In this document: positions 1 to 64,000 of the stretch, piece after piece
How positions within the stretch are numbered: the stretch's first letter is position 1
Layout of the letters: each line of letters starts with the position of its first letter
DNA from: Paraburkholderia phytofirmans OLGA172
Lineage (GTDB): Bacteria > Pseudomonadota > Gammaproteobacteria > Burkholderiales > Burkholderiaceae
DNA length: 64,000 bases
NCBI RefSeq assembly: GCF_001634365.1
Contig: NZ_CP014579.1
Location: forward strand, 2,914,001-2,978,000
Direction of reading: 5' to 3'
Notes under the pieces: generated by a model
Database searches by the model: none
The model's input: the letters and a program-made list of their open reading frames with translations, nothing else
Told to the model about the DNA's origin: nothing
Position numbers and translations under genes: made by a program

Positions 1-1
1 C

Positions 2-88
2 GACCGGCTGACAGCCGACCGCCGGGCAACCATCGATCTGCGCTCGTTCACCGCGGGCGATCTCGCCGGCATTCCTCACGGCAATTGA
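2..88 (+). CDS. C-terminal end of an unidentified protein (5' end outside window)
   Basis: An open frame enters from the left edge and runs 28 codons to a TGA at 86-88, ending in the residues AGIPHGN. It lies 76 bases upstream of the SPFH/P-type ATPase genes on the same strand and could be the preceding gene of that operon. Too little is visible to name a family, and the frame itself is supported only by openness and position. Confidence 0.4.
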   Translation, partial: DRLTADRRATIDLRSFTAGDLAGIPHGN

Positions 89-164
89 CCCCCTGGCTGC
101 ACCGTGCGCGCGCCGTACGGATACGCACGCCCAATGTCGGCGAAGCTGTTTTTAAGGTGACGAT

Positions 165-1226
165 ATGAGTTTGTTCCATTCGCATGCAGACGGTCACGAT
201 CACGGTCACGGTCCGCATCGCCACGGCGGTGACGATGCGCTGGCTGCGGGCGGCGGTCCGTTCTACATACGGGTTCTGCTTGCGTTGCTTTGCGTGATCG
301 TTGCGATCGCGGTGGCGAGCTTCATCTCCGTGCGTGCAGGCGAAGCCTCGGTGATTACGCGCTTCGGTCAGCCCGTGCGCGTGTTGCTCGAACCTGGCCT
401 CGCGTGGCATCTGCCGGCGCCGATCGAAGCGGTGGTGCCGGTCGACCTGCGCTTGCATACGACGTCGAGCGGCTTGCAGGACGTGGGCACGCGTGACGGC
501 TTGCGGATCATCGTGCAGGCGTATGTCGCATGGCGCGTCGCGGCGGACCCGAACGACGTGCGCCGTTTCGTTCGGGCCGTGGGCAACCAGCCGGACGAAG
601 CCGCGCAGCAAATCCGCTCGCTGCTCGGCTCGTCGCTGCAAACCACGTCGGCAGGATTCGACCTTGCGTCGCTGGTCAACACGGATCCGTCCAAGGTGCG
701 CATCTCTGCCTTTGAAGACGCGTTGCGCAGTCAGATCGACGCGCAACTGTATTCGGCTTACGGCGTGCATGTCGTGCAGGTTGGACTGGAGCGCCTGACG
801 CTGCCGGCCGTGACGCTCGCGGCCACCGTCAGCCGGATGAGCGCCGAGCGCGAGACGGTGGCCGCGCAGCGCACGGCCGACGGCAACCGCGAGGCCGCGC
901 AGATTCGCTCGGATGCGGACCGCGATGCCCGGCTTGCCGTCGCCGATGCGAATGTGAAAGCGGCGGAGATCGAGGCGCAGTCCCGCAAGGACGCTGCCGC
1001 GATCTATGGCAAAACTTACGCGGGCAATCCGCGGCTCTACACGATGCTGCGCTCGCTCGACACGCTCGACTCGGTGGTTAGCGCCAATACGAATCTGATT
1101 CTGCGCACCGATGCCGCGCCGTTCCAGGCCCTAGTGCAGGGCCCCACCGAACTGCGGTCCGAGCCATTGCCGCAGCCCGGCGCCGGCTCGGCGCCCGCGT
1201 CGAAAAAATCCAGGTCCGCGCGATGA
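165..1226 (+). CDS. SPFH/band-7 membrane protein, HflC-like, with His-rich N-terminus
   Basis: Membrane-anchored SPFH (stomatin/prohibitin/HflC) family protein of 353 residues. Residues 1-25 form a cytoplasmic histidine-rich tail (HSHADGHDHGHGPHRHGG) that could bind metal. One hydrophobic segment follows at about 32-55, then the SPFH domain (starting VRAGEASVITRFGQPV) and an Ala/Glu/Arg-rich helical stretch near 225-275. HflC/HflK family members form oligomeric rings at the inner membrane and often modulate FtsH; that role is not shown here. The stop overlaps the start of the next gene (ATGA at 1223-1226), and the third gene of the unit encodes a heavy-metal P-type ATPase, so this is unlikely to be the housekeeping hflC. 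The start at 165 is the ATG following a GGTGACG stretch. Confidence 0.85.
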   Translation: MSLFHSHADGHDHGHGPHRHGGDDALAAGGGPFYIRVLLALLCVIVAIAVASFISVRAGEASVITRFGQPVRVLLEPGLAWHLPAPIEAVVPVDLRLHTTSSGLQDVGTRDGLRIIVQAYVAWRVAADPNDVRRFVRAVGNQPDEAAQQIRSLLGSSLQTTSAGFDLASLVNTDPSKVRISAFEDALRSQIDAQLYSAYGVHVVQVGLERLTLPAVTLAATVSRMSAERETVAAQRTADGNREAAQIRSDADRDARLAVADANVKAAEIEAQSRKDAAAIYGKTYAGNPRLYTMLRSLDTLDSVVSANTNLILRTDAAPFQALVQGPTELRSEPLPQPGAGSAPASKKSRSAR

Positions 1227-2392
1227 GGTCGGAAGCCGGCTTGCCGCCGCTCGGCCCGGGAGCCCAGGCGGTACGACTCTCGTTCTGGTTTGTCGCCGCC
1301 CTGGTCGTGCTCGCCGCTTGTGCATGGGCCGGATCGAACATCCGGCGCATTCCGCCTGATAGCCGGGCGGTCGTGTTGCGGTTCGGAAAGTTCGTGCGCA
1401 CCCAGGAAGCGGGCCTGCTGATTGCGTGGCCACGTCCCTTCGAGTCGACGTTGCTGGTGCCCGGCAGTGCGCGGGTCCTGGAGCAACGCATCCAGTCGCT
1501 CGAACGTGATCCGCGGGCGCGCGCTGCGGATATGAAATTACCGGAAGCACCGCCATTGGTTCAAGGACAGTCCGACACCGGCGCCGTGATCGGGCCGCAG
1601 GATACGCCACCTGGCCCACCGCTCGCGCAAGACAACGTGGCCGGCCCGGACAATCCGCCGGCCGGTGTGCAGTTGCCCGATGCGCTAGCCGGCTCCGGCT
1701 ATGTGCTCACTGGCGACAACGGCGTGTTGCAACTGCGCGCCACGCTGTATTACCGGGTGGTGAATCCGTATGCCTATGTCCTGCAAAAAGATCAGCTGGC
1801 TGCGGCGCTGGAGCGAATCGTGTCCGCATCGGCGGTCGATGTCGTCGCCCAGCGTGACCTGGATGCCATCCTCGTCGCACGTCCCGAGTTGTTGTCGGCG
1901 GATCAGCAGGTCGCCGTAAAGCGTGAGCGTCTGCGGGGCGATCTCGCGCAGGAAATCGAGCGCCACTTGCGCCAGCTCGACGCGCAGCACGCGGGACTCG
2001 GCGTGGAAGTCGCGCGTGTCGACGTCGAGGTCGCGTTTCCCGCTGCCGCCGTGAGCGCGTTCAATTCGGTGCTGACCTCGTTGCAGGTGGCCGAGCGCAG
2101 CATGGCCGAGGCGCGCACGTCCGCTGAAAAAATACGCCAGGATGCGCAACAGGACGCCGACCGGATCGTGCAGAACGCACAGGCGAACGCCGTTGAGCGT
2201 GTCGCCACCGCGCAGGCCAAAACCATGACTATCCAGCAACTGGAAGTGCCGCTTCGCACCAATAGCGATCCCGGGCTTCTCGCGCGCGTGTATCGGGACC
2301 GCGTTCAGTCGGTCCTCTCGAAAGCGGGCAACGTGACGACCGTCGGACCGCACGACACATCGAATCTGATCTTGCCGGGAAATGCGCGATGA
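1223..2392 (+). CDS. SPFH/band-7 membrane protein, HflK-like
   Basis: 389-residue partner of the preceding SPFH protein. There is one hydrophobic segment at about 19-42, followed by the SPFH start (IPPDSRAVVLRFGKFV). A Pro-rich insertion occupies about residues 95-150, between the first strand of the domain and the HflK-typical block GYVLTGDNGVLQLRATLYYR. A long Ala/Glu/Gln-rich helix follows near 285-345. It overlaps both neighbours by four bases (ATGA at 1223 and 2389), so the three products are probably made in fixed ratio. An HflK-HflC-like pair fused by overlap to a metal-transporting ATPase suggests a membrane scaffold or quality-control partner for the pump. That role is inferred from position only. 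Confidence 0.83.
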   Translation: MRSEAGLPPLGPGAQAVRLSFWFVAALVVLAACAWAGSNIRRIPPDSRAVVLRFGKFVRTQEAGLLIAWPRPFESTLLVPGSARVLEQRIQSLERDPRARAADMKLPEAPPLVQGQSDTGAVIGPQDTPPGPPLAQDNVAGPDNPPAGVQLPDALAGSGYVLTGDNGVLQLRATLYYRVVNPYAYVLQKDQLAAALERIVSASAVDVVAQRDLDAILVARPELLSADQQVAVKRERLRGDLAQEIERHLRQLDAQHAGLGVEVARVDVEVAFPAAAVSAFNSVLTSLQVAERSMAEARTSAEKIRQDAQQDADRIVQNAQANAVERVATAQAKTMTIQQLEVPLRTNSDPGLLARVYRDRVQSVLSKAGNVTTVGPHDTSNLILPGNAR

Positions 2393-4404
2393 GCACCGGC
2401 GTCAAGCACACAGCGCATACAGGTGGCCACGCCTCGCACGCGGACGAAGCGAACCGCATCGCTCAGGGGCGTGCGATTGTTTTGTCGGCCTCCGAGCAAC
2501 GGGGCGTCACGCAGCAAGTCGCGCTTGCCTTGCTGGCCGGCGGCCTGTTGATTCTGTCGACGGCATGGCACTACTTCGCTCCAGCGGACGAAGCGCTTGC
2601 GCAGGTCCTGGCCGGCCTCGCTTCGCTGGCCGTCGCCGGACCTGTGTTCGCCGGCGCGTGGCACAGCCTTAAGTCGCCGAGTCTGCACGGCGTGACTGAC
2701 CGGCTGATCGCACTCGCCATGCTGGCGGCGTGGGCGGTGGGAGACATGGCGACCGCCGCGTTGTTGCCGATCGTCATGACGTTCGGGCATGCACTCGAAG
2801 AGCGCAGCGTGCTCGGATCGCAGGAGGCGATCCGGGCGCTCGGCAGGCTGACCTCGGGCAAAGTTCGGCGTGTGAAGGCGGACGGCTCGATCGAAGAAGT
2901 GCCGTACGACGCGGTACGGGCGGGCGACCCCATCGAAGTCGTAGCCGGTGCGCGGATTCCCGCCGACGGTATCGTTCAGCATGGCGACTCCAGTGTCGAC
3001 AATGGGCCGATTACCGGCGAGTCGGTGCCGCTCGATGTCGAGCCGGGGTCGACCGTGTTCGGCGGCGCGATGAATCTCGACGGTCCGCTGCGTATCGAAG
3101 TCACTCACGCGGGCAAGCAGTCGACGCTCGGCAAGATCATCGAGTTGATGCAGCGTGCCGAGCAGGCGAAGCCGCCGATTACACAGATACTCGAGCGCTA
3201 CATGGGCGGTTATTTGTGCCTCGTCCTGCTGATTGCGGCGCTGGTGTGGTTCGTCTCGGCGAATGCATCGGCAATGCTGGCCGTGATTGTCGCGGCGTGT
3301 CCGTGCGCGCTGGTGCTCGCCGCACCGTCGACGGCCATTGCCGGCATCGCTGTCGGCGCGCGCCACGGCATTCTGTTCAGAAGCGCCGCTTTTCTAGACA
3401 AGTTTGCGCAGATCGATTCGCTGGTGATCGACAAGACCGGCACGTTGACCTACGGCGAAATGCGTGTCGAAGACGTGATGCTGGAACCCGGCGCCGACGC
3501 GGCGCAGGTTCTCGAACTCGCGGCGCGGCTGGGCGGCAGCAGTGCGCATCCGGTGAGCCGCGCGCTGCTGCGTTACGCGACTGAAGCCGCACCGGCCGGA
3601 TTCGAACGGGAGCCGTTCGAACACGCACGCGAACTACGCGGGTTGGGCGTCCTCGCCGAGACGCCGGACGGTGTCGCGGTGCTGGGCCGCTACGGCTTGC
3701 TAGCGGACTACGTGCAGGCTTTGCCGGACCCGCGCCGGGAGATTGAAGGGCCTTGCGTTGGTCTTGCATTGAATGGGCGGTTGCTCGCGTGGTTCGGGTT
3801 TGCCGATGCATTGCGGGCGGAAGCAAAGGATGCGCTGGCGGAGTTGCGGGAGCTCGGGCTGACGCGCCAGACACTGTTGACCGGCGACCGCGAGCCGGTG
3901 GCGCGAAAACTGGCAGCGGACACCGGCATTGCCGTGGTCGTCGCGCAGGCGCTGCCGCACGACAAGCTCGATTATGTCGTGCGGGAAATGGCGGCCGGCT
4001 ATCATCCGTTAGTCGTGGGCGACGGCCTGAACGATGTGCTCGCCATCAAGGCCGGCCCCACTAGCATTGCGATGGGCGAGCGAGGCATCGACATTGCCGT
4101 GGCGTCGGCCGATGTCGTACTGCTCGGCGACGACTTGCGTCGTATCCCGACGTGTGTCCGCCTCGGGCGTCGCTGCCTGCACACGGCGGCAGTCAACGCC
4201 GCGATCGGGTTGGCGTGGACTGTCGCGGTGATCGCGCTTGCCGCGACCGGCGTGCTCAGCGCCGTCTGGGTTGCGCTTTTGCACAACCTGGGCACATTCA
4301 TTGTGATCGCGAATGCGGGGCGGCTGCTGCGAATGGATGAAGGTATTCCTCCGTGGGAGAATCGTGTGCACCTTGTTGAAGGTGCACACAAAGACAGGAT
4401 TTGA
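2389..4404 (+). CDS. Heavy-metal-translocating P1B-type ATPase
   Basis: Inner-membrane metal pump of 671 residues with all P-type ATPase hallmarks: TGES (about residue 209, actuator), CPC in a membrane helix (about 304-306), the phosphorylated Asp in DKTGT (about 348), HP (about 387) and GDGLND (about 544). There is no N-terminal CxxC metal-binding domain; instead the first 18 residues are His-rich, as in the first SPFH protein. The last membrane segments carry LLHNLGTFIVIANAGRLL, where Zn/Cd exporters of the ZntA type usually have Asp at the position occupied here by Asn. Metal specificity is therefore uncertain. Translation is coupled to the SPFH gene before it (ATGA overlap), and a small exported protein follows. 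Confidence 0.93.
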   Translation: MSTGVKHTAHTGGHASHADEANRIAQGRAIVLSASEQRGVTQQVALALLAGGLLILSTAWHYFAPADEALAQVLAGLASLAVAGPVFAGAWHSLKSPSLHGVTDRLIALAMLAAWAVGDMATAALLPIVMTFGHALEERSVLGSQEAIRALGRLTSGKVRRVKADGSIEEVPYDAVRAGDPIEVVAGARIPADGIVQHGDSSVDNGPITGESVPLDVEPGSTVFGGAMNLDGPLRIEVTHAGKQSTLGKIIELMQRAEQAKPPITQILERYMGGYLCLVLLIAALVWFVSANASAMLAVIVAACPCALVLAAPSTAIAGIAVGARHGILFRSAAFLDKFAQIDSLVIDKTGTLTYGEMRVEDVMLEPGADAAQVLELAARLGGSSAHPVSRALLRYATEAAPAGFEREPFEHARELRGLGVLAETPDGVAVLGRYGLLADYVQALPDPRREIEGPCVGLALNGRLLAWFGFADALRAEAKDALAELRELGLTRQTLLTGDREPVARKLAADTGIAVVVAQALPHDKLDYVVREMAAGYHPLVVGDGLNDVLAIKAGPTSIAMGERGIDIAVASADVVLLGDDLRRIPTCVRLGRRCLHTAAVNAAIGLAWTVAVIALAATGVLSAVWVALLHNLGTFIVIANAGRLLRMDEGIPPWENRVHLVEGAHKDRI

Positions 4405-4406
4405 AA

Positions 4407-4736
4407 ATGAAACGTGTATTTGTATCGGCAGTGCTCGCAGTGTGCCTCGCGCAGCCGGCGGTTGACGCCGTTGCACAGACAGTCAGCGATCGGTGTTTTG
4501 CGATTGGCGATATTGCCGCCCAGGTGGCATCGTGGCGTGCGCACAAAAAGACGAAAGCGCAAGCGCTTGATCAAGCGGCAAAGTACTACAAGGATGAGTC
4601 CGACCGGCAAGCGGTCTTCGGCATCATCGATAAGATTTACCGGCCCGGCGCGCCGCATATGACGCCCGATCAGGCGAGCATGGCGTTTACGTCGGACTGT
4701 GCTGAACAGCACAAACCGCAGGCACCCAAGCCGTAG
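4407..4736 (+). CDS. Small exported protein of unknown function
   Basis: 109 residues with a typical Sec signal peptide (MKRVFVSAVLAVCLAQPAVDAVAQ). The mature part is about 85 residues and mostly helical-looking, with one Cys near each end (SDRCFAIGD and FTSDCAEQ) that could pair in the periplasm. The ATG at 4407 is two bases after the ATPase stop; a TTG at 4401 overlaps that stop but has poorer spacing to AGGA at 4396. I recognise no family. Its place at the end of the SPFH/ATPase unit suggests a periplasmic accessory, for example a metal-binding or sensing protein, but nothing in the sequence proves it. Confidence 0.7.
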   Translation: MKRVFVSAVLAVCLAQPAVDAVAQTVSDRCFAIGDIAAQVASWRAHKKTKAQALDQAAKYYKDESDRQAVFGIIDKIYRPGAPHMTPDQASMAFTSDCAEQHKPQAPKP

Positions 4737-4905
4737 TGCTTGCTGTCCGTGCGGATATTTCGCTGCGCGACCGCCACCCATCCCGGCACGGCGGCGTCAC
4801 GCCACATTCAGCAGAAAATGCTGTCGAGGCCCGAAAAAAACGCTCCGCGCGCCGTGAAAGCCTCGATTGCCGATTTCGTCGACGGCAATCTGAAGGAGCA
4901 ACCCG

Positions 4906-6280
4906 ATGTTTCTCGCCTTGACTCGCAACGACCTGATTCGCCCGCAGAATCTCATCGACGGCAAGTGGATCGACGCCGCCGACACCGCGCGCTTTCCCCG
5001 CGTGGCGCGATAAGCTGCCGCGCGAGCGCGCGGAGATTCTGCGCCGCTGGCACGCGCTGATCGTTACCCATACCGAAGACCTCGCCAAGCTGATGTCGAC
5101 GGAACAAGGCAAGCCGCTCGCGGAAAGCCGTGGCGAAGTTGCCTACGGTACGTCGTACGTCGCCTGGTTCGCCGACGAAGCGACACGCATCTACGGCGAT
5201 CTGATCCCGCAGCAACAACGCGGCAAACGCATGAGCTCGGTGAAGGAACCCGTCGGCGTGGTCGCGGCGATCACGCCGTGGAATTTCCCGCTGGCGATGA
5301 TTGCGCGCAAGATCGCGCCGGCGCTTGCGGCTGGATGCACGGTCGTAGCCAAGCCCGCCGAAGACACGCCGCTCACCGCGCTCGCGCTGGCAGCGCTCGC
5401 CCAGCAGGCGGGCTTGCCGGACGGCGTGCTGAACATGCTGTCGGCTTCGCGTGAACAGGACATTGCGGCGGTCGCCGACTGGCTCGCCGACGCGCGCGTG
5501 CGCAAGATCACCTTCACGGGTTCGACGCCGGTCGGCAAGCATCTCGCCCGCGAATCGGCTGGAACGCTGAAGAAGCTGTCACTGGAATTGGGCGGCAATG
5601 CGCCCTTCATCGTATTCGACGACGCCGATCTCGACGCCGCGGTCACCGGTCTGATGGCCGCCAAGTTCCGCAACGGCGGCCAGACCTGCGTATGCCCGAA
5701 CCACGTCTATGTGCAGTCCGGGGTCTACGCGCGTTTCGCCGATCTCCTCGCGAAACGCGTTGCCGCACTGAAAGTTGCGCCCGCCACCGACCCGGACGCA
5801 CAGATCGGTCCCATGATCAACGCGCGCGCCATCAACAAGATTGCCCGCCATATCGAAGACGCCGTCAAACAGGGGGCCAAGGTGCTGACAGGCGGCAAGC
5901 GCCTGACCGAACTCGGCCCGAACTACTATGCGCCGACCGTGTTGACCGATGCACAGGCCGGCATGCTCGTCTGCTGCGAAGAAACCTTTGGCCCGGTCGC
6001 GCCGCTGTTCCGTTTCGATGAGGAAGCCGAAGCGATCCACCTCGCGAACGACACGCCGTTCGGCCTCGCCGCCTATTTCTACACGTAGGACGTACGGCGC
6101 ATCGATCGCGTTGCGGGCCAGCTCGAAGCGGGCGTGATCGGTATCAACGAAGGCGCAGTGTCGAGCGAGGCCGCACCGTTCGGCGGCGTGAAGGAATCGT
6201 GCTATGGCCGCGAAGGCTCGAAGTACGGGCTCGACGATTACATGTCGATCAAGTATCTCTGCCAGGGCGGGCTGGACTGA
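4906..6280 (+). pseudogene. gabD: Decayed NAD(P)-dependent succinate-semialdehyde dehydrogenase
   Basis: The start is well placed (GAAGGAG upstream of ATG 4906) and gives a normal N-terminus (NLIDGKWIDAAD). The frame then jumps after about 33 codons to WRDKLPRERAEILRRWHAL in another frame. About 60 residues found in family members are missing, so a frame-shifting internal deletion lies near 5005. The rest is a good aldehyde dehydrogenase: ITPWNFPLAM, the general-base Glu in LELGGNAPF, and the catalytic Cys in GGQTCVCPNH. A TAG at 6086-6088 interrupts AAYFYT/DVRRI, after which homology continues in the same frame to KYLCQGGLD and the TGA at 6278. With two independent lesions it cannot make the normal enzyme. 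Confidence 0.88.
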
Positions 6281-6561
6281 CAGCCTCCCGCGCGTTCTTC
6301 CTCCCGGCTCATGGGCATTGCACCGTCTACGGCATAACCCGTTATCCTCTGACTACCGAAGCTGTGTCTGACCGGTTTGTTCATCTACGCGCACCGGTTT
6401 GGGTCGTGACGATGACGAGTTCGTCGTGCAGATGCCATATCACGACTTTATCCGAACCGTCCTTGAACGTAGTACGGCGAGCGCGCGACGATCCCCTGCG
6501 TCGCGGCGCCGGTAATTAGGAAAAGGGCTTATCTGATTAGAGGTCCAGCGTCGCTGACCAT

Positions 6562-7716
6562 TTAGAACTGGTGGCGAATACCCACCATCGCACCCGTTTG
6601 ATTCACCCCGGGCAATGGCGAGGAAGCCGGTGGGATCACGCCGCCGTCAATCGTGAACGCTGCGTTGCGCTGGTTGAACACACGCCCCGCGGTGACGTAC
6701 ACGGCAGTGCGCTTGGACAATAAGTACGTCGCGCGCGCTGCGAACAGGGATGCGCCCGCGGAACTCCCGCCGTTCACCGATATATGTCCGAACTGGGCGT
6801 CAAGGGCGATTTGTGGAAGGACGAAATAGGTCCCGCCAAGCCACCAGTAGTTGCTGACCGCATCAAAAAGGGTCGGCGTCTGCTCCCCGTGATTGATTCG
6901 GTGGAGAAATCCCGCACCGATAGTCGCGGTACCAAACTTCACGTAGCCGTCGATAACGGCACGTGTATCCGTTTGCGAGCTAAGCGGCAGGGGCGAGCCG
7001 ACGCCGCCACCACCATAGTTGCGGTCGAAGGCCGTCGCTACGCCCCATGTCGCCGCTTCATATTTCACCATGGCAGAGATTGACTTGCAGGCCCGCCAGT
7101 CCGTCGGCGACTGCCCGGCGCATCCTCCGGCCTCCGCAGGATCCACCCCGTCACGCCCCAACGAATACGTTGCACCCACGGTCAGCCCCGATGACGTGAA
7201 GGAGTAGGCGACAGCGTTGTCGAGTCGCGGTTGAGCCAGGTACGGGTCCAGATCGCCGGCGGCATAGACATTCGGCCCCATCGTGTCTCCCGGCAAGGCC
7301 CAATAGATCTGAGAGTATTGCCGGCCCAGGGATAACGTCCCCCATCGCCCTGAAAGCCCGACATAAGCCTGCCGGCCGAATAAACGGCCACCTTGATTCA
7401 GCGCGCCGGTTGACGGGGCAAAGCCCGACTCCAATACAAAAATCGCGCTAAGACCACCACCCAGATCCTCCTTGCCACGCAGACCCCACCTTGAGGGGAT
7501 CGATCCCGTGAGCGACGGCTCACGCACCACGCTCGACTTGTGAGGACCGACGTTTGTCACGTACTCAATGCCTGTATCGATAATCCCATACAGGGTGACA
7601 GAGCTCTGTGCCTGGGATACTCCCGGCGCACATACCGCAAGAAACGAAAGCCCCCACCCAAGCATCCGACGCCATGCAAAACCACACCCCTGCCGACTCG
7701 ACTGCGAACCCATCAT
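6562..7716 (-). CDS. Gram-negative trimeric porin (OmpC-like, beta-proteobacterial)
   Basis: Outer-membrane general-diffusion porin of 384 residues. It has an N-terminal signal peptide ending in VSQAQ, then the family's opening strand SSVTLYGIIDTGIEY. The barrel repeats include GLRGKEDLGGGLSAIFVLE and ATYLLSKRTAVYVTAGRVF, and the protein ends in the terminal phenylalanine expected of porins (GIRHQF). The start at 7716 is preceded by AAGGGAGAC; a second ATG at 7713 is equally possible. It is divergent from the hemerythrin/Rieske operon, and its upstream region holds TGGAAGA-type repeats also found before that operon. It may therefore be the uptake channel for that operon's substrate. Confidence 0.92.
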   Translation of the reverse strand: MMGSQSSRQGCGFAWRRMLGWGLSFLAVCAPGVSQAQSSVTLYGIIDTGIEYVTNVGPHKSSVVREPSLTGSIPSRWGLRGKEDLGGGLSAIFVLESGFAPSTGALNQGGRLFGRQAYVGLSGRWGTLSLGRQYSQIYWALPGDTMGPNVYAAGDLDPYLAQPRLDNAVAYSFTSSGLTVGATYSLGRDGVDPAEAGGCAGQSPTDWRACKSISAMVKYEAATWGVATAFDRNYGGGGVGSPLPLSSQTDTRAVIDGYVKFGTATIGAGFLHRINHGEQTPTLFDAVSNYWWLGGTYFVLPQIALDAQFGHISVNGGSSAGASLFAARATYLLSKRTAVYVTAGRVFNQRNAAFTIDGGVIPPASSPLPGVNQTGAMVGIRHQF

Positions 7717-7738
7717 CTGTCTCCCTTTTGGTTGCGTG

Positions 7739-7773
7739 CTTCCGTGGAAGATAATTTTTATTCATCTTCCATG
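7739..7773. promoter_or_regulatory. Inverted TGGAAGAT repeats upstream of the porin gene
   Basis: CTTCC-GT-GGAAG (7739-7750) is followed 13 bases later by ATCTTCC, so that GGAAGAT (7746-7752) and ATCTTCC (7764-7770) also form a 7-bp inverted repeat with an 11-base AT-rich spacer. It lies 23-57 bases upstream of the porin start. The same half-site recurs at 7933-7946 and 8575-8583. It looks like a transcription-factor site; the regulator is not identifiable from this window. Confidence 0.55.
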
Positions 7774-7932
7774 TCAAACCATTTACTGTGGGGAGTTACC
7801 CGTACCAGACACTTACGAGGTTCACGATTGCTATATACGGCAAGCCTCACCGGCAATAATCCGGCGCTCTTACCGCGATTTTTACGCGGATCGGCGTTTG
7901 CCCTATCTCGACATCCGTCACGCGATTTAGTA

Positions 7933-7946
7933 TCTTCCGTGGAAGA
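7933..7946. promoter_or_regulatory. Palindrome TCTTCC-GT-GGAAGA upstream of the hemerythrin/Rieske operon
   Basis: A 6-bp inverted repeat with a 2-base centre, 45 bases upstream of the hemerythrin start. It matches the element near the divergent porin. A third, half-site copy (ATGGAAGAT) covers the ATG at 8575 of the reductase gene. Shared sites on both sides of the divergent region suggest common control of the porin and the oxygenase operon. Confidence 0.55.
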
Positions 7947-7990
7947 CATAATTTATAGGCGTGGCCAGCTGAGCAGGAGTGCGTTGACAA

Positions 7991-8545
7991 ATGAAAGATT
8001 TGGAAGACCAACAGACAATTCACGGCCGCGGTATCGCGCCATCGCTGAACCCAGCAGTGGGGACGTCAATGGCCGAGGCAACGAGACATGCCGGGGCGAA
8101 GGATCGTGCACACCCCGGCTTCGTCTGGCACGACGACTATGCACTTGGCCATCAGGCGATGGACGAGACTCACCGTGAGTTTGTCGCATGTGTACACGCG
8201 CTGCTGAGTACGGAAGACGACCATCTTGAGCACGCACTCGAAGCGTTTGCCGACCATACGCACCGCCATTTTGGCGAGGAAGACGCCTCGATGCGCGAGA
8301 CAGCCTACGGTTCAGCGGGCTGCCATATCGAAGAGCATGCGGCCGTGCTCCAGTCGCTCGACGATGTACGCGCCATGCTGGCTGATGGACGAACCGAGGT
8401 TGTCCGCTCTTTTGCCAGAGCACTGATGGATTGGTTTCCGGAACACGTGCGCGTGATGGACCAAGGTCTGGCGCGCTGGCTAGTTCAGCGCCAGTTGGGC
8501 GCCTCGCCAGTCGTCATCCGGCGTCGACTTCACATCGACGCGTGA
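7991..8545 (+). CDS. Hemerythrin-like non-heme di-iron O2-binding protein
   Basis: 184 residues with an extra N-terminal tail of about 42 residues before the hemerythrin four-helix bundle. Candidate di-iron ligands appear in the usual order: His in MDETHREFV, His/Glu in HTHRHFGEEDASM, two His in CHIEEHAAVL, and His plus Asp in FPEHVRVMDQGLA. Family members bind O2 reversibly or sense O2/iron. It is the first gene of an apparent operon (29 bases to the reductase gene) that encodes O2-consuming Rieske oxygenases. Delivery or buffering of O2 or iron for those enzymes is an attractive inference. It has no DNA-binding or signalling domain. Confidence 0.85.
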   Translation: MKDLEDQQTIHGRGIAPSLNPAVGTSMAEATRHAGAKDRAHPGFVWHDDYALGHQAMDETHREFVACVHALLSTEDDHLEHALEAFADHTHRHFGEEDASMRETAYGSAGCHIEEHAAVLQSLDDVRAMLADGRTEVVRSFARALMDWFPEHVRVMDQGLARWLVQRQLGASPVVIRRRLHIDA

Positions 8546-8574
8546 CACGCTACCCTCTTTATGCCTACATCCCC

Positions 8575-9567
8575 ATGGAAGATAAATCGATCCCAATGAA
8601 TACCTTGCTGCAAGTCAAAGTCGCCAGCAAGATCTGGCTGGCGGACGACATTGGCGGCTACGAACTCTCGCCGTTGTCGGATGGTGGACTGCCTGCCTTC
8701 GAAGCAGGTTCGCACATCGACCTGCACGTGCCTCTGGGTCCCATGCGTCAGTACTCCTTGTATGACTTGCCGGGCGAAAACCCGTGCTACCGGATCGGCG
8801 TGCTGCGGGACCCCCAGTCCCGCGGCGGCTCGGTGAAACTTCTCGATGACGTGCAGGTGGGAGACACGCTCACGATCAGCGCCCCGCGCAACCACTTTGC
8901 CCTGCACAGCGGTCAGGAAGACCGTTCGATTCTGTTCGCGGGCGGTATCGGCATCACGCCAATCCTCTGCATGGCGCAGCAACTGGCGCGCGAGCGCCGC
9001 CCATTCGAGATGCACTATTGCGGGCGCACGTTGTCGCGCATGGCTTTCGTCGACCGCCTGCAACAAGCGCAATTTGGCGACGAGTCGCAGGTGCACGTGC
9101 ACGTCGACGACGGCACCCCCGGCCAGCAACTCGACGCCAGCTCCTCGATCGGTTCGCCATCGCCCGACAAGCATCTGTACGTGTGTGGACCCACCGGTTT
9201 CATGGACCACATCCTGCAGACTGCGCGCGAACTCGGTTGGGACGAGGGACACCTGCACCGCGAATATTTCGCGGCATCGCCAATCGATTCTTCGGATGAC
9301 GAACGGTTTGAAATCGAGATCGGCAGCAGCGGCCGGATCATCGAGGTTCACGCGGATCAAAGTGCCGCGCACGCTTTGCTCGACGCCGGGTTCAACCTGC
9401 CGCTGTCCTGCGAACAGGGTGTCTGTGGCACCTGCATGACGAAGGTGCTGGACGGCGTTCCCGACCATCGAGACCTTTATCTGACGGACGAAGAGCGGGC
9501 AAGCAACGACAGCTTCATGCCGTGCTGCTCGCGCGCGAAAACTTCCCGGCTGGTGCTCGATCTTTGA
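8575..9567 (+). CDS. VanB/phthalate-dioxygenase-reductase-type flavoprotein
   Basis: Electron-transfer partner for Rieske oxygenases, about 331 residues. It has a flavin-binding beta barrel with MRQYSLYD (near residue 57), an NAD(P)H-binding domain with GGIGITPIL (near 122), and a C-terminal plant-type 2Fe-2S domain with CEQGVCGTC (Cys 279, 284, 287) and a fourth Cys in SFMPCCSRA. This is the class IA order (reductase then ferredoxin in one chain), so no separate ferredoxin is needed. The ATG at 8575 (MEDKSIP) lies inside a TGGAAGAT repeat; ATG 8596 is an alternative start, and neither has a strong ribosome-binding site. It is followed by two oxygenase genes that it probably serves. Confidence 0.9.
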   Translation: MEDKSIPMNTLLQVKVASKIWLADDIGGYELSPLSDGGLPAFEAGSHIDLHVPLGPMRQYSLYDLPGENPCYRIGVLRDPQSRGGSVKLLDDVQVGDTLTISAPRNHFALHSGQEDRSILFAGGIGITPILCMAQQLARERRPFEMHYCGRTLSRMAFVDRLQQAQFGDESQVHVHVDDGTPGQQLDASSSIGSPSPDKHLYVCGPTGFMDHILQTARELGWDEGHLHREYFAASPIDSSDDERFEIEIGSSGRIIEVHADQSAAHALLDAGFNLPLSCEQGVCGTCMTKVLDGVPDHRDLYLTDEERASNDSFMPCCSRAKTSRLVLDL

Positions 9568-9611
9568 GCCTGCCAGTCACCCACTGCCAAACATCGTAGC
9601 GAGGGATCAAC

Positions 9612-10913
9612 ATGTTGACCAGGCAAGATAACGAATTGTTGTGCCGTACTGGAACAGGTACGGCGATGGGCGATGCGATGCGCCGCTTCTGGCTGCCCGT
9701 GATCCAGTCGTCGGACATGCCGCAGGCGAATGGAGAACCGCAGACAATTGACCTGCTCGGTGAGCGGTTTGTCGTGTGGCGCGACCAGTTGGGGCGGCCC
9801 GGCATCTATGCGGAGGGGTGCCTGCACCGGGGTGCTTCAATGCAATTGGCCCGCTCGGAGGGCGATGGGCTGCGCTGCATCTATCACGGCTGGAAGTTTG
9901 CGGTGGATGGGACTGTCCTCGAGACCCCAAACGTCGAGGATCCGAAATTCAAGGAGCGCATCAAGGGTCGAACCTACCCCGTTCGGGAGGTGGGTGGCAT
10001 CGTCTGGGGTTATCTGGGCCCCAAAGGTAAAGAGCCGCCCTTCCCGCATTGGGCCTTTATGGACCAGCCGGACTCGAACCGTATCAATGCCTGCGCAGTT
10101 GTCAACGCCAATTTTGTTCAGGTGATCGAAGGTCTTGTCGACTCATCGCATTTGACCGTCCTTCATAGTTCCGTACTGGCCAAAACTAACGACTCCAATC
10201 TCGACTACGCGAAGAAGACTTCGCACATGCAGTTCGACGCGGCCCCCAAGATCGAAGCCGACGAGACAGACTTCGGCTTCCACTATGTAGCCATCCGCCA
10301 AACCGGCGACAAGCGTATCGCTCGAGTCACGTCGTTCATCGCCCCCTGCTTCATCGCTAACGCGAACGGGGATGTCTGGCTTGCGATCGTGCCGGTGAAC
10401 GACGAGCGCTGCAACCTGTATCACGTGTGGTGGGATGCCGAAAAGCACGTTGGCGAAGAGCCGCTGCGCACCGAGCAACTCACGTTCGTGGGTCTGGATG
10501 AGCCGACCCTGCGCAAGTACGGGATGACGGCCGACACTTGCGACTCTCCGGCGGCAATGTCCGTTGCCAATGGCTACCGTCAGGACCGCGGACAGCAGCG
10601 GAACGGTCATTTCACCGGCTTTGACAGCATCACGCAGGAAGATGCCGCATGCAGCGTGTCGAGCGGCGCGATTCGCGACCGATCGCAGGAGATGCTATCC
10701 ACGGCCGACATCGCGATCAGTCGTCTTCAGCGCTGCTTGCTGACGTATGCCCGGGCGGCTCGCGACCAGCAGGAGATAGCCGCGCTGCGAGCGGACGCTG
10801 GCAGCGCCATTGGCGTATCCGGTGAGATCGGTCTCGACGAGGACTGGCGGACCCTGGTTCCGCACCATCGGATCGTTTCGTCCCATGCTGCCCGTGCAGA
10901 GCGCAGCCAATAA
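9612..10913 (+). CDS. Rieske non-heme iron oxygenase, oxygenase component (first of two)
   Basis: 433 residues in the phthalate 4,5-dioxygenase/VanA-like group that works without a beta subunit. The Rieske cluster ligands are Cys70-x-His72 (CLHRGASM) and Cys89-x2-His92 (CIYHGWKF). The mononuclear iron site and its bridging Asp are in VDSSHLTVLH (Asp177, His180, His185). GAGGGATCAAC precedes the ATG. It sits between the VanB-like reductase and a second, related oxygenase gene. The substrate cannot be read from the sequence; aromatic ring hydroxylation or O-demethylation are the usual reactions of this group. Confidence 0.9.
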   Translation: MLTRQDNELLCRTGTGTAMGDAMRRFWLPVIQSSDMPQANGEPQTIDLLGERFVVWRDQLGRPGIYAEGCLHRGASMQLARSEGDGLRCIYHGWKFAVDGTVLETPNVEDPKFKERIKGRTYPVREVGGIVWGYLGPKGKEPPFPHWAFMDQPDSNRINACAVVNANFVQVIEGLVDSSHLTVLHSSVLAKTNDSNLDYAKKTSHMQFDAAPKIEADETDFGFHYVAIRQTGDKRIARVTSFIAPCFIANANGDVWLAIVPVNDERCNLYHVWWDAEKHVGEEPLRTEQLTFVGLDEPTLRKYGMTADTCDSPAAMSVANGYRQDRGQQRNGHFTGFDSITQEDAACSVSSGAIRDRSQEMLSTADIAISRLQRCLLTYARAARDQQEIAALRADAGSAIGVSGEIGLDEDWRTLVPHHRIVSSHAARAERSQ

Positions 10914-10937
10914 CGAAAATCAAGAAAGGAGCTTTAT

Positions 10938-12206
10938 ATGTTGAGCCACAATGACAACGAGATTCTCTGCCGCGTCGGCCCGGGTACGCCGGGGGGCGCC
11001 TTGATGCGACGTTACTGGCACCCAGTGTGCACCTCGGCCCAGTTGCCGCATCCGGACTGCGCGCCCCTCCGCGTCCGTCTGCTCGGCGAGAACTATGTCG
11101 TATTCCGCGACACCGAGGGCAAGGTAGGCTTTCTGGAAGAGCTGTGCATGCATCGCGGTGCGTCGCTCGCACTTGGAAGGGTCGAAGAAGGCGGCATCCG
11201 GTGCCTCTATCACGGCTGGAAGTTCAGCGTTTCCGGTGCCGTAATGGAAACGCCGAACCACGCCGATCCGAAGTACGCGGCACGGATGAAGGCACCGGCT
11301 TTTCCAGCGCGCGAGGAAGGCGGCATCGTCTGGGCCTACGTCGGCCCGCTCGAGTTGCTTCCGGCGTTTTCGCATTACGCTTTTATGGACTCCGCACCGA
11401 ACAATCGCGTCGTGCTGCGCGTCAACGTCGCCTGCAATTATCTGCAGCTGGTCGAAGGCGGAGAGGACAGTTCTCATGTCGGCGTATTGCACACCAACAT
11501 GGCGCGCCCCGGCTGGAAAGATGACGAATTCACGCCCAACCCTGACGTAGTCAATCCCGCTGCGCTTGCATCCAATGACCTGGAACCGGCTCTGAAAATC
11601 GAAGATACGGCCTTCGGATTCCACTATGTCGCTCTGCGCAAGACTGCGGACCCGAGAGTGCGCAACGCACGCGTGGTGCCGTTTATCGTCCCGTACGGTC
11701 GCATCATCCCTGCCCCGGCGTTTCAGTTCACCGTCCTCGAGGTTCCGGAAGACGACACGCACACAAGCACCTACATCGTCGTCCACGGCGACGCCCCGGT
11801 GACTGAAGAGAAGATTATCGAATTGCTCGGCTTGAACGACCCCAAGTACTACGACCGCAAGAATTGCACGTTCTCGGCTAGCTGGATGGACACGTTCGGC
11901 CAGAACCGCGAACTGATGAAGGAAAACTGGACCGGATTGCGCGGCGTCGAGGTGGAGGACGCAACGATCGGGCTGTCTCAGGGACCGCTCTACGACCGAT
12001 CGCGCGAGCACCTGGTGCCCGCCGACCAGGCTGTCGTGCGCGTGCGCCGTGTGCTGCTGGATGCGATCAAGCGTGTGATGGAGAACCGGCAACCGCCAGC
12101 GCTCGGCCTCGACCTCCGGGGCGTGAGCGCCTGCGACCGACAACTCGAAGACGGTACAGCCTGGCAAGACCTGCTGCCAGGCCATCGCCAGACAGTGACT
12201 GCCTGA
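10938..12206 (+). CDS. Rieske non-heme iron oxygenase, oxygenase component (second of two)
   Basis: 422 residues, paralogous to the preceding oxygenase, with ligands at the same positions: Cys70/His72 (CMHRGASL), Cys89/His92 (CLYHGWKF), and EDSSHVGVLH (Asp177, His180, His185). AAGGAG precedes the ATG, 24 bases after the upstream stop. Both proteins keep complete active sites, so they may form a hetero-oligomer, act on successive intermediates, or differ in substrate. A truncated dehydrogenase gene follows 13 bases downstream. Confidence 0.9.
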   Translation: MLSHNDNEILCRVGPGTPGGALMRRYWHPVCTSAQLPHPDCAPLRVRLLGENYVVFRDTEGKVGFLEELCMHRGASLALGRVEEGGIRCLYHGWKFSVSGAVMETPNHADPKYAARMKAPAFPAREEGGIVWAYVGPLELLPAFSHYAFMDSAPNNRVVLRVNVACNYLQLVEGGEDSSHVGVLHTNMARPGWKDDEFTPNPDVVNPAALASNDLEPALKIEDTAFGFHYVALRKTADPRVRNARVVPFIVPYGRIIPAPAFQFTVLEVPEDDTHTSTYIVVHGDAPVTEEKIIELLGLNDPKYYDRKNCTFSASWMDTFGQNRELMKENWTGLRGVEVEDATIGLSQGPLYDRSREHLVPADQAVVRVRRVLLDAIKRVMENRQPPALGLDLRGVSACDRQLEDGTAWQDLLPGHRQTVTA

Positions 12207-12219
12207 GAAGGCGACTCCC

Positions 12220-12423
12220 GTGACCCACAACAGCCATAACGATGTACCGGACTACTTGTCCTTGTTACGGCTCGACGGCCGCGGTTTTGTGGTGCTCGGC
12301 GCGGGCCAGGGTATCGGCGAGCAGACCGTTCATGCTCTCGCACAGGCGGATGCTCGCGTGCTCTGCGTCGATCGCCCCCACGATTGCACACTTTTCGGAT
12401 GCGGAACGCGCTGCGGGCAATGA
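12220..12423 (+). pseudogene. 5' fragment of a short-chain dehydrogenase/reductase gene
   Basis: From GTG 12220 (GAAGG upstream) the first 50 residues read as an SDR N-terminus: LDGRGFVVLGAGQGIGEQTV with the Rossmann glycine motif, then ADARVLCVDR. After codon 52 or so the similarity stops abruptly and a TGA comes at 12421. About 200 residues, including the YxxxK catalytic pair, are missing. An intact gene would have been the fifth of the oxygenase operon, perhaps dehydrogenating the Rieske product. Confidence 0.8.
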
Positions 12424-12547
12424 GTTTTGCCTGCGCACACTGGCGTTGATGGAAGAATTGGCACTTCCGGATCTTGACGAACCTGACGATGCATTGCCGA
12501 AGCCCCGGGTCAAAGGCACGCGGCGCTCGCTGCGCAATCGCGGATGA
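12383..12547 (+). pseudogene. 3' remnant of an unidentified gene joined to the SDR fragment
   Basis: In the frame that starts right at the point where SDR similarity ends, 54 codons run to TGA 12545-12547. They have coding-like composition: FSDAERAAGNEFCLRTLALM, then an acidic linker and a basic tail ending RRSLRNRG. I cannot name the family. It overlaps the last codons of emrA on the other strand, so the rearrangement that cut the SDR gene may also have altered the emrA 3' end. Confidence 0.35.
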
Positions 12548-13826
12548 TCCCCCTCACCTTCCTCGCGGCCGACATCGCCGTCTTCGCCTGCACCGCCACC
12601 TCGTTCTGCTCGACGATCTTCGCGATCTCCGCATCGGCTTGTTCGCCGTACTGCGCAAACACGTCGGTGTGATACGTCGTGTTCACAGCAGCGCCAAGCT
12701 GCGTGCCGGAGTCGTCGCGCGTGTCGGCGTCGACCGCCATCGACAAGCCAATGCGAAGCGGATGCGCCTCCAACTCCTTCGGGTCGAGCGCGATACGCAC
12801 CGGCAAGCGCTGCACGATCTTGATCCAGTTGCCGGTCGCGTTCTGCGCCGGCAACGTCGCGAATGCGCTGCCCGTGCCCGCCGAGAAGCCGATCACCCGT
12901 CCGTGGTACTTGACGCTCGAGCCGTAGACATCTGCCGTCATCGTGACCGGCTGACCGATACGCATCCGGTGCAGTTGCACTTCCTTGAAGTTCGCATCGA
13001 CCCACACGCCGTCGAGCGGCACGATCGACATCAGCGGCGTGCCCGGCGCGACGCGCTGGCCCACTTGCACCGAGCGCTGCGCGACGTAGCCCGTCACCGG
13101 CGCCGGCAGCGTATTGCGTGCGTAGTTGAGGTAGGCGTCGCGGACCTTGGTGGCGGCGGCTTGCACGTCCGGATGCTGTTCGATCGACGTGCGGTCGGTC
13201 AACGCATGGTTCGATTGCGCCTGCTGGCGAGCAGCGTCGAGCGATGCCTGAGCGGCGGCCACGGCGTCGTGGGCGTGCGAGACGTCTTCCGCCGACACCG
13301 CACCGGTGTTGGCCACCGCCAGACGGCGCTTCAAATCGTCCTGCGCGCGGGCCAGGTCCGACTCGCGCAGCGCGATGTTGGCCGCGTAGTAGTCGTTGTT
13401 CACGTAGAGCGTGCTCACCTGGCGCACGGCCTGGCCGAGCGCCGCCTCGGCGTTCAGGAGTGCGATCCTCGAATCGGCCGGGTCCAGCGTGACGACCGGG
13501 TCGCCCACTTTCACGATCTGCGTGTCGTCCGTGTCGACCGCGTTGACCGTGCCGGTCACTTGCGGCGTGAGCTGCACGAGGTTGCCGTTGACGTACGCGT
13601 CGTCGGTCGACTCGTGATATTGCCCATACGTAAAGTAGTACCCGCCGTACGCAGCACCCGCGACCACGACCCCAATGCCCAGCAGGGCGAGCCACAGCTT
13701 GCGCTTGCCGGAGGCGCCAGGCGCCGTCGCGTTCGGCGGTGTTCCGGCCGGGGCATCGTGTGCACCGTTGCGGTTCGATTGTGCCGAGTCCGCGCTCGTG
13801 CGCTCGGTCGTGATGCTGTCGCTCAT
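12510..13826 (-). CDS. emrA: EmrA-type membrane-fusion protein of a drug efflux pump
   Basis: Periplasmic adaptor of the HlyD/EmrA family, 438 residues. It has a cytoplasmic N-terminus with many polar residues, one membrane anchor near 45-68 (LWLALLGIGVVVAGAAYGGY), then the biotinyl-lipoyl half motifs (YVNGNLVQLTPQVTGTV and YAAN...), a helical hairpin near 125-215, and the closing barrel (GQRVAPGTPLMSIVPLDGVW). It links EmrB in the inner membrane to the outer-membrane lipoprotein encoded just upstream. The last 12 residues or so (IRDCAASAACL) overlap the 3' remnant on the opposite strand and look added compared with the rest of the protein. Confidence 0.93.
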   Translation of the reverse strand: MSDSITTERTSADSAQSNRNGAHDAPAGTPPNATAPGASGKRKLWLALLGIGVVVAGAAYGGYYFTYGQYHESTDDAYVNGNLVQLTPQVTGTVNAVDTDDTQIVKVGDPVVTLDPADSRIALLNAEAALGQAVRQVSTLYVNNDYYAANIALRESDLARAQDDLKRRLAVANTGAVSAEDVSHAHDAVAAAQASLDAARQQAQSNHALTDRTSIEQHPDVQAAATKVRDAYLNYARNTLPAPVTGYVAQRSVQVGQRVAPGTPLMSIVPLDGVWVDANFKEVQLHRMRIGQPVTMTADVYGSSVKYHGRVIGFSAGTGSAFATLPAQNATGNWIKIVQRLPVRIALDPKELEAHPLRIGLSMAVDADTRDDSGTQLGAAVNTTYHTDVFAQYGEQADAEIAKIVEQNEVAVQAKTAMSAARKVRGIIRDCAASAACL

Positions 13827-13860
13827 GTCAATTCTCCAAAGAGTTTGCGAACGTGCCGGT

Positions 13861-15369
13861 TCAACGCGCGGCGACGACGGAGTTGGAATGCGTGGCTAAA
13901 GCCGCACTGTGTGCCGAGTCGGATGACGTATCGACGTAGCCGCCGCCGAGCGCCGATGCGAGCGCGATCTGCTGGTCGCGCCGGTCCATCAGCAGGTTGG
14001 CGACGGCCTGATCGGCCCGCAGCGCGTTCATGTCGGCGCTGAGCACGGTCAGCTGATTGGTCAGTCCGCCCTTGTACTGCGTGATCGCCAGATCGTCGGC
14101 CTCGCGCGCGGCTTGCTGCGCGGTTTGCGCATCGCCAAGCTGCACGTCGCTCGAGCGAATCTGCGCGAGTTGCGTCGCCACGCCGCTCAAGGCGCTGATC
14201 AGCGTCTGGTTGTAAGTCGCGACGGCGTCGTCGAAATCGGCGTAACGGCCCTTCAATTGCGCACGCAGTTCACCCGCGTCGAATATCGGCAGATGGATCG
14301 CCGGACCCGCGCTGGCCGTGCGGCTCGCCGCCGTCAGGAAGCGGCCAAAACCGAACGAATCCAGACCGATCGCGGCGCTCAGATTGATGTCCGGGTAGAA
14401 CTCGGCCTTCGCTTCCTTCACTTCGTGCGTAATCGCATCGACGCGCCAGCGGGCCGCGACGATGTCCGGGCGGCGGCTCACGAGGTCGGCGGGAAGGTTG
14501 TCCGGCAGGCGCACCTCGTCGCCGACGCCAAGCGCAGGCCGCGCAATCGCGAGCCCGCGGTCCGGGCCTTCGCCCATGAGCGCGGCCAACTGGTAGCGGG
14601 TCGTCAGGACGCTGCCGTCGAGCGCGGCGAGCGCCGAGCGGGCGGTCGCGAGATTCGCCTGCGCCGTCTTGCGCTCGACCTGGGTATCGAGCCCGGTCGC
14701 GATGCGGCCGGCCGTGATGCGGTCGATCTGTTCGCGGCGCTCGACTTCCTGCTGTGCGATATCGCGCAGCACGTAAAGCCGCGCAAGCTGGTTATAGGTG
14801 CGAGCGATCGCGGTCGTGAGCGTGAGCCTGACGACTTCCGCGTCGGCCTCGCTTGCCTGCAATTGGGAGACCGCCGCCTTCAGCGCTTCGCGATTCTTGC
14901 CCCACAGATCCAGATCGTATGAAGCGGTCAACAGCCCGCTGTTCTGGGTTTGCCAGCTACCCGCGTAGGGCGGCGGCACTTGCGCCGTGCCGCTGAACTG
15001 CTGGCGCGTCAGCGAGTAATCGGCGTCGACACGCGGCATCGTGCTGGCCTTCGCGGTTTCCGCATAGGCTTGCGCCCCGGCGATGCGGGCGCGCGCCTGC
15101 GCAATCGTCGGGCTGCCCTTGAGCGCTTCCTCGAGCAAGGCCTTCAGTTGCACGTCACCGAACTGGTCGGCCCAGCCAGCCGCCGGCCAGTGACCGCTTT
15201 CGCCCGGCAGGCTTTGCGTCGTCGCGAACTGTTGCGGCCGGGCCATCTGCTTGTCGCTGTGGATGCCCGCATAGTTGGCGCATGCCGAGAGCACCGCAGC
15301 CAGGATCGCCGACAGCCCCGCCTTCATTACACGGATACCGCTGCCGGATTTAATAATCTGCACTTTCAT
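13861..15369 (-). CDS. Outer-membrane efflux lipoprotein (OprM/NodT family)
   Basis: TolC-like outer-membrane channel of 502 residues. I place the start at ATG 15369 (MKVQIIKSG), which leaves a normal lipoprotein signal with the lipobox LSAC (cleavage before Cys). An ORF extension to 15429 is not needed. NodT-family features include SWQTQNSGLLTASYDLDLWG, LTTAIARTYNQLA and the repeated half LPADLVSRRPDIVAARWR. It lies between marR1 (50 bases upstream) and emrA (34 bases downstream), so the operon encodes all three pump parts. Confidence 0.93.
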   Translation of the reverse strand: MKVQIIKSGSGIRVMKAGLSAILAAVLSACANYAGIHSDKQMARPQQFATTQSLPGESGHWPAAGWADQFGDVQLKALLEEALKGSPTIAQARARIAGAQAYAETAKASTMPRVDADYSLTRQQFSGTAQVPPPYAGSWQTQNSGLLTASYDLDLWGKNREALKAAVSQLQASEADAEVVRLTLTTAIARTYNQLARLYVLRDIAQQEVERREQIDRITAGRIATGLDTQVERKTAQANLATARSALAALDGSVLTTRYQLAALMGEGPDRGLAIARPALGVGDEVRLPDNLPADLVSRRPDIVAARWRVDAITHEVKEAKAEFYPDINLSAAIGLDSFGFGRFLTAASRTASAGPAIHLPIFDAGELRAQLKGRYADFDDAVATYNQTLISALSGVATQLAQIRSSDVQLGDAQTAQQAAREADDLAITQYKGGLTNQLTVLSADMNALRADQAVANLLMDRRDQQIALASALGGGYVDTSSDSAHSAALATHSNSVVAAR

Positions 15370-15418
15370 TTTCTGACCTGTCCGATTAATGCTTAAAAAA
15401 AGGGGAGCGCCGCGGCGC

Positions 15419-15856
15419 TCACTCTCCAATGAACTTGTTAAGCAGACGGCACAGCTCTTCGAACTCCGCCCTCGTAAACTTCTTCAACCGCGCGTTGAGC
15501 ACTTCCGGCGCGATACCCGGAATCTTGGCCGCGATTTCTTCGCCCTTCTTCGTCAGCATCAGGTTAACCACCCGACGATCGTCCACGCTGCGCGAGCGTT
15601 CCAGCAACCCCTTCGTTTCCAGCTTGTCCAGCATCCGCGTCATCAGTCCGGTGTCGACGGACAACATCTTCGAGAGCTCGAACGGCGTGGAGGCCAGGCC
15701 GCGCTGCATTGCGAGGAGAATGCCCATGTGTGGGCCGGTGATGTCGAGATCCTCGAGGGCCGTGTCCATTTCCGCAGTGATCAGGTTGCGAGCCTTGGTC
15801 AGCAAGAATCCGACGCTCTGTGTCAGCGAGAAGTTTTCGGGCGTGTAGTGCTTCAT
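15419..15856 (-). CDS. MarR-family transcriptional repressor (copy 1)
   Basis: 145 residues with the winged helix centred on STPFELSKMLSVDTGLMTRM and the wing SVDDRRVVNLMLT, plus the family's dimerisation helices. The start is ATG 15856 (MKHYTPENF). It is closely related to the second MarR 1.8 kb upstream: both end in a form of FTxxEFxxLCRLLNK. It is sandwiched between emrB and the outer-membrane gene, which suggests local autoregulation of the efflux genes in response to phenolic or antibiotic ligands. Confidence 0.9.
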   Translation of the reverse strand: MKHYTPENFSLTQSVGFLLTKARNLITAEMDTALEDLDITGPHMGILLAMQRGLASTPFELSKMLSVDTGLMTRMLDKLETKGLLERSRSVDDRRVVNLMLTKKGEEIAAKIPGIAPEVLNARLKKFTRAEFEELCRLLNKFIGE

Positions 15857-15952
15857 GGTGCGCCTCAATGTGAGTGACTCGCACAATAACTGCAAAGTCA
15901 GATTTCTGCAAGAACAATTTTCCGATTTCTTCCCGTCCGGGACGCGCGCTGC

Positions 15953-17515
15953 TCAGTGACCGCCCGCGCCCGCTGCGTTCCTGGCACCGTCCTTGCCGGG
16001 CGTGGTGATCCAGATGAGCGGAATGATTACGACAAAGATCACCGCCGACAACCAGAACACATCGTTCAGGCCAAGCATCGACGCCTGTGCGCTCAATTGT
16101 GTTTCGAAGAAGGCCTGGGCTTTGAAGAGACTCGCGTGCAGCGTCGTCTGAATACCGGCGAGCGCGTGCACGTAGGCCGGGTTGTTCACGCTGGTCTGCT
16201 CGGCGAGCTGCGAATGGTGCAGGATCGTCCGGTCGTTCCAGACTGTGCTCATGAGCGACGTCCCCGCCGCACCGGCGAAGATCCGCGCGAAGTTCGACAG
16301 GCCCGCGGCCGCTGGGATCTTCTCCTGCGGCAAGCCCGACAGGATGATCGCCGTGAGCGGCGTGAAGAACAGCGCCATCGGGATGCCCTGCAACAGCGTG
16401 GGCAACACGAGCGTGTAGGGGTCGACGTCCGTGGTGTAGAGCGAGCGCATGAAGAACACGCCGGCGAAACCCAGGAACGCGAGCGTCGCCAGCATCCGCA
16501 CGTCCGATTTCGGCATGACCTTGCCCATCACCGGCGCAAGGAGCACGGCGAAGATGCCGAGCGGCGCGGTCACCATGCCGGCGTCGACGGCCCGGTAGCC
16601 CAGGTACTCCTGAATCCACGTCGGCAGGATCACAAGGTTGGCGAAAAAGACCGCGTACGCGACCGAAATCGCGATAGTGCCGCCCAGGAAGTTGCGTCCC
16701 TTAAACAGGCGCAGGTCGACGATCGGCCTGGCCTCGGTCAGCTCCCAGATCAGGAAGAACGCGAACCCGACCAGCGCGACGATCGTGAGCGCCCAGATCA
16801 CCGGCGAATTGAACCAGTCGAGATCCTTGCCCTTGTCGAGCATGACCTGCAGCGCGCCCACCCAGACGATCAGCGAGAGGAGCCCCATCTTGTCGACCGG
16901 CAGCTTGCGCGACGGCGTTTCGCTCTTGCGGTAGAGCGCCCAGATCACCGCGGCGGCGAAGAGGCCGACGGGCACGTTGATGTAGAAGATCCACGACCAG
17001 TTGTAGTTGTCGGTGATCCAGCCGCCGAGAGCCGGCCCGGCGATCGGCCCGACCGTTGCGGTCATCGCCCACAGCGACAGCGCGCTCGAGCTTTTTTCCC
17101 GCGGAAACGAAGCGAGCAGGAGCGATTGCGACAGCGGCACCAGCGGCCCCGCCACCGCGCCTTGCACGATGCGCGCCACGAGCAGCACGGGCAGGTTCGG
17201 CGCGAGGCCGCACGCCGCGGACGACACCACGAACAGCAGGATCGCGGCCACGAAGAGCTTCACCTGCCCGACCCGCTGCGTGAGCCAGCCGGTCAGCGGA
17301 ATCGACACCGCGTTGGCCGCGGAGAACATCGTGATGACCCATGTGCCTTCGTCGACCGACACGCCGAGGTCGCCCGAGAGCGTCGGGATCGCGACGTTGG
17401 CGATCGACGAGTCCAGCACATTCATGAAGGTAGCGAGAGCCACGGCGAACGTGCCCAGTGCGAACTGCCAGCCAACCAATGGCGCCGGAGCGCTCGCGTT
17501 TTTCGGCGGATTCAT
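15953..17515 (-). CDS. emrB: EmrB-type MFS drug:H+ antiporter (DHA2, 14 TM)
   Basis: 520 residues, with about 14 hydrophobic segments. The DHA2 signatures are present: LDSSIANVAIPTLSGDLGVS in the first helix, motif A-like GWLTQRVGQVKLF, and the motif C region GPIAGPALGGWITDNYNWSW. It works with EmrA and the outer-membrane lipoprotein to export hydrophobic drugs or aromatic acids. It is transcribed toward marR1; two palindromes just upstream (17547-17586) probably control it. Confidence 0.95.
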   Translation of the reverse strand: MNPPKNASAPAPLVGWQFALGTFAVALATFMNVLDSSIANVAIPTLSGDLGVSVDEGTWVITMFSAANAVSIPLTGWLTQRVGQVKLFVAAILLFVVSSAACGLAPNLPVLLVARIVQGAVAGPLVPLSQSLLLASFPREKSSSALSLWAMTATVGPIAGPALGGWITDNYNWSWIFYINVPVGLFAAAVIWALYRKSETPSRKLPVDKMGLLSLIVWVGALQVMLDKGKDLDWFNSPVIWALTIVALVGFAFFLIWELTEARPIVDLRLFKGRNFLGGTIAISVAYAVFFANLVILPTWIQEYLGYRAVDAGMVTAPLGIFAVLLAPVMGKVMPKSDVRMLATLAFLGFAGVFFMRSLYTTDVDPYTLVLPTLLQGIPMALFFTPLTAIILSGLPQEKIPAAAGLSNFARIFAGAAGTSLMSTVWNDRTILHHSQLAEQTSVNNPAYVHALAGIQTTLHASLFKAQAFFETQLSAQASMLGLNDVFWLSAVIFVVIIPLIWITTPGKDGARNAAGAGGH

Positions 17516-17546
17516 GTTGCGTCCTTTAAGGGGATTTGACGATCGG

Positions 17547-17586
17547 TTGTCCTGACAATGTCGTCATTTATCTGATATGTCAGATA
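17547..17586. promoter_or_regulatory. Two palindromes upstream of emrB, probable MarR operators
   Basis: TATCTGA-TATG-TCAGATA (17569-17586) is a perfect 7-bp inverted repeat. TTGTC-CT-GACAA (17547-17558) is a second, smaller one. They sit 32-71 bases before the emrB start. The first shares the ATCTGA/TCAGAT half-sites with the operator upstream of the second marR, which supports binding by the same repressor. Confidence 0.65.
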
Positions 17587-17605
17587 TTAGAATAAAAAAA
17601 ACGGC

Positions 17606-18043
17606 CTACCCTTCCAGCAACTTGTTGAGGAGCCTGCACAAGGTTGCGAATTCCAGTGGGGTAAAGCCCGCCAGGCGCCGGTTCAACATCGCCGGCGCAA
17701 TCTCCGCGATCCGCGTGGCGACATCCCGCCCTGCTTCGGTCAGCGTCAGGCTGACCACCCGCCGGTCCGCACTGATGCGAGCCCGGCGCAGGAGACCCTG
17801 TCTTTCCAGACGGTCGAGCATCCGTGTAACGAATCCCGAATCGATGCCAAGCAGCCTGGACAATCCCACCGAAGTGTGCGCCCTGTCCCGCGACAGGAGC
17901 AGCAGCACGCCGACCTGCGAACTGGTGACGCCGGTGCCCGAGAGCGCCACATCCATTTCCGCCGTGAGCAGGTGGCGTGCTTTGCTCAACGCAAAGACGA
18001 TGCTATGACCGGGTCCAAAAAAGTCGTCGCAATAATGACTCAT
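17606..18043 (-). CDS. MarR-family transcriptional repressor (copy 2)
   Basis: 145 residues. The winged helix is around SVGLSRLLGIDSGFVTRMLD with the wing ISADRRVVSLTLT, and the C-terminal dimerisation helix is FTPLEFATLCRLLNKLLEG. It is paralogous to MarR copy 1 and stands first in the efflux gene group. GGAGATATCAGGG precedes the ATG. The strong palindrome at 18071-18094 lies directly in its promoter region, consistent with autorepression. Confidence 0.9.
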   Translation of the reverse strand: MSHYCDDFFGPGHSIVFALSKARHLLTAEMDVALSGTGVTSSQVGVLLLLSRDRAHTSVGLSRLLGIDSGFVTRMLDRLERQGLLRRARISADRRVVSLTLTEAGRDVATRIAEIAPAMLNRRLAGFTPLEFATLCRLLNKLLEG

Positions 18044-18070
18044 CCCTGATATCTCCGTTTCTGATGCGCA

Positions 18071-18094
18071 ATATATCTGACTTCGCAGATATAT
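18071..18094. promoter_or_regulatory. Perfect 9-bp inverted repeat, probable MarR operator
   Basis: ATATATCTG and CAGATATAT are separated by six bases, 28-51 bases upstream of the marR copy 2 start. The CTG/CAG-flanked AT arms match the element before emrB (TATCTGA/TCAGATA). The position fits a repressor site overlapping the promoter. Confidence 0.7.
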
Positions 18095-18196
18095 GCAAAA
18101 ACTTTTTGAGGACGACCGGACCGGGCCGACGTCGACCCGTCACACTTACCGCGAACGTGATACAAGCACCTCGACACGCCGCCCCAATCGACGTCT

Positions 18197-18298
18197 TTAT
18201 TGCAGTAGAACCCAACGCCCGTTTTTCACGCAGAAGTCGCGCATTCCGGGTAGTACCGATTCGGTGCAGGAAAGACTCCAGTCGCTACGCATTTCCAT
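18197..18298 (-). pseudogene. Porin 5' remnant: promoter and first codons of a porin gene, then unrelated sequence
   Basis: The first five codons (MEMRS) and about 60 bases upstream match the start and promoter region of the intact porin at 24632-25723. After that the frame reads unrelated residues and stops at 18197 after 33 codons in total. It is one end of a duplicated segment that also carries the maleylacetate reductase gene. The rest of the 18044-18531 interval holds the MarR operator and further repeat sequence but no other gene that I can see. Confidence 0.7.
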
Positions 18299-19581
18299 TG
18301 ACGTCTCCTTTGTTTTAATGACCGGCACTTTGTAACCTATGGTCTGCTAATCAATCAGATCAGAGGTTGCGCATTTTTCTGTGTGGATCGACTTCCAGGT
18401 TCCTTGCAAGTCCGGACGGCGGTATCGCCCAGCTCATGCGATACACGCCAGCCGCTAGCGGCCTCAAGGGGAAACCGCCAGTGTCGGATGGATAGTGCGA
18501 TGCCCCCGTGCCCCGCTTACCTCACGGACGGCTACTCTCCAGCCCATGCTGCTTGCAGCAACTTGAGCACGGCTGCCTCGTCAACAGGCGAGGGGTTGTG
18601 ATCGATGTGGTGAAAAGATTCACTGGCGATGGCGGCGATGCTGTCGGCCGGAACGCCCAGCTCGCGCAGCGCGACCGGAGCCCCTAGAGCGCGTACGAGT
18701 CGCTGCAGTGCCACTGCGGGATGCGCGCCCATCACCGACTCCATCGCCGCGCATGCCTCGGGTATCGCCGACGCGTTGTAAGCAAGCACGTGCGGCAGCA
18801 CGACACAGTTGGATTCGCCGTGGGGCACCTCGAAGCGCCCGCCCAGTACGTGACAGATCCGGTGATGCATGCCGATGCCCACCGAATTGACCATCAAGCC
18901 GCCAATCGTCGCGCCATAAGCCGCCTCGGTCCGGGCTTCCAGGTCGGTAGGCTCGTCCGCCAGCTTCTTCAACGCACGGTAGAGCATGTCGATGCCGGTC
19001 AGCGCGAGCTGGCTGGTCAACGGATTGCTCTTCGGAACATACAGCGCCTCGATGCAATGTGCGAGTGCATTCATGCCAGTGGTCGCTGTCTCGCGGATCG
19101 GCAAAGATTGCGCGAGCACCGGATCGACAATGACGGTGTTGGCGAGCGCCCTGGGCTCCCGCCTGGTGCGCTTTTCGCCATCCACCAGCACCCCGAACAG
19201 CGGCGTCATCTCCGACCCCGAGAGCGTGGTCGGCAATGCGATATGGGGCGCGCCAGTTTCCGCCGCAATATATTTGCCGAGGCCGATCGTCGAGCCCCCG
19301 CCAACGGTGACGACGACGTCACATTCACGCGTGCGGAATGTCTCGAGTGCAGCGCGCGCCACCTCGATAGGGCAATGCGGTACGGCACCATCGAACGAGG
19401 CGGCAAGCTGCGACGCGAGGACCTCCGCGACCTCCCGATAACGGCGGGCGCCTCCCTCCGTCGTGATGAGCAGGGCGCGCGATTTTCCCAGCTGCTCCAG
19501 TCGGATCGGCAGATCGGCGAAGCGGCCAGCGCCGAACATGACGGTCGGCGAATGGCAGAAGAAATCAAAAACTGGCTTCAT
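18285..19581. repeat. Direct repeat, copy 1 (porin promoter end plus maleylacetate reductase)
   Basis: This segment matches 25709-27087 in the same order and orientation: the porin start and promoter, a stretch beginning GGTATCGCCCAGCTCATGCG, then the maleylacetate reductase gene. Similarity is nearly complete over about 18721-19260 (versus 26227-26766) and weaker toward both ends, so parts have been homogenised or diverged unevenly. Small insertions and deletions separate the copies between the porin promoter and the reductase gene. Confidence 0.85.
18532..19581 (-). CDS. Maleylacetate reductase (copy 1)
   Basis: Iron-containing-alcohol-dehydrogenase-family enzyme of 349 residues. It reduces maleylacetate to 3-oxoadipate with NAD(P)H, the step that feeds (chloro)aromatic and hydroxyquinol pathways into the TCA cycle. 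Seen here: cofactor loop VGGGSTIGLGKYIAAETGAP, and metal-site histidines in MNALAHCIEALYVP and MHHRICHVLGGRFEVPHGES. ATG 19581 has AGAAGGA eight bases upstream; an upstream in-frame start (19626) is less likely. It is nearly identical to copy 2 in the middle, but more diverged in the first 100 residues and at the C-terminus (ends AWAGE, five residues shorter). It stands downstream of a defective ferredoxin gene in the salicylate hydroxylase cassette, a place where its substrate is not expected. Confidence 0.9.
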   Translation of the reverse strand: MKPVFDFFCHSPTVMFGAGRFADLPIRLEQLGKSRALLITTEGGARRYREVAEVLASQLAASFDGAVPHCPIEVARAALETFRTRECDVVVTVGGGSTIGLGKYIAAETGAPHIALPTTLSGSEMTPLFGVLVDGEKRTRREPRALANTVIVDPVLAQSLPIRETATTGMNALAHCIEALYVPKSNPLTSQLALTGIDMLYRALKKLADEPTDLEARTEAAYGATIGGLMVNSVGIGMHHRICHVLGGRFEVPHGESNCVVLPHVLAYNASAIPEACAAMESVMGAHPAVALQRLVRALGAPVALRELGVPADSIAAIASESFHHIDHNPSPVDEAAVLKLLQAAWAGE

Positions 19582-19618
19582 CGAAACATCCTTCTCTATG
19601 TTCTGGTGGAACGCCTTG

Positions 19619-19744
19619 CTACTCAAAAGCGACGTAGACCCGGTCGTTACCGATCCTGACGGGATAGGTCCGGATGGCCTGCGTCACCGGCACGTCATCG
19701 ACCGCGATGACGTCCTGCCACGAAAAAATCGCATCGGTATTCAT
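19619..19744 (-). pseudogene. nagAb: Rieske ferredoxin gene with internal deletion (Fe-S region lost)
   Basis: The 41-codon frame starts like a Rieske ferredoxin (MNTDAIFSWQDVIAVDDVP) and ends like one (IRTYPVRIGNDRVYVAFE), compared with the intact ferredoxin at 38456-38767 (IQTYPIKIEGGSVYIEI). The two ends are joined in frame, and about 60 residues between them are gone, including both cluster motifs Cys-x-His and Cys-x2-His. The product could not carry electrons. It directly follows the beta-subunit gene, the usual place for the salicylate 5-hydroxylase ferredoxin. Confidence 0.85.
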
Positions 19745-19746
19745 GA

Positions 19747-20223
19747 TCAAACCGGGTAGATGATGGAGTTCGGAATCATTTCGCTGTCGTAGATCGCCAG
19801 ACGCGACGCAAACTTCAGACCGTTAGGTGTTGAAACTATTTCGTCGATGTAACGACCCGCATTGAATACGGTCGACAGCTGGTTCAGCTTCGTGCGGATC
19901 ACGACGTAGTTGGCTTCGCTGTAGATGCGACCGTCCTCGACCTTGTGCACCAGAGGCGCACCCACAATGTGCCGCTGATAGTACGGGTCGTGGAAAAGCG
20001 TCTCCTGGATGCCGTAGACGCGATCCTTGAGCATCCCTTGGCTTTCGAACGACAGCGTCGCCAGTGGAAATCCGCGCTCGAAGTTTTCCCGGGGCTGCAG
20101 ACGGTAGATGCACCGCTCGGTGAAGAACTCCGGCCACAGGTTCCAGTTGCCGGAGTCCACCGCGCTCGCGTAGTCTGCGTACAACTGCGTCAGCGCCATC
20201 CAGTCTTTCAGGTTTTCCATCAT
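19747..20223 (-). CDS. nagH: Salicylate 5-hydroxylase small (beta) subunit, cassette A
   Basis: 158 residues of the aromatic-ring-hydroxylating dioxygenase beta family (SnoaL-like fold), a structural subunit of the alpha3beta3 oxygenase. Family features are [40 protein letters not shown] and [20 protein letters not shown]. The C-terminal part [20 protein letters not shown] is almost the same as in the cassette C subunit. The start overlaps the alpha-subunit stop (ATGA). Confidence 0.9.
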
Positions 20224-21482
20224 TCCGGTGCCTCCATGACTTCGCGCCAGTAGCGGTACATGCCCCGGATGAGCGTATCGCTCACCATATGATCCGTGTC
20301 GGCGACCTCATGGCCGCCGAGCTCGGCCAGTGCCCGATGAAACGGACGGCTTTCGAACGACGACTGGGAGAATTCGATCACCTCGCCATCGTCGGCCGAG
20401 ACGAAGCCGGCCGGGCCGAACAGATTGGCCTGTCTCAGCCGTCGCTGGATCATCTCCTCGGAATCGTCCTCAAACGCGAAGTGCGTCCAGAAGAAGTCGA
20501 AGGAGCCGTGTCCGTTGGGCTGAATCTGCCGCGTCGAGACGCTGTTGACCGACTGCTGGAGGATGACACTCGGAAAGAGGGTCGTCATGACCGCAGTCGG
20601 GCCGCCCCACCAGGGCTCCGTCACGATATCCAGGAAGCGCGGGTCGTTGAGTTGCATGTCCTCCTTAAAGCGCGCGACCTGCGACACCTCCGACGCCTTG
20701 AGCGAGTTGCCCCGTGTGGAGATCATTGCGGCATGCCGCTTGTGCGCGTCCATCTTCAGCGCGGACCGGTTGTCGGCACGCCAGAGTCCGAAGGTCACAA
20801 ACCACGTATGCAGAAGTCCGGGATGATAGGAATCCTTTATGTTCTCCTGCATCAGTTTCCAATTGCCCGGAATGCGCTGCCGGTTGTATCCGAGAACCTT
20901 CAGCTTCCGGCCGTTGAACGTCCTGTCGAAACACTGCAAGATAGTCGGACCCAGGAAATCCTCGAACGACTCGATCCCGTGGTCGAACGAGGCAAAAACC
21001 ACCCCGCCCCGTGTCGCGACCTTCAGCTTCGTCAAGCCGTTGTCCTGCATCTTGAAGTCAGCTGGCATGCCGCCCAGCACCTTACCGTCCTGCTTCACAC
21101 CCCGGCGAAATGGAACGCCCTGCAGATCCCCCTCCAACGTGTAATTCCATTGGTGGTACGGACAGGTGAACCCGTCTTTCCTGTTCCCGTGACGCTCTCT
21201 GCAAAACGCCATGCCGCGATGGGCACACGCATTCTCGATGACGTTGATATTGCCGTCGGCGCCTCGGACCATGATGACGGACCGCTCACCAATTACGGTA
21301 CGGGTGAAGTCGCCGGGGTTCGGAATCTCGGCTTCAAGGCCGACATAGCACCAGTGCTTGCGATAGAAGAATCTCTCCAGCTCTTTCTTGTACGTCGACT
21401 CATCGGTGTATGCCGTGAACGGGATACGACTGGTACCCTCGCCTTCCCACTTGACGGTTTGGGGAAATAGGGTGGATGTCAT
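20220..21482 (-). CDS. nagG: Salicylate 5-hydroxylase large (alpha) subunit, cassette A
   Basis: 420-residue catalytic subunit that would hydroxylate salicylate to gentisate. The Rieske ligands are Cys86-x-His88 (CAHRGMAF) and Cys107-x2-His110 (CPYHQWNY). The iron site is in [17 protein letters not shown] (Asp217, His220, His225). I take ATG 21482 (MTSTLFPQ); the frame extends further upstream without reason. The assignment rests on the NagG-like length and on the neighbouring gentisate-pathway genes. It is closely related to the cassette C alpha subunit. Its own ferredoxin and reductase genes are broken, so it would need electrons from cassette C proteins. Confidence 0.88.
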
Positions 21483-22207
21483 TGTGTTGCCTCCATCGTC
21501 CGCTGGATCACGGTCACGCTCACTTCCGGGAGTCCTTCGATTCGGCCACGCATCACATCTCCAGCCACCACGGGACCGACGCCTTCTGGTGTTCCCGTCA
21601 TGATCAGATCGCCAGGGCGCAGCGGTTCGTAGAGCGACAGGTGCGCGATGCACTCCGCAGTTGACCAGATGAGCTTTGCCACATCGGATGCCTGCCTGGT
21701 CGCTCCGTTGACCGTCAATTCAATCGCCGCCGAGTTCAGATGCCCAGTTTCGCCGACGGGGTGCACAGCCCCAATCGGAGCCGACTCACTGAAACTTTTT
21801 CCAAACTCCCACGGCCGGCCTGCGTCGCGAGCCGCAAGCTGCAGGTCGCGACGCGTCATGTCCAGTCCAACGGCGTAACCGAACACATGATCGAGCGCCT
21901 CGCTCGCCGGAATCTCAAAGCCGCCCTTGCCAATGGCAACCACGAGTTCGACCTCGTACTGGTAGTTCGAGGTCATCGACGGATAGGGAACCGACACGGG
22001 CGCCGAGGCGTCCACGATGGCGCTGACCGGCTTCATAAAGAAGAACGGCGGATCCCGGTCCGGATCTTTGCCCATCTCGCGCGCGTGGGCCGCATAGTTA
22101 CGGCCGACGCAGAAGATGCGATTGACCGGAAAACGCTTCTCGCTCCCATGTACGGTCAGCGAGTAAAGGGGTGAAGGCGAAACTGCGAAATCGATGTGGT
22201 TTGTCAT
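21479..22207 (-). CDS. nagK: Fumarylpyruvate hydrolase (FAH family), cassette A
   Basis: 242 residues of the fumarylacetoacetate-hydrolase fold; in this context it splits fumarylpyruvate into fumarate and pyruvate. Motifs are FCVGRNYAAHAREMG, a metal-site Glu in YEVELVVAIGKGG, and an Asp in YAVGLDMTRRDLQ. The start is ATG 22207 (MTNHIDFAV), with GGGAG nine bases upstream. The ATGA overlap with the alpha-subunit gene downstream indicates one transcript. Two paralogues occur in the window (33607 and 36525). Confidence 0.9.
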   Translation of the reverse strand: MTNHIDFAVSPSPLYSLTVHGSEKRFPVNRIFCVGRNYAAHAREMGKDPDRDPPFFFMKPVSAIVDASAPVSVPYPSMTSNYQYEVELVVAIGKGGFEIPASEALDHVFGYAVGLDMTRRDLQLAARDAGRPWEFGKSFSESAPIGAVHPVGETGHLNSAAIELTVNGATRQASDVAKLIWSTAECIAHLSLYEPLRPGDLIMTGTPEGVGPVVAGDVMRGRIEGLPEVSVTVIQRTMEATQ

Positions 22208-22212
22208 TTCTT

Positions 22213-23259
22213 TTACTCCCGCGACTCGCGCCAAAGACCAAGCGCCTGATGGACCGGACGATCACTGAAACTGAACAGGTGCGTGTCCGTTGTTGCATGG
22301 ATGCGCAGCTCATTCCAGGAAGGAACGATAAAGATGTCATTGGGACCGAAGCCATGCGCGGTCCCGTTTATTTCGGCGTGGCCGGAACCCTCCAGACAGA
22401 CGTAGACGGTACCGTCAGTGCATCGGTAAGGTCGGGTCTCAAAACCGCGAGGGAGCCTCTGCGCATAGGCCCCGATCGTCGGCATCGGTGATCCGCCGGT
22501 GGCAGGGTTCACATAACGCAGCTTGAAACCGAGGTGTTTGTCCGGCTCCCCTTGAGCAATCCCTAGCAGCGATTCCCTGGTACGTTCGTAGGGATAGACG
22601 AACACTGGGCTCGATGAGACACCAACGGGCTGGTGGTCGATAGGCAGCATGTTCGCGCCGTATCGCTTCAGGTTGTCCCCTTCCGGCCTGATGGGCAATT
22701 GAGTGGTCACACTCGCCCGCTCCGAAAAGCTGGCATCAAGGAACTGCACCAGTGGCACGTCGAGCCCATCGAGCCAAACAGCCGGCTGAGTGCCAGGATT
22801 TCCGTGGTCGTGCCATATCCAGGAAGGGGTAAGGATGAAGTCGCCTCGTCGCATCGTGGTGCGCTCCCCATCGACAGCGGTATATGCGCCCTCGCCTTCA
22901 AGTAGAAGCCTCAGCGCCGACTGAGTGTGGCGATGGGCCGCCGCCACCTCGCCGGGCATGATCAGTTGCAGGCCCGCATACAGGGATTGCGTGATGGCCG
23001 AACGCCCGCGCAGCGCGGGGTTCTCGAGGACCAGTACGCGGCGTTCAGCCTCGGCTGTACTGATGAGGCGGCCTGCTTCCATGAGAGGCTCGCGAATCTC
23101 GGCGTAGCCCCACAGGGCCGCCACGGCGGCAGAGGCCGGCGTCGGCGTGACCAAGCGGCCAAGCACTTCCCACAACGGCGTCAGGTTCTGTTGACTGATG
23201 CGGTCGTAGTATTCGCGCCTCGCCCGCGCTTGCTCTGGTTCAACGGTGTGACTTTGCAT
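22213..23259 (-). CDS. nagI: Gentisate 1,2-dioxygenase, cassette A
   Basis: Bicupin Fe(II) extradiol-type dioxygenase of 348 residues that opens gentisate to maleylpyruvate. The N-terminal cupin carries the metal ligands in [19 protein letters not shown] and IWHDHGNPG; the C-terminal cupin is around VYVCLEGSGHAEINGTAHGF. The end DTHLFSFSDRPVHQALGLW is the family's usual tail. GGAGACAACTCCC precedes the ATG. It is first among the intact genes of cassette A; only 16 bases upstream are the last codons of a lost reductase gene. Confidence 0.92.
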   Translation of the reverse strand: MQSHTVEPEQARARREYYDRISQQNLTPLWEVLGRLVTPTPASAAVAALWGYAEIREPLMEAGRLISTAEAERRVLVLENPALRGRSAITQSLYAGLQLIMPGEVAAAHRHTQSALRLLLEGEGAYTAVDGERTTMRRGDFILTPSWIWHDHGNPGTQPAVWLDGLDVPLVQFLDASFSERASVTTQLPIRPEGDNLKRYGANMLPIDHQPVGVSSSPVFVYPYERTRESLLGIAQGEPDKHLGFKLRYVNPATGGSPMPTIGAYAQRLPRGFETRPYRCTDGTVYVCLEGSGHAEINGTAHGFGPNDIFIVPSWNELRIHATTDTHLFSFSDRPVHQALGLWRESRE

Positions 23260-23275
23260 GGGAGTTGTCTCCGAT

Positions 23276-23386
23276 TTACGGGCCGCTCGAGTAGAACGCG
23301 TCGGCGTAGATATGCTCGGGCGGTATCCCGCGCTGTTTAAGAAGTACAGTCATCGTGCGATTGAGCGGACAGACAACTAGCTTCAT
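23276..23386 (-). pseudogene. nagAa: 3' remnant of the salicylate hydroxylase ferredoxin reductase gene
   Basis: The 36-codon frame ends LLKQRGIPPEHIYADAFYSS plus GP and a stop. It matches the last 24 or so residues of the intact reductase at 40549-41535 (LLRQKGVDPDHIYADAFYAS). Everything upstream in that gene (Fe-S, flavin and NAD domains) is missing, and the preceding 11 codons are unrelated. It shows that cassette A once began with the reductase gene, as cassette C does. Confidence 0.85.
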
Positions 23387-23444
23387 GAGATTTGTTCAAC
23401 TCGGAAATCTATCGTGGATGAATTCTATGAACTGCTCTAACATT

Positions 23445-23479
23445 GGTAAATGCGATATCGTGAATTGCCAACATTTACC
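23445..23479. promoter_or_regulatory. Inverted repeat upstream of the cassette A LysR gene
   Basis: GGTAAATG and CATTTACC (8 bp, perfect) are 19 bases apart, just before the LysR start and in the divergent region toward the gentisate dioxygenase gene. Position and dyad symmetry fit a LysR-type recognition region. The arms differ from those of the cassette C intergenic region. Confidence 0.5.
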
Positions 23480-23493
23480 TTGTGAATGAAATC

Positions 23494-24408
23494 GTGGAAC
23501 TGAATGACATCGACCTGAACCTGCTGGTCGTATTTAGCGAACTGCTCATCGAGCGTCGTGTAGCCAGAGTGGCTGACAAGCTTGGTTTAACGCAACCGTC
23601 CGTGAGCAATGCGCTCAGCCGCTTACGCAAGCTGCTTCATGACGATCTTTTCATTCGCACACCAAAGGGGATGGAACCAACCCCCTACGCAAGTCAGCTT
23701 GCAGAGCCAATCAGCTTCGCGTTAAGCACGATTCGAAGCTCCTTGAACCAGCAACCGGAGTTTTCCCCCGACACGAGCACGCGAAGATTCACCATCGGTA
23801 TGGCCGATGTGGGGGAAATCTATTTTTTGCCCAAGCTAATGGACAGGCTGGCGCACGTCGCCCCCCATGTTTCTGTGAGCACGCTGCGCAACACGTCGGT
23901 GAATCTACGGGATGCGATGGAAGCGGGACAGATCGATCTTGCAATGGGTTTGCTGCCACAACTAAAGGCCGGATTCTTTCAGCGCAGCCTCTTCCATCAG
24001 GCTTATGTATGCATGTTTCGCCAAGGTCACCCGCTTCAAGGGAGGAAAATTTCCCTCAAACAGTTCACCGAAGCCGACCACGTGGTTGTCGTTTCTCCGG
24101 GAACAGGACATGCGCAAGTGGACGACATGATCGAGCGAAAAGGCATTCGCAGAAACGTCCGGCTTACCGTGCCACATTTCGTCGCCGTCGGGCACATCCT
24201 TTCCAATACGGATATGATCGCCACGGTTCCGGAGCGTTACGCGATGGAGTGTCTGGCGCCATTCAAGCTCGCGTACGTCAAGCATCCGGTCGAATTGCCA
24301 GGGATCGACATCAACATCTTCTGGCATGCGAAATTGCACAAGGAACCGGGCAACCAATGGCTGCGCAATCTGATTGCCGATACGTTCTCGGATGCCGCAC
24401 GAGGGTGA
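23494..24408 (+). CDS. LysR-family regulator of cassette A (NahR/NagR-like)
   Basis: 304 residues with an N-terminal winged helix (ERRVARVADKLGLTQPSVSN, ALSRLRKLLHDDLFIRTPKG) and a substrate-binding domain starting near residue 92 (RRFTIGMADVGEIYFLPKLM). I prefer GTG 23494 because the product then aligns with the cassette C regulator from its first residue (MELNDIDLNLLVVF / MELQDIDLNLLVVF); GTG 23482 is possible. It is closely related to the LysR at 41668. NahR/NagR-type proteins activate in response to salicylate. Divergent orientation relative to the degradation genes fits. Confidence 0.9.
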   Translation: MELNDIDLNLLVVFSELLIERRVARVADKLGLTQPSVSNALSRLRKLLHDDLFIRTPKGMEPTPYASQLAEPISFALSTIRSSLNQQPEFSPDTSTRRFTIGMADVGEIYFLPKLMDRLAHVAPHVSVSTLRNTSVNLRDAMEAGQIDLAMGLLPQLKAGFFQRSLFHQAYVCMFRQGHPLQGRKISLKQFTEADHVVVVSPGTGHAQVDDMIERKGIRRNVRLTVPHFVAVGHILSNTDMIATVPERYAMECLAPFKLAYVKHPVELPGIDINIFWHAKLHKEPGNQWLRNLIADTFSDAARG

Positions 24409-24631
24409 GAGCCATGTCCGTCACGAACCCGGCGTCCTGCATTTTCCAACGAGGCTGCGCCATGAAGACGAGCGCCAGGCACGGAAACGGGGCGGCCGCG
24501 AACCGACTGTGCAACATGCCGCCCCTGTGGCGTTGCGATCCTGCAGGTGACATTGCGTCTGGTTGTTTCCCAGTTGTGGAGACTACATGCCCGCGCATCG
24601 GGTCGAGGTGCAACGCAGTCGTGCCCCCGAT

Positions 24632-25723
24632 TCAGAATAGGTGGCGCATACCGAGCATCACGCCAAGCTGCTCCGCACCTGCCTCGACCGTACCGCCGGC
24701 GGATACCGGCGTGCTGCCGTGACGGCCGTTGATCATGTAACCCACGGATGAATAGACGGACGTACTCCTGCTCAGATAGTAGCTGGCACGCGCAGCCAGC
24801 CCGGTCGAACTCGTCACGCCCGACTGGATGTATTTGTCGACCTGCGCGTCGAGGGCTAGCGACGCTATCGGCGTATAAGTGAGTCCGAAAAAGTACAGGT
24901 TATAGAGTGTGCTTGCCGCGCCGGCCGACAGGTTACGGTGAATCCAGCCACCGCCTGCCTTCACGCTCGGGAGCTTGAAATAGCCATCGACGACAGTGTG
25001 AGTGTCTGTGTAGGCGCTACTGGTCAGCGGTGCCGACGCCCCCGCGCCGCCACGCATCCGGTCATACGATGCCGCCGCCCCGAAGTGGGACGAATCGTAG
25101 GCAATCATGGCGGTGTATTGCTTGCAGGCGAGGAAATTGCCGGCCACCTGGCCCGGACAATTCGTCGCGGAGGGGCCGGCGGGCCCGGCAGCGTCACGCC
25201 CGAAACTGTACGTGGCGCCGACGGTCACACCCGCAAACTTTTCCATGTAGCCAACGGCGTTGTCGCTGCGTGCATAGGCCAGATAGCTGTCGAAGACGTA
25301 CAACGAATGAATCGACGGTCCGATAACGTCGGCGTTCAGGAGTGTGTAGGTCGTCATGTTGATCTGCCGACCAAGTGTCAACGAGCCGTAGGCGGTCTGC
25401 AGCCCCACGTTCGCCTGCCGCCCGAACTCCCGGCCACCGAAATTGAAGCCGCCGGTACCCGGCGCGAAGCCGCTCTCCAGCCTGAAAATCGCCTTGTTGC
25501 CGCCCCCGAGATCCTCCACGCCCGTCAATCCCCACTCCGAAGGCATTTCGCCAGTCAATGTGGGCACACCGGCAAAACTGCCACCACCGGCTGCATGGTT
25601 GTAGTATTCGACTCCTGTATCGATGATGCCGTATAGCGTGACACTGCTCTGGCTGTGGGCGAGGCATGACGCTTGCATGAGCGAAAAGAACGCGACACTC
25701 CTCAACAGACTACGCATTTCCAT
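24632..25723 (-). CDS. Gram-negative trimeric porin (OmpC-like)
   Basis: 363-residue outer-membrane porin. It has a signal peptide with a SLMQASCLAHSQ end, the opening strand SSVTLYGIIDTGVEYYNHAA, and the internal strands GLTGVEDLGGGNKAIFRLES and ASYYLSRSTSVYSSVGYMIN. The C-terminus is MLGMRHLF with the terminal Phe. It lies downstream of the dioxygenase/hydrolase/reductase operon in the same direction and probably serves uptake of the aromatic substrate. Its promoter and first codons are duplicated at 18285-18355. Confidence 0.92.
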   Translation of the reverse strand: MEMRSLLRSVAFFSLMQASCLAHSQSSVTLYGIIDTGVEYYNHAAGGGSFAGVPTLTGEMPSEWGLTGVEDLGGGNKAIFRLESGFAPGTGGFNFGGREFGRQANVGLQTAYGSLTLGRQINMTTYTLLNADVIGPSIHSLYVFDSYLAYARSDNAVGYMEKFAGVTVGATYSFGRDAAGPAGPSATNCPGQVAGNFLACKQYTAMIAYDSSHFGAAASYDRMRGGAGASAPLTSSAYTDTHTVVDGYFKLPSVKAGGGWIHRNLSAGAASTLYNLYFFGLTYTPIASLALDAQVDKYIQSGVTSSTGLAARASYYLSRSTSVYSSVGYMINGRHGSTPVSAGGTVEAGAEQLGVMLGMRHLF

Positions 25724-27087
25724 TGACGTCTCCTTTTTTTAACGACCGGTGTTTTGTAATTTTTGGCATACTAATCAAACATATAAACGGCTCTGTATCT
25801 TTGTGCGTGGCCCTGTGTTTGTGACCGCAACACGCCGACTGTCTACCGTGTTGCTGCGCTCGCCCGTATTCCCGCTCGACACGCCGGGCGGGCAATCACC
25901 GAGCAAAGCGGGTGAGCCGGACGGCCGGTATCGCCCAGCTCATGCGATACACGCCAGCCGCTAGCGGCCTCAAGGGGAAACCGCCAGTGTCGGATGGATA
26001 GTGCGATGAACTCCCGCGCCGCTTACCTCGAGGACGGCTCCTCTCCAGTCCATGCGGCTTGCAGCAAGTTGAGCACGGCTGCCTCGTCAACAGGCAAGGG
26101 GTTGTGGTCGATGTGGTGGTGAGATTCCGCGGCGATGGCGACAATGCTGTCGGCCGGAACGCCCAGCTCGCCTAGCGAGGCGGGAGCCCCCAAACTGCGC
26201 GCGAGCCGGTACAGTGCCACCGCAGGATGCGCGCCCATCACCGACTCCATCGCCGCGCATGCCTCGGGTATCGCCGACGCGTTGTAAGCAAGCACGTGCG
26301 GCAGCACGACACAGTTGGATTCGCCGTGGGGCACCTCGAAGCGCCCGCCCAGTACGTGACAGATCCGGTGATGCATGCCGATGCCCACCGAGTTGACCAT
26401 CAAGCCGCCAATCGTCGCGCCATAAGCCGCCTCGGTCCGGGCTTCCAGGTCGGTAGGCTCGTCCGCCAGCTTCTTCAACGCACGGTAGAGCATGTCGATG
26501 CCGGTCAGCGCGAGCTGGTTGGTCAACGGATTGCTCTTCGGAACATACAGCGCCTCGATGCAATGTGCGAGTGCATTCATGCCAGTGGTCGCTGTCTCGC
26601 GGATCGGCAAAGATTGCGCGAGCACCGGATCGACAATGACGGTGTTGGCGAGCGCCCTGGGCTCCCGCCTGGTGCGCTTTTCGCCATCCACCAGCACCCC
26701 GAACAGCGGCGTCATCTCCGACCCCGAGAGCGTGGTCGGCAATGCGATATGGGGGGCGCCGGTTTCCGCCGCAATATATTTGCCGAGGCCGACAGTCGAC
26801 CCTCCTCCAACGGTGACAATGGCATCACATTCCCGCCGACGGAACGCGTCTAGTGCAGCATTCGCCACCTCGAGTGGACAGTGCGGCAACGCGCCATCGA
26901 ACGAGGCGCGAAGCCGGGACGCGAGCACCTCGGCGACTTCCCGGTAGCGGCGGGCGCCGCCCTCCGTTGTGACGAACAGTGCGCGCGACTTTCCCATCTG
27001 ATCGAGACGGCCCGCGAGGTCCGCGACGCGGCCTGCCCCGAACAGGACTGTCGGCGAGTGGCACTCAAACTGGAACGCCGGAATCAT
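25709..27087. repeat. Direct repeat, copy 2 (porin promoter end plus maleylacetate reductase)
   Basis: This is the counterpart of 18285-19581. Here the porin is intact and the reductase gene is translationally coupled to a dienelactone hydrolase gene, so this looks like the original setting. The two copies are about 7.4 kb apart in direct orientation and enclose cassette A and its LysR gene. Recombination between them would delete or amplify that block. Confidence 0.85.
26023..27087 (-). CDS. Maleylacetate reductase (copy 2)
   Basis: 354-residue iron-ADH-family enzyme, same reaction and motifs as copy 1 (VGGGSTVGLGKYIAAETGAP, metal-site His in ALAHCIEALYVP and HHRICHVLGGRF). ATG 27087 overlaps the stop of the dienelactone hydrolase gene, so the two are coupled; dienelactone hydrolases make maleylacetate, which fits. 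A longer in-frame start at 27474 would run through the hydrolase gene and is not credible. The C-terminus is AWTGEEPSSR, five residues longer than copy 1. Confidence 0.93.
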   Translation of the reverse strand: MIPAFQFECHSPTVLFGAGRVADLAGRLDQMGKSRALFVTTEGGARRYREVAEVLASRLRASFDGALPHCPLEVANAALDAFRRRECDAIVTVGGGSTVGLGKYIAAETGAPHIALPTTLSGSEMTPLFGVLVDGEKRTRREPRALANTVIVDPVLAQSLPIRETATTGMNALAHCIEALYVPKSNPLTNQLALTGIDMLYRALKKLADEPTDLEARTEAAYGATIGGLMVNSVGIGMHHRICHVLGGRFEVPHGESNCVVLPHVLAYNASAIPEACAAMESVMGAHPAVALYRLARSLGAPASLGELGVPADSIVAIAAESHHHIDHNPLPVDEAAVLNLLQAAWTGEEPSSR

Positions 27088-27806
27088 CGAAGTCGCTCCG
27101 TCAACAGTTCGAGCATGCGGTGATCCGCTGCGAGGAAAGCCTCCCGGTTGAACGCCTCCTCGCGCAACGAATTGAAGAATCCATGTTGCGCGCCCTTGTA
27201 GGTGTATACGGTGGCGTTCGGCATGCCGCTGACGACACTCTCGACGGCACGGACATGCTCGGGAAGTATGTGCGTATCGTCTTCGCCTACGTGGTATTGC
27301 AGCGGAGATTCGATAGTGCGCAACTCCTTCAGATGCTCGTGAACCCGCACTCCGTAGAAAGAAACCGCGGCGTCGCAATGAAAGCGGGCGGCATACTTCA
27401 GCGCGAGCAGGCCGCCAATGCAAAACCCGACAACGGCCAGCTTGCCATTGGCGCCGGGTAGGTGACGCGCCCACTCCGCTACGGCATTGCAGTGATTGAG
27501 TGCTGTCTCCGGGTTAAATGCCTGAAGCAGTGCGAAGCCACGTTGGCGGTCGGCCTCGCTATAGCCGAGATCGACCCGGCGCTCGAGATGGCCGAAAACG
27601 TCTGCGCACACCACCCTGAATCCCTTCTCGCTCAGTTTCGTCGCGATGTGGCGCATCGCCTGGTTCACGCCGAAGATTTCCTGAAGCAGCAGAACGGTGC
27701 CGCGCGGTGCATCGTCCTCGCCGTGGGCGGGACCGACGCAGAACGCTTCGATGTCTTCTTGCTGAGAAACTGTCTGCCAGCCGGACGGGAATTGCGCTGC
27801 GGTCAT
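27084..27806 (-). CDS. Dienelactone hydrolase (copy 1)
   Basis: Alpha/beta hydrolase of 240 residues with the full dienelactone hydrolase site: Glu in LLQEIFGVNQA, nucleophile Cys in VGFCIGGLLAL, Asp in HVGEDDTHILP and His in GAQHGFFNS. It opens lactones such as 4-carboxymethylenebutenolide to maleylacetate. It overlaps the dioxygenase gene upstream (ATGA at 27803) and the maleylacetate reductase gene downstream (ATGA at 27084), which makes a tight three-gene unit for ring cleavage, lactone opening and reduction. Confidence 0.92.
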   Translation of the reverse strand: MTAAQFPSGWQTVSQQEDIEAFCVGPAHGEDDAPRGTVLLLQEIFGVNQAMRHIATKLSEKGFRVVCADVFGHLERRVDLGYSEADRQRGFALLQAFNPETALNHCNAVAEWARHLPGANGKLAVVGFCIGGLLALKYAARFHCDAAVSFYGVRVHEHLKELRTIESPLQYHVGEDDTHILPEHVRAVESVVSGMPNATVYTYKGAQHGFFNSLREEAFNREAFLAADHRMLELLTERLR

Positions 27807-28906
27807 GCTACCTCCAGTTCAAAAATGGTTCCGTCGTCGTTACGCGCCTGTTTGCGCATTAAGCCGAGTTTCTTGAGAGCGGGCTCGTCAGTCACCGAAT
27901 AAAGCGCTGCTTCGCCGCCGGTCGATTCATGCTGATACCACGACCACGGGGGCGCGCAGAATACATCGTTGGGTTTCCACTCGAAAGTTTTCCCGTTGAT
28001 TTCGGTTTTTCCGGTGCCTTCCAGCACGACGAATACTGAGGAAGAAGTTCGCCTTTGGGGCAGTGTCCGTTCGCCTGCGCGCAGCAACGTGCTTCTATAA
28101 GACATTGTCTGCATAACAGGGCCGCCGCTAACCGGGTTTGTGTATTCGACCGTGATCGCGTCGTATGGACTGCCAGGCAGACTGGACATGGCATCGAGCG
28201 CTGCCCGCGTGTCCTTCCATCGATAGACGAACATCGGGGAGTGATCGACGCGGCCCCTGCGGTGGTCAACGAAGGTCGGCGTGAGTCCCCCGCGCGAATA
28301 CAGATGCGTGGAATGACCCGACGGTGCGGCGATTGACTGGACCGTCCTGCGCTGCTCATCTTCGACGTAGTCGAACTCGAACATCGTTGCATTGAGCGAC
28401 TCGACTAGCGGAACATCGAGAACGTCAACCCAGATGACCGGTTCCGTCCCTTCGTTTCCGTGATCGTGCCAGCAGCCGTTGGGCGTCAGCACGAGATCGC
28501 CGCGCGACATCAGGATCTTCTCGCCATTCACCACGGTAAACCCGCCCTTGCCTTCCAGCACGAAGCGGCTCGCATTCGGCGTATGGCGATGGACCGGCGC
28601 CTGTTCCCCCGGGTTGTACAGCGAATAGGCCGCAAATATCGTCTGCGTGATGTAGGGCTTGCCAGACAGCCCGGGATTGGCGAACACCAGAGCCCGCCGC
28701 TCGCATTCCTCGATTGGCACGGTCCTGGCGGCCACCGCGAGCCGCGGCTGGATATCGGACCACTGCCAGTGATACGGCACAGCCCTCGGCCGCGGTTCCT
28801 CAATTTCGATCTCCATACGCTGTTCCCAGAACTCCACCAGATTGAGCGCGGATGCATCGCTCGAGAGTTGGGCGCGCACGCCAGCGTGATCAAGCTCCAT
28901 GGTCAT
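27803..28906 (-). CDS. Bicupin ring-cleavage dioxygenase (gentisate/salicylate 1,2-dioxygenase family)
   Basis: 367 residues. The N-terminal cupin has PVHRHTPNASRFVLEGKG and the later ligand His in CWHDHGNEGTEPV. The C-terminal cupin has SSVFVVLEGTGKTEINGKTF and WYQHES. It is clearly related to the gentisate dioxygenases here but only distantly. The family includes salicylate, 5-halosalicylate, 5-nitrosalicylate and 1-hydroxy-2-naphthoate 1,2-dioxygenases. Because it is coupled to a dienelactone hydrolase and maleylacetate reductase rather than to maleylpyruvate genes, a substituted substrate whose cleavage product lactonises is plausible. It has a strong AAAGGAGAAGGAG ribosome-binding site. 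It is divergent from the IclR gene, with a palindrome between. Confidence 0.82.
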   Translation of the reverse strand: MTMELDHAGVRAQLSSDASALNLVEFWEQRMEIEIEEPRPRAVPYHWQWSDIQPRLAVAARTVPIEECERRALVFANPGLSGKPYITQTIFAAYSLYNPGEQAPVHRHTPNASRFVLEGKGGFTVVNGEKILMSRGDLVLTPNGCWHDHGNEGTEPVIWVDVLDVPLVESLNATMFEFDYVEDEQRRTVQSIAAPSGHSTHLYSRGGLTPTFVDHRRGRVDHSPMFVYRWKDTRAALDAMSSLPGSPYDAITVEYTNPVSGGPVMQTMSYRSTLLRAGERTLPQRRTSSSVFVVLEGTGKTEINGKTFEWKPNDVFCAPPWSWYQHESTGGEAALYSVTDEPALKKLGLMRKQARNDDGTIFELEVA

Positions 28907-28938
28907 CTCCTTCTCCTTTTTGGGTTCACTTCTAATAA

Positions 28939-28966
28939 TACATTGTATGATGCATCACACAATATA
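28939..28966. promoter_or_regulatory. 28-bp imperfect palindrome between the dioxygenase operon and the iclR gene
   Basis: Centred on TGATGCATCA with outer arms ATTGT and ACAAT; 12 of 14 base pairs match. It lies 33-60 bases upstream of the dioxygenase start and about 120 bases upstream of the IclR start. IclR-family activators and repressors bind such dyads in divergent promoters, so this is the likely operator of the adjacent regulator. Confidence 0.7.
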
Positions 28967-29088
28967 AGATGAAATATCGCCCGTCAAGCGTACCCGTCGC
29001 GAAGGTTCGGCACGGCAGCGAGGACGGCGCAGGTTGAAGGCAAGTGATGCCGCTGATACCCTTTGCACCAATCCATGAAAGGAAGGCG

Positions 29089-29937
29089 ATGAACGTAGAA
29101 ATGAAAGCCGAGCAGGACGATCAGGCCGACGACCAGCGCCCCGGCATTCAGTCGGTCGAAATCGGGGCGGAAATTCTCAGAGCACTCGCGACTTTTGGAA
29201 CGCTCGTTCCCTTGCGATCACTCGCGGCGAAATGCGGCATGCCCGTCGGCAAGGTGCACCGCTACCTGGTGAGCCTCACGCGAGCGGGACTGGTCGAGCA
29301 GGACGCGGCCAGCGGCTACTACGGGGTTGGTCGGGGCGCGATCGCGATAGGACTCTCCGGACTATGGGCGTGCTCACCGGTCAAGGAAGCGGCCCGGGCA
29401 ATCGCACAGTTGAGGGACGCCACGCGAGATACAACTTTCGGCGCGATCTGGACCGATATGGGTCCGGTCGTCTGTTTGCTGGAGGAAGCCGACAGCCCCG
29501 TTTACATGAACATCCGCGTCGGAGCGCAACTGGCCATTCACCGTAGCGCGGCGGGACGGGTATTCGCAGCCTATTTGCCCGAGGAGCGTGTGAAGAGGGC
29601 AGCCAGGTTTCAGGAGCACACGCTTTCCGCTTCCGGGCAAAAGTTTACGTCGGCCCAACTGCGCGAACTCCATGGAGAAGTACGCGCAAACGGTTACGCG
29701 GCAATCTCGGGGCTGAGCGTACCCGGCATCAATGCCGTCGCCGCTCCTATCTACGATCACAAGGGTAAAGTCACTGTCGTGATCGGCGTGCTTGGACGGG
29801 ACAACGACCTGCCGCTTTCCGGAGAATCGGCGCATATCAAGTCGTTGCTCGATTGCGCCGCGCTCGCATCGGAGCGACTGGGTTACGACGCAGGCGTCAT
29901 CGGTCGGGCAGCCGGAGAAGCTTGGAATTCGAACTGA
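29089..29937 (+). CDS. IclR-family transcriptional regulator
   Basis: 282 residues. The N-terminal winged helix is near 22-75 (LRSLAAKCGMPVGKVHRYLV) and the C-terminal effector-binding domain includes FGAIWTDMGPVVCLLEEADS, HRSAAGRVFAAYLPEE and GISLSVPG-like ISGLSVPGINAVAAPI. The start at ATG 29089 is chosen because GAAAGGAAGG lies just before it; a start at 29044 is weaker. It is divergent from the ring-cleavage/dienelactone hydrolase/maleylacetate reductase operon and convergent with the single-cupin gene. IclR proteins commonly govern aromatic pathways (PcaR, PobR type). Confidence 0.9.
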   Translation: MNVEMKAEQDDQADDQRPGIQSVEIGAEILRALATFGTLVPLRSLAAKCGMPVGKVHRYLVSLTRAGLVEQDAASGYYGVGRGAIAIGLSGLWACSPVKEAARAIAQLRDATRDTTFGAIWTDMGPVVCLLEEADSPVYMNIRVGAQLAIHRSAAGRVFAAYLPEERVKRAARFQEHTLSASGQKFTSAQLRELHGEVRANGYAAISGLSVPGINAVAAPIYDHKGKVTVVIGVLGRDNDLPLSGESAHIKSLLDCAALASERLGYDAGVIGRAAGEAWNSN

Positions 29938-30044
29938 GGTGAGGCTATCTACAGGCTGCTCCGCGACGACAACAAACCCCACGCTTCGGAAAACATGCGG
30001 TCTGCCAGCAGTCTGGCTGGCACCTCCAAAGAGGTGCCGTCACA

Positions 30045-30623
30045 TCACGGTTGATGGGGGCGATTTCCCTCCACCGCGTGGAAGACGTGGCCCATCGGTT
30101 CTTCCCAGATCAGGTTGCGTTCCATCGCACGTGCGGGCATGTCCTGGATCACGTATTGGATCGCGGGCTCAGTGCCGGTGTTGATGTGCTCGTGGCTGGC
30201 CATCGGTGGGCAGGCGAACGTGTCGCCGCGCTTCCAATCAAAGCGCTTGCCGTCCAGGATCGAGTAACCTTCGCCCTGCATGATGTGATACAGCGCGTAC
30301 GAGTTGTGACGGTGCGCGACGATGTGCTCACCCGGGTTGATCGCCTGAATGCCCAGAAAGATTGACGGGAACACGCCACCCGCTTCGCCGGTATCGCCAT
30401 GAACCAGCGCAATGAAGCGCCGATCCGCGTTGCGCAGCGGGTCTTTCATCACCACATCCAGCCGCTCCACCACATCCTGCCAGCGCCAGATGGCGGGACG
30501 CAGGTTCTTCTTGATGAGGAACGGATAGTACTCGTCGTCCGTCATCATCTGAGCCCACTCGGTCCGGTCGACGACTTCCGTCACCGGCGACGTCTTGAGA
30601 TTAACTGCGTTGTCTTCGCTCAT
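30045..30623 (-). CDS. Single-cupin protein related to the N-terminal half of gentisate dioxygenase
   Basis: 192 residues. The helical N-terminus (NLRPAIWRWQDVVERLDVVM) resembles gentisate dioxygenases, followed by one cupin with INPGEHIVAHRHNSYALYHI and FACPPMASHEHINTG. Metal-binding His residues are present. The second cupin of gentisate dioxygenase is absent, but the frame is clean, has an AAGGAGG ribosome-binding site, and ends naturally. It looks like a distinct short family member, not a broken gene. It could be a dioxygenase, an isomerase or a tautomerase-like cupin. It follows the second dienelactone hydrolase gene by 33 bases. Confidence 0.78.
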   Translation of the reverse strand: MSEDNAVNLKTSPVTEVVDRTEWAQMMTDDEYYPFLIKKNLRPAIWRWQDVVERLDVVMKDPLRNADRRFIALVHGDTGEAGGVFPSIFLGIQAINPGEHIVAHRHNSYALYHIMQGEGYSILDGKRFDWKRGDTFACPPMASHEHINTGTEPAIQYVIQDMPARAMERNLIWEEPMGHVFHAVEGNRPHQP

Positions 30624-30656
30624 GTTTGCCTCCTTAATTAAAATGAGAGTTATTGA

Positions 30657-31400
30657 CTAGTGCGCGCCGACGCGTCCGCGCAGGTGCCAATTCAGGAAAG
30701 TTCGCGTGCGCTGCCAGGCGGCGCTCGACGCAGCCGGCCGAAAAACCGCTGGTCGGAACCACTCGTCGAACGCGTGCGGCGCGCCGCCGTAGATGAAAAG
30801 CTCGTACGGCTTCTGGGCCGTGCGCAGCCGGCTGGTAAATCGGTCAATCTCATCCCGGCCGACCAGGCGGTCCCAGTCGCCGTAGTGGCACAGCAACGGC
30901 GCCTTCAGGGACTCGGCGACATCAACCGGTGCAATGGGCTTGCGCTCGGTACGGGATGCATAGTCAAACTGACCGTAGTAGTCGACCGCGCAACCGATCG
31001 CATGTTGGGCACTTGCCAACGTGGCATAAGTTCCGCCGATGCAAAAACCGAGCAGACCCACATTCGAAAGCGGGAAGCCTGCGGTACGCGCCCACCCCAA
31101 AATTTCTTCGAGATCCGCGAGCACACGCCGATCGTCCAGTGCGGCAACAGCCTCACCAATCAGCTGCGGCGTAGAAATGTCCGGGACCGCGCCTTCCCGT
31201 CCGAAGTAGTCGAGCACCGCGACGGTGTAGCCGTCCGCGCACAGATTTCGCGCCCGAGTGACGACGTAGTCGTTGACGCCGGCGATTGCCGCCAGCATCA
31301 CAACGAGCGCCGGTACAACCTGCGTGTCCTGGACTGGCCGCAGAAGGCGGCACGATGCGCCACCGGGAAACGAAAGATGCTCAATATCGATACCGTTCAT
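30657..31400 (-). CDS. Dienelactone hydrolase family protein (copy 2, divergent)
   Basis: 247 residues with the hydrolase core: nucleophile Cys in LGFCIGGTYATL, Asp in HYGDWDRLVG and His in GGAPHAFDEW. The segment that carries the activating Glu in dienelactone hydrolases (EIFGVN in copy 1) reads AIAGVN here, so that Glu is replaced by Ala. The overall fold is likely kept, but activity on dienelactone may be altered; another ester, lactone or C-C substrate is possible. It pairs with the single-cupin gene downstream. Confidence 0.85.
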   Translation of the reverse strand: MNGIDIEHLSFPGGASCRLLRPVQDTQVVPALVVMLAAIAGVNDYVVTRARNLCADGYTVAVLDYFGREGAVPDISTPQLIGEAVAALDDRRVLADLEEILGWARTAGFPLSNVGLLGFCIGGTYATLASAQHAIGCAVDYYGQFDYASRTERKPIAPVDVAESLKAPLLCHYGDWDRLVGRDEIDRFTSRLRTAQKPYELFIYGGAPHAFDEWFRPAVFRPAASSAAWQRTRTFLNWHLRGRVGAH

Positions 31401-31880
31401 ATGGATACCTATCCTTATTTCGTTAACCTGAAGTTTCGTCGGAACGGTCTATCCACGCAATGTTGATCGTTTTGTTCTCACTATTCGAGAGACGAATGAT
31501 GGTCCGGCTCCCATGGACCTGATGCCGCCGGCACCCATCACTTCATCGCGGCAGGTACACACCACAAGGACCAGCGATGAATGGGAAAATAATCCAGTAC
31601 GAGAATCGCACGGCTGGGGTCGTCGCACGACCGCTCAACGGTCAAACAACGTATTGAATGCGTGGGCTGATACGGCAGTGGAGCATCCGGCGGGTGGCGC
31701 CGTCGCGAAGCGTATCGCCGTTCTGCACGCAAGGCTGGGCTTTGATTTAATTTCGCATTGCTGTATATCTACGCGAACGACGTGTCGCGCCACCCGAATA
31801 CCCAGTCCTTAGACGACGATCGCCGTGGCGCTCGCTGGAGCACGCTCCCGGAAACGGCCCACGATCAGTCAGACTGTCAG
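31401..31880. other. Intergenic region, no gene recognised
   Basis: 480 bases between the start of dienelactone hydrolase copy 2 and the 3' end of the LysR gene. Short open frames exist on both strands, but none has a convincing ribosome-binding site or family resemblance. The part next to 31401 should hold the promoter of the hydrolase/cupin pair. Confidence 0.5.
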
Positions 31881-32825
31881 CTAGTCCGCCTCGCGACGAA
31901 AGCCCGGTGTTCCGCTTGCAAACACCTGTTGCATGGCACGATGAACAAGGTTTCTCAGCCAGCGAGACGCGGCGTCGTCGTGAAAACGTTCGTGCCAGAA
32001 CTGCTCGATCAAGAGTTTTGGCAATCGGATGGGAACCGGATGGATTCTCACTCGGGCAACGGGCAGCATCAGTTCCGCCAATGGTTGCGGGATGGTCGCA
32101 ATCATGTCGCTCGCTGCCACGATGGTCGGCAGCGACATGAAGTGGGGGACACGAGCGCCAATGGAGTCGAGCAAGCCCATCCGCTGCAATGCGGCTTCCA
32201 CCGTGTGATGTCCGGTTCCCTGGGATTGCGCGACTGCATGGCGCTCATTCAGGAAGTCTTCGGAACGGAGCACATTCTTGATTCGTGGATGGGCCGAACT
32301 TGCAATGCAGACGTACTCGCTTCGAAAGAGGGATTTGCGAAGAAGGCTGGCGCGCAATGCCGGATTAAAACCAATCGCGATGTCCGCCCCCCCGTCACGC
32401 AGTGCGCCCACGACCGATTCGGTGGGCAACTGTATCGCGCGAAACGAAACAGCCGGTGCGCTCTCCCGACAAACGCCGATGATACGGGGCAGAATGACGG
32501 CTTCTGCAATGTCGGTCATGATGATCGCAAATTCTCGACGACTTGACGAAGGATCAAAGTCGCCGCGGATGTCCAGCCCCTGCTCGAGTAGCGCAAGCGC
32601 CTGACTGATGCGACGCGCGATGATTTCCGCCAGCGGGGTCGGCATAACCCCGCCAGGTACCCGCACAAAGATGCGATCGTTGAAATGCTCACGAATCTCT
32701 CGCAGCGCATGGCTCACCGTCGGCTGGGATACCCCCAGGTCCTCTGCCGCACGCGAGACATTGCGCCGCTCCCATACCGCGCGAAAGACACGAAGTAAAT
32801 TCAAGTCGAGCGACTGCTTATTCAC
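31881..32825 (-). CDS. LysR-family transcriptional regulator
   Basis: 314 residues. The winged helix is at about 10-70 (RRNVSRAAEDLGVSQPTVSH, ALREIREHFNDRIFVRVPGG) and the effector domain follows from about 95 (REFAIIMTDIAEAVILPRII). It starts with GTG at 32825 (MNKQSLDLNLLRVF). It belongs to the same broad group as the two NahR-like regulators but is more distant. It lies between cassette B and the dienelactone hydrolase/cupin pair, either of which it may control. Confidence 0.88.
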   Translation of the reverse strand: MNKQSLDLNLLRVFRAVWERRNVSRAAEDLGVSQPTVSHALREIREHFNDRIFVRVPGGVMPTPLAEIIARRISQALALLEQGLDIRGDFDPSSSRREFAIIMTDIAEAVILPRIIGVCRESAPAVSFRAIQLPTESVVGALRDGGADIAIGFNPALRASLLRKSLFRSEYVCIASSAHPRIKNVLRSEDFLNERHAVAQSQGTGHHTVEAALQRMGLLDSIGARVPHFMSLPTIVAASDMIATIPQPLAELMLPVARVRIHPVPIRLPKLLIEQFWHERFHDDAASRWLRNLVHRAMQQVFASGTPGFRREAD

Positions 32826-32965
32826 GATCGGAATGGGCCGTTATCATTAAAATAGTATGCCACGTCCATCAGAACCTGCAAAACTGCATCGATTGCAAAA
32901 GAGCGGATCATCCGGTCGCCCACGGATTGACGAACTGGCGGCGCAATCACAGGCAGACGCAGCCG

Positions 32966-33610
32966 TTACTCCGCATCGGGTTGCCGGTCCGGATGCGCTG
33001 CCTGAAACGCATCAAGTGTTTGACATTCAGCGTCAATCGCCCGCAACGCAGGATAGCCATCAACGTCAACGCCGAAACGTCGTGCGCTGTATAACTGCGG
33101 CACCAGGCAGCAGTCCGCCATTGTGGGCGTATTGCCGAAACAGAATTTTCCACGCGTAGCGGTACCATCGAGTTCGCGTTCGAGCGCTTCGAGCCCTTTC
33201 TTGAGCCAATGGACAATCCATGCCTGCTTTTGCTCGACGGACAGCTGGAGCGGCCCCGTGAGGTACTTCAGGACACGAAGATTGTTCAGCGGATGTATTT
33301 CGCAGGCGATGTATTGCGAGAGTTGTCGCACCCGGACCCGATCGCTGCTCGCCGCGGGTAGCAATGCCGCATCCGGATAGCATTCCTCCAGGTATTCGAT
33401 GATCGCAATTGATTGAGAGATCGGCAATGTGCCATCGAGTAGCACAGGTACCAGTTGCTGCGGATTGAGCGACGAAAAATCTGCAGCAAACTGCTCGCCG
33501 CCATTCCGGTTGAGATGGACCGGCACATATTCATACGGCAATCCCTTCAGATTGCACGCAATGCGCACCCGGTAGGAGGACGTGCTGCGGAAGTAGTTAT
33601 ATAGCTTCAT
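32966..33610 (-). CDS. nagL: Maleylpyruvate isomerase (zeta-class GST), cassette B
   Basis: 214 residues of the zeta glutathione-S-transferase family. The active-site loop is RSTSSYRVRIACNLKG, the glutathione-binding stretch is PQQLVPVLLDGTLPISQSIA, and the C-terminal helical domain includes NTPTMADCCLVPQLYSARRF. It converts maleylpyruvate to fumarylpyruvate using glutathione. Its start overlaps the stop of the FAH-family gene upstream (33607-33610), so they are coupled. A paralogue lies in cassette C. Confidence 0.88.
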   Translation of the reverse strand: MKLYNYFRSTSSYRVRIACNLKGLPYEYVPVHLNRNGGEQFAADFSSLNPQQLVPVLLDGTLPISQSIAIIEYLEECYPDAALLPAASSDRVRVRQLSQYIACEIHPLNNLRVLKYLTGPLQLSVEQKQAWIVHWLKKGLEALERELDGTATRGKFCFGNTPTMADCCLVPQLYSARRFGVDVDGYPALRAIDAECQTLDAFQAAHPDRQPDAE

Positions 33611-34299
33611 ACGCGAACGACGATCTCGCCAAGGCGATCGATCGCACCACGCATGACATCGCCGCGTTGCACGGCATTCACGCCCTCCGGGGTACCTGTC
33701 ATGATGAGATCGCCGGGTTCAAGCGTGTCGTATTCAGACAGGTGTGCGATGCATTCGGCCACGGACCAGATCAGCTTCGAGATATCGGATGCCTGGCGGG
33801 GCTGTCCGTTGACCGTCAACGTGATGGCCGCGGCATTGAACACGCCGAGTTGGCCGGCCCGGTGCAGGGGGCCAATCGGAGCCGACTTCGGAAAGGATTT
33901 CCCGAATTCCCAGGGGCGTCCTTTGTCGCGCGCTTCGAGCTGCAGATCCCGGCGGGTCATGTCCAATCCCACCGCGTAGCCGTAAACGTGCTTCAACGCG
34001 TCGGTCACCGGGATGCGCGAGCCCCCTTTGCCGATGGCGACGACCAGTTCGATTTCGTGGTGAAAGTTTGATGTCTTCGGCGGGTACGGAATCGTGACCT
34101 CGGTGGCGCCGGCCTGCACCACGGCATTGGCCGGCTTCATGAAGAAGAACGGCGGATCCCGGTCAGGATCCTTGCCCATTTCACGTGCGTGGGCGGCGTA
34201 GTTACGGCCGACACAAAACACGCGGTTGACGGGAAACACTTCCGTGTGACCTGCTACCTGGAGCGCGGACACGGGAGCGACTGGAACTGCAAATTCCAT
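33607..34299 (-). CDS. nagK: Fumarylpyruvate hydrolase (FAH family), cassette B
   Basis: 230 residues with FCVGRNYAAHAREMGKDPDR, HEIELVVAIGKGG and YAVGLDMTRRDLQ; very similar to the cassette A and C hydrolases. ATG 34299 has CAGGAG nine bases upstream; the upstream extension to 34389 belongs to a remnant of a gentisate dioxygenase gene read in another frame. It is coupled to the isomerase gene downstream. Confidence 0.9.
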   Translation of the reverse strand: MEFAVPVAPVSALQVAGHTEVFPVNRVFCVGRNYAAHAREMGKDPDRDPPFFFMKPANAVVQAGATEVTIPYPPKTSNFHHEIELVVAIGKGGSRIPVTDALKHVYGYAVGLDMTRRDLQLEARDKGRPWEFGKSFPKSAPIGPLHRAGQLGVFNAAAITLTVNGQPRQASDISKLIWSVAECIAHLSEYDTLEPGDLIMTGTPEGVNAVQRGDVMRGAIDRLGEIVVRV

Positions 34300-34316
34300 G
34301 ATTTTCTCCTGACAGA

Positions 34317-34391
34317 CTACGAAATTTTCCCTTCGCGCCAACGACCCAATACCTGTTGGACGGGCCGTTCGGAAGAAAAAAATGAACACCC
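34317..34391 (-). pseudogene. 3' remnant of a gentisate 1,2-dioxygenase gene
   Basis: In one minus-strand frame the sequence reads CSFFSSERPVQQVLGRWREG plus KIS and a stop. This matches the C-terminal tail of the gentisate dioxygenases (LFSFSDRPVHQALGLWRESR in cassette A). Only about 23 codons remain, upstream of the FAH gene in the position that gentisate dioxygenase takes in cassettes A and C. Cassette B is therefore a remnant of the same gene order. Confidence 0.75.
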
Positions 34392-34641
34392 GGGCCGGCT
34401 TCTAGCACGTCCTCTCCGAGAGGTTGAATGATCTCGCGACGTCAGTATGTTTCCACGGGTGTCAGCACGCAATGCGAATGACTTAGTTGCTTCTATTCAA
34501 AAACTGAATATCGCTGAAGATCGAATTGGCATGTCGACGTGTCGAGTTCGACGACGCCGCCGGCCGGCAGCGGTCGACCGCGTTGCCACACTGTGCCGCA
34601 AGCTCGGTAGAATGCTGGCTCGTCTCGTTGCGAGGATCGTC

Positions 34642-35186
34642 ATGCCCTCTCTGGATTGGCTCAGTCGCCTGCTTGTCATGATGCCCGTCAGCGGCCAGCT
34701 CGAAATCCGCTGCTCCTATGGCGCGCCATGGCGTATTGCATATGATCGCGCCAACGCCGGAGAGATGCCCTATCACGTCGTGCTTGGCGGGTCAGCCATA
34801 CTTGAGATTCCGGGCGGTGGTGCGCCACAGCACCTGGCGGCGGGTGATATCGTGCTGCTGTCTCACGGCTCGCGCCCGCGCTGACGGCCATGTTCAATGA
34901 GCCGGCGCACCCGTGGACCCTCCCCGAATTGGCGCAGCTGTGCAATATGTCGCGTGCAACGTTGGTTCGTCAATTTCACGACAAAGTGGGGCGTTCAGCC
35001 AGTGATTTGTTGACCGATATCCGAATGACCCTGGCGGCCAACGAATTGAAGAAACCATCGGCATCCACCGAAGCCGTCGCCGAAGTCGTGGGCTATCAAT
35101 CCCTCGCGGCCTTCAGGCGTGCCTTCACGCAGCGTATGAGCATGACGCCGGGGGATTGGCGCCGTTCGGCGCGTGTACCGGAATGA
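34642..35186 (+). pseudogene. AraC-family regulator gene with frame-shifting internal deletion
   Basis: From ATG 34642 (GAGG upstream) the protein reads as the cupin-like N-terminus of an AraC regulator: LLVMMPVSGQLEIRCSYGAP, MPYHVVLGGSAIL and LAAGDIVLLSHGS, then a stop at 34882-34884. In another frame, from about 34878, the C-terminal HTH domain continues: HPWTLPELAQLCNMSRATLV, VAEVVGYQSLAAFRRAF, to 35186. About 100 residues between the domains are missing. The downstream part could be made alone as a 98-residue HTH protein, but that is speculative. Confidence 0.8.
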
Positions 35187-35279
35187 AAGCAGCCGTCGAA
35201 CGCGTTAGTTAATCAGGCATGCAAACCGTTTCGAGGCAAAGGCGCAGGCGCCGGAGAAGCGCGCCTGCCCCGTTGCGCT

Positions 35280-35753
35280 TTACTTGACCGGCGGGAAGTC
35301 CACGTAGGTGTCGTTGATGCGGTTGAAAGTGTTTGTGAACACCGTCAACGCAATGGCCCACGTGATTTCCACGAGTTGCCCATCGGTATAGCCAGCTGCT
35401 TTGATCGCCGCAAACTCGTCCGCGCTGATCGTGCCGCTGGTTTGCTGCAGGTTCTTCACGAAGCGCACCAGCCCGTCGCGCTTCGCATCGCCCGTTGGCT
35501 GGCCCGTCCGGATCTGCTTGAGCGTTTCCGGCGACAGGCCCGCCATCTTGCCCAGCATCACATGCGCGGCCACGCAGTAGTCGCAGCCGGTCAGTTCGCT
35601 GACCAGCAGCTTGATTGTCTCCACGTCCTGCTTGCTCAGCGTGCCCGAAGCCAGCACGCCTTCGGCGTTCAGGAACGTCTTGAGCACTTCAGGAGACAGC
35701 GCGCCCAGCGCGGCGAACAGGTTAGGGATGCTGCCGGCGGCTTTCTTGCTTGC
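35280..35753 (-). pseudogene. Carboxymuconolactone decarboxylase/AhpD-like gene, 5' truncated
   Basis: The last 135 codons (from GTG 35687) are a good AhpD-like protein, with the redox pair and His in LTGCDYCVAAHVMLGKMAGL. Homology goes on in frame upstream of 35687 (AAGSIPNLFAALGALSPE) to about 35753 but finds no start codon, and the sequence beyond belongs to something else. So the first 20 or so residues were probably lost. A shortened protein from GTG 35687 is possible. Peroxidase-type function would need the CxxC, which is kept. Confidence 0.65.
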
Positions 35754-35761
35754 GCCCGCGC

Positions 35762-35860
35762 GTCGAAGGGGTCGAGCGCATCCTCACCGCTGCGCTTACT
35801 CCGCAGGACTCTTCGGAACCGCGGCGCCTGCTCTCTGCCCTGCTGTCGGAGCGCGAGTAG
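35762..35860 (+). pseudogene. Possible 3' remnant of a regulator gene (TetR-like tail)
   Basis: Thirty-two codons read VEGVERILTAALTPQ, then SSEPRRLLSALLSERE and TAG. This resembles the C-terminal helix of TetR-type regulators, which often neighbour AhpD-like genes, but it is too short to be sure. It meets the truncated AhpD-like gene head to head and marks a deletion junction near 35755. Confidence 0.35.
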
Positions 35861-35864
35861 CGTT

Positions 35865-36509
35865 TTACGGCGCGACAAAGTCCGGCTGACGTCCCGGTTG
35901 TGCTGCCTGAAATGCCGGATGAGAGGCCGCGTGGCGATAAACGGCCATACTCGTTGGGTACACATCCAGATCGCACCCCATCCTCAGCGCGTTCGCAATC
36001 TGTGGAACGAGGCAACAGTCGGCCAACGTAGGCTGTTCACCAAAGCACCAGGGGCGTGCTCCGTATTTCGAAAGCAGCCGTTCGACGCCATCCATCCCTT
36101 CAGCCACCCAGTGCTTGTACCACTCGCTCTTCTGCTCCGGTGTGACCTTCAGAACCGTATCCAGGTATTTGAGCACACGAAGGTTGTTGACCGGATGCAT
36201 ATCGCAAGAAATGAGCAGTGACAGTTCCAGCACACGTGCACGCTGCTCCGGCTCGGCAGGAATGAGTTGCGGCTCCGGATAGCGTGTGTCGAGCCAATCG
36301 ACGATTGCGAGTGACTGGCTCAGGCTGAACTCTCCCTCCGTCAAGGCCGGAACGGCCCCCGAGGGATTCACCGCTGCGACATACGCTTCTTTGCGGTGCT
36401 CACCGGTCCGGATGTCGACCGGTACGTATTCGAACGGAACGCCCTTCAGCGCAAGCGCAATACGTACCCGATAGGATGTCGAACTATTGAAAAAGCTGTG
36501 CAGCTCCAT
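35865..36509 (-). CDS. nagL: Maleylpyruvate isomerase (zeta-class GST), cassette C
   Basis: 214 residues. The active-site loop is FNSSTSYRVRIALALKGVPF, the glutathione site is PSGAVPALTEGEFSLSQSLA, and the C-terminal domain includes EQPTLADCCLVPQIANALRM. It isomerises maleylpyruvate to fumarylpyruvate. It is the last gene of the seven-gene salicylate operon, 15 bases after the hydrolase gene. Confidence 0.9.
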   Translation of the reverse strand: MELHSFFNSSTSYRVRIALALKGVPFEYVPVDIRTGEHRKEAYVAAVNPSGAVPALTEGEFSLSQSLAIVDWLDTRYPEPQLIPAEPEQRARVLELSLLISCDMHPVNNLRVLKYLDTVLKVTPEQKSEWYKHWVAEGMDGVERLLSKYGARPWCFGEQPTLADCCLVPQIANALRMGCDLDVYPTSMAVYRHAASHPAFQAAQPGRQPDFVAP

Positions 36510-36524
36510 GACGCCCTCGTTGCT

Positions 36525-37223
36525 CTACACCACGCGGACGTGAAGCTCGCCCAGTTTCTCGACGCCCACCGTAATTGAATCCCCAGCTTTTACTGCGCCG
36601 ACCCCTTCTGGCGTTCCTGTATAGATGACATCGCCCGGCTCAAGGCGGAAGAACTTCGAGAGGTCAGCAACGGTGTCCGCAACCGACCAGATCAGATGCG
36701 AGATGTCGCTCTGCTGCTTCATTTCACCGTTCACCGTCAACCATATGCCACCTTTTTCAAAATGCCCGACGTCGCTCGCCTTGTGAATCGGGCCAATCGG
36801 CGCGGAGCGATCAAAGGCCTTGCCGATTTCCCACGGGCGCCCCATTTCGCGCATCTTCATCTGCAGGTCGCGGCGCGTCATATCGAGTCCGACGGCATAG
36901 CCCCAGACGTGATCGAGTGCACCGGCCACCGCGATGTCCGAACCACCTTTGCCAATCACCGCCACCAGTTCCGCCTCGTAGTGATAGTTGCTGGTTTTAG
37001 GCGGATAGTTCAACTCCAGCAACTCGCCATAGGCCACCGGCACAACTGCGTCTGCGGGCTTGCAGAAAAAGAACGGCGGTTCACGATCGGGATCGAAGCC
37101 CATCTCGCGCGCGTGTGCGGCATAGTTACGGCCGACGCAATAGACGCGGCGCACGGCAAAATGCACATCGCTACCGGCAACAGGCACAGCGACGGGTGCT
37201 TCGGGTTGAAAAACGAATTCCAT
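36525..37223 (-). CDS. nagK: Fumarylpyruvate hydrolase (FAH family), cassette C
   Basis: 232 residues. YCVGRNYAAHAREMGFDPDR, metal-site Glu in YEAELVAVIGKGG, Asp in YAVGLDMTRRDLQMKMREMG. It cleaves fumarylpyruvate to fumarate and pyruvate. GGAGCCTC precedes the ATG. It lies between the gentisate dioxygenase and the isomerase genes, all in one direction. Confidence 0.92.
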   Translation of the reverse strand: MEFVFQPEAPVAVPVAGSDVHFAVRRVYCVGRNYAAHAREMGFDPDREPPFFFCKPADAVVPVAYGELLELNYPPKTSNYHYEAELVAVIGKGGSDIAVAGALDHVWGYAVGLDMTRRDLQMKMREMGRPWEIGKAFDRSAPIGPIHKASDVGHFEKGGIWLTVNGEMKQQSDISHLIWSVADTVADLSKFFRLEPGDVIYTGTPEGVGAVKAGDSITVGVEKLGELHVRVV

Positions 37224-37305
37224 AAGAAGAGGCTCCTAATAGCTAGCAGGCTGGACAATTTGTGCAAGGGACACGCCGCGTATCCGTCGCGCTGAAGGCG
37301 AAAAC

Positions 37306-38352
37306 CTAGTCACGCTTTTCACGCAGCAGGTTCAGCGCGGAAAGGATGGGGCGATCCGAATAGCTGAAAAGCACGCTATCGTCTTCGGCGTTCAGGCTCA
37401 CTGGCTGCCATGACGGCACGACAAAGACATCGTGTGGTGCGAACTCGAAGTGTGCATCGCCGATACGCACGCTACCCTTGCCTTCCACGACGCAAAAGAT
37501 GGTGGCGTCGGTCGTGCGATAAGTCTTTCCGGAAAACCCCGCTGGCAAAAACTGCATGAAGGTCGCAATGGTCGGCATCGGCCAGCCGCCCGTCAAAGGA
37601 TTGACATAGCGGAGTTTGACGCCGTCCCATGCGTCCAGCTCGCCGTTGCGATAGAGCGCATCGAGTGCTTCCCGGCTGCGCTCATAGGGGTAGCTGAAGA
37701 TGAGCGACGTCGGATCGCTGACCACATGACGGACAGGCGCCATGTTGTGCCCAAACCGCGCAAAGCTGTCGCCCTCCGGGCGAAGCACCGGTTGGCTGAG
37801 TTCGGGGTAGCTTTCAGCGAATCCTGCGTCAAGCGCTCCAACGACAGGAATGTCCAGACCGTCAAGCCACACGACGGGCTCGCCACCGTCAGCGACGACC
37901 GGATTCCCGTGGTCATGCCACGTCCAGGAAGGCGTGATGATGAAATCACCGGGATGCATGGTGGTGCGTTCGCCGTTGACGGCGGTCCACGCACCCCGAC
38001 CTTCGACAATGAAACGCAGCGCGGACTGAGTATGGCGATGACTCGGCGCGACCTCGCCGGGCAGGATCAGCTGCAGGCCGGCGTAAAGCGCCGGTGTAAT
38101 ACTTGACTTGCCCGGCAAGCCCGGATTTTCGAGCACAAGTACTCGACGAACCGCTTCCTCGGCGCTAATGACCGAGCCGGCCTGCATGACCAGATCACGA
38201 ATTGACGCGTACTTCCAGATCGCTGCCTTTGCCTGCGGCCGCGGCTCCTTGGGCACTAGGTTGTGCAACGACTCCCAGAGCGGAGAAAGCTGTTGAGTCG
38301 AGAGTTGCCGATAATAGGCAGCGCGCTGTTCCTTGACCGTATTAGCAGTCAT
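37306..38352 (-). CDS. nagI: Gentisate 1,2-dioxygenase, cassette C
   Basis: 348-residue bicupin dioxygenase, the same length as the cassette A enzyme. N-terminal cupin: [20 protein letters not shown] and [10 protein letters not shown]-terminal cupin: [20 protein letters not shown] and [10 protein letters not shown]. It opens gentisate to maleylpyruvate. It lies 103 bases downstream of the ferredoxin gene. Confidence 0.93.
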
Positions 38353-38455
38353 GTGTGTCTCCTGATGATGGTCGTCCCTGCATCTGCGTTCTTACGGTGC
38401 GAGAACGCGCGGAATCTGTCGCCGAACGCCAGATTCCCCAGCGTCCAGCGCCGGG

Positions 38456-38767
38456 CTAGATTTCGATGTAGACCGAACCGCCCTCGATCTTGATCGGATA
38501 GGTCTGGATATCCACGGTCAACGGTTCGCACATGGCCTTACCGCTGCGTACGTCGAACTTGCCCTGATGCAGCGGGCACTCGATCTCGTGACCATCCAGG
38601 AATCCGTCGCACAGACGGGCGTGTCCGTGCGTGCAGACGTTGTCCGTCGCGTAGACCGCGCCATCGACGCTGTAGATAGCGACCTCGCGCCCACCGGCGA
38701 TTACAGCCGTCACATCGTCGGCCGGTATGGCGGCCAGCTCGATGACCTTCGTCCACTGCTTTTCCAT
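38456..38767 (-). CDS. nagAb: Rieske ferredoxin of salicylate 5-hydroxylase
   Basis: 103 residues with cluster ligands Cys45-x-His47 (VCTHGHARL) and Cys64-x2-His67 (ECPLHQGKF). It carries electrons from the reductase to the oxygenase. ATG 38767 is favoured over TTG 38773 because GAGG lies seven bases before it. It is the only intact Rieske ferredoxin gene in the window, so cassette A oxygenase would depend on it. Confidence 0.92.
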   Translation of the reverse strand: MEKQWTKVIELAAIPADDVTAVIAGGREVAIYSVDGAVYATDNVCTHGHARLCDGFLDGHEIECPLHQGKFDVRSGKAMCEPLTVDIQTYPIKIEGGSVYIEI

Positions 38768-38775
38768 CTTCAACC

Positions 38776-39249
38776 TCAGATCGGGTAAATAATCGAGTTC
38801 GCGATCATTTCGCTGTCGAACACGCAGATGCGGCTGGCGAACTTCAGTCCGTCGGGTGTTCGTCGGACGATGTCGATATAGCGGCCCACATTGAACACAC
38901 TCGTCAGTTCGTCAGGCTTCGTGCGAAATACCGCGTAGTTGGCCTGCGACACGATGTGCTCCGCGTCAACCGCACTCACTTGAGGAATGCCGACTACGTG
39001 CCGCTGGTAGTACGGGTCGTGGAAGATGGTCTCGGTCATGCCATAGACGCGGTCCTTTAGCATGCCTTTGCTTTCGAACGCCAGAGTCGCGAGCGGGAAG
39101 CCACGATCGTAGTTTTCGCGAGGCTGGATCTTGTAGACGCAGTCGTCGACAAAGAATTCCGGCCAGCGATCCCACTCGTTGGTATCCAAAGCGAGGGCAT
39201 AGTCGGTGTATAGCGCAAGCAATTGTTGCCAGGTTTCGAAATCGAGCAT
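38776..39249 (-). CDS. nagH: Salicylate 5-hydroxylase small (beta) subunit, cassette C
   Basis: 157 residues of the ring-hydroxylating dioxygenase beta family: [40 protein letters not shown] and [20 protein letters not shown]. It is one base from the alpha subunit gene and eight bases from the ferredoxin gene. Confidence 0.92.
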   Translation of the reverse strand: MLDFETWQQLLALYTDYALALDTNEWDRWPEFFVDDCVYKIQPRENYDRGFPLATLAFESKGMLKDRVYGMTETIFHDPYYQRHVVGIPQVSAVDAEHIVSQANYAVFRTKPDELTSVFNVGRYIDIVRRTPDGLKFASRICVFDSEMIANSIIYPI

Positions 39250-39250
39250 C

Positions 39251-40507
39251 TCAGACCTCCATTACACGGCGCCAGTAGTCGTACATTCCACGAATCAGGG
39301 TCTCCGTGACCATGTGGTCCGAGTCCGCGACTTCGCGCCCTCCAAGTTCAGCGATGGTTCGATGGAATGGCTTCTGCTCGAAGCCCTCCTGCGAAAACTC
39401 GATGACTTCGCCGTCGTCGGCAGAAACAAAGCCTGCCGGGCCGAACAGGTTGGCTTGGCGCAGCCGCCGGCGCGTCATTTCTTCGCTATCGTCCTCGAAT
39501 CCGAAGTGCGTCCAGACAAAGTCGAACGAGCCGTGACCATTCGGCTGAATGTGACGTGTGGAAAGCGAATTGACCTGTTGCTGGATGATGACGCTCGGGA
39601 ACAAGGTCATGAGAACAGCCGTGGGACCGCCCCACCAAGGCTCATGTACGACGTCGAGGAAACGGTCGTCGTTGAGCGTCATCTGCTCCTTGAAACTGGA
39701 CACGCCACTTGTGACTTCGCCCTTGCCGATCGAACCACGCGTCGAGATCATCGCAGCGTGACGGAACTGCTCGTCCATCTTGAGTTCGGACTTGTTGTCC
39801 GCGCGCCAGAGCCCGAACGTAACGAACCACGTATGCAGCAAGCCCGGGTGGTACGGGTCCTTGATGTTTTCCTGCATCAGTTTCCAGTTTCCTGGAATGC
39901 GCTGCCGGTTATAGCCATAGATCTTGAGCTTCCGGCCGTCGAATACGCGGTCGAAATAGCTGAGGATAGTTGGTCCCAGGTAGTCTTCGAGCGAAGGCGC
40001 GTCGTGATCGAACGACGCGAAAATGACGCCATTGCGCGTGACAACCTTCAGCTTCGTCAAGGCGTGTTGCTTAGGATCGAAGTCCGCCGGCATTCCCCCA
40101 TTGATCTTTCCGTCTGCTTTCACACCACGACGGAAAGGCACGCCAACGAGATTACCCTTCAGGTCGTAGTTCCACTGGTGATATGGGCAGGTGAAATCCT
40201 TCCGGTTGCCGGACTTCTCACGACAGAAGCGCACGCCTCGGTGGGCGCACACGTTCTCCACCACGGCAACCTCCCCGTCGTTCGTCCGCGTGACGATGAC
40301 CGAGCGCTCGCCGACCACGGTGCGCTTGAAGTCACCCGCATCAGGAATCTCTGCTTCAAGGCCCACGTAGCACCAATGGCCCGAATAAAAGAAGCGCTCA
40401 AGCTCCTTGCGATAGGTTGAATCGTCGGTATAGGCCCAGAACGGGATGCGGCTCGAGCCCTCTCCCTTCCATTCGGGCCGTGTAAAGATAATGGGGGCCT
40501 CATTCAT
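39251..40507 (-). CDS. nagG: Salicylate 5-hydroxylase large (alpha) subunit, cassette C
   Basis: 418 residues. Rieske ligands are Cys87-x-His89 (CAHRGVRF) and Cys107-x2-His110 (CPYHQWNY); the iron site is in [17 protein letters not shown]. It hydroxylates salicylate at C5 to give gentisate, as judged by the NagG-like length and by the gentisate genes downstream. It is highly similar to the cassette A subunit. It stands 41 bases downstream of the reductase gene. Confidence 0.92.
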   Translation of the reverse strand: MNEAPIIFTRPEWKGEGSSRIPFWAYTDDSTYRKELERFFYSGHWCYVGLEAEIPDAGDFKRTVVGERSVIVTRTNDGEVAVVENVCAHRGVRFCREKSGNRKDFTCPYHQWNYDLKGNLVGVPFRRGVKADGKINGGMPADFDPKQHALTKLKVVTRNGVIFASFDHDAPSLEDYLGPTILSYFDRVFDGRKLKIYGYNRQRIPGNWKLMQENIKDPYHPGLLHTWFVTFGLWRADNKSELKMDEQFRHAAMISTRGSIGKGEVTSGVSSFKEQMTLNDDRFLDVVHEPWWGGPTAVLMTLFPSVIIQQQVNSLSTRHIQPNGHGSFDFVWTHFGFEDDSEEMTRRRLRQANLFGPAGFVSADDGEVIEFSQEGFEQKPFHRTIAELGGREVADSDHMVTETLIRGMYDYWRRVMEV

Positions 40508-40548
40508 GATTTGTCTCCAGATACGGAATTGATTGACAGCGTCGGCGT

Positions 40549-41535
40549 CTAGACGCCGCTCGCGTAAAAAGCATCCGCGTAGATATGATCCGGATCGACA
40601 CCCTTCTGGCGCAACAGGATCGAAGCGGCGTCCACCATCACCGGTGCACCCGCCAGATAGGCGCGCCAGCCGGTCATGTCTTTCCAGTCAGCGTTCACCG
40701 CTTCGGTCACGACGCCTGTGCGATACAGGCTGTCTTTTGCGCCGGCCGCGACCACGACGTGCACGGTCAGGTTCGGCAACGCCTCGCGAATCTCATTGAG
40801 CCAACGAACGCCATAGACGTCCTCGGATGAACGAACGCCGAAATAGACGTGTACGGGGTTGCTCATGCGGGCATCGGCCATGCCGCGCAGGATCGAGAGA
40901 ATAGGCGCTAGCCCCGTTCCTCCCGCGACACATACGATCGGGCCAGGATATTTTTTCCGCAGGTACGCTGTTCCGAGCGGACCGCTCAAACGCACTGCCT
41001 GTCCGACCGTGAGCTCTGCCGCCACATATGAGGTGACGCGGCCGCCCGGTACCAGACGAATGTGAAATTCGACTTCGTCCGAATTCGCTGTGACCGCCAT
41101 CGAGTACGGCCTACTATGCTGCGGCGTGAATTGAAGAGTGGCGTACTGTCCCGGCGAGAATTCGAATGACTTCGACAGTGCGAGCCGCACCCGCTTGATG
41201 TCGTGCGTCAGGTCGTCGATCGCCACGACAGTCGCCTTGATGATCTTCGCTGGGTGCGCGACGATCTCGTCGACCTCCGGTATTTCGATCACACAGTCTT
41301 CCACGACCGTCGTCTGGCATGCCAACACCGATTGCCCGTTGGCGGCAGGCGAATTGGAATCAGTCGCGCCAGTGACAAGAACGTTTCCCGAAACGACACG
41401 GCAGCGGCACGTACCGCATCGGCCGGCCATGCAACTGTACGAAACCGGAATTTGATTGTTGCGCAGGGCTTCCAGCAAATTTTCGCCCGAACGTACATCG
41501 AGCGTGCGCTGAAGCGGCAGGATTGAAACTTGCAT
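40549..41535 (-). CDS. nagAa: Ferredoxin reductase of salicylate 5-hydroxylase
   Basis: 328 residues, the usual NagAa length, from ATG 41535 (MQVSILPLQRTLDV); the longer frame to 41637 runs into the promoter. Order: N-terminal plant-type 2Fe-2S domain with SYSCMAGRCGTCRCRV and a fourth Cys in VLACQTTVV, then a flavin domain (SRPYSMAVTA) and an NAD domain (CVAGGTGLAPILSILRGM). The C-terminus DPDHIYADAFYASGV has a matching remnant in cassette A. First gene of the operon, 132 bases from the divergent LysR gene. Confidence 0.93.
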   Translation of the reverse strand: MQVSILPLQRTLDVRSGENLLEALRNNQIPVSYSCMAGRCGTCRCRVVSGNVLVTGATDSNSPAANGQSVLACQTTVVEDCVIEIPEVDEIVAHPAKIIKATVVAIDDLTHDIKRVRLALSKSFEFSPGQYATLQFTPQHSRPYSMAVTANSDEVEFHIRLVPGGRVTSYVAAELTVGQAVRLSGPLGTAYLRKKYPGPIVCVAGGTGLAPILSILRGMADARMSNPVHVYFGVRSSEDVYGVRWLNEIREALPNLTVHVVVAAGAKDSLYRTGVVTEAVNADWKDMTGWRAYLAGAPVMVDAASILLRQKGVDPDHIYADAFYASGV

Positions 41536-41611
41536 GGAACCAGTGTCTCCGAGCTGGACAACGTATGGCTTTATGATGCTTGGAAAGGCAAAATTGATAA
41601 ATAGAAGTTTC

Positions 41612-41637
41612 TTGATATGACATATCACCAATATCAA
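41612..41637. promoter_or_regulatory. ATATCA repeats between the salicylate operon and its LysR gene
   Basis: TGATAT-GAC-ATATCA (41613-41627) is a perfect palindrome. A further ATATCAA (41631-41637) forms an inverted repeat with TTGATAT (41612-41618). They lie in the 132-base divergent region, 77-102 bases upstream of the reductase start and about 30 bases before the LysR start. This is the expected place for LysR binding. Confidence 0.6.
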
Positions 41638-41667
41638 TAATGCTTGTCAGGCTTTCGGAGACACGAG

Positions 41668-42570
41668 ATGGAACTTCAGGACATCGACCTCAACCTGCTC
41701 GTCGTATTCAATGAACTACTGCGGCAGCGACGCGTGTCGGCCGTTGCGACCAGCCTTGGCATATCCCAGCCGGCGATCAGTAACGCGCTCAACCGGCTCA
41801 GAAAGGTACTCGGCGACGAGCTCTTTCTTCGCACCTCCAAAGGCATGGTGCCCACTCCGTTCGCCGAGACACTCGCCGAGCCGATCGGCTATGCGCTGGG
41901 CACGATTCACAACACGCTGAACGTGACGCCTGAATTCGACCCCGCCTCGACCTCTCGCGCATTCACGATTGCGATGACCGACATCGGCGAAATCTATTTT
42001 CTTCCGGGTCTAATGAAGCGACTCGCACTCGTGGCACCCGGAATCACGATAAGCACTGTGCGAGATCAATCCGACACGCTGCGTGACGAAATGGAACGCG
42101 GCGCGGTCGATCTCGCGATCGGGTTTCTGCCTGATCTCAAGACGGCCTTCTTTCAGCGACGGCTATTTCGCCAGCGTTACGTCTGCCTGTTCCGGAAAGG
42201 GCACCCTTTCGCGGAATCCGGTCTGACGATGAAGTCATTTCTCAACGCCGAGCATGTTTCCATCATCGCGGAGGGCACCGGACATGGCATGGTCGATACG
42301 GCGATCCAGCGCGCAGGGGTGCAAAGAAATGTGCGGCTGCGGGTGCCCCACTTCGTAGCTGTCGGACATATCGTGCAAGAGACGGACTTGATCGCCGTGG
42401 TCCCGGAGGCCTATGCGGCCCGGACCCTTGCGCCGTTCGATCTGCTGAGTGCGCCATGCCCGGTCAGAATTCCGGACATCACTGTCAATGTCTTATGGCA
42501 TGCGAGGAATCATCGCGAGCCGAGCAATCAATGGCTGCGCCAACTCGTGTTCGACGAATTCGCCGTCTAG
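41668..42570 (+). CDS. nagR: LysR-family regulator of the salicylate operon (NahR/NagR-like)
   Basis: 300 residues. Winged helix: RRVSAVATSLGISQPAISNA, NRLRKVLGDELFLRTSKGM. The effector domain starts near 90 (RAFTIAMTDIGEIYFLPGLM). ATG 41668 with CGGAG nine bases upstream is preferred to 41644. It is divergent from the complete salicylate operon and very similar to the cassette A regulator. Activation by salicylate is known for NahR/NagR proteins and is inferred here. Confidence 0.9.
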   Translation: MELQDIDLNLLVVFNELLRQRRVSAVATSLGISQPAISNALNRLRKVLGDELFLRTSKGMVPTPFAETLAEPIGYALGTIHNTLNVTPEFDPASTSRAFTIAMTDIGEIYFLPGLMKRLALVAPGITISTVRDQSDTLRDEMERGAVDLAIGFLPDLKTAFFQRRLFRQRYVCLFRKGHPFAESGLTMKSFLNAEHVSIIAEGTGHGMVDTAIQRAGVQRNVRLRVPHFVAVGHIVQETDLIAVVPEAYAARTLAPFDLLSAPCPVRIPDITVNVLWHARNHREPSNQWLRQLVFDEFAV

Positions 42571-42703
42571 CCTCGACTGTGCGTGAAAATCCACGATGCC
42601 GTTCGTGTACTGCACGATCGCGCCCGGCGAAGGACACGCCATGCCGACGCCATACCGAAACAACCATCATAATGTCGTCATTCAGAGCCTGAAATCCGCA
42701 CCA

Positions 42704-43768
42704 ATGACCGATACCACCGCAAACACCATTCAGTCGCCCCGCCTGACCAGCTTGTCGCACGGCGGAGGCTGCGGCTGCAAGATCGCCCCCGGCCTGCTCG
42801 CCGATCTGCTCAAGCGCAGCGCGCCGCTGCCGTTCTTTCCCGATCTGCTGGTCGGCAACGATACCGCCGACGACGCCGCCGTCTACAGGCTCAACGACGA
42901 GCAGGCGATCGTCGCCACCACCGACTTCTTCATGCCGATCGTCGACGACCCATTCGACTTCGGCCGCATCGCCGCCACCAACGCGCTGTCCGACGTCTAC
43001 GCCATGGGCGGCAAACCAATCATGGCGCTGGCGATCGTCGGCATGCCGATCAATGTGTTGCCGCACGACGTAATCGCGGCGGTGCTGAAGGGCGGCGAGT
43101 CCGTCTGCGCCGAAGCTGGCATTCCCCTCGCCGGCGGACATTCGATCGATTCGGTGGAACCCATTTACGGCCTGGTTGCGATCGGCGTGGTCGATCCGCG
43201 GCGTGTCAAACGCAATGCCGGCGCGCAGGGGGGCGACGTGCTGATCCTCGGCAAGCCGCTGGGCGTGGGCGTGCTGTCGGCGGCGTTGAAGAAAGACCGG
43301 CTCGATTCAAACGGCTATGCGGCGATGATCGCAGCCACGACCAAACTCAACCGGCCGGGCGCGGCGCTGTCCGCGCTCGACGGCGTGCATGCCCTCACGG
43401 ACATCACCGGCTTTGGCTTGCTGGGCCATACGCTGGAATTGGCCCGCGGTTCGAATCTGACCGCCCGTGTGCGCTATGCGGATTTGCCTTGGCTGCCGGA
43501 TGTGGCCAGCTTCGCCCAGGCCGGCATTTTTACCGGCGCTTCGGGGCGCAACTGGGACGCTTACGGCAAGGACATCGCTTTGCCGGCCTCGTTGCCGCCG
43601 ACGGCCCGCACCCTGCTCACCGATCCGCAAACCTCGGGCGGTCTCCTGGTGTCGTGCGCGCCAGAAGCCGTCGACGAGGTGCTCGCCCTGTTCCGCGCCG
43701 ACGGTTTCGACGAGGCGTGCGTGATCGGCGAAATGGTCAGTGGAGAACGGCGAGTCGAGGTGATTTGA
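42704..43768 (+). CDS. selD: Selenide, water dikinase (selenophosphate synthase)
   Basis: 354 residues from ATG 42704 (MTDTTANTIQ). It makes selenophosphate from selenide and ATP. The catalytic Cys/Lys are in HGGGCGCKIAPG; this is a Cys, not a Sec (no TGA in frame). The ATP-binding parts VGNDTADDAAVYRL and ALSDVYAMGGKPIMALAIVG follow, and TDITGFGLLGHTLELARGS is typical. A longer frame to 42596 exists but has no ribosome-binding site. It is followed by mnmH, which uses selenophosphate. Confidence 0.96.
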   Translation: MTDTTANTIQSPRLTSLSHGGGCGCKIAPGLLADLLKRSAPLPFFPDLLVGNDTADDAAVYRLNDEQAIVATTDFFMPIVDDPFDFGRIAATNALSDVYAMGGKPIMALAIVGMPINVLPHDVIAAVLKGGESVCAEAGIPLAGGHSIDSVEPIYGLVAIGVVDPRRVKRNAGAQGGDVLILGKPLGVGVLSAALKKDRLDSNGYAAMIAATTKLNRPGAALSALDGVHALTDITGFGLLGHTLELARGSNLTARVRYADLPWLPDVASFAQAGIFTGASGRNWDAYGKDIALPASLPPTARTLLTDPQTSGGLLVSCAPEAVDEVLALFRADGFDEACVIGEMVSGERRVEVI

Positions 43769-43944
43769 GGCGCGGGTGGGTTGATGGGCAAGGCAAGGCA
43801 CGAGCCTGGCAGATGGATTGGCATTTCGCCCGATACATGGGCTGGCACATAGCTTGAAAGCGGCACGGAGCGGCTCGCCAGCCGGCTTTGACGGCGCATG
43901 CGATAATTTCGCTTCTCCCGCCGGTCCGTTTCGCCCGTAACCCC

Positions 43945-45012
43945 TTGAAAAACCTACTCGTCAGCCTCGATCAAGCCGGTGATTTCGACGAAATCATCGA
44001 TGTGCGCACACCTCTCGAATTCGCCGAGGATCACATTCCGGGCGCGCTCAACGCGCCTGTTCTGAGCAACGAAGAGCGGGTTCTGGTCGGCACGACCTAC
44101 AAGCAGGTCTCGCCGTTCGAAGGCACGCGGATCGGCGCGGCGCTGGTTGCGCGCAACATCGCACATCACCTGGAAACGACGTTTGCCGACCGGCCGCGCA
44201 ACTGGCGGCCGCTGATCTACTGCTGGCGCGGCGGGAAACGCTCGGGTTCGGTCACGACGCTCTTCAATATGATCGGCTGGCAGGCACGTCAGCTGGACGG
44301 CGGTTACAAAGGCTACCGGCGCGCGACGCTGGACACCCTCGAATCGTTGCCGAAGACGTTCCGCTACATCGCGCTGGTCGGCCCGACAGGCAGCGGCAAG
44401 ACGCGTCTGCTCGAAGCGCTGCATCAGGCCGGGGCGCAAATACTGGACCTCGAAGCGCTGGCAGCCCATCGCGGCTCGCTATTAGGTGCGTGGGCGGGCG
44501 TTGCGCAGCCTTCGCAAAAGCGCTTCGACACGCTGCTGGTCGGCGCGCTGCGCACATTCGATCCCAAACGGCCGGTTTTCGTCGAAGCGGAGAGCCGGCG
44601 GATCGGTTCGATTGCCCTGCCGCTCGCGCTCCTCGAAACGTTCCACCAGGGCGCCTGCGTCGAAGTGTTGTCGAGCCACGCAGACCGCGCGGCCTTCCTG
44701 CTGCACGACTACGCGCATCTGTTCGACGATCCCGAATCGCTAAAAGCGCAACTGCAGAAGATGATCGGTCTGCATAGCCGGGAGCGTGTCGCGGGCTGGC
44801 AACGCCTCGTCGATGAAAATAGCCGGGCCGAACTCGCTCGCGAGCTGATCGAACAGCATTATGATCCGGCGTACGCGCGCAGCAGCCACCAGCATTTCGT
44901 CCAGTTGCCGCACGCGTTGCAAATGAATTTTCGGCCCAATGGGGCCGATGTCGTTGAGCAGGCAAAGGCGCTCCTTGCTCAACTCGATAACAGCGCGCTC
45001 GCTGTCATCTGA
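43945..45012 (+). CDS. mnmH: tRNA 2-selenouridine synthase
   Basis: 355 residues from TTG 43945 (KNLLVSLDQAGDFDEIIDVR), which fits the family start better than TTG 43888. It replaces sulfur by selenium at wobble uridine 34 of certain tRNAs. An N-terminal rhodanese domain carries the catalytic Cys in LIYCWRGGKRSGS, followed by a P-loop domain, LVGPTGSGKTRLLEAL. Together with selD this gives tRNA selenation; no selA/selB for selenocysteine is visible in the window. Confidence 0.93.
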   Translation: MKNLLVSLDQAGDFDEIIDVRTPLEFAEDHIPGALNAPVLSNEERVLVGTTYKQVSPFEGTRIGAALVARNIAHHLETTFADRPRNWRPLIYCWRGGKRSGSVTTLFNMIGWQARQLDGGYKGYRRATLDTLESLPKTFRYIALVGPTGSGKTRLLEALHQAGAQILDLEALAAHRGSLLGAWAGVAQPSQKRFDTLLVGALRTFDPKRPVFVEAESRRIGSIALPLALLETFHQGACVEVLSSHADRAAFLLHDYAHLFDDPESLKAQLQKMIGLHSRERVAGWQRLVDENSRAELARELIEQHYDPAYARSSHQHFVQLPHALQMNFRPNGADVVEQAKALLAQLDNSALAVI

Positions 45013-45041
45013 TTAATAACTAACGTCCAAGACCCTCCATC

Positions 45042-46097
45042 ATGCAATCAACCCTTCGGCAGCCCCGTGTCGCCCTTGGCTGGATCGTGTTTCTGCTGAT
45101 CGCCGTCGTCGGCCTCTTCTATGTGAAGTGGTTCCCGTACTACAACCGCGCCTTCGTCGCCGCGAGCCAGCATTCCATCGGCAAATCGATCCTGATGGGC
45201 GCGTCGTCGAGCGCACCGCCGGCCTCATGGCAGGCGGCCATCGATTACGCGCTGGCTTACGGCAAGGCGATCTGGCAAGCCATGGTGCTCGGCCTTCTGC
45301 TGGGCTCGGCGGTGCAGGCGCTGATTCCGCCGCAGTGGGTCGCGCGTGCGCTCGGCCGGACCGACTTCAGCAGCGTGGTGAAGGGCGGCCTGATGTCGTT
45401 GCCGGGCATGATGTGCACGTGCTGCGCGGCGCCGGTCGTGGCCGGCTTGCGCGCCCGTCAGGCGGCGCCGGGCGCGGCGATCGCGTTCTGGCTGGGCAAC
45501 ACGGCTCTCAATCCGGCCACGCTGATCTTCATGGGCTTCGTGCTCGGCTGGCAATGGATGGGTTTGCGGCTCGCCTTGGGCCTCGTGATGGTGTTCGGCC
45601 TCGGCTATCTGGTGAACCGGATGGTTACGCCGAAGGAGGCCGAAGCATCGCGCGAAGCGATGGCGCAACTCGTTTCCACCGACGAACCAGGCACCGCGTT
45701 CACGCGCTGGGTGAAAATCCTCGGCACCATGACGCTGCGGCTGATTCCCGAATACATCGTGCTGGTGCTGATTCTCGGCGCGGCGCGGGCATGGCTGTTT
45801 CCGCACATCGGACCCAGCATCGATAACAGCCTGCTGTGGATCGTCGCTTTGGCGATCGCCGGAACGTTGTTCGTGATTCCGACCGCGGGCGAAGTGCCGA
45901 TCATTCAGGCCATGCTCTCCTTCGGCATGGCCGCCGGCCCGGCCGGCGCTTTGCTGATGACGCTGCCGCTGATCAGCGTGCCGTCTATGGCGATGCTCGG
46001 CCGCTCGTTTCCGACGCGCGTGCTGACGGTGGTGACGCTGGCGGTCGTGGTTTGCGGGGTTATCAGCGGGTTGCTGGCTATCGTATTGGGGTTTTAA
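45042..46097 (+). CDS. YraQ/DUF318-type permease
   Basis: 351-residue integral membrane protein with about eight to ten hydrophobic segments. The family motif SLPGMMCTCCAAPVVAGLRA has a Cys pair in a helix, and the partner region is FWLGNTALNPATLIFMGFVL. A second half follows (IPTAGEVPIIQAMLSFGM). Relatives are putative permeases near ArsP-like organoarsenical exporters; the substrate is unknown. It stands 29 bases after mnmH and could be in the same transcript, so a selenium- or sulfur-related cargo is possible but unproven. Confidence 0.85.
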   Translation: MQSTLRQPRVALGWIVFLLIAVVGLFYVKWFPYYNRAFVAASQHSIGKSILMGASSSAPPASWQAAIDYALAYGKAIWQAMVLGLLLGSAVQALIPPQWVARALGRTDFSSVVKGGLMSLPGMMCTCCAAPVVAGLRARQAAPGAAIAFWLGNTALNPATLIFMGFVLGWQWMGLRLALGLVMVFGLGYLVNRMVTPKEAEASREAMAQLVSTDEPGTAFTRWVKILGTMTLRLIPEYIVLVLILGAARAWLFPHIGPSIDNSLLWIVALAIAGTLFVIPTAGEVPIIQAMLSFGMAAGPAGALLMTLPLISVPSMAMLGRSFPTRVLTVVTLAVVVCGVISGLLAIVLGF

Positions 46098-46104
46098 ATC
46101 AGTT

Positions 46105-46239
46105 ATGAAACACATTGCAGCATTTTCCGCCGCGACCTGGTCGGCCGCGGCCATTCTTTACTTCGGGCAACACTCGGTATCGCTGATCGTCTTGAGCGGC
46201 ATCGTCGCACTGGCTGGCTTCGATCTATTCCGGCCGTAG
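46105..46239 (+). CDS. 44-residue membrane protein downstream of the permease
   Basis: ATG 46105 opens seven bases after the permease stop and the frame runs to TAG 46237-46239. After a short start (MKHIAAFSAATW) it is nearly all hydrophobic (AAAILYFGQHSV, LIVLSGIVALAGFDLF), enough for one long or two short membrane helices. Position and composition suggest a small partner of the permease. No family is recognised. Confidence 0.55.
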   Translation: MKHIAAFSAATWSAAAILYFGQHSVSLIVLSGIVALAGFDLFRP

Positions 46240-46253
46240 CCGGACTTCACGGC

Positions 46254-47960
46254 TCAAGGAACCAGCGCCGCGCGAATCGCAGCGAGCCACAACGCCACGG
46301 CATGTGCACCAGGGTCCGCGTAACCGAGTGCGCGATCGCCGACATAACTTGAGCGCCCGCGCCGCGGATGCATCGACGCGGTTTGCGCCGCACCTTCGGT
46401 TGCTGCATCGACCGCGGCTTTCAATGCCGCGTCGAGCCCGGTTTCTGACTTTGAGAGCGCGGCTTGCAACCCGTCGGCGGCAGGTTTCAGCGCATCGACC
46501 ATTGTGCGATCGCCCGGATGCGCACCGCCTAACGCCATCAATCCGGCGACACCCTCACTGAACGCCGCCGACCACGCCTTCGCCGACGCTCCGCCCGCCT
46601 GGTCGAGCGCGACCGCGCCGCGCAACAACATCACCGCGTAAAGCGGGCCCGAAGTGCCACCGACCACGCGCCGGATCGTTGCGGACATGCTGCGCAATAC
46701 CGCACCCGGTGTTGTTTCCGCAGGATAAGCATCGAGTTCATTGAGAATGCCGCGCGCCCCACGCGACAGGCTGATGCCGAGGTCGCCATCGCCGACGCGT
46801 TGATCCATGTCGGTCAAGATCGGCTCGGCTTCGAGCAGGCTCGCGCAAACGGCTTCGATCACGCGGCGCATCGTGGCTTCTCGCGTGAGCGTCGCGCCGT
46901 TTTTACGATCCGGCGTGGCGGGTGCGGGCCGCACGGAAACCTGCGCGACGCGTCCGCTCAACGCGGGCCATGCGGTGGTGTGCGCGGCGGCGTCGAGCCA
47001 GCCAAGCCGCTCATCGTCCGCGCGCAGCAATGTCAGCGAGACGCCCGCCATCTCGAGCGCGCTCAGGAACGTGCCGGCCCACGCACGTTCCACATGGATG
47101 CCGCGTGCCGCCAGATAACGCAGCGCGGACCCGGCCACGATGTTCAATTCGCTCGAAGGCGTCCCGCCGAGATTGTTCACCAGCAAAGCTACCCGCGCAC
47201 CAGATTGCAACGACAAGTCGCCGACGATCTTCGCGAGCAGCCTTTCGACGATCACATCTGCTGGTTCCATCGCGCCGCGCTCTACACCGGGTTCGCCGTG
47301 AATGCCGAGACCCCATTCGATCTCGCCGTCGGCCAGCTCGAAACCGGGCTTGCCCGCCGCCGGCACCGTGCACGGCGTGAGCGCGACACCCATCGTGCCG
47401 AGCGAGGCGGCCACGTCGCGCGCAATCTGTGCAACCTCGGCCAACGGGCGTCCCGCTGCGGCAGCCGCGCCGGCGATCTTGTGAACCAGCACGGTCCCCG
47501 CAAGCCCGCGACGGCCCGCATGGTCACCGCTCGCCGCCAAGGCGACGTCGTCGGCGACGATGACCATTTCAGTGGGGATTCCCTCGGCACGCGCAATCTC
47601 GGCGGCAAGGCCGAAGTTGAAGCGGTCGCCCGTGTAGTTCTTCACGATCAGCAGGACGCCCGCAGTGCCGGCTACTGCGCGGATCGCGTCGAGCACGGCA
47701 TCCGTGGAGGGCGACGTGAACACTTCGCCCGCTACCGCGGCGCTCAGCATGCCATGACCTACGTAACCGCCATGAGCCGGTTCGTGGCCCGAGCCGCCAC
47801 CCGAGATCAGCGCGACTTCTCCGCGCGCGGCAACAGCCTCGGCGTCGGCGCGCACGACGATCGTGCTGCCTTGCAACAACAAGAGATTGGGATTGAGCGC
47901 CGCGAGTCCGTCGAGCATGTCCGGGACAACCGCGGAGACCTCGTTGATGAGCTTCTTCAT
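46254..47960 (-). CDS. Dihydroxyacetone kinase, DhaK-DhaL fusion (ATP-dependent)
   Basis: 568 residues, the usual length of single-chain DHA kinases. The N-terminal DhaK domain has GGGSGHEPAHGGYVGHGMLS and the substrate-binding His in GLGIHGEPGVERG. The C-terminal DhaL domain has the Mg/ATP-binding aspartates in DMDQRVGDGDLGISLSRGA. It phosphorylates dihydroxyacetone to DHAP with ATP. It is convergent with the permease/small membrane protein genes (14 bases apart). Confidence 0.93.
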   Translation of the reverse strand: MKKLINEVSAVVPDMLDGLAALNPNLLLLQGSTIVVRADAEAVAARGEVALISGGGSGHEPAHGGYVGHGMLSAAVAGEVFTSPSTDAVLDAIRAVAGTAGVLLIVKNYTGDRFNFGLAAEIARAEGIPTEMVIVADDVALAASGDHAGRRGLAGTVLVHKIAGAAAAAGRPLAEVAQIARDVAASLGTMGVALTPCTVPAAGKPGFELADGEIEWGLGIHGEPGVERGAMEPADVIVERLLAKIVGDLSLQSGARVALLVNNLGGTPSSELNIVAGSALRYLAARGIHVERAWAGTFLSALEMAGVSLTLLRADDERLGWLDAAAHTTAWPALSGRVAQVSVRPAPATPDRKNGATLTREATMRRVIEAVCASLLEAEPILTDMDQRVGDGDLGISLSRGARGILNELDAYPAETTPGAVLRSMSATIRRVVGGTSGPLYAVMLLRGAVALDQAGGASAKAWSAAFSEGVAGLMALGGAHPGDRTMVDALKPAADGLQAALSKSETGLDAALKAAVDAATEGAAQTASMHPRRGRSSYVGDRALGYADPGAHAVALWLAAIRAALVP

Positions 47961-48311
47961 TGCGTCAGCTTCCTTTTAAGCCGCCGGCCCTGTGTTCCGA
48001 GCTCACGGCAGTTTATGCAGTTGCGAGACCTGGAGGCTCAACTGTACCGCGCATTGCGACGTGAAGCGGCGACGGTACCGGCGCACATGCCTCGGCATAC
48101 TGACCAGCGTGCGCTAGTGAAAACGCATCGACATGCGAAGACCGCAGCCGCGCGAAGGCATCAACGAACGAGTCGGACAGTGGCGAAATACAGGCAATGC
48201 AGAAGGGGGAGACTGACAGGACAGCCGCACGATGACAATGTGCGCCGATGTGATGCGCGAACAGGACAGTAGGCGAAAGCGGAGCCGCTTTCGTCTACGT
48301 CACTGATGCGT
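47961..48311. other. Intergenic region, no gene recognised
   Basis: About 350 bases between the DHA kinase start and tRNA-Val. It should contain the kinase promoter near 47961-48010. Open frames here are extensions of antisense frames through the kinase gene and are not convincing. Confidence 0.5.
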
Positions 48312-48388
48312 TGGTAGGCTCGATTGGATTCGAACCAACGACCCCCACCATGTCAAGGTGGTGCTCTAACCAACTGAGCTACGAGCCT
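48312..48388 (-). tRNA. tRNA-Val (GAC)
   Basis: 77 bases on the minus strand including an encoded CCA. The acceptor stem is AGGCTCG/CGAGCCT, the anticodon loop is TTGACAT between CCACC and GGTGG with anticodon GAC, and the T-arm has GGTTCGAATCC. It stands alone with its own promoter. Confidence 0.96.
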
Positions 48389-48400
48389 TTAGAGGCGCGA

Positions 48401-48429
48401 ATTATAGAGACTCATTGCGCGTCGCACAA
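48401..48429 (-). promoter_or_regulatory. Sigma-70 promoter of tRNA-Val
   Basis: Minus strand: TTGTGC (48424-48429) and a perfect TATAAT (48401-48406) are 17 bases apart, 12 bases before the tRNA 5' end. Confidence 0.75.
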
Positions 48430-48511
48430 CCCCACACGGCAAGTATGTTCTCGAGCGGGGGTCCATCGGTTCGTCGCGCAGTGAGTCGCGCGGTTCGGCG
48501 GTGAACTTGCT

Positions 48512-48899
48512 TCAGTTCGTCGACACCCAGTCGCCGAGATCCCATGGTTCGTGCGTGTGCTCCGTCATCACGAGCTTGACCGTGCCGGTGTCGAGCACCG
48601 CGCGCCCCATGAACGCACGCTGGCGCGTATAGGTCGGGCCGCTGATCACGTATTTGCCATTGGTTAGCGCACGCGCTACGCCGGTCACGGCAAGCGGCCG
48701 CTGCGGGGTCTCCGCGCGGCTTGCGACCTTGTTGCAGACCGTCACCGTGCTGCCGACGCCCTGCTGCCATCAGCGCCGCGACCGCCTGCGGATCGCACAA
48801 CGGCCCGCTGACGATCCCTTCGAGCTTCTGCTTGAGCGCCTCCTCCAGCAGATCGATCGCGACGCTAATACACGGCGCCTCGATATCGGCTAGCGAGAA
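48512..48899 (-). pseudogene. C-terminal remnant of an MlrC-like M81 family metallopeptidase gene
   Basis: The minus strand reads GFSLADIEAPCISVAIDLLE and IVSGPLCDPQAVAALMAAG in one frame, then after a frameshift near 48750 TVCNKVASRAETPQRPLAV to a stop at 48512. The second part resembles the MlrC C-terminal domain (SGPTYTRQRAFMGRAVL and VMTEHTHEPWDLGDW), and then the expected end is missing. The N-terminal peptidase domain is absent. It is a fragment between tRNA-Val and the rRNA operon terminator. Confidence 0.6.
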
Positions 48900-48939
48900 G
48901 CCGGAATTTACCGCCGCTTTTTACGGCCGTAAACGCAAA

Positions 48940-48964
48940 AACCCCACCTTTGTGGGGTGGGGTT
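48940..48964 (-). terminator. Intrinsic terminator of the rRNA operon
   Basis: On the minus strand AACCCCACC pairs with GGTGGGGTT around a 7-base loop and is followed by a T-run. It lies 19 bases after the 5S gene. Confidence 0.85.
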
Positions 48965-48982
48965 TCTGGACATGCTGGGGAG

Positions 48983-49096
48983 CCTGACGATTACCTACTT
49001 TCACACGGGAATCCGCACTATCATCGGCGTGGAGTCGTTTCACGGTCCTGTTCGGGATGGGAAGGGGTGGGACCGACTCGCTATGGTCATCAGGCA
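48983..49096 (-). rRNA. rrf: 5S ribosomal RNA
   Basis: The minus strand begins TGCCTGATGACCATAGCGAG and ends near GTAGGTAATCGTCAGGC, with CCATCCCGAACAGG in the middle, as in other Burkholderiales. The two ends pair (TGCCTGA with TCAGGC). Ends are placed to within a few bases. Confidence 0.95.
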
Positions 49097-49108
49097 TGAC
49101 TTGTTGTC

Positions 49109-49127
49109 GTGTTGACTTTGTCAACAC
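49109..49127. other. Perfect 8-bp hairpin between 23S and 5S genes
   Basis: GTGTTGAC-TTT-GTCAACAC. The rest of the 49097-49314 spacer holds no gene. The stem may be a processing signal in the rRNA precursor. Confidence 0.4.
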
Positions 49128-49314
49128 AACCAATCTGGAAGAAGTAGTTTCTGGTGATGCTCACCAGAGGAGCTTTCAGCAAGCTCGGGCTGTGTTGTTC
49201 GAGGCACAACATCGATCTCAACCTGTGCATGTGGTCTCAAGACCCTGCGCATGGCGCAGGGTGGGCATCCATAAGTGCTGAAGCACTAACGGCTGCCGAC
49301 ACACACCTGTTATA

Positions 49315-52194
<2,880 letters not shown>

Positions 52195-52398
52195 CTATAA
52201 CGGGTGTGTCTCATGTCGCATCCACTGGGAATGCAACGCTCGCCACAATCGCTACAGGTTGAGTATTCGTGTTGCGCCGTATTCCAAAGCGATCTTTCGA
52301 TCACCTTTTCATACATTGATACAATCACAACCCTGATTCACCTACTCGATCACCCATCTCTAAGTGATCTTTCGTGAATCTCTTTACTACTTCTTCCT

Positions 52399-52413
52399 GA
52401 TTGTTAAAGAACG
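52399..52413 (-). promoter_or_regulatory. boxA antitermination element in the 16S-23S spacer
   Basis: Minus strand GTTCTTTAACAATCA matches the NusB/NusE-binding boxA consensus and lies about 200 bases before the 23S 5' end, downstream of tRNA-Ala. Confidence 0.7.
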
Positions 52414-52534
52414 ACAGCCGATATCGCGGTTGCTATAACCACGTATCACTCTGACTGGCTCAATCGCCAATGCTTGTTTCACTACACCGCCAACGTCTTT
52501 CAACGTGCGCCGCAGATAAACCAGCATTGAAGAT

Positions 52535-52610
52535 TGGTGGAGGATGACGGGATCGAACCGACGACCCCCTGCTTGCAAAGCAGGTGCTCTCCCAGCTGAG
52601 CTAATCCCCC
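52535..52610 (-). tRNA. tRNA-Ala (TGC)
   Basis: 76 bases with encoded CCA. Acceptor GGGGGAT, anticodon loop TTTGCAA with TGC, T-arm GGTTCGATCCC. In the rRNA operon spacer, 3' of tRNA-Ile. Confidence 0.97.
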
Positions 52611-52692
52611 AGTCACACAGATATCAATACATCCCTATCCGTACTGATCTACTCAGGGGTTTCAGTCATTAGCGCAGCCACCGCAGAAACAG

Positions 52693-52769
52693 TGGTGGGT
52701 CTGGATGGATTCGAACCATCGACCCCCGCCTTATCAAGACGGTGCTCTAACCAACTGAGCTACAGACCC
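52693..52769 (-). tRNA. tRNA-Ile (GAT)
   Basis: 77 bases with encoded CCA. Acceptor GGGTCTG/CAGACCC, anticodon loop TTGATAA with GAT, T-arm GGTTCGAATCC. First tRNA of the 16S-23S spacer. Confidence 0.97.
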
Positions 52770-52831
52770 CTGAGTCTGTCTTGTTCACAGCCGATAAGCG
52801 TGAGCGCTCAACGCATTGACACGTTAGCTCG

Positions 52832-54364
<1,533 letters not shown>

Positions 54365-54565
54365 AAACCTGTTACTGTTTTTCGGGCTCTTGCGAACCCG
54401 GTCGCTCACTCAACGTACTGACGAATGATCATCCTGCCGGCGTGAATTCACCCCAGCAGGAAAACCTTCCTTTAATACTAGTGTGAGACTTGATACTTTC
54501 GCTTCCCGGCAGACTCCGAAGAACCCACCGGCGCGTCGCGCATCAAGCGCCCACACTTATCGGCT

Positions 54566-54582
54566 GTTAATTTTTAAAGATC
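54566..54582 (-). promoter_or_regulatory. boxA-like element in the rRNA leader
   Basis: Minus strand GATCTTTAAAAATTAAC, about 100 bases after the promoter and 200 bases before 16S, resembles the leader boxA for ribosomal antitermination. Confidence 0.6.
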
Positions 54583-54682
54583 GAGTACGCATTCACTACC
54601 GAACCAGCACCGCGTTGCATCACATCACAACCACCCGGCACCGCTTCGTTCTGCGTCGCTGCATCAGCAGCAGAGAAACGAG

Positions 54683-54711
54683 ATTATGAAGAACGACCGA
54701 CAGGTCGTCAA
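54683..54711 (-). promoter_or_regulatory. rRNA operon promoter
   Basis: Minus strand TTGACG (54706-54711) and CATAAT (54683-54688) are exactly 17 bases apart, with an A/T-rich, UP-element-like stretch (AAAAGAAAATTCAC) upstream. It is divergent from rpoD. The 54712-54950 interval contains no gene that I recognise. Confidence 0.85.
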
Positions 54712-54982
54712 CCCCCTTTTGTGAATTTTCTTTTGGGCAAGTGAGATTTGGCGGCAAAACATGCGCACCACTATATGTAGCAAGATCGACGGCAATCATT
54801 CCGTCGTGCGAGAGCGACCGACTTCGCCTATAGTTAAGAGCCTGCATACGCGCACGGCGAGCAGTTGAAGTGCCGCCTTCCGCCCCCACCTGAACGTAAG
54901 GATGACAGGCGATGAAGGCACCTGCGGCAGGAGAGCACGACAAAAGGTGTGCTCATAATGAGCGCAAAAGCGCAAGGTCGTA

Positions 54983-55048
54983 TATAATGCGAGCCGCGCG
55001 AATTTCGCGCATTTCTATCGGCCCGCTTCGTGCGGGCTCATCTTTTTT
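54983..55048 (+). ncRNA. Candidate short transcript or attenuator upstream of rpoD
   Basis: A perfect TATAAT (54983-54988), with only a weak -35 match, is followed by GCGCGAATTTCGCGC (hairpin) and then GCCCGC-TTCGT-GCGGGC with TCATCTTTTTT (55021-55048). That second hairpin is a classical intrinsic terminator, yet rpoD begins 117 bases later on the same strand. It could end a small RNA of about 55 bases or act as an attenuator in the rpoD leader. Confidence 0.5.
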
Positions 55049-55165
55049 GCTCCCCAGAGCACAGCCAAACAACCGCGTTGAGTCACTCAGGTGATGTTGA
55101 GCCATGCTCGAAACGCCTGACGGTAGCGTCTTGCGTCTCAAAGCGAAGCCTCTAGAGGAGAATAC

Positions 55166-57163
55166 GTGAACCCTTTTGATCGCGAAGATTCGCAACACGA
55201 AACTGCCGGATACACCGCCAAGGTGCCCGCTGGCCGTACGGCCAAGGGCAAAGGCGCAGGCAAAGCGATCCCCGTAGCGGCTGAACTGCCGCCGCAACAA
55301 GCCGAAGAGCGCCAGCGCCAGATGCGCGCGCTGATCCAGCTGGGCAAGGAGCAGGGCTACCTGACCCACGCGCAGATCAACGACCACCTGCCCGACAACT
55401 TCGCGCAGACGGCGGCGATCGACAGCATCGTCAGCGCCTTCAACGACATGGGCGTGCAGGTCTATGAGCAGGCTCCGGATGCAGAAACCCTGCTGCTCAA
55501 TTCGAACACCCCCGCTGTAGTGTCGGACGATCAGGCAGACGAGGAAACCGAAGTCGCGTTGTCGACCGTCGATTCCGAGTTCGGCCGTACGACTGACCCC
55601 GTGCGCATGTACATGCGCGAAATGGGCGCAACCGAGCTGCTGACCCGCGCGGGCGAAATCGCGATTGCGAAGCGCATCGAAGACGGTCTTCACGAAATGG
55701 TGCAGGCGATTGCCGCTTGCCCCCTCGCGATCTCCGCGATTCTGGCCAGCGCCCAACAGGTCGTGGACGGCGAAATGCGCATTGACGAACTGGTCGACGG
55801 TCTGAATGAAGACACGGCCACCGCGGAAGACGCGAGCGCGGACGCCGTGGCGGACGTTGACACCGAAGCGACCGACGATGACGACAGCGATAGCGAAGAC
55901 GACGACGATGCCGGTCCGGCCGACTCCTCGGCAGCGGACGAAGCACGTCTGAAGCAACTCACGAGCGACTGCCTCGAAATCTTCACCCAGGTTGGCATCC
56001 TGTCCGATCAGATGAACGCTTCGCACACGCGCGGCGACGTCAGCTCGAAGGCTTACCTGCGCGCCCGCGAAGAGATCCAGCAGCACCTCGCGAAGATTCG
56101 CTTCACGGCTCGCACGATCGACCGCCTGTGCGGCGACGTGCAAAGCCAGGTCGCGCAGGTTCGCGCGATCGAGCGCAACATTCTGCAAATCGTCGTGACG
56201 AAGAGCGGTATGCCGCGCGAGCAGTTCATCGAATCTTTCAAGGGCCACGAAGCCGACCTCGGTTGGACCGAGCGTGCCGCGCGCGGCTCGTCGTCGTTCG
56301 GTGCAGCGCTGGAGCGCCATCTGCCGGCAATCCAGTCGGAACAGCAAAAGCTGATCGAGATCGAGGCGACCGTTTCGCTGCCGCTCAAGCATCTGAAAGA
56401 GATCAATCGTCAGATGGTCGCGGCCGAGTCGAAGATGCGCAAGGCCAAGAGCGAGATGATCGAGGCGAATCTGCGTCTCGTAATCTCGATCGCGAAGAAG
56501 TACGTGAACCGCGGCATGCTGTTCCTCGACCTGATCCAGGAAGGCAATATCGGTTTGATGAAGGCGGTGGACAAGTTCGAATACCGCCGCGGCTGGAAGT
56601 TTTCGACGTATGCAACCTGGTGGGTTCGCCAGGCCGTAACGCGCTCGCTAGCCGACCAGGCGCGCACGATTCGCGTGCCGGTGCACATGATCGAAACGAT
56701 CAACAAGCTCAACCGTATTTCGCGCGAGATCCTGCAGCAGACCGGTCAGGAAGCCCATCCGTCGGTGCTGGCTGAACGCATGGAACTGTCGGAAGAGAAA
56801 GTGCGCGGCATTCTGAAGATCGCCAAGCAGCCGGTGTCGATGGAAACGCCGGTCGGCGACGACGGCGACGCCACGCTCGGCGACATGATCGAAGATTCGG
56901 CCGCTTCCTCGCCGGCCGACGCAGCGATGCAGGCCGACTTGCGCGCCGCCATCGACGACGCGCTCGACTCGCTGTCGCCGCGCGAAGCGAAGGTGCTGCG
57001 TATGCGCTACGGCATCAACACGAAGTCGGACCACACGCTTGAAGAAGTCGGCAAGCAGTTCGACGTCACGCGCGAGCGGATTCGTCAGATCGAGAGCAAG
57101 GCAATGCGTAAGCTGATGCATCCGAGCCGCGCAGACCGTCTGAAGTCGTTCCTCGACCGTTAA
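55166..57163 (+). CDS. rpoD: Primary sigma factor RpoD (sigma-70)
   Basis: 665 residues. Order: region 1.1 (about 45-115; [20 protein letters not shown]), region 1.2 ([11 protein letters not shown]), the non-conserved region with a strongly acidic stretch near 205-255 ([14 protein letters not shown]), regions 2.1-2.4 ([20 protein letters not shown]), region 3, and region 4.2 ([20 protein letters not shown]). The start is GTG 55166 after AGAGGAG. It directs RNA polymerase to housekeeping promoters such as those of rrn and tRNA-Val nearby. It is divergent from the rRNA operon. Confidence 0.97.
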
Positions 57164-57172
57164 GCAAGCAGT

Positions 57173-57205
57173 TGCGCTTGCCGTGTGTCATGCACGGCAA
57201 GCGCA
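57173..57205. terminator. Strong 13-bp hairpin after rpoD
   Basis: TGCGCTTGCCGTG pairs perfectly with CACGGCAAGCGCA around TGTCATG, starting nine bases after the rpoD stop. There is no T-run, so it may act as a 3' RNA-stabilising stem or a terminator between the convergent rpoD and methyltransferase genes. Confidence 0.5.
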
Positions 57206-57256
57206 TGCCGTGAACAATGAACACCGCGCGGTTCAATCGCGAACCATGTCGATTGG

Positions 57257-57880
57257 CTAGTTCGCGCCGGGCTTTTCAAAAGCGAGGCGCGTCCAGCGTA
57301 CGCCGCTCAGGCGATTAGCCTGCTGAATCGATGCCACGCTGAGATTCAACACCAGCCGCAAGCCGTGCAAAGCGGCAAGATCTATCGTCTCCCGCGCAGA
57401 CACCTCGAACATGCGGCGCCCCAACGGCACCGGCCCATGTCGCAACGACATGATCGCCACGCCCGCTTCGCGCACCAACGCAGCTACCCTCGGCATCGCC
57501 CGCGCACGCTGCTGCGCATCCAGGTGCATCCACACCGCGGTGAGCATCACCACGTCATACGTTTGCTTTCTTGCATGCACCGTCGCCAGATCGGGAAGAC
57601 TATCGTCGAGCCATTCGATCCTGGGTGACGTGTACATGGCCATTGCCGCGGTGCGCAGCGCGTCGACCGGTTCAACGGCGACGACGGTGTGTCCCATTTC
57701 AGCAAGCGAGGCTGCGTCGCCACCCGCACCCGATCCGATGTCCAGAATTCGAGCCGGCGCGCCGGGAATCAAATGCAGGACGGGCCGATGCAACTCAGCG
57801 AACGGAATCGCCCGCCAATGCCGCAACAGTGCCTCGGCCTCCTCTGCATAGCCTTCCGTCCCGCTGACCTTCGATGACAT
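57257..57880 (-). CDS. Class I SAM-dependent methyltransferase
   Basis: 207 residues from ATG 57880 (MSSKVSGTEGYAEEAEALLR; AGGAAA upstream). The glycine motif is ARILDIGSGAGGDAASLAEM, and the acidic residue binding the ribose is in HTVVAVEPVDALRTAA. LTAVWMHLDAQQRARAM is the usual post-motif region of the UbiE/Tam-like group. The substrate is unknown. A longer in-frame start at 58039 lacks a ribosome-binding site. It is convergent with rpoD. Confidence 0.88.
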   Translation of the reverse strand: MSSKVSGTEGYAEEAEALLRHWRAIPFAELHRPVLHLIPGAPARILDIGSGAGGDAASLAEMGHTVVAVEPVDALRTAAMAMYTSPRIEWLDDSLPDLATVHARKQTYDVVMLTAVWMHLDAQQRARAMPRVAALVREAGVAIMSLRHGPVPLGRRMFEVSARETIDLAALHGLRLVLNLSVASIQQANRLSGVRWTRLAFEKPGAN

Positions 57881-58139
57881 CGAGGCGTTTCCTGTTTCCG
57901 ATTGAGGCTGAATCGCCTCTGCCGATTGTCCTTGACGCGCTCGACCGAGCCGGGCCGCGTAACTTTCACCGGCAACTGCTTCATTTATCCACACAAATTG
58001 TTCGCAAGCCTGTGGATATCCTGCGCAAGACTCACGCAAGTCGTTGAGCGCGTTGGGATTTCATCCTCTGCTCGCACCGGGTCGCAAGCGGTGGAGCGCG
58101 CGGCTCCGCGGGCAAAAAACGCGCAGGCCAGGCTCAGGC

Positions 58140-58937
58140 TTAAGGCATCACAAACGTCTTCACGAGCGTCAACTCGCCCGGCTTACGCATCGGCACCCGA
58201 ATGGTTTCGCTCTTCTCGTTCGGCGTATTTTCGTTCGTGATGATCGTCACCTGCGCGACGGTCATATCGCTGCCGCTGTTTCCGTTGCCGTAGTAATTCA
58301 CATAGACCAGATACGTGCCCTTCAACGGCGCCGCAGACGAGTAAATCTCTGGCCCGTAGCCGGTCGTCACATCCACGTCGAGCGCGCCGCCGTTCGGCGC
58401 AACGCGGTCGCCATACCAGGTATGCACACCGTCTGGCGAGACCACGTGCAAGTCCAGATCGGTGCCATCGGTGTCCCATGCGAGCACCACGCGCAACTTC
58501 GGCTGCGTTTTGCCGCTGTACGCGTCGTAAAACTGCACGCGCTTGCGCGAGCCATCCGGCGCCCGCAGTTCGACGCTGTTGCTGCCGGACGGAAACGCAT
58601 AAGGCCGCGAGAACTTGCCATCTTCCTCAACGCGCTGCGGCAACGGCGTACCGTCGACCACCAGCGTGCCTACCGTGGTGCCCTTCTTCTTCGGCGCGTT
58701 GCGGATCTGACCTTCGATCAGCGCGAACTTCGACTGCCCTTCCGGCGTCGTCACCAACACCGCCGGGTAGTGCACGTCCTGCGTATAGCGCTCGCTGTCG
58801 CCGCTGGTGTTGCGCCAGCCGTTCAGCGGCGCGCCGAAGTCGATATCGCTCGCGTGCGCCACCGTCGCAGCCTGCAAACAGGCGATGACGAATATCATCC
58901 AGCCAACCTTCACCCAACCCGTCGTCTTGACCTTCAT
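58140..58937 (-). CDS. DUF2135 (YfaP-like) exported protein
   Basis: 265 residues with a signal peptide (VGWMIFVIACLQAATVAHA). The C-terminal DUF2135 region (LAWDTDGTDLDLHVVSPDGV to MRKPGELTLVKTFVMP) contains Asp- and Gly-rich strands. ATG 58937 is preferred over GTG 58943 because AGGAG is then nine bases away. It is the last gene of a group similar to E. coli yfaS-yfaQ-yfaP, in which an exported alpha-2-macroglobulin is linked to proteins of unknown role. Confidence 0.85.
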   Translation of the reverse strand: MKVKTTGWVKVGWMIFVIACLQAATVAHASDIDFGAPLNGWRNTSGDSERYTQDVHYPAVLVTTPEGQSKFALIEGQIRNAPKKKGTTVGTLVVDGTPLPQRVEEDGKFSRPYAFPSGSNSVELRAPDGSRKRVQFYDAYSGKTQPKLRVVLAWDTDGTDLDLHVVSPDGVHTWYGDRVAPNGGALDVDVTTGYGPEIYSSAAPLKGTYLVYVNYYGNGNSGSDMTVAQVTIITNENTPNEKSETIRVPMRKPGELTLVKTFVMP

Positions 58938-59064
58938 CGTCACTGCTCCTATCCCTCTGTCAGCGTCGCTCGCTTTTCACGAGCTGCAGGTCGCCGATCT
59001 CGCGCAGCGCGCATGACCATCGTTTCACACCGCTCGTTCGGCGTGTTTTCATTGAAGACCAGCG

Positions 59065-61134
59065 TCAACGTCGCGGCAACCGCATTGCGCTCATGCGCGG
59101 CGGCGTCGAAGTTGTAGCCGGTCGAATCGAAGTTGCCCCAGTAGTGCGGAAAGAACAGCCACGTACCATGCTCGGGCGCCGCCGACGAAATATGCCCGCC
59201 CCCACGCCGTCCACCGAATCGACGTCGAAGCCGCTGCCGTCCCGGACCAGCGTGCGCGCAGTGCGCTCGACAAATTCTTCATCAAGACCACGCGGATGAT
59301 GCTGGAACGCGAGGTGAATATATTCATGCGCCAGCGCGATGCGGTCCTCTTCGGTCTGCAAGCGGTACACGTACACGCGATTGCGCTGCGTGTCCGCATA
59401 GGGCCGTCCTTCGCGCACCGCGCACACGGCCGGCAGATCGGGCGTCTCGTAGCCCGCCACGCCGTCCATGCGCCGCGCCCACAGCGGCGCGTTGCGCTGC
59501 AGCCATTGCTGGGCGCCGGCCACTTGAATGCAATCGCCGGACAACGGGCTCTCGAACGACGTCAAGGTCGCTTGCGGCCAAATACGCGAGAGAATGGCGT
59601 CGAAAGTGAGGCCGGTTTGCGCGGATGCCTTCGCGGCCAGCCAGCTCATCTGACCAGGAGCGGCCTTGTCGTGGTGATACTGAACCGGCACGCCGGTGAG
59701 CACCAGCGCGTCGGTCAGATCGGCCGCACGGCGCGCGGCAGCGGTGGGCGCGCGCGGCAGGACGCGCTGCGTGCTGCTGCTGTCGTCGATACGGAAGCAG
59801 CCGTGGTCGTGATTGCCGTGCTGCACGACGTAGGTCCGCGCCGCCACCGCCAACGCTTTCGCCGCTTCCGGCTGGCTCGTGTCGCCTTCCCTCTCGACCA
59901 CCCGTGCGACGTAGTCGTTCATGCCGAAGCGGCCGACCAGTTGCGGCGCACCTGCCGCGTCGCGATCCAGCCGCAGCTCGCCGCGGCTTTCCACACGCGC
60001 CCAGTTACCGTTCTCGAAGCCGACCCGGAAATCGCCACGCAGCGGACCCTCGGGCGCCGCTGCAGGGCCTTTGTCGCCGAGCACCTGACGAACCGGATAA
60101 CGGCTGAAGAAGTCGACCAGCACACAGGCGTTGTCGTCGGGCACGGCGGCTTGCGTGAGCAACGGCGCGATGCGCGGGGCGGCGGCCGCCAGCACACGCG
60201 CACTGCCGCCGGGGCCGCTTAGCCACACCGGCGTGCCGTCGGCGAGCCAGCCTGCCGCGCCGCCGATCGAGGCGCCTGGCCGAGCCGGATCTGGCATGGT
60301 CCAGGTTTTGGCGCGCAGCACGCTGCCGTATAGCGACACCGTGCCCTCGCCGCGTCCGCTGGTCAGCACGGACACCAGCGTGCTCGCCGCCGCTTCGCGC
60401 GGCCGTGCCGGCATCGACTGCAATGCGGCGAGCAAGTCGGTCACCGGCACGCGGTGCGTCGGCGTCATCGCGTGGAGGTCGCGCAGCCAGGCAGGCGCAT
60501 GCGCGGCCGTCCAATACCTGCGCCAATCGGCGGGATCGAGTTGCAGACGCGCGGGCTCGAAAAAGCGTCCGCACGATTGCACCAGCGCATGTTCGCGGTC
60601 GACGTGGCCACCCTTCATGCAGCAATACACTTCTTCAGGATCGCCGCCGCTGCAGGTGTAATCCGGCGTGGCGATATTGCGATCGACCAGATAACCATAG
60701 ACGAACAATTTCCACACGCTGCCAAGCGGCGTCTCCAGCGTCGCCGGCAAGGGACGTGCGGACTGCGGCGCAAGGCCGTCGCCGGCGGCGCCGGCCTTGA
60801 ATTGCCAAAGCTGCGATTGACCATCGCGCAACCAGGCGAAGTGCAGCATGTTTGCCGGGGGTGAGGCAGACAGCGAGGTTGGCGATGTGGCCGACGTCGA
60901 TCTTGGCAAAGAGCTTGGAGACGACATTGACGGCACATTTAGCGATGAGCTCGGCGCCGACCTTGACGACGCGATCAGCGACGAGCTTGCCGCCGCCAGT
61001 GGCGCAGTCGACGATGCCATCACCGCAGTCGCCGCCACAGCCGCACCACCCAAAAAACACCCCGCCCCCACCGCGAGCGCGACCCGCAACCTAGCTGCCA
61101 GACGATCGCGCGTATGCCGAAGAGCACGGAACAT
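59065..61134 (-). CDS. DUF2300 (YfaQ-like) protein with frameshifted 3' end
   Basis: 689 residues as read. A signal-anchor with a Ser/Ala-rich stretch (residues 30-95) is followed by the conserved part (WKLFVYGYLVDRNIATPDYT; YCCMKGGHVDREHALVQSCG) and a SpoIID-like segment (EAAKALAVAARTYVVQHGNH). It ends with EDRIALAHEYIHLAFQHHPR, a His-Glu-x3-His site. Near 59200 the frame shifts: HISSAAPEHGTWLFFPHYWG and LTLVFNENTPNERCETMVMR continue in another frame, and a second shift near 59013 returns to DLQLVKSERR and a stop at 58960. The lost tail resembles the YfaP C-terminus. This could be true decay or sequence errors in G/GC runs. Confidence 0.75.
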   Translation of the reverse strand: MFRALRHTRDRLAARLRVALAVGAGCFLGGAAVAATAVMASSTAPLAAASSSLIASSRSAPSSSLNVPSMSSPSSLPRSTSATSPTSLSASPPANMLHFAWLRDGQSQLWQFKAGAAGDGLAPQSARPLPATLETPLGSVWKLFVYGYLVDRNIATPDYTCSGGDPEEVYCCMKGGHVDREHALVQSCGRFFEPARLQLDPADWRRYWTAAHAPAWLRDLHAMTPTHRVPVTDLLAALQSMPARPREAAASTLVSVLTSGRGEGTVSLYGSVLRAKTWTMPDPARPGASIGGAAGWLADGTPVWLSGPGGSARVLAAAAPRIAPLLTQAAVPDDNACVLVDFFSRYPVRQVLGDKGPAAAPEGPLRGDFRVGFENGNWARVESRGELRLDRDAAGAPQLVGRFGMNDYVARVVEREGDTSQPEAAKALAVAARTYVVQHGNHDHGCFRIDDSSSTQRVLPRAPTAAARRAADLTDALVLTGVPVQYHHDKAAPGQMSWLAAKASAQTGLTFDAILSRIWPQATLTSFESPLSGDCIQVAGAQQWLQRNAPLWARRMDGVAGYETPDLPAVCAVREGRPYADTQRNRVYVYRLQTEEDRIALAHEYIHLAFQHHPRGLDEEFVERTARTLVRDGSGFDVDSVDGVGAGIFRRRRPSMVRGCSFRTTGATSIRPATTSTPPRMSAMRLPRR

Positions 61135-61145
61135 AGCGGTCTCGC

Positions 61146-64000
61146 TTACTGAATACGCAGGGACGTCACGCGATCGCTCTTGCCGCCTTCGAACGCCTTG
61201 GCGTCCGGCTGATACATGCGGAAGTAGCGAACCGGCGGCAACGCGAACGTGCCCGGCAATGCAAAACGCACGAGTTGCCGCAGCCTTACCGGACGATCGA
61301 GCAAAGGCACCGGCTGGTGATAAGCCAGTTCACCCATCTCATACGACGCAACGCGCGCGAACGGCTGCGGGCCGCTTACCCCTTCCTTCTCACCCGGCAA
61401 GCCGTCGATCGACACGCCCCAGCTGGTCGCCTCGACATCGCCGCCCGGCGGCAGCGGCACGTCGAGCAGACCATAGTGGTACGCGTTGCCGGAGCGCGGC
61501 GTGAGCGTGACTTCATCGACGTACAGCGCATTGCTGTCGATCGCATCGCCTGGTTTTACGCGACGTGCGGTGAATGCCGAGCGGCCCAATTGACTCTCTG
61601 CGCCACCCGCCTTCTTCGGATCGACCTTCACTTCGAGCGGCTCCAGCTTGTAGAACCGGCGTTCGACAGTGATGTTCAGGCGACTATCCTCGCTCGTATG
61701 GCTGCGGAACGAGACCAGTGCGTTCACGTCCGTACGCGCGCCGCCTGCATCGAGCGTGGCCGGCAATCTCCCGAGAGGATTGCCTTCGGAACGCGCCGCG
61801 CCGGTCCACTTCCAGAGCGGCGTGCCGGTCGGCGTCACGGCGCGCGTCCAGCCCGCGCCTTGCAGCGACGGCAGCGAAGCCGGCACCGAGTCACCGCCAA
61901 GCGCCTTACGCACCCATAGCAAGGTCAATGCACGATCGAGCGTCGGGTAGTCTGCGCTGCTCTTCGCGAGCAAGGCCGATGCATCGGCCGCCGCGCCGCC
62001 AGCGCCACCCGTCATGTAAAGCAGGCTTTGCACGAGCGGTGCAGGATCGTTCGCCAATGCCGTACGCGCGGCACTTGCCGCAGCATCGAAGCCGTCCGGC
62101 AGTTGAGCACTCGTGCTACGCGCCATGTTGGCGATCAGCAGCGTCGCCAGCTGCTTGCCGCGCGGCGAATCGGCTTGCGCGAACACGATGCTGTCCGACG
62201 CGCCATATGCGGCGTTGCCAGAAGCCGCCCGCCCCGAAGGAAGTCCCTTTGGGGGATTCTGGGGGAATGGGGGATTGCCGCTGGCCGCTGCATCGCTCAT
62301 CAAGTCCGCCGCCACGCCCGACACCGGCGTCGCGACCGGCAAGCCCATCTGCTGCATAAACCACAGCGCCAACGCGCGATGCAACAGCGGCTCTTTCGCA
62401 CCGGCATCGCGATAGACGTCCATCGCATGCTGCCAGTTGTCGGCGGGCAGCGTAATGCCGAGGCTGCGGCTCGCGAGCCAGTCGGCGTAGTACGCGTAGG
62501 CGGTGATCAGCGAGCTGCCGCCCGTCGTATCGCCCCACCAGCCGAACGTGCCGCCGACACCCGCCAGCATCGCCAGACGTTGCCGCTGATTGCGCAACAG
62601 CGCTTCGAGCCCCTGCGTAGCACTCGCGTTGTCGCCGCGGCCGATCGCATCGTGTGCAAGTGCCAACGGAATCAGGCGGCTCGACGTCTGCTCGGCGCAA
62701 CCGTACGGATAGTTGATCAGATCGTCGGCGACGCGTGCGAATTGGCTCGCCGCACTGCCGATGAAACGCACGCTGACGTCCTGCGCATCTTGCGGCAGAT
62801 TGAGCGGCTTGTTCGAGCCGTCGAGCGCCACCGTGTTCTGATGCAGATCGAGCCAGCCACTCGCATCGAGTTGGATGGTGGTCTGCAAGCGATCCACATC
62901 CTTACCCGCACGACGCAAGGTCGCGTCGATCACACCCGCCTTCAGCGCGCCGCTCGGCAGACGCAGATAGTTGGCGCCACGCTTCAACGTGACCTTCTGG
63001 TTCAACGAGAGACCGCCGCCGTCGACCACCCACTCCGCGTCCATATCCGCGTCGGTCTGATTGAAGGCGATCATGTCGATGGCCGGCTTATCGTTGACGC
63101 GGAAATGCGAAGGCCCGCTCCACTTGAGATACAGCGCCTTGTCGGAACGCACATAGGCGGTGCGTTGACCGACCATGCCGTCCGGCGCTGCCGCGCGCAC
63201 GGTGACTCGCCAGCGCGCAAGCGAGTCCGGCATCCTGAACGTCATGGTGGCGTGACCGTTCACGTCGGTCTTCAGCGTGCCTTCCCACGCGGCCGTGTCC
63301 TGATCGTCACGACGCGGCCGTTCGAGCACTTTCACGCCGCGCTCGTTGTAGTTCGCGCGTTGCGGGCCGCCTGGCGCGCCCTTCAACGGCGAGCGCGCAA
63401 GGTCGTACGTAATGAACGAGAGACTCGACGACGTCCGCACATTGTTGCGGCGCGGGTGATAGAAAAAGTCGACGATATTCGGCGCGATTTCCGGCTGCAA
63501 CACATAGACCATTTCATCGACCACGCTCACCGTCAGGTTCGCCGCTTCCGGCTTGCCGTTCAGCGTGCTGTCGAAGTTCAGCGTGACCGTATCGCCCGGA
63601 CCGTACACCGGCTTGTCGCTTTTCACATTCAGTTCGATCTGCGGTTGCGCGACCACGATGCCCGCGTTCTGGAACACGTATTCGCCGGCATGCACGTACA
63701 GCACCGAGAACGTCATGTTCGGCGCGAATGCTTCGCCGACCTTGATGCGCGCTTTCCATTGCGAGGGAGCCACGCGTTGGAGTTGCAGCCAGTCGCCGCC
63801 TGCTGTCAGCAACGCGCGGTGTTCGACGTTGTCGCGCTCCAGCGTCAGCAAGGCATCGTCGACCGGCAGCGGGAAGGTGATCAGCGCTTCGGCGGTATCG
63901 CCAATCTTGTACCTGTCGCGGTCGAACACGATCTCGACGCTGCCCGGAATCGCCTTCAGGCCATCGCCCGCCACCCAATGGCTCGCGGCGGCAAGCAGAT
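61146..64000 (-). CDS. Bacterial alpha-2-macroglobulin (YfaS-like), C-terminal part
   Basis: More than 950 residues are visible; the 5' end lies beyond the window (the frame is open at 64000). It contains the A2M bait/MG region (KPVYGPGDTVTLNF), the ANATO-like and A2M signatures (MPDSLARWRVTVRAAAPDGM), and the thioester motif in YPYGCAEQTSSRLIPLALA near 62700. A helical thioester domain and receptor-binding-like end follow (DRVTSLRIQ). Bacterial A2Ms trap attacking proteases in the periplasm, usually beside a PBP1C gene; here the partners are DUF2300 and DUF2135 genes. It is 11 bases from the next gene, so one operon. Confidence 0.9.
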   Translation of the reverse strand, partial: LLAAASHWVAGDGLKAIPGSVEIVFDRDRYKIGDTAEALITFPLPVDDALLTLERDNVEHRALLTAGGDWLQLQRVAPSQWKARIKVGEAFAPNMTFSVLYVHAGEYVFQNAGIVVAQPQIELNVKSDKPVYGPGDTVTLNFDSTLNGKPEAANLTVSVVDEMVYVLQPEIAPNIVDFFYHPRRNNVRTSSSLSFITYDLARSPLKGAPGGPQRANYNERGVKVLERPRRDDQDTAAWEGTLKTDVNGHATMTFRMPDSLARWRVTVRAAAPDGMVGQRTAYVRSDKALYLKWSGPSHFRVNDKPAIDMIAFNQTDADMDAEWVVDGGGLSLNQKVTLKRGANYLRLPSGALKAGVIDATLRRAGKDVDRLQTTIQLDASGWLDLHQNTVALDGSNKPLNLPQDAQDVSVRFIGSAASQFARVADDLINYPYGCAEQTSSRLIPLALAHDAIGRGDNASATQGLEALLRNQRQRLAMLAGVGGTFGWWGDTTGGSSLITAYAYYADWLASRSLGITLPADNWQHAMDVYRDAGAKEPLLHRALALWFMQQMGLPVATPVSGVAADLMSDAAASGNPPFPQNPPKGLPSGRAASGNAAYGASDSIVFAQADSPRGKQLATLLIANMARSTSAQLPDGFDAAASAARTALANDPAPLVQSLLYMTGGAGGAAADASALLAKSSADYPTLDRALTLLWVRKALGGDSVPASLPSLQGAGWTRAVTPTGTPLWKWTGAARSEGNPLGRLPATLDAGGARTDVNALVSFRSHTSEDSRLNITVERRFYKLEPLEVKVDPKKAGGAESQLGRSAFTARRVKPGDAIDSNALYVDEVTLTPRSGNAYHYGLLDVPLPPGGDVEATSWGVSIDGLPGEKEGVSGPQPFARVASYEMGELAYHQPVPLLDRPVRLRQLVRFALPGTFALPPVRYFRMYQPDAKAFEGGKSDRVTSLRIQ

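What the first reader, a model, noticed from the sequence alone, without database searches (positions are those of the whole stretch)
18285..27087. Direct repeats carrying maleylacetate reductase flank a salicylate cassette
The block porin-promoter + first porin codons + maleylacetate reductase occurs at 18285-19581 and 25709-27087 in the same orientation. The middle of the gene is almost identical, while the ends differ, which points to duplication followed by local gene conversion. Copy 2 sits in a logical operon after a dienelactone hydrolase; copy 1 sits behind a deleted ferredoxin. The repeats enclose about 7.4 kb with cassette A and could loop it out or amplify it.
Basis: seen in the sequence. 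Interest (0 to 1): 0.75.

Follow-up and report, generated by a model that had tools for sequence, protein, structure and literature searches.

The report
Old twin genes partly overwritten alike
A soil bacterium carries two old copies of a gene for breaking down aromatic acids whose middle parts were later made nearly identical by copying from one to the other, while some relatives show the scars of having had both copies and lost one.

Summary
Two maleylacetate reductase (MAR) genes are direct repeats (18532-19581, 26023-27087; period 7,506 bp). A 568-bp core is 99.3% identical; the 5' 295 bp differ at 71 sites, the 3' 184 bp at 29. A further 83-bp spacer tract is identical. Gene conversion is strongly supported: 70 polymorphic sites in a row agree (0 of 5,000 shuffles) and segment trees disagree. 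"Recent duplication" is not supported: eight mapped relatives hold one intact MAR each in the stretch read, and three (G123, P. aromaticivorans, Trinickia mobilis) carry remains of a second; P. solitsugae has a fitting deletion. So the pair is old and the window kept both. In the family the MAR 5' segment exists in two deeply diverged forms whose distribution needs at least three changes on a core tree. In cassette A, reductase and ferredoxin are in-frame stubs of 36 and 41 codons while the oxygenase is intact; it probably draws electrons from cassette B. The cassette A reductase is decayed in 3 of 4 sampled genomes with cassette B and in 0 of 5 without. The repeats could recombine, but no loop-out was seen. 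A known kind of event, well documented here.

The parts
18532..19581 (-). MAR1, maleylacetate reductase (b position, behind the ferredoxin stub)
26023..27087 (-). MAR2, maleylacetate reductase (a position, overlaps DLH by ATGA)
18719..19286 (-). conversion tract in MAR1, 564 of 568 identical to MAR2
26225..26792 (-). conversion tract in MAR2
18420..18502 (-). second identical tract (83 of 83), downstream of MAR1
25926..26008 (-). second identical tract, between MAR2 and porin
18285..18345 (-). porin leader and first porin codons, remnant of a lost porin after MAR1
24632..25723 (-). porin
19619..19744 (-). 41-codon in-frame ferredoxin stub (67 codons deleted, both Rieske motifs gone)
23276..23386 (-). 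36-codon in-frame reductase stub (879 bp deleted)
19747..20223 (-). cassette A oxygenase small subunit (nagH-like)
20220..21485 (-). cassette A oxygenase large subunit (nagG-like), full length
21479..22210 (-). fumarylacetoacetate hydrolase family protein
22213..23259 (-). gentisate 1,2-dioxygenase
   Evidence: above the NCBIfam cut-off
23482..24408 (+). LysR regulator of cassette A
27084..27806 (-). dienelactone hydrolase-like protein (name from context and from relatives' annotation)
27803..28906 (-). cupin ring-cleaving dioxygenase (salicylate/gentisate type)
38456..38773 (-). cassette B Rieske ferredoxin, full length
40549..41637 (-). cassette B reductase, full length

Best explanation
The two MAR genes are an old pair: MARa, DLH-linked (MAR2), and MARb, ferredoxin-linked (MAR1), on either side of a salicylate 5-hydroxylase/gentisate cassette. 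Later, homologous recombination without exchange of flanks copied about 570 bp of one gene, and 83 bp of the downstream spacer, over the other, leaving position-specific ends (the mosaic is shown; the enzymology is inferred). The direction is not settled for the core. Earlier conversions probably moved the MARa 5' segment into MARb in other lineages (inferred). In relatives one MAR was lost by deletion, in three with remains. In the window, cassette A also lost its reductase and ferredoxin by in-frame deletions (shown); its oxygenase probably uses those of cassette B (inferred).
For: Mosaic identity. Third-position identity of MAR1 and MAR2: 55.8% in the 5' part, 97.4% in the core, 79.7% in the 3' part; core pairs among the eight other genes average 73.4%, at most 86.3%. 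Run test 0 of 5,000. Trees: core MAR1+MAR2 100; 5' MAR2+Trinickia 100, MAR1+P. solitsugae 99. Remains of the lost partner: G123, start of DLH joined to a MAR 3' end at CCGTCCG; P. aromaticivorans, DLH plus about 42 nt of a MARa start; Trinickia, a broken MAR piece after its ferredoxin, closest to the G123 gene. P. solitsugae: DLH cut at about codon 41 and joined to the LysR end. Stubs. Reductase and ferredoxin survey.
Against: MAR genes are mosaic across the whole family, so the flanks could have been replaced after a younger duplication. The MAR2 3' end is close to no MAR of another species (best 82.5%, P. solitsugae; the tree joins it with Dyella at 90), so its history is unexplained. The P. 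solitsugae deletion does not show MARa itself. Four of the eight relatives gave no sign of a second MAR in what was read. P. aromaticivorans keeps both full electron-transfer sets, so cassette B does not force loss.
Confidence: 0.85

Rival explanations
1. A recent tandem duplication made two identical MAR-porin blocks; later recombination with foreign DNA replaced the ends of each.
For: The core is nearly identical, and segment replacement is common in the family.
Against: The ends match genes at the same position in relatives (MIPxFQFEC behind DLH, MKxVFDFFC behind the ferredoxin), and three relatives carry remains of a second MAR. Several replacements would have to restore old ends.
Confidence: 0.1
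2. The middle is identical only because the core of the enzyme is constrained by selection.
For: The core is the most conserved part in the ten MARs aligned.
Against: Third codon positions are 97.4% identical in the core, while pairs of the other genes average 73.4% and reach at most 86.3%.
Confidence: 0.01
3. Single-crossover integration of a circle carrying one MAR into DNA carrying the other made the repeats.
For: Relatives have gene orders that look like circular permutations of one unit.
Against: The porin and cassette genes show no clear split into two sources along the expected line, and a crossover alone does not make a 568-bp tract of near identity.
Confidence: 0.15

Closest known systems
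Gene conversion between catIJF and pcaIJF of Acinetobacter (recalled; no paper on it seen here)
   Same: Paralogous catabolic genes in one genome kept alike by conversion.
   Different: There (recalled) gene blocks are alike; here a core and a spacer tract only, between two MARs on either side of a cassette.
cat gene amplification in Acinetobacter baylyi (PMC9997567; abstract and section list seen)
   Same: Duplication and amplification of a catabolic cluster.
   Different: No amplification is seen in the window; only the geometry would allow it.
nag operon of Ralstonia sp. U2 (gene order in a passage of PMC8006333; sharing of NagAa/NagAb by two oxygenases is recalled)
   Same: A salicylate 5-hydroxylase served by a reductase and ferredoxin shared with another oxygenase.
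   Different: Here sharing would follow from decay of cassette A's own genes and use of those of a paralogous cassette.
5-nitrosalicylate pathway of Bradyrhizobium (passages of PMC10306065)
   Same: A cupin ring-cleaving dioxygenase followed by a lactone hydrolase.
   Different: Here a MAR follows the DLH, and substrates are untested.
Maleylacetate reductases of known structure (3w5s, 3hl0)
   Same: Same protein family, nearly full-length match.
   Different: MAR1 and MAR2 are not characterised; substrate unknown.

Membership tests
Gene conversion between paralogs | Bounded tract of near identity inside diverged paralogs of one genome | tested here: met
Gene conversion between paralogs | Segment trees disagree; in the tract the paralogs are sisters | tested here: met
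   core 100; 5' MAR2 with Trinickia 100
Gene conversion between paralogs | Donor and recipient of the core identified | tested here: inconclusive
   core of MAR1 nearest Trinickia MARa (93.2%) and G123 MARb (93.0%)
Maleylacetate reductase family | Full-length similarity to known maleylacetate reductases | tested here: met
   (MAR2): 3w5s E 9.7e-72, 3hl0 E 1.2e-71; the best row, 3jzd, is named only iron-containing alcohol dehydrogenase. NCBIfam gave no row above its cut-off
Maleylacetate reductase family | Reduces maleylacetate with NAD(P)H | not testable with these tools
   needs an assay
Three-component salicylate 5-hydroxylase (cassette A) | Oxygenase large and small subunits | tested here: met
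   the best NCBIfam rows are AndAc and AndAd, both below cut-off, so the substrate name rests on context
Three-component salicylate 5-hydroxylase (cassette A) | Own working reductase and ferredoxin | tested here: not met
   stubs of 36 and 41 codons
Recent tandem duplication | Copies alike from end to end, no trace of a second copy in relatives | tested here: not met

The most novel reading that the evidence does not exclude
MARa acts as a standing template: repeatedly its 5' segment, which lies in the cofactor-binding domain (domain placement recalled), was copied into the ferredoxin-linked MARb, after which MARa was lost, so that a paralog pair works as a short-lived device for swapping enzyme segments. 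At the same time cassette A becomes an oxygenase module living on the electron chain of a sister cassette.
Probability: 0.35. Interest if true: 0.6.

Novelty: new member of a known kind. Interest (0 to 1): 0.42.

Why it matters
It is a clear natural case in which the age of a duplication and the age of paralog similarity are quite different, with remains of the lost copies in relatives to prove it. It also suggests how multi-gene aromatic pathways are trimmed: electron-transfer genes of one cassette decay when a sister cassette can supply them, which knockouts could test. A search of the held open-licence papers for gene conversion together with maleylacetate reductase found 0; papers outside that library were not searched.

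Tried and rejected
Selective constraint as the cause of the identical core: rejected by silent sites. Campbell-type integration: not supported by the porin and gene comparisons, not excluded. A structured RNA as the reason for the 83-bp tract: the fold of the MAR2-porin spacer is no better than shuffles (z -0.45, 29 of 100 as good). The 83-bp tract as a dispersed repeat: two strong copies in the genome, besides two chance-level matches of 19-21 bases. A further MAR in the own genome as donor: by DNA only one 49-base match besides the two copies (40 of 57 candidates scored). The idea that each genome holds exactly one working reductase set was dropped: one search showed stops in the P. aromaticivorans cassette B reductase, but the annotated gene starts behind the N-terminal part of the query, so I take that genome to have both sets. 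Ten paper searches gave little on conversion in such genes. The map of L005 was wrong because the file held many loci; it was redone. One search was read out of frame and is not used; the reductase stub comes.

Full report
What is there. The window lies on contig 2 of an 8.57-Mb genome in 5 contigs. Named relatives of the same genus are Paraburkholderia: the unnamed handles G087, G132, G085 and G062 have contigs of the same length as the records of P. solitsugae, P. susongensis, P. silviterrae and P. oxyphila, G176 as that of Trinickia mobilis, and G008 as the P. aromaticivorans plasmid NZ_CP051517. On the minus strand run a cupin dioxygenase (27803-28906), a dienelactone hydrolase-like gene (DLH), MAR2 and a porin; then, behind a LysR gene on the plus strand, a reductase stub, gentisate dioxygenase, a fumarylacetoacetate hydrolase family gene, an oxygenase pair (nagG/nagH-like), a ferredoxin stub, MAR1 and a MarR gene.

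The repeat. MAR1 and MAR2 share 313 of 354 aligned positions. The DNA alignment is a mosaic: in the 5' part 71 of 295 sites differ, in the core 4 of 568, in the 3' part 29 of 184. Two of the four core differences fall near its 5' edge. In the spacer between MAR and porin 83 of 83 sites are identical; Trinickia, the one relative of seven that aligns over all 83, has 73. A run test on 441 polymorphic sites of ten MAR genes gave a longest shared run of 70 (shuffled mean 19.7, maximum 50, 0 of 5,000 as long); on 258 third-position sites 75 (0 of 5,000). Of the 45 pairs, three others also had unusual runs, of 18-20 sites, at 300 shuffles: P. solitsugae-G123 and G123-Trinickia (1 of 300 each), P. 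susongensis-Trinickia (0 of 300). Trees of the three segments disagree: in the core MAR1 and MAR2 are sisters (100), with most other core branches weak; in the 5' part MAR2 goes with Trinickia (100) and MAR1 with P. solitsugae (99), the place of P. aromaticivorans being unsure (50); in the 3' part MAR2 goes with Dyella (90).

The pair is old. Of 144 genomes of the genus, 76 have some match to the MAR query, mostly short; 7, the window's included, have a long one, and only the window's has two (that search scored two candidates a genome). A sample of 398 genomes of the family gave 3, the window's included, at E 1e-60 or better. Eight relatives were mapped: P. solitsugae, P. aromaticivorans, G123, P. 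susongensis, P. silviterrae, P. oxyphila, Trinickia mobilis and Dyella flava; each has one full-length MAR in the stretch held. Three carry remains of another. In G123 the first codons of DLH run into the 3' end of a MAR at the shared letters CCGTCCG, followed by spacer and porin. In P. aromaticivorans DLH is followed by about 42 bases of a MAR start of the DLH-linked kind. In Trinickia, whose full MAR is the DLH-linked one, a broken MAR piece follows the ferredoxin and is closest to the G123 gene. In P. solitsugae DLH is cut at about codon 41 and joined to the LysR end, which fits loss of MARa but does not show it. The other four gave no such sign in what was read. Gene orders of relatives look like circular permutations of one unit, which fits tandem duplication followed by different deletions. 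The porin leader and first porin codons behind MAR1 show that a porin once followed MAR1 as one follows MAR2.

Segment swaps in the family. Residues about 25-98 come in two forms. MAR1, MAR2, P. solitsugae, P. aromaticivorans and Trinickia have form I; G123, P. silviterrae, P. oxyphila and Dyella form II; P. susongensis is II with a form I-like stretch at the end. MAR1 and G123 share 38.9% of third positions in the 5' part, but 84.2% in the core and 84.7% in the 3' part. On a core tree of 30 proteins (those with core identity of 70% or more and few gaps, out of 56 rows aligned; 4 duplicates had been taken out) the label needs 5 changes, at least 3 forced by well supported branches, and 0% of 200 bootstrap trees had one change. 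The form of the two outermost rows, P0024 and P0025, was assigned on low identity (61 against 44%, 49 against 41%). Of 27 proteins with a core of 85% or more, the start FQFEC went with form I in 5 of 5, the start FDFFC with form I in 5 and form II in 12; 5 were not typed by that rule, two of them near FQFEC and of form I. P0010 (form I) fell just under the cut-off. This fits copying of the MARa segment into MARb, but the genome context of the database proteins is unknown and transfer between species is not excluded.

Electron-transfer genes. In the six relatives read (P. solitsugae, P. aromaticivorans, G123, P. susongensis, Trinickia, Dyella) cassette A has a reductase of 328-348 residues and a full ferredoxin with both Rieske motifs. 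The window has an 879-bp deletion in the first and a 201-bp deletion in the second, both in frame, leaving stubs of 36 and 41 codons without these motifs. Cassette B in the window has both genes full length. Among nine genomes looked at, cassette B reductase and ferredoxin orthologs (71% or more) are in four: the window's, P. aromaticivorans, P. silviterrae and P. oxyphila (in Dyella only the reductase was sought). Cassette A's reductase is decayed in three of these four and full length in P. aromaticivorans; it is full length in all five without cassette B: P. solitsugae, G123, P. susongensis, Trinickia and Dyella. The three decayed reductases carry different lesions as far as read. P. silviterrae and P. 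oxyphila group together in every MAR tree, so this is no independent test. That the cassette A oxygenase uses cassette B's chain is inference; three other matches to Rieske ferredoxins lie in the genome at 35-39% identity.

Function. MAR2 matches solved maleylacetate reductases over nearly its full length. A cupin dioxygenase with a lactone hydrolase resembles the 5-nitrosalicylate pathway (passages of PMC10306065), so substituted salicylates are a fair guess for the DLH operon. What MAR reduces here is not known.

Loop-out. The 568-bp core, with a longest identical stretch of 235 bases, is ample for homologous recombination by established knowledge. It would remove the porin, LysR, gentisate dioxygenase, hydrolase and oxygenase genes. 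None of the eight mapped relatives shows that product, and read depth cannot be checked here.

Noticed in passing
30045-31400: A 192-residue protein that matches parts of gentisate and 5-aminosalicylate dioxygenase models, next to a second DLH-like gene; 97% identical in P. solitsugae and G123. It recalls the single-cupin 5-nitrosalicylate dioxygenase plus lactone hydrolase pair.
   Followed up: no
L005 14997-15915: In Trinickia mobilis the cassette A gentisate dioxygenase and hydrolase match only in part while reductase and ferredoxin are full length, the reverse of the window.
   Followed up: partly
L079 3804-3838: A second copy of the porin leader sequence (35 bases, 94%) on the P. aromaticivorans plasmid, on the other strand, with no porin in the gene table there, which is incomplete.
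   Followed up: no
18174-18284: Between the porin leader remnant of copy 1 and the MarR upstream region lies a stretch that matched nothing in the five relatives' loci compared; its origin is unknown.
   Followed up: partly
L134 7496-8593: P. aromaticivorans has a further annotated maleylacetate reductase (about 39% identical to MAR1) beside its cassette B.
   Followed up: partly
48402-54943: A stretch of about 6 kb with few open frames, perhaps ribosomal RNA genes.
   Followed up: no
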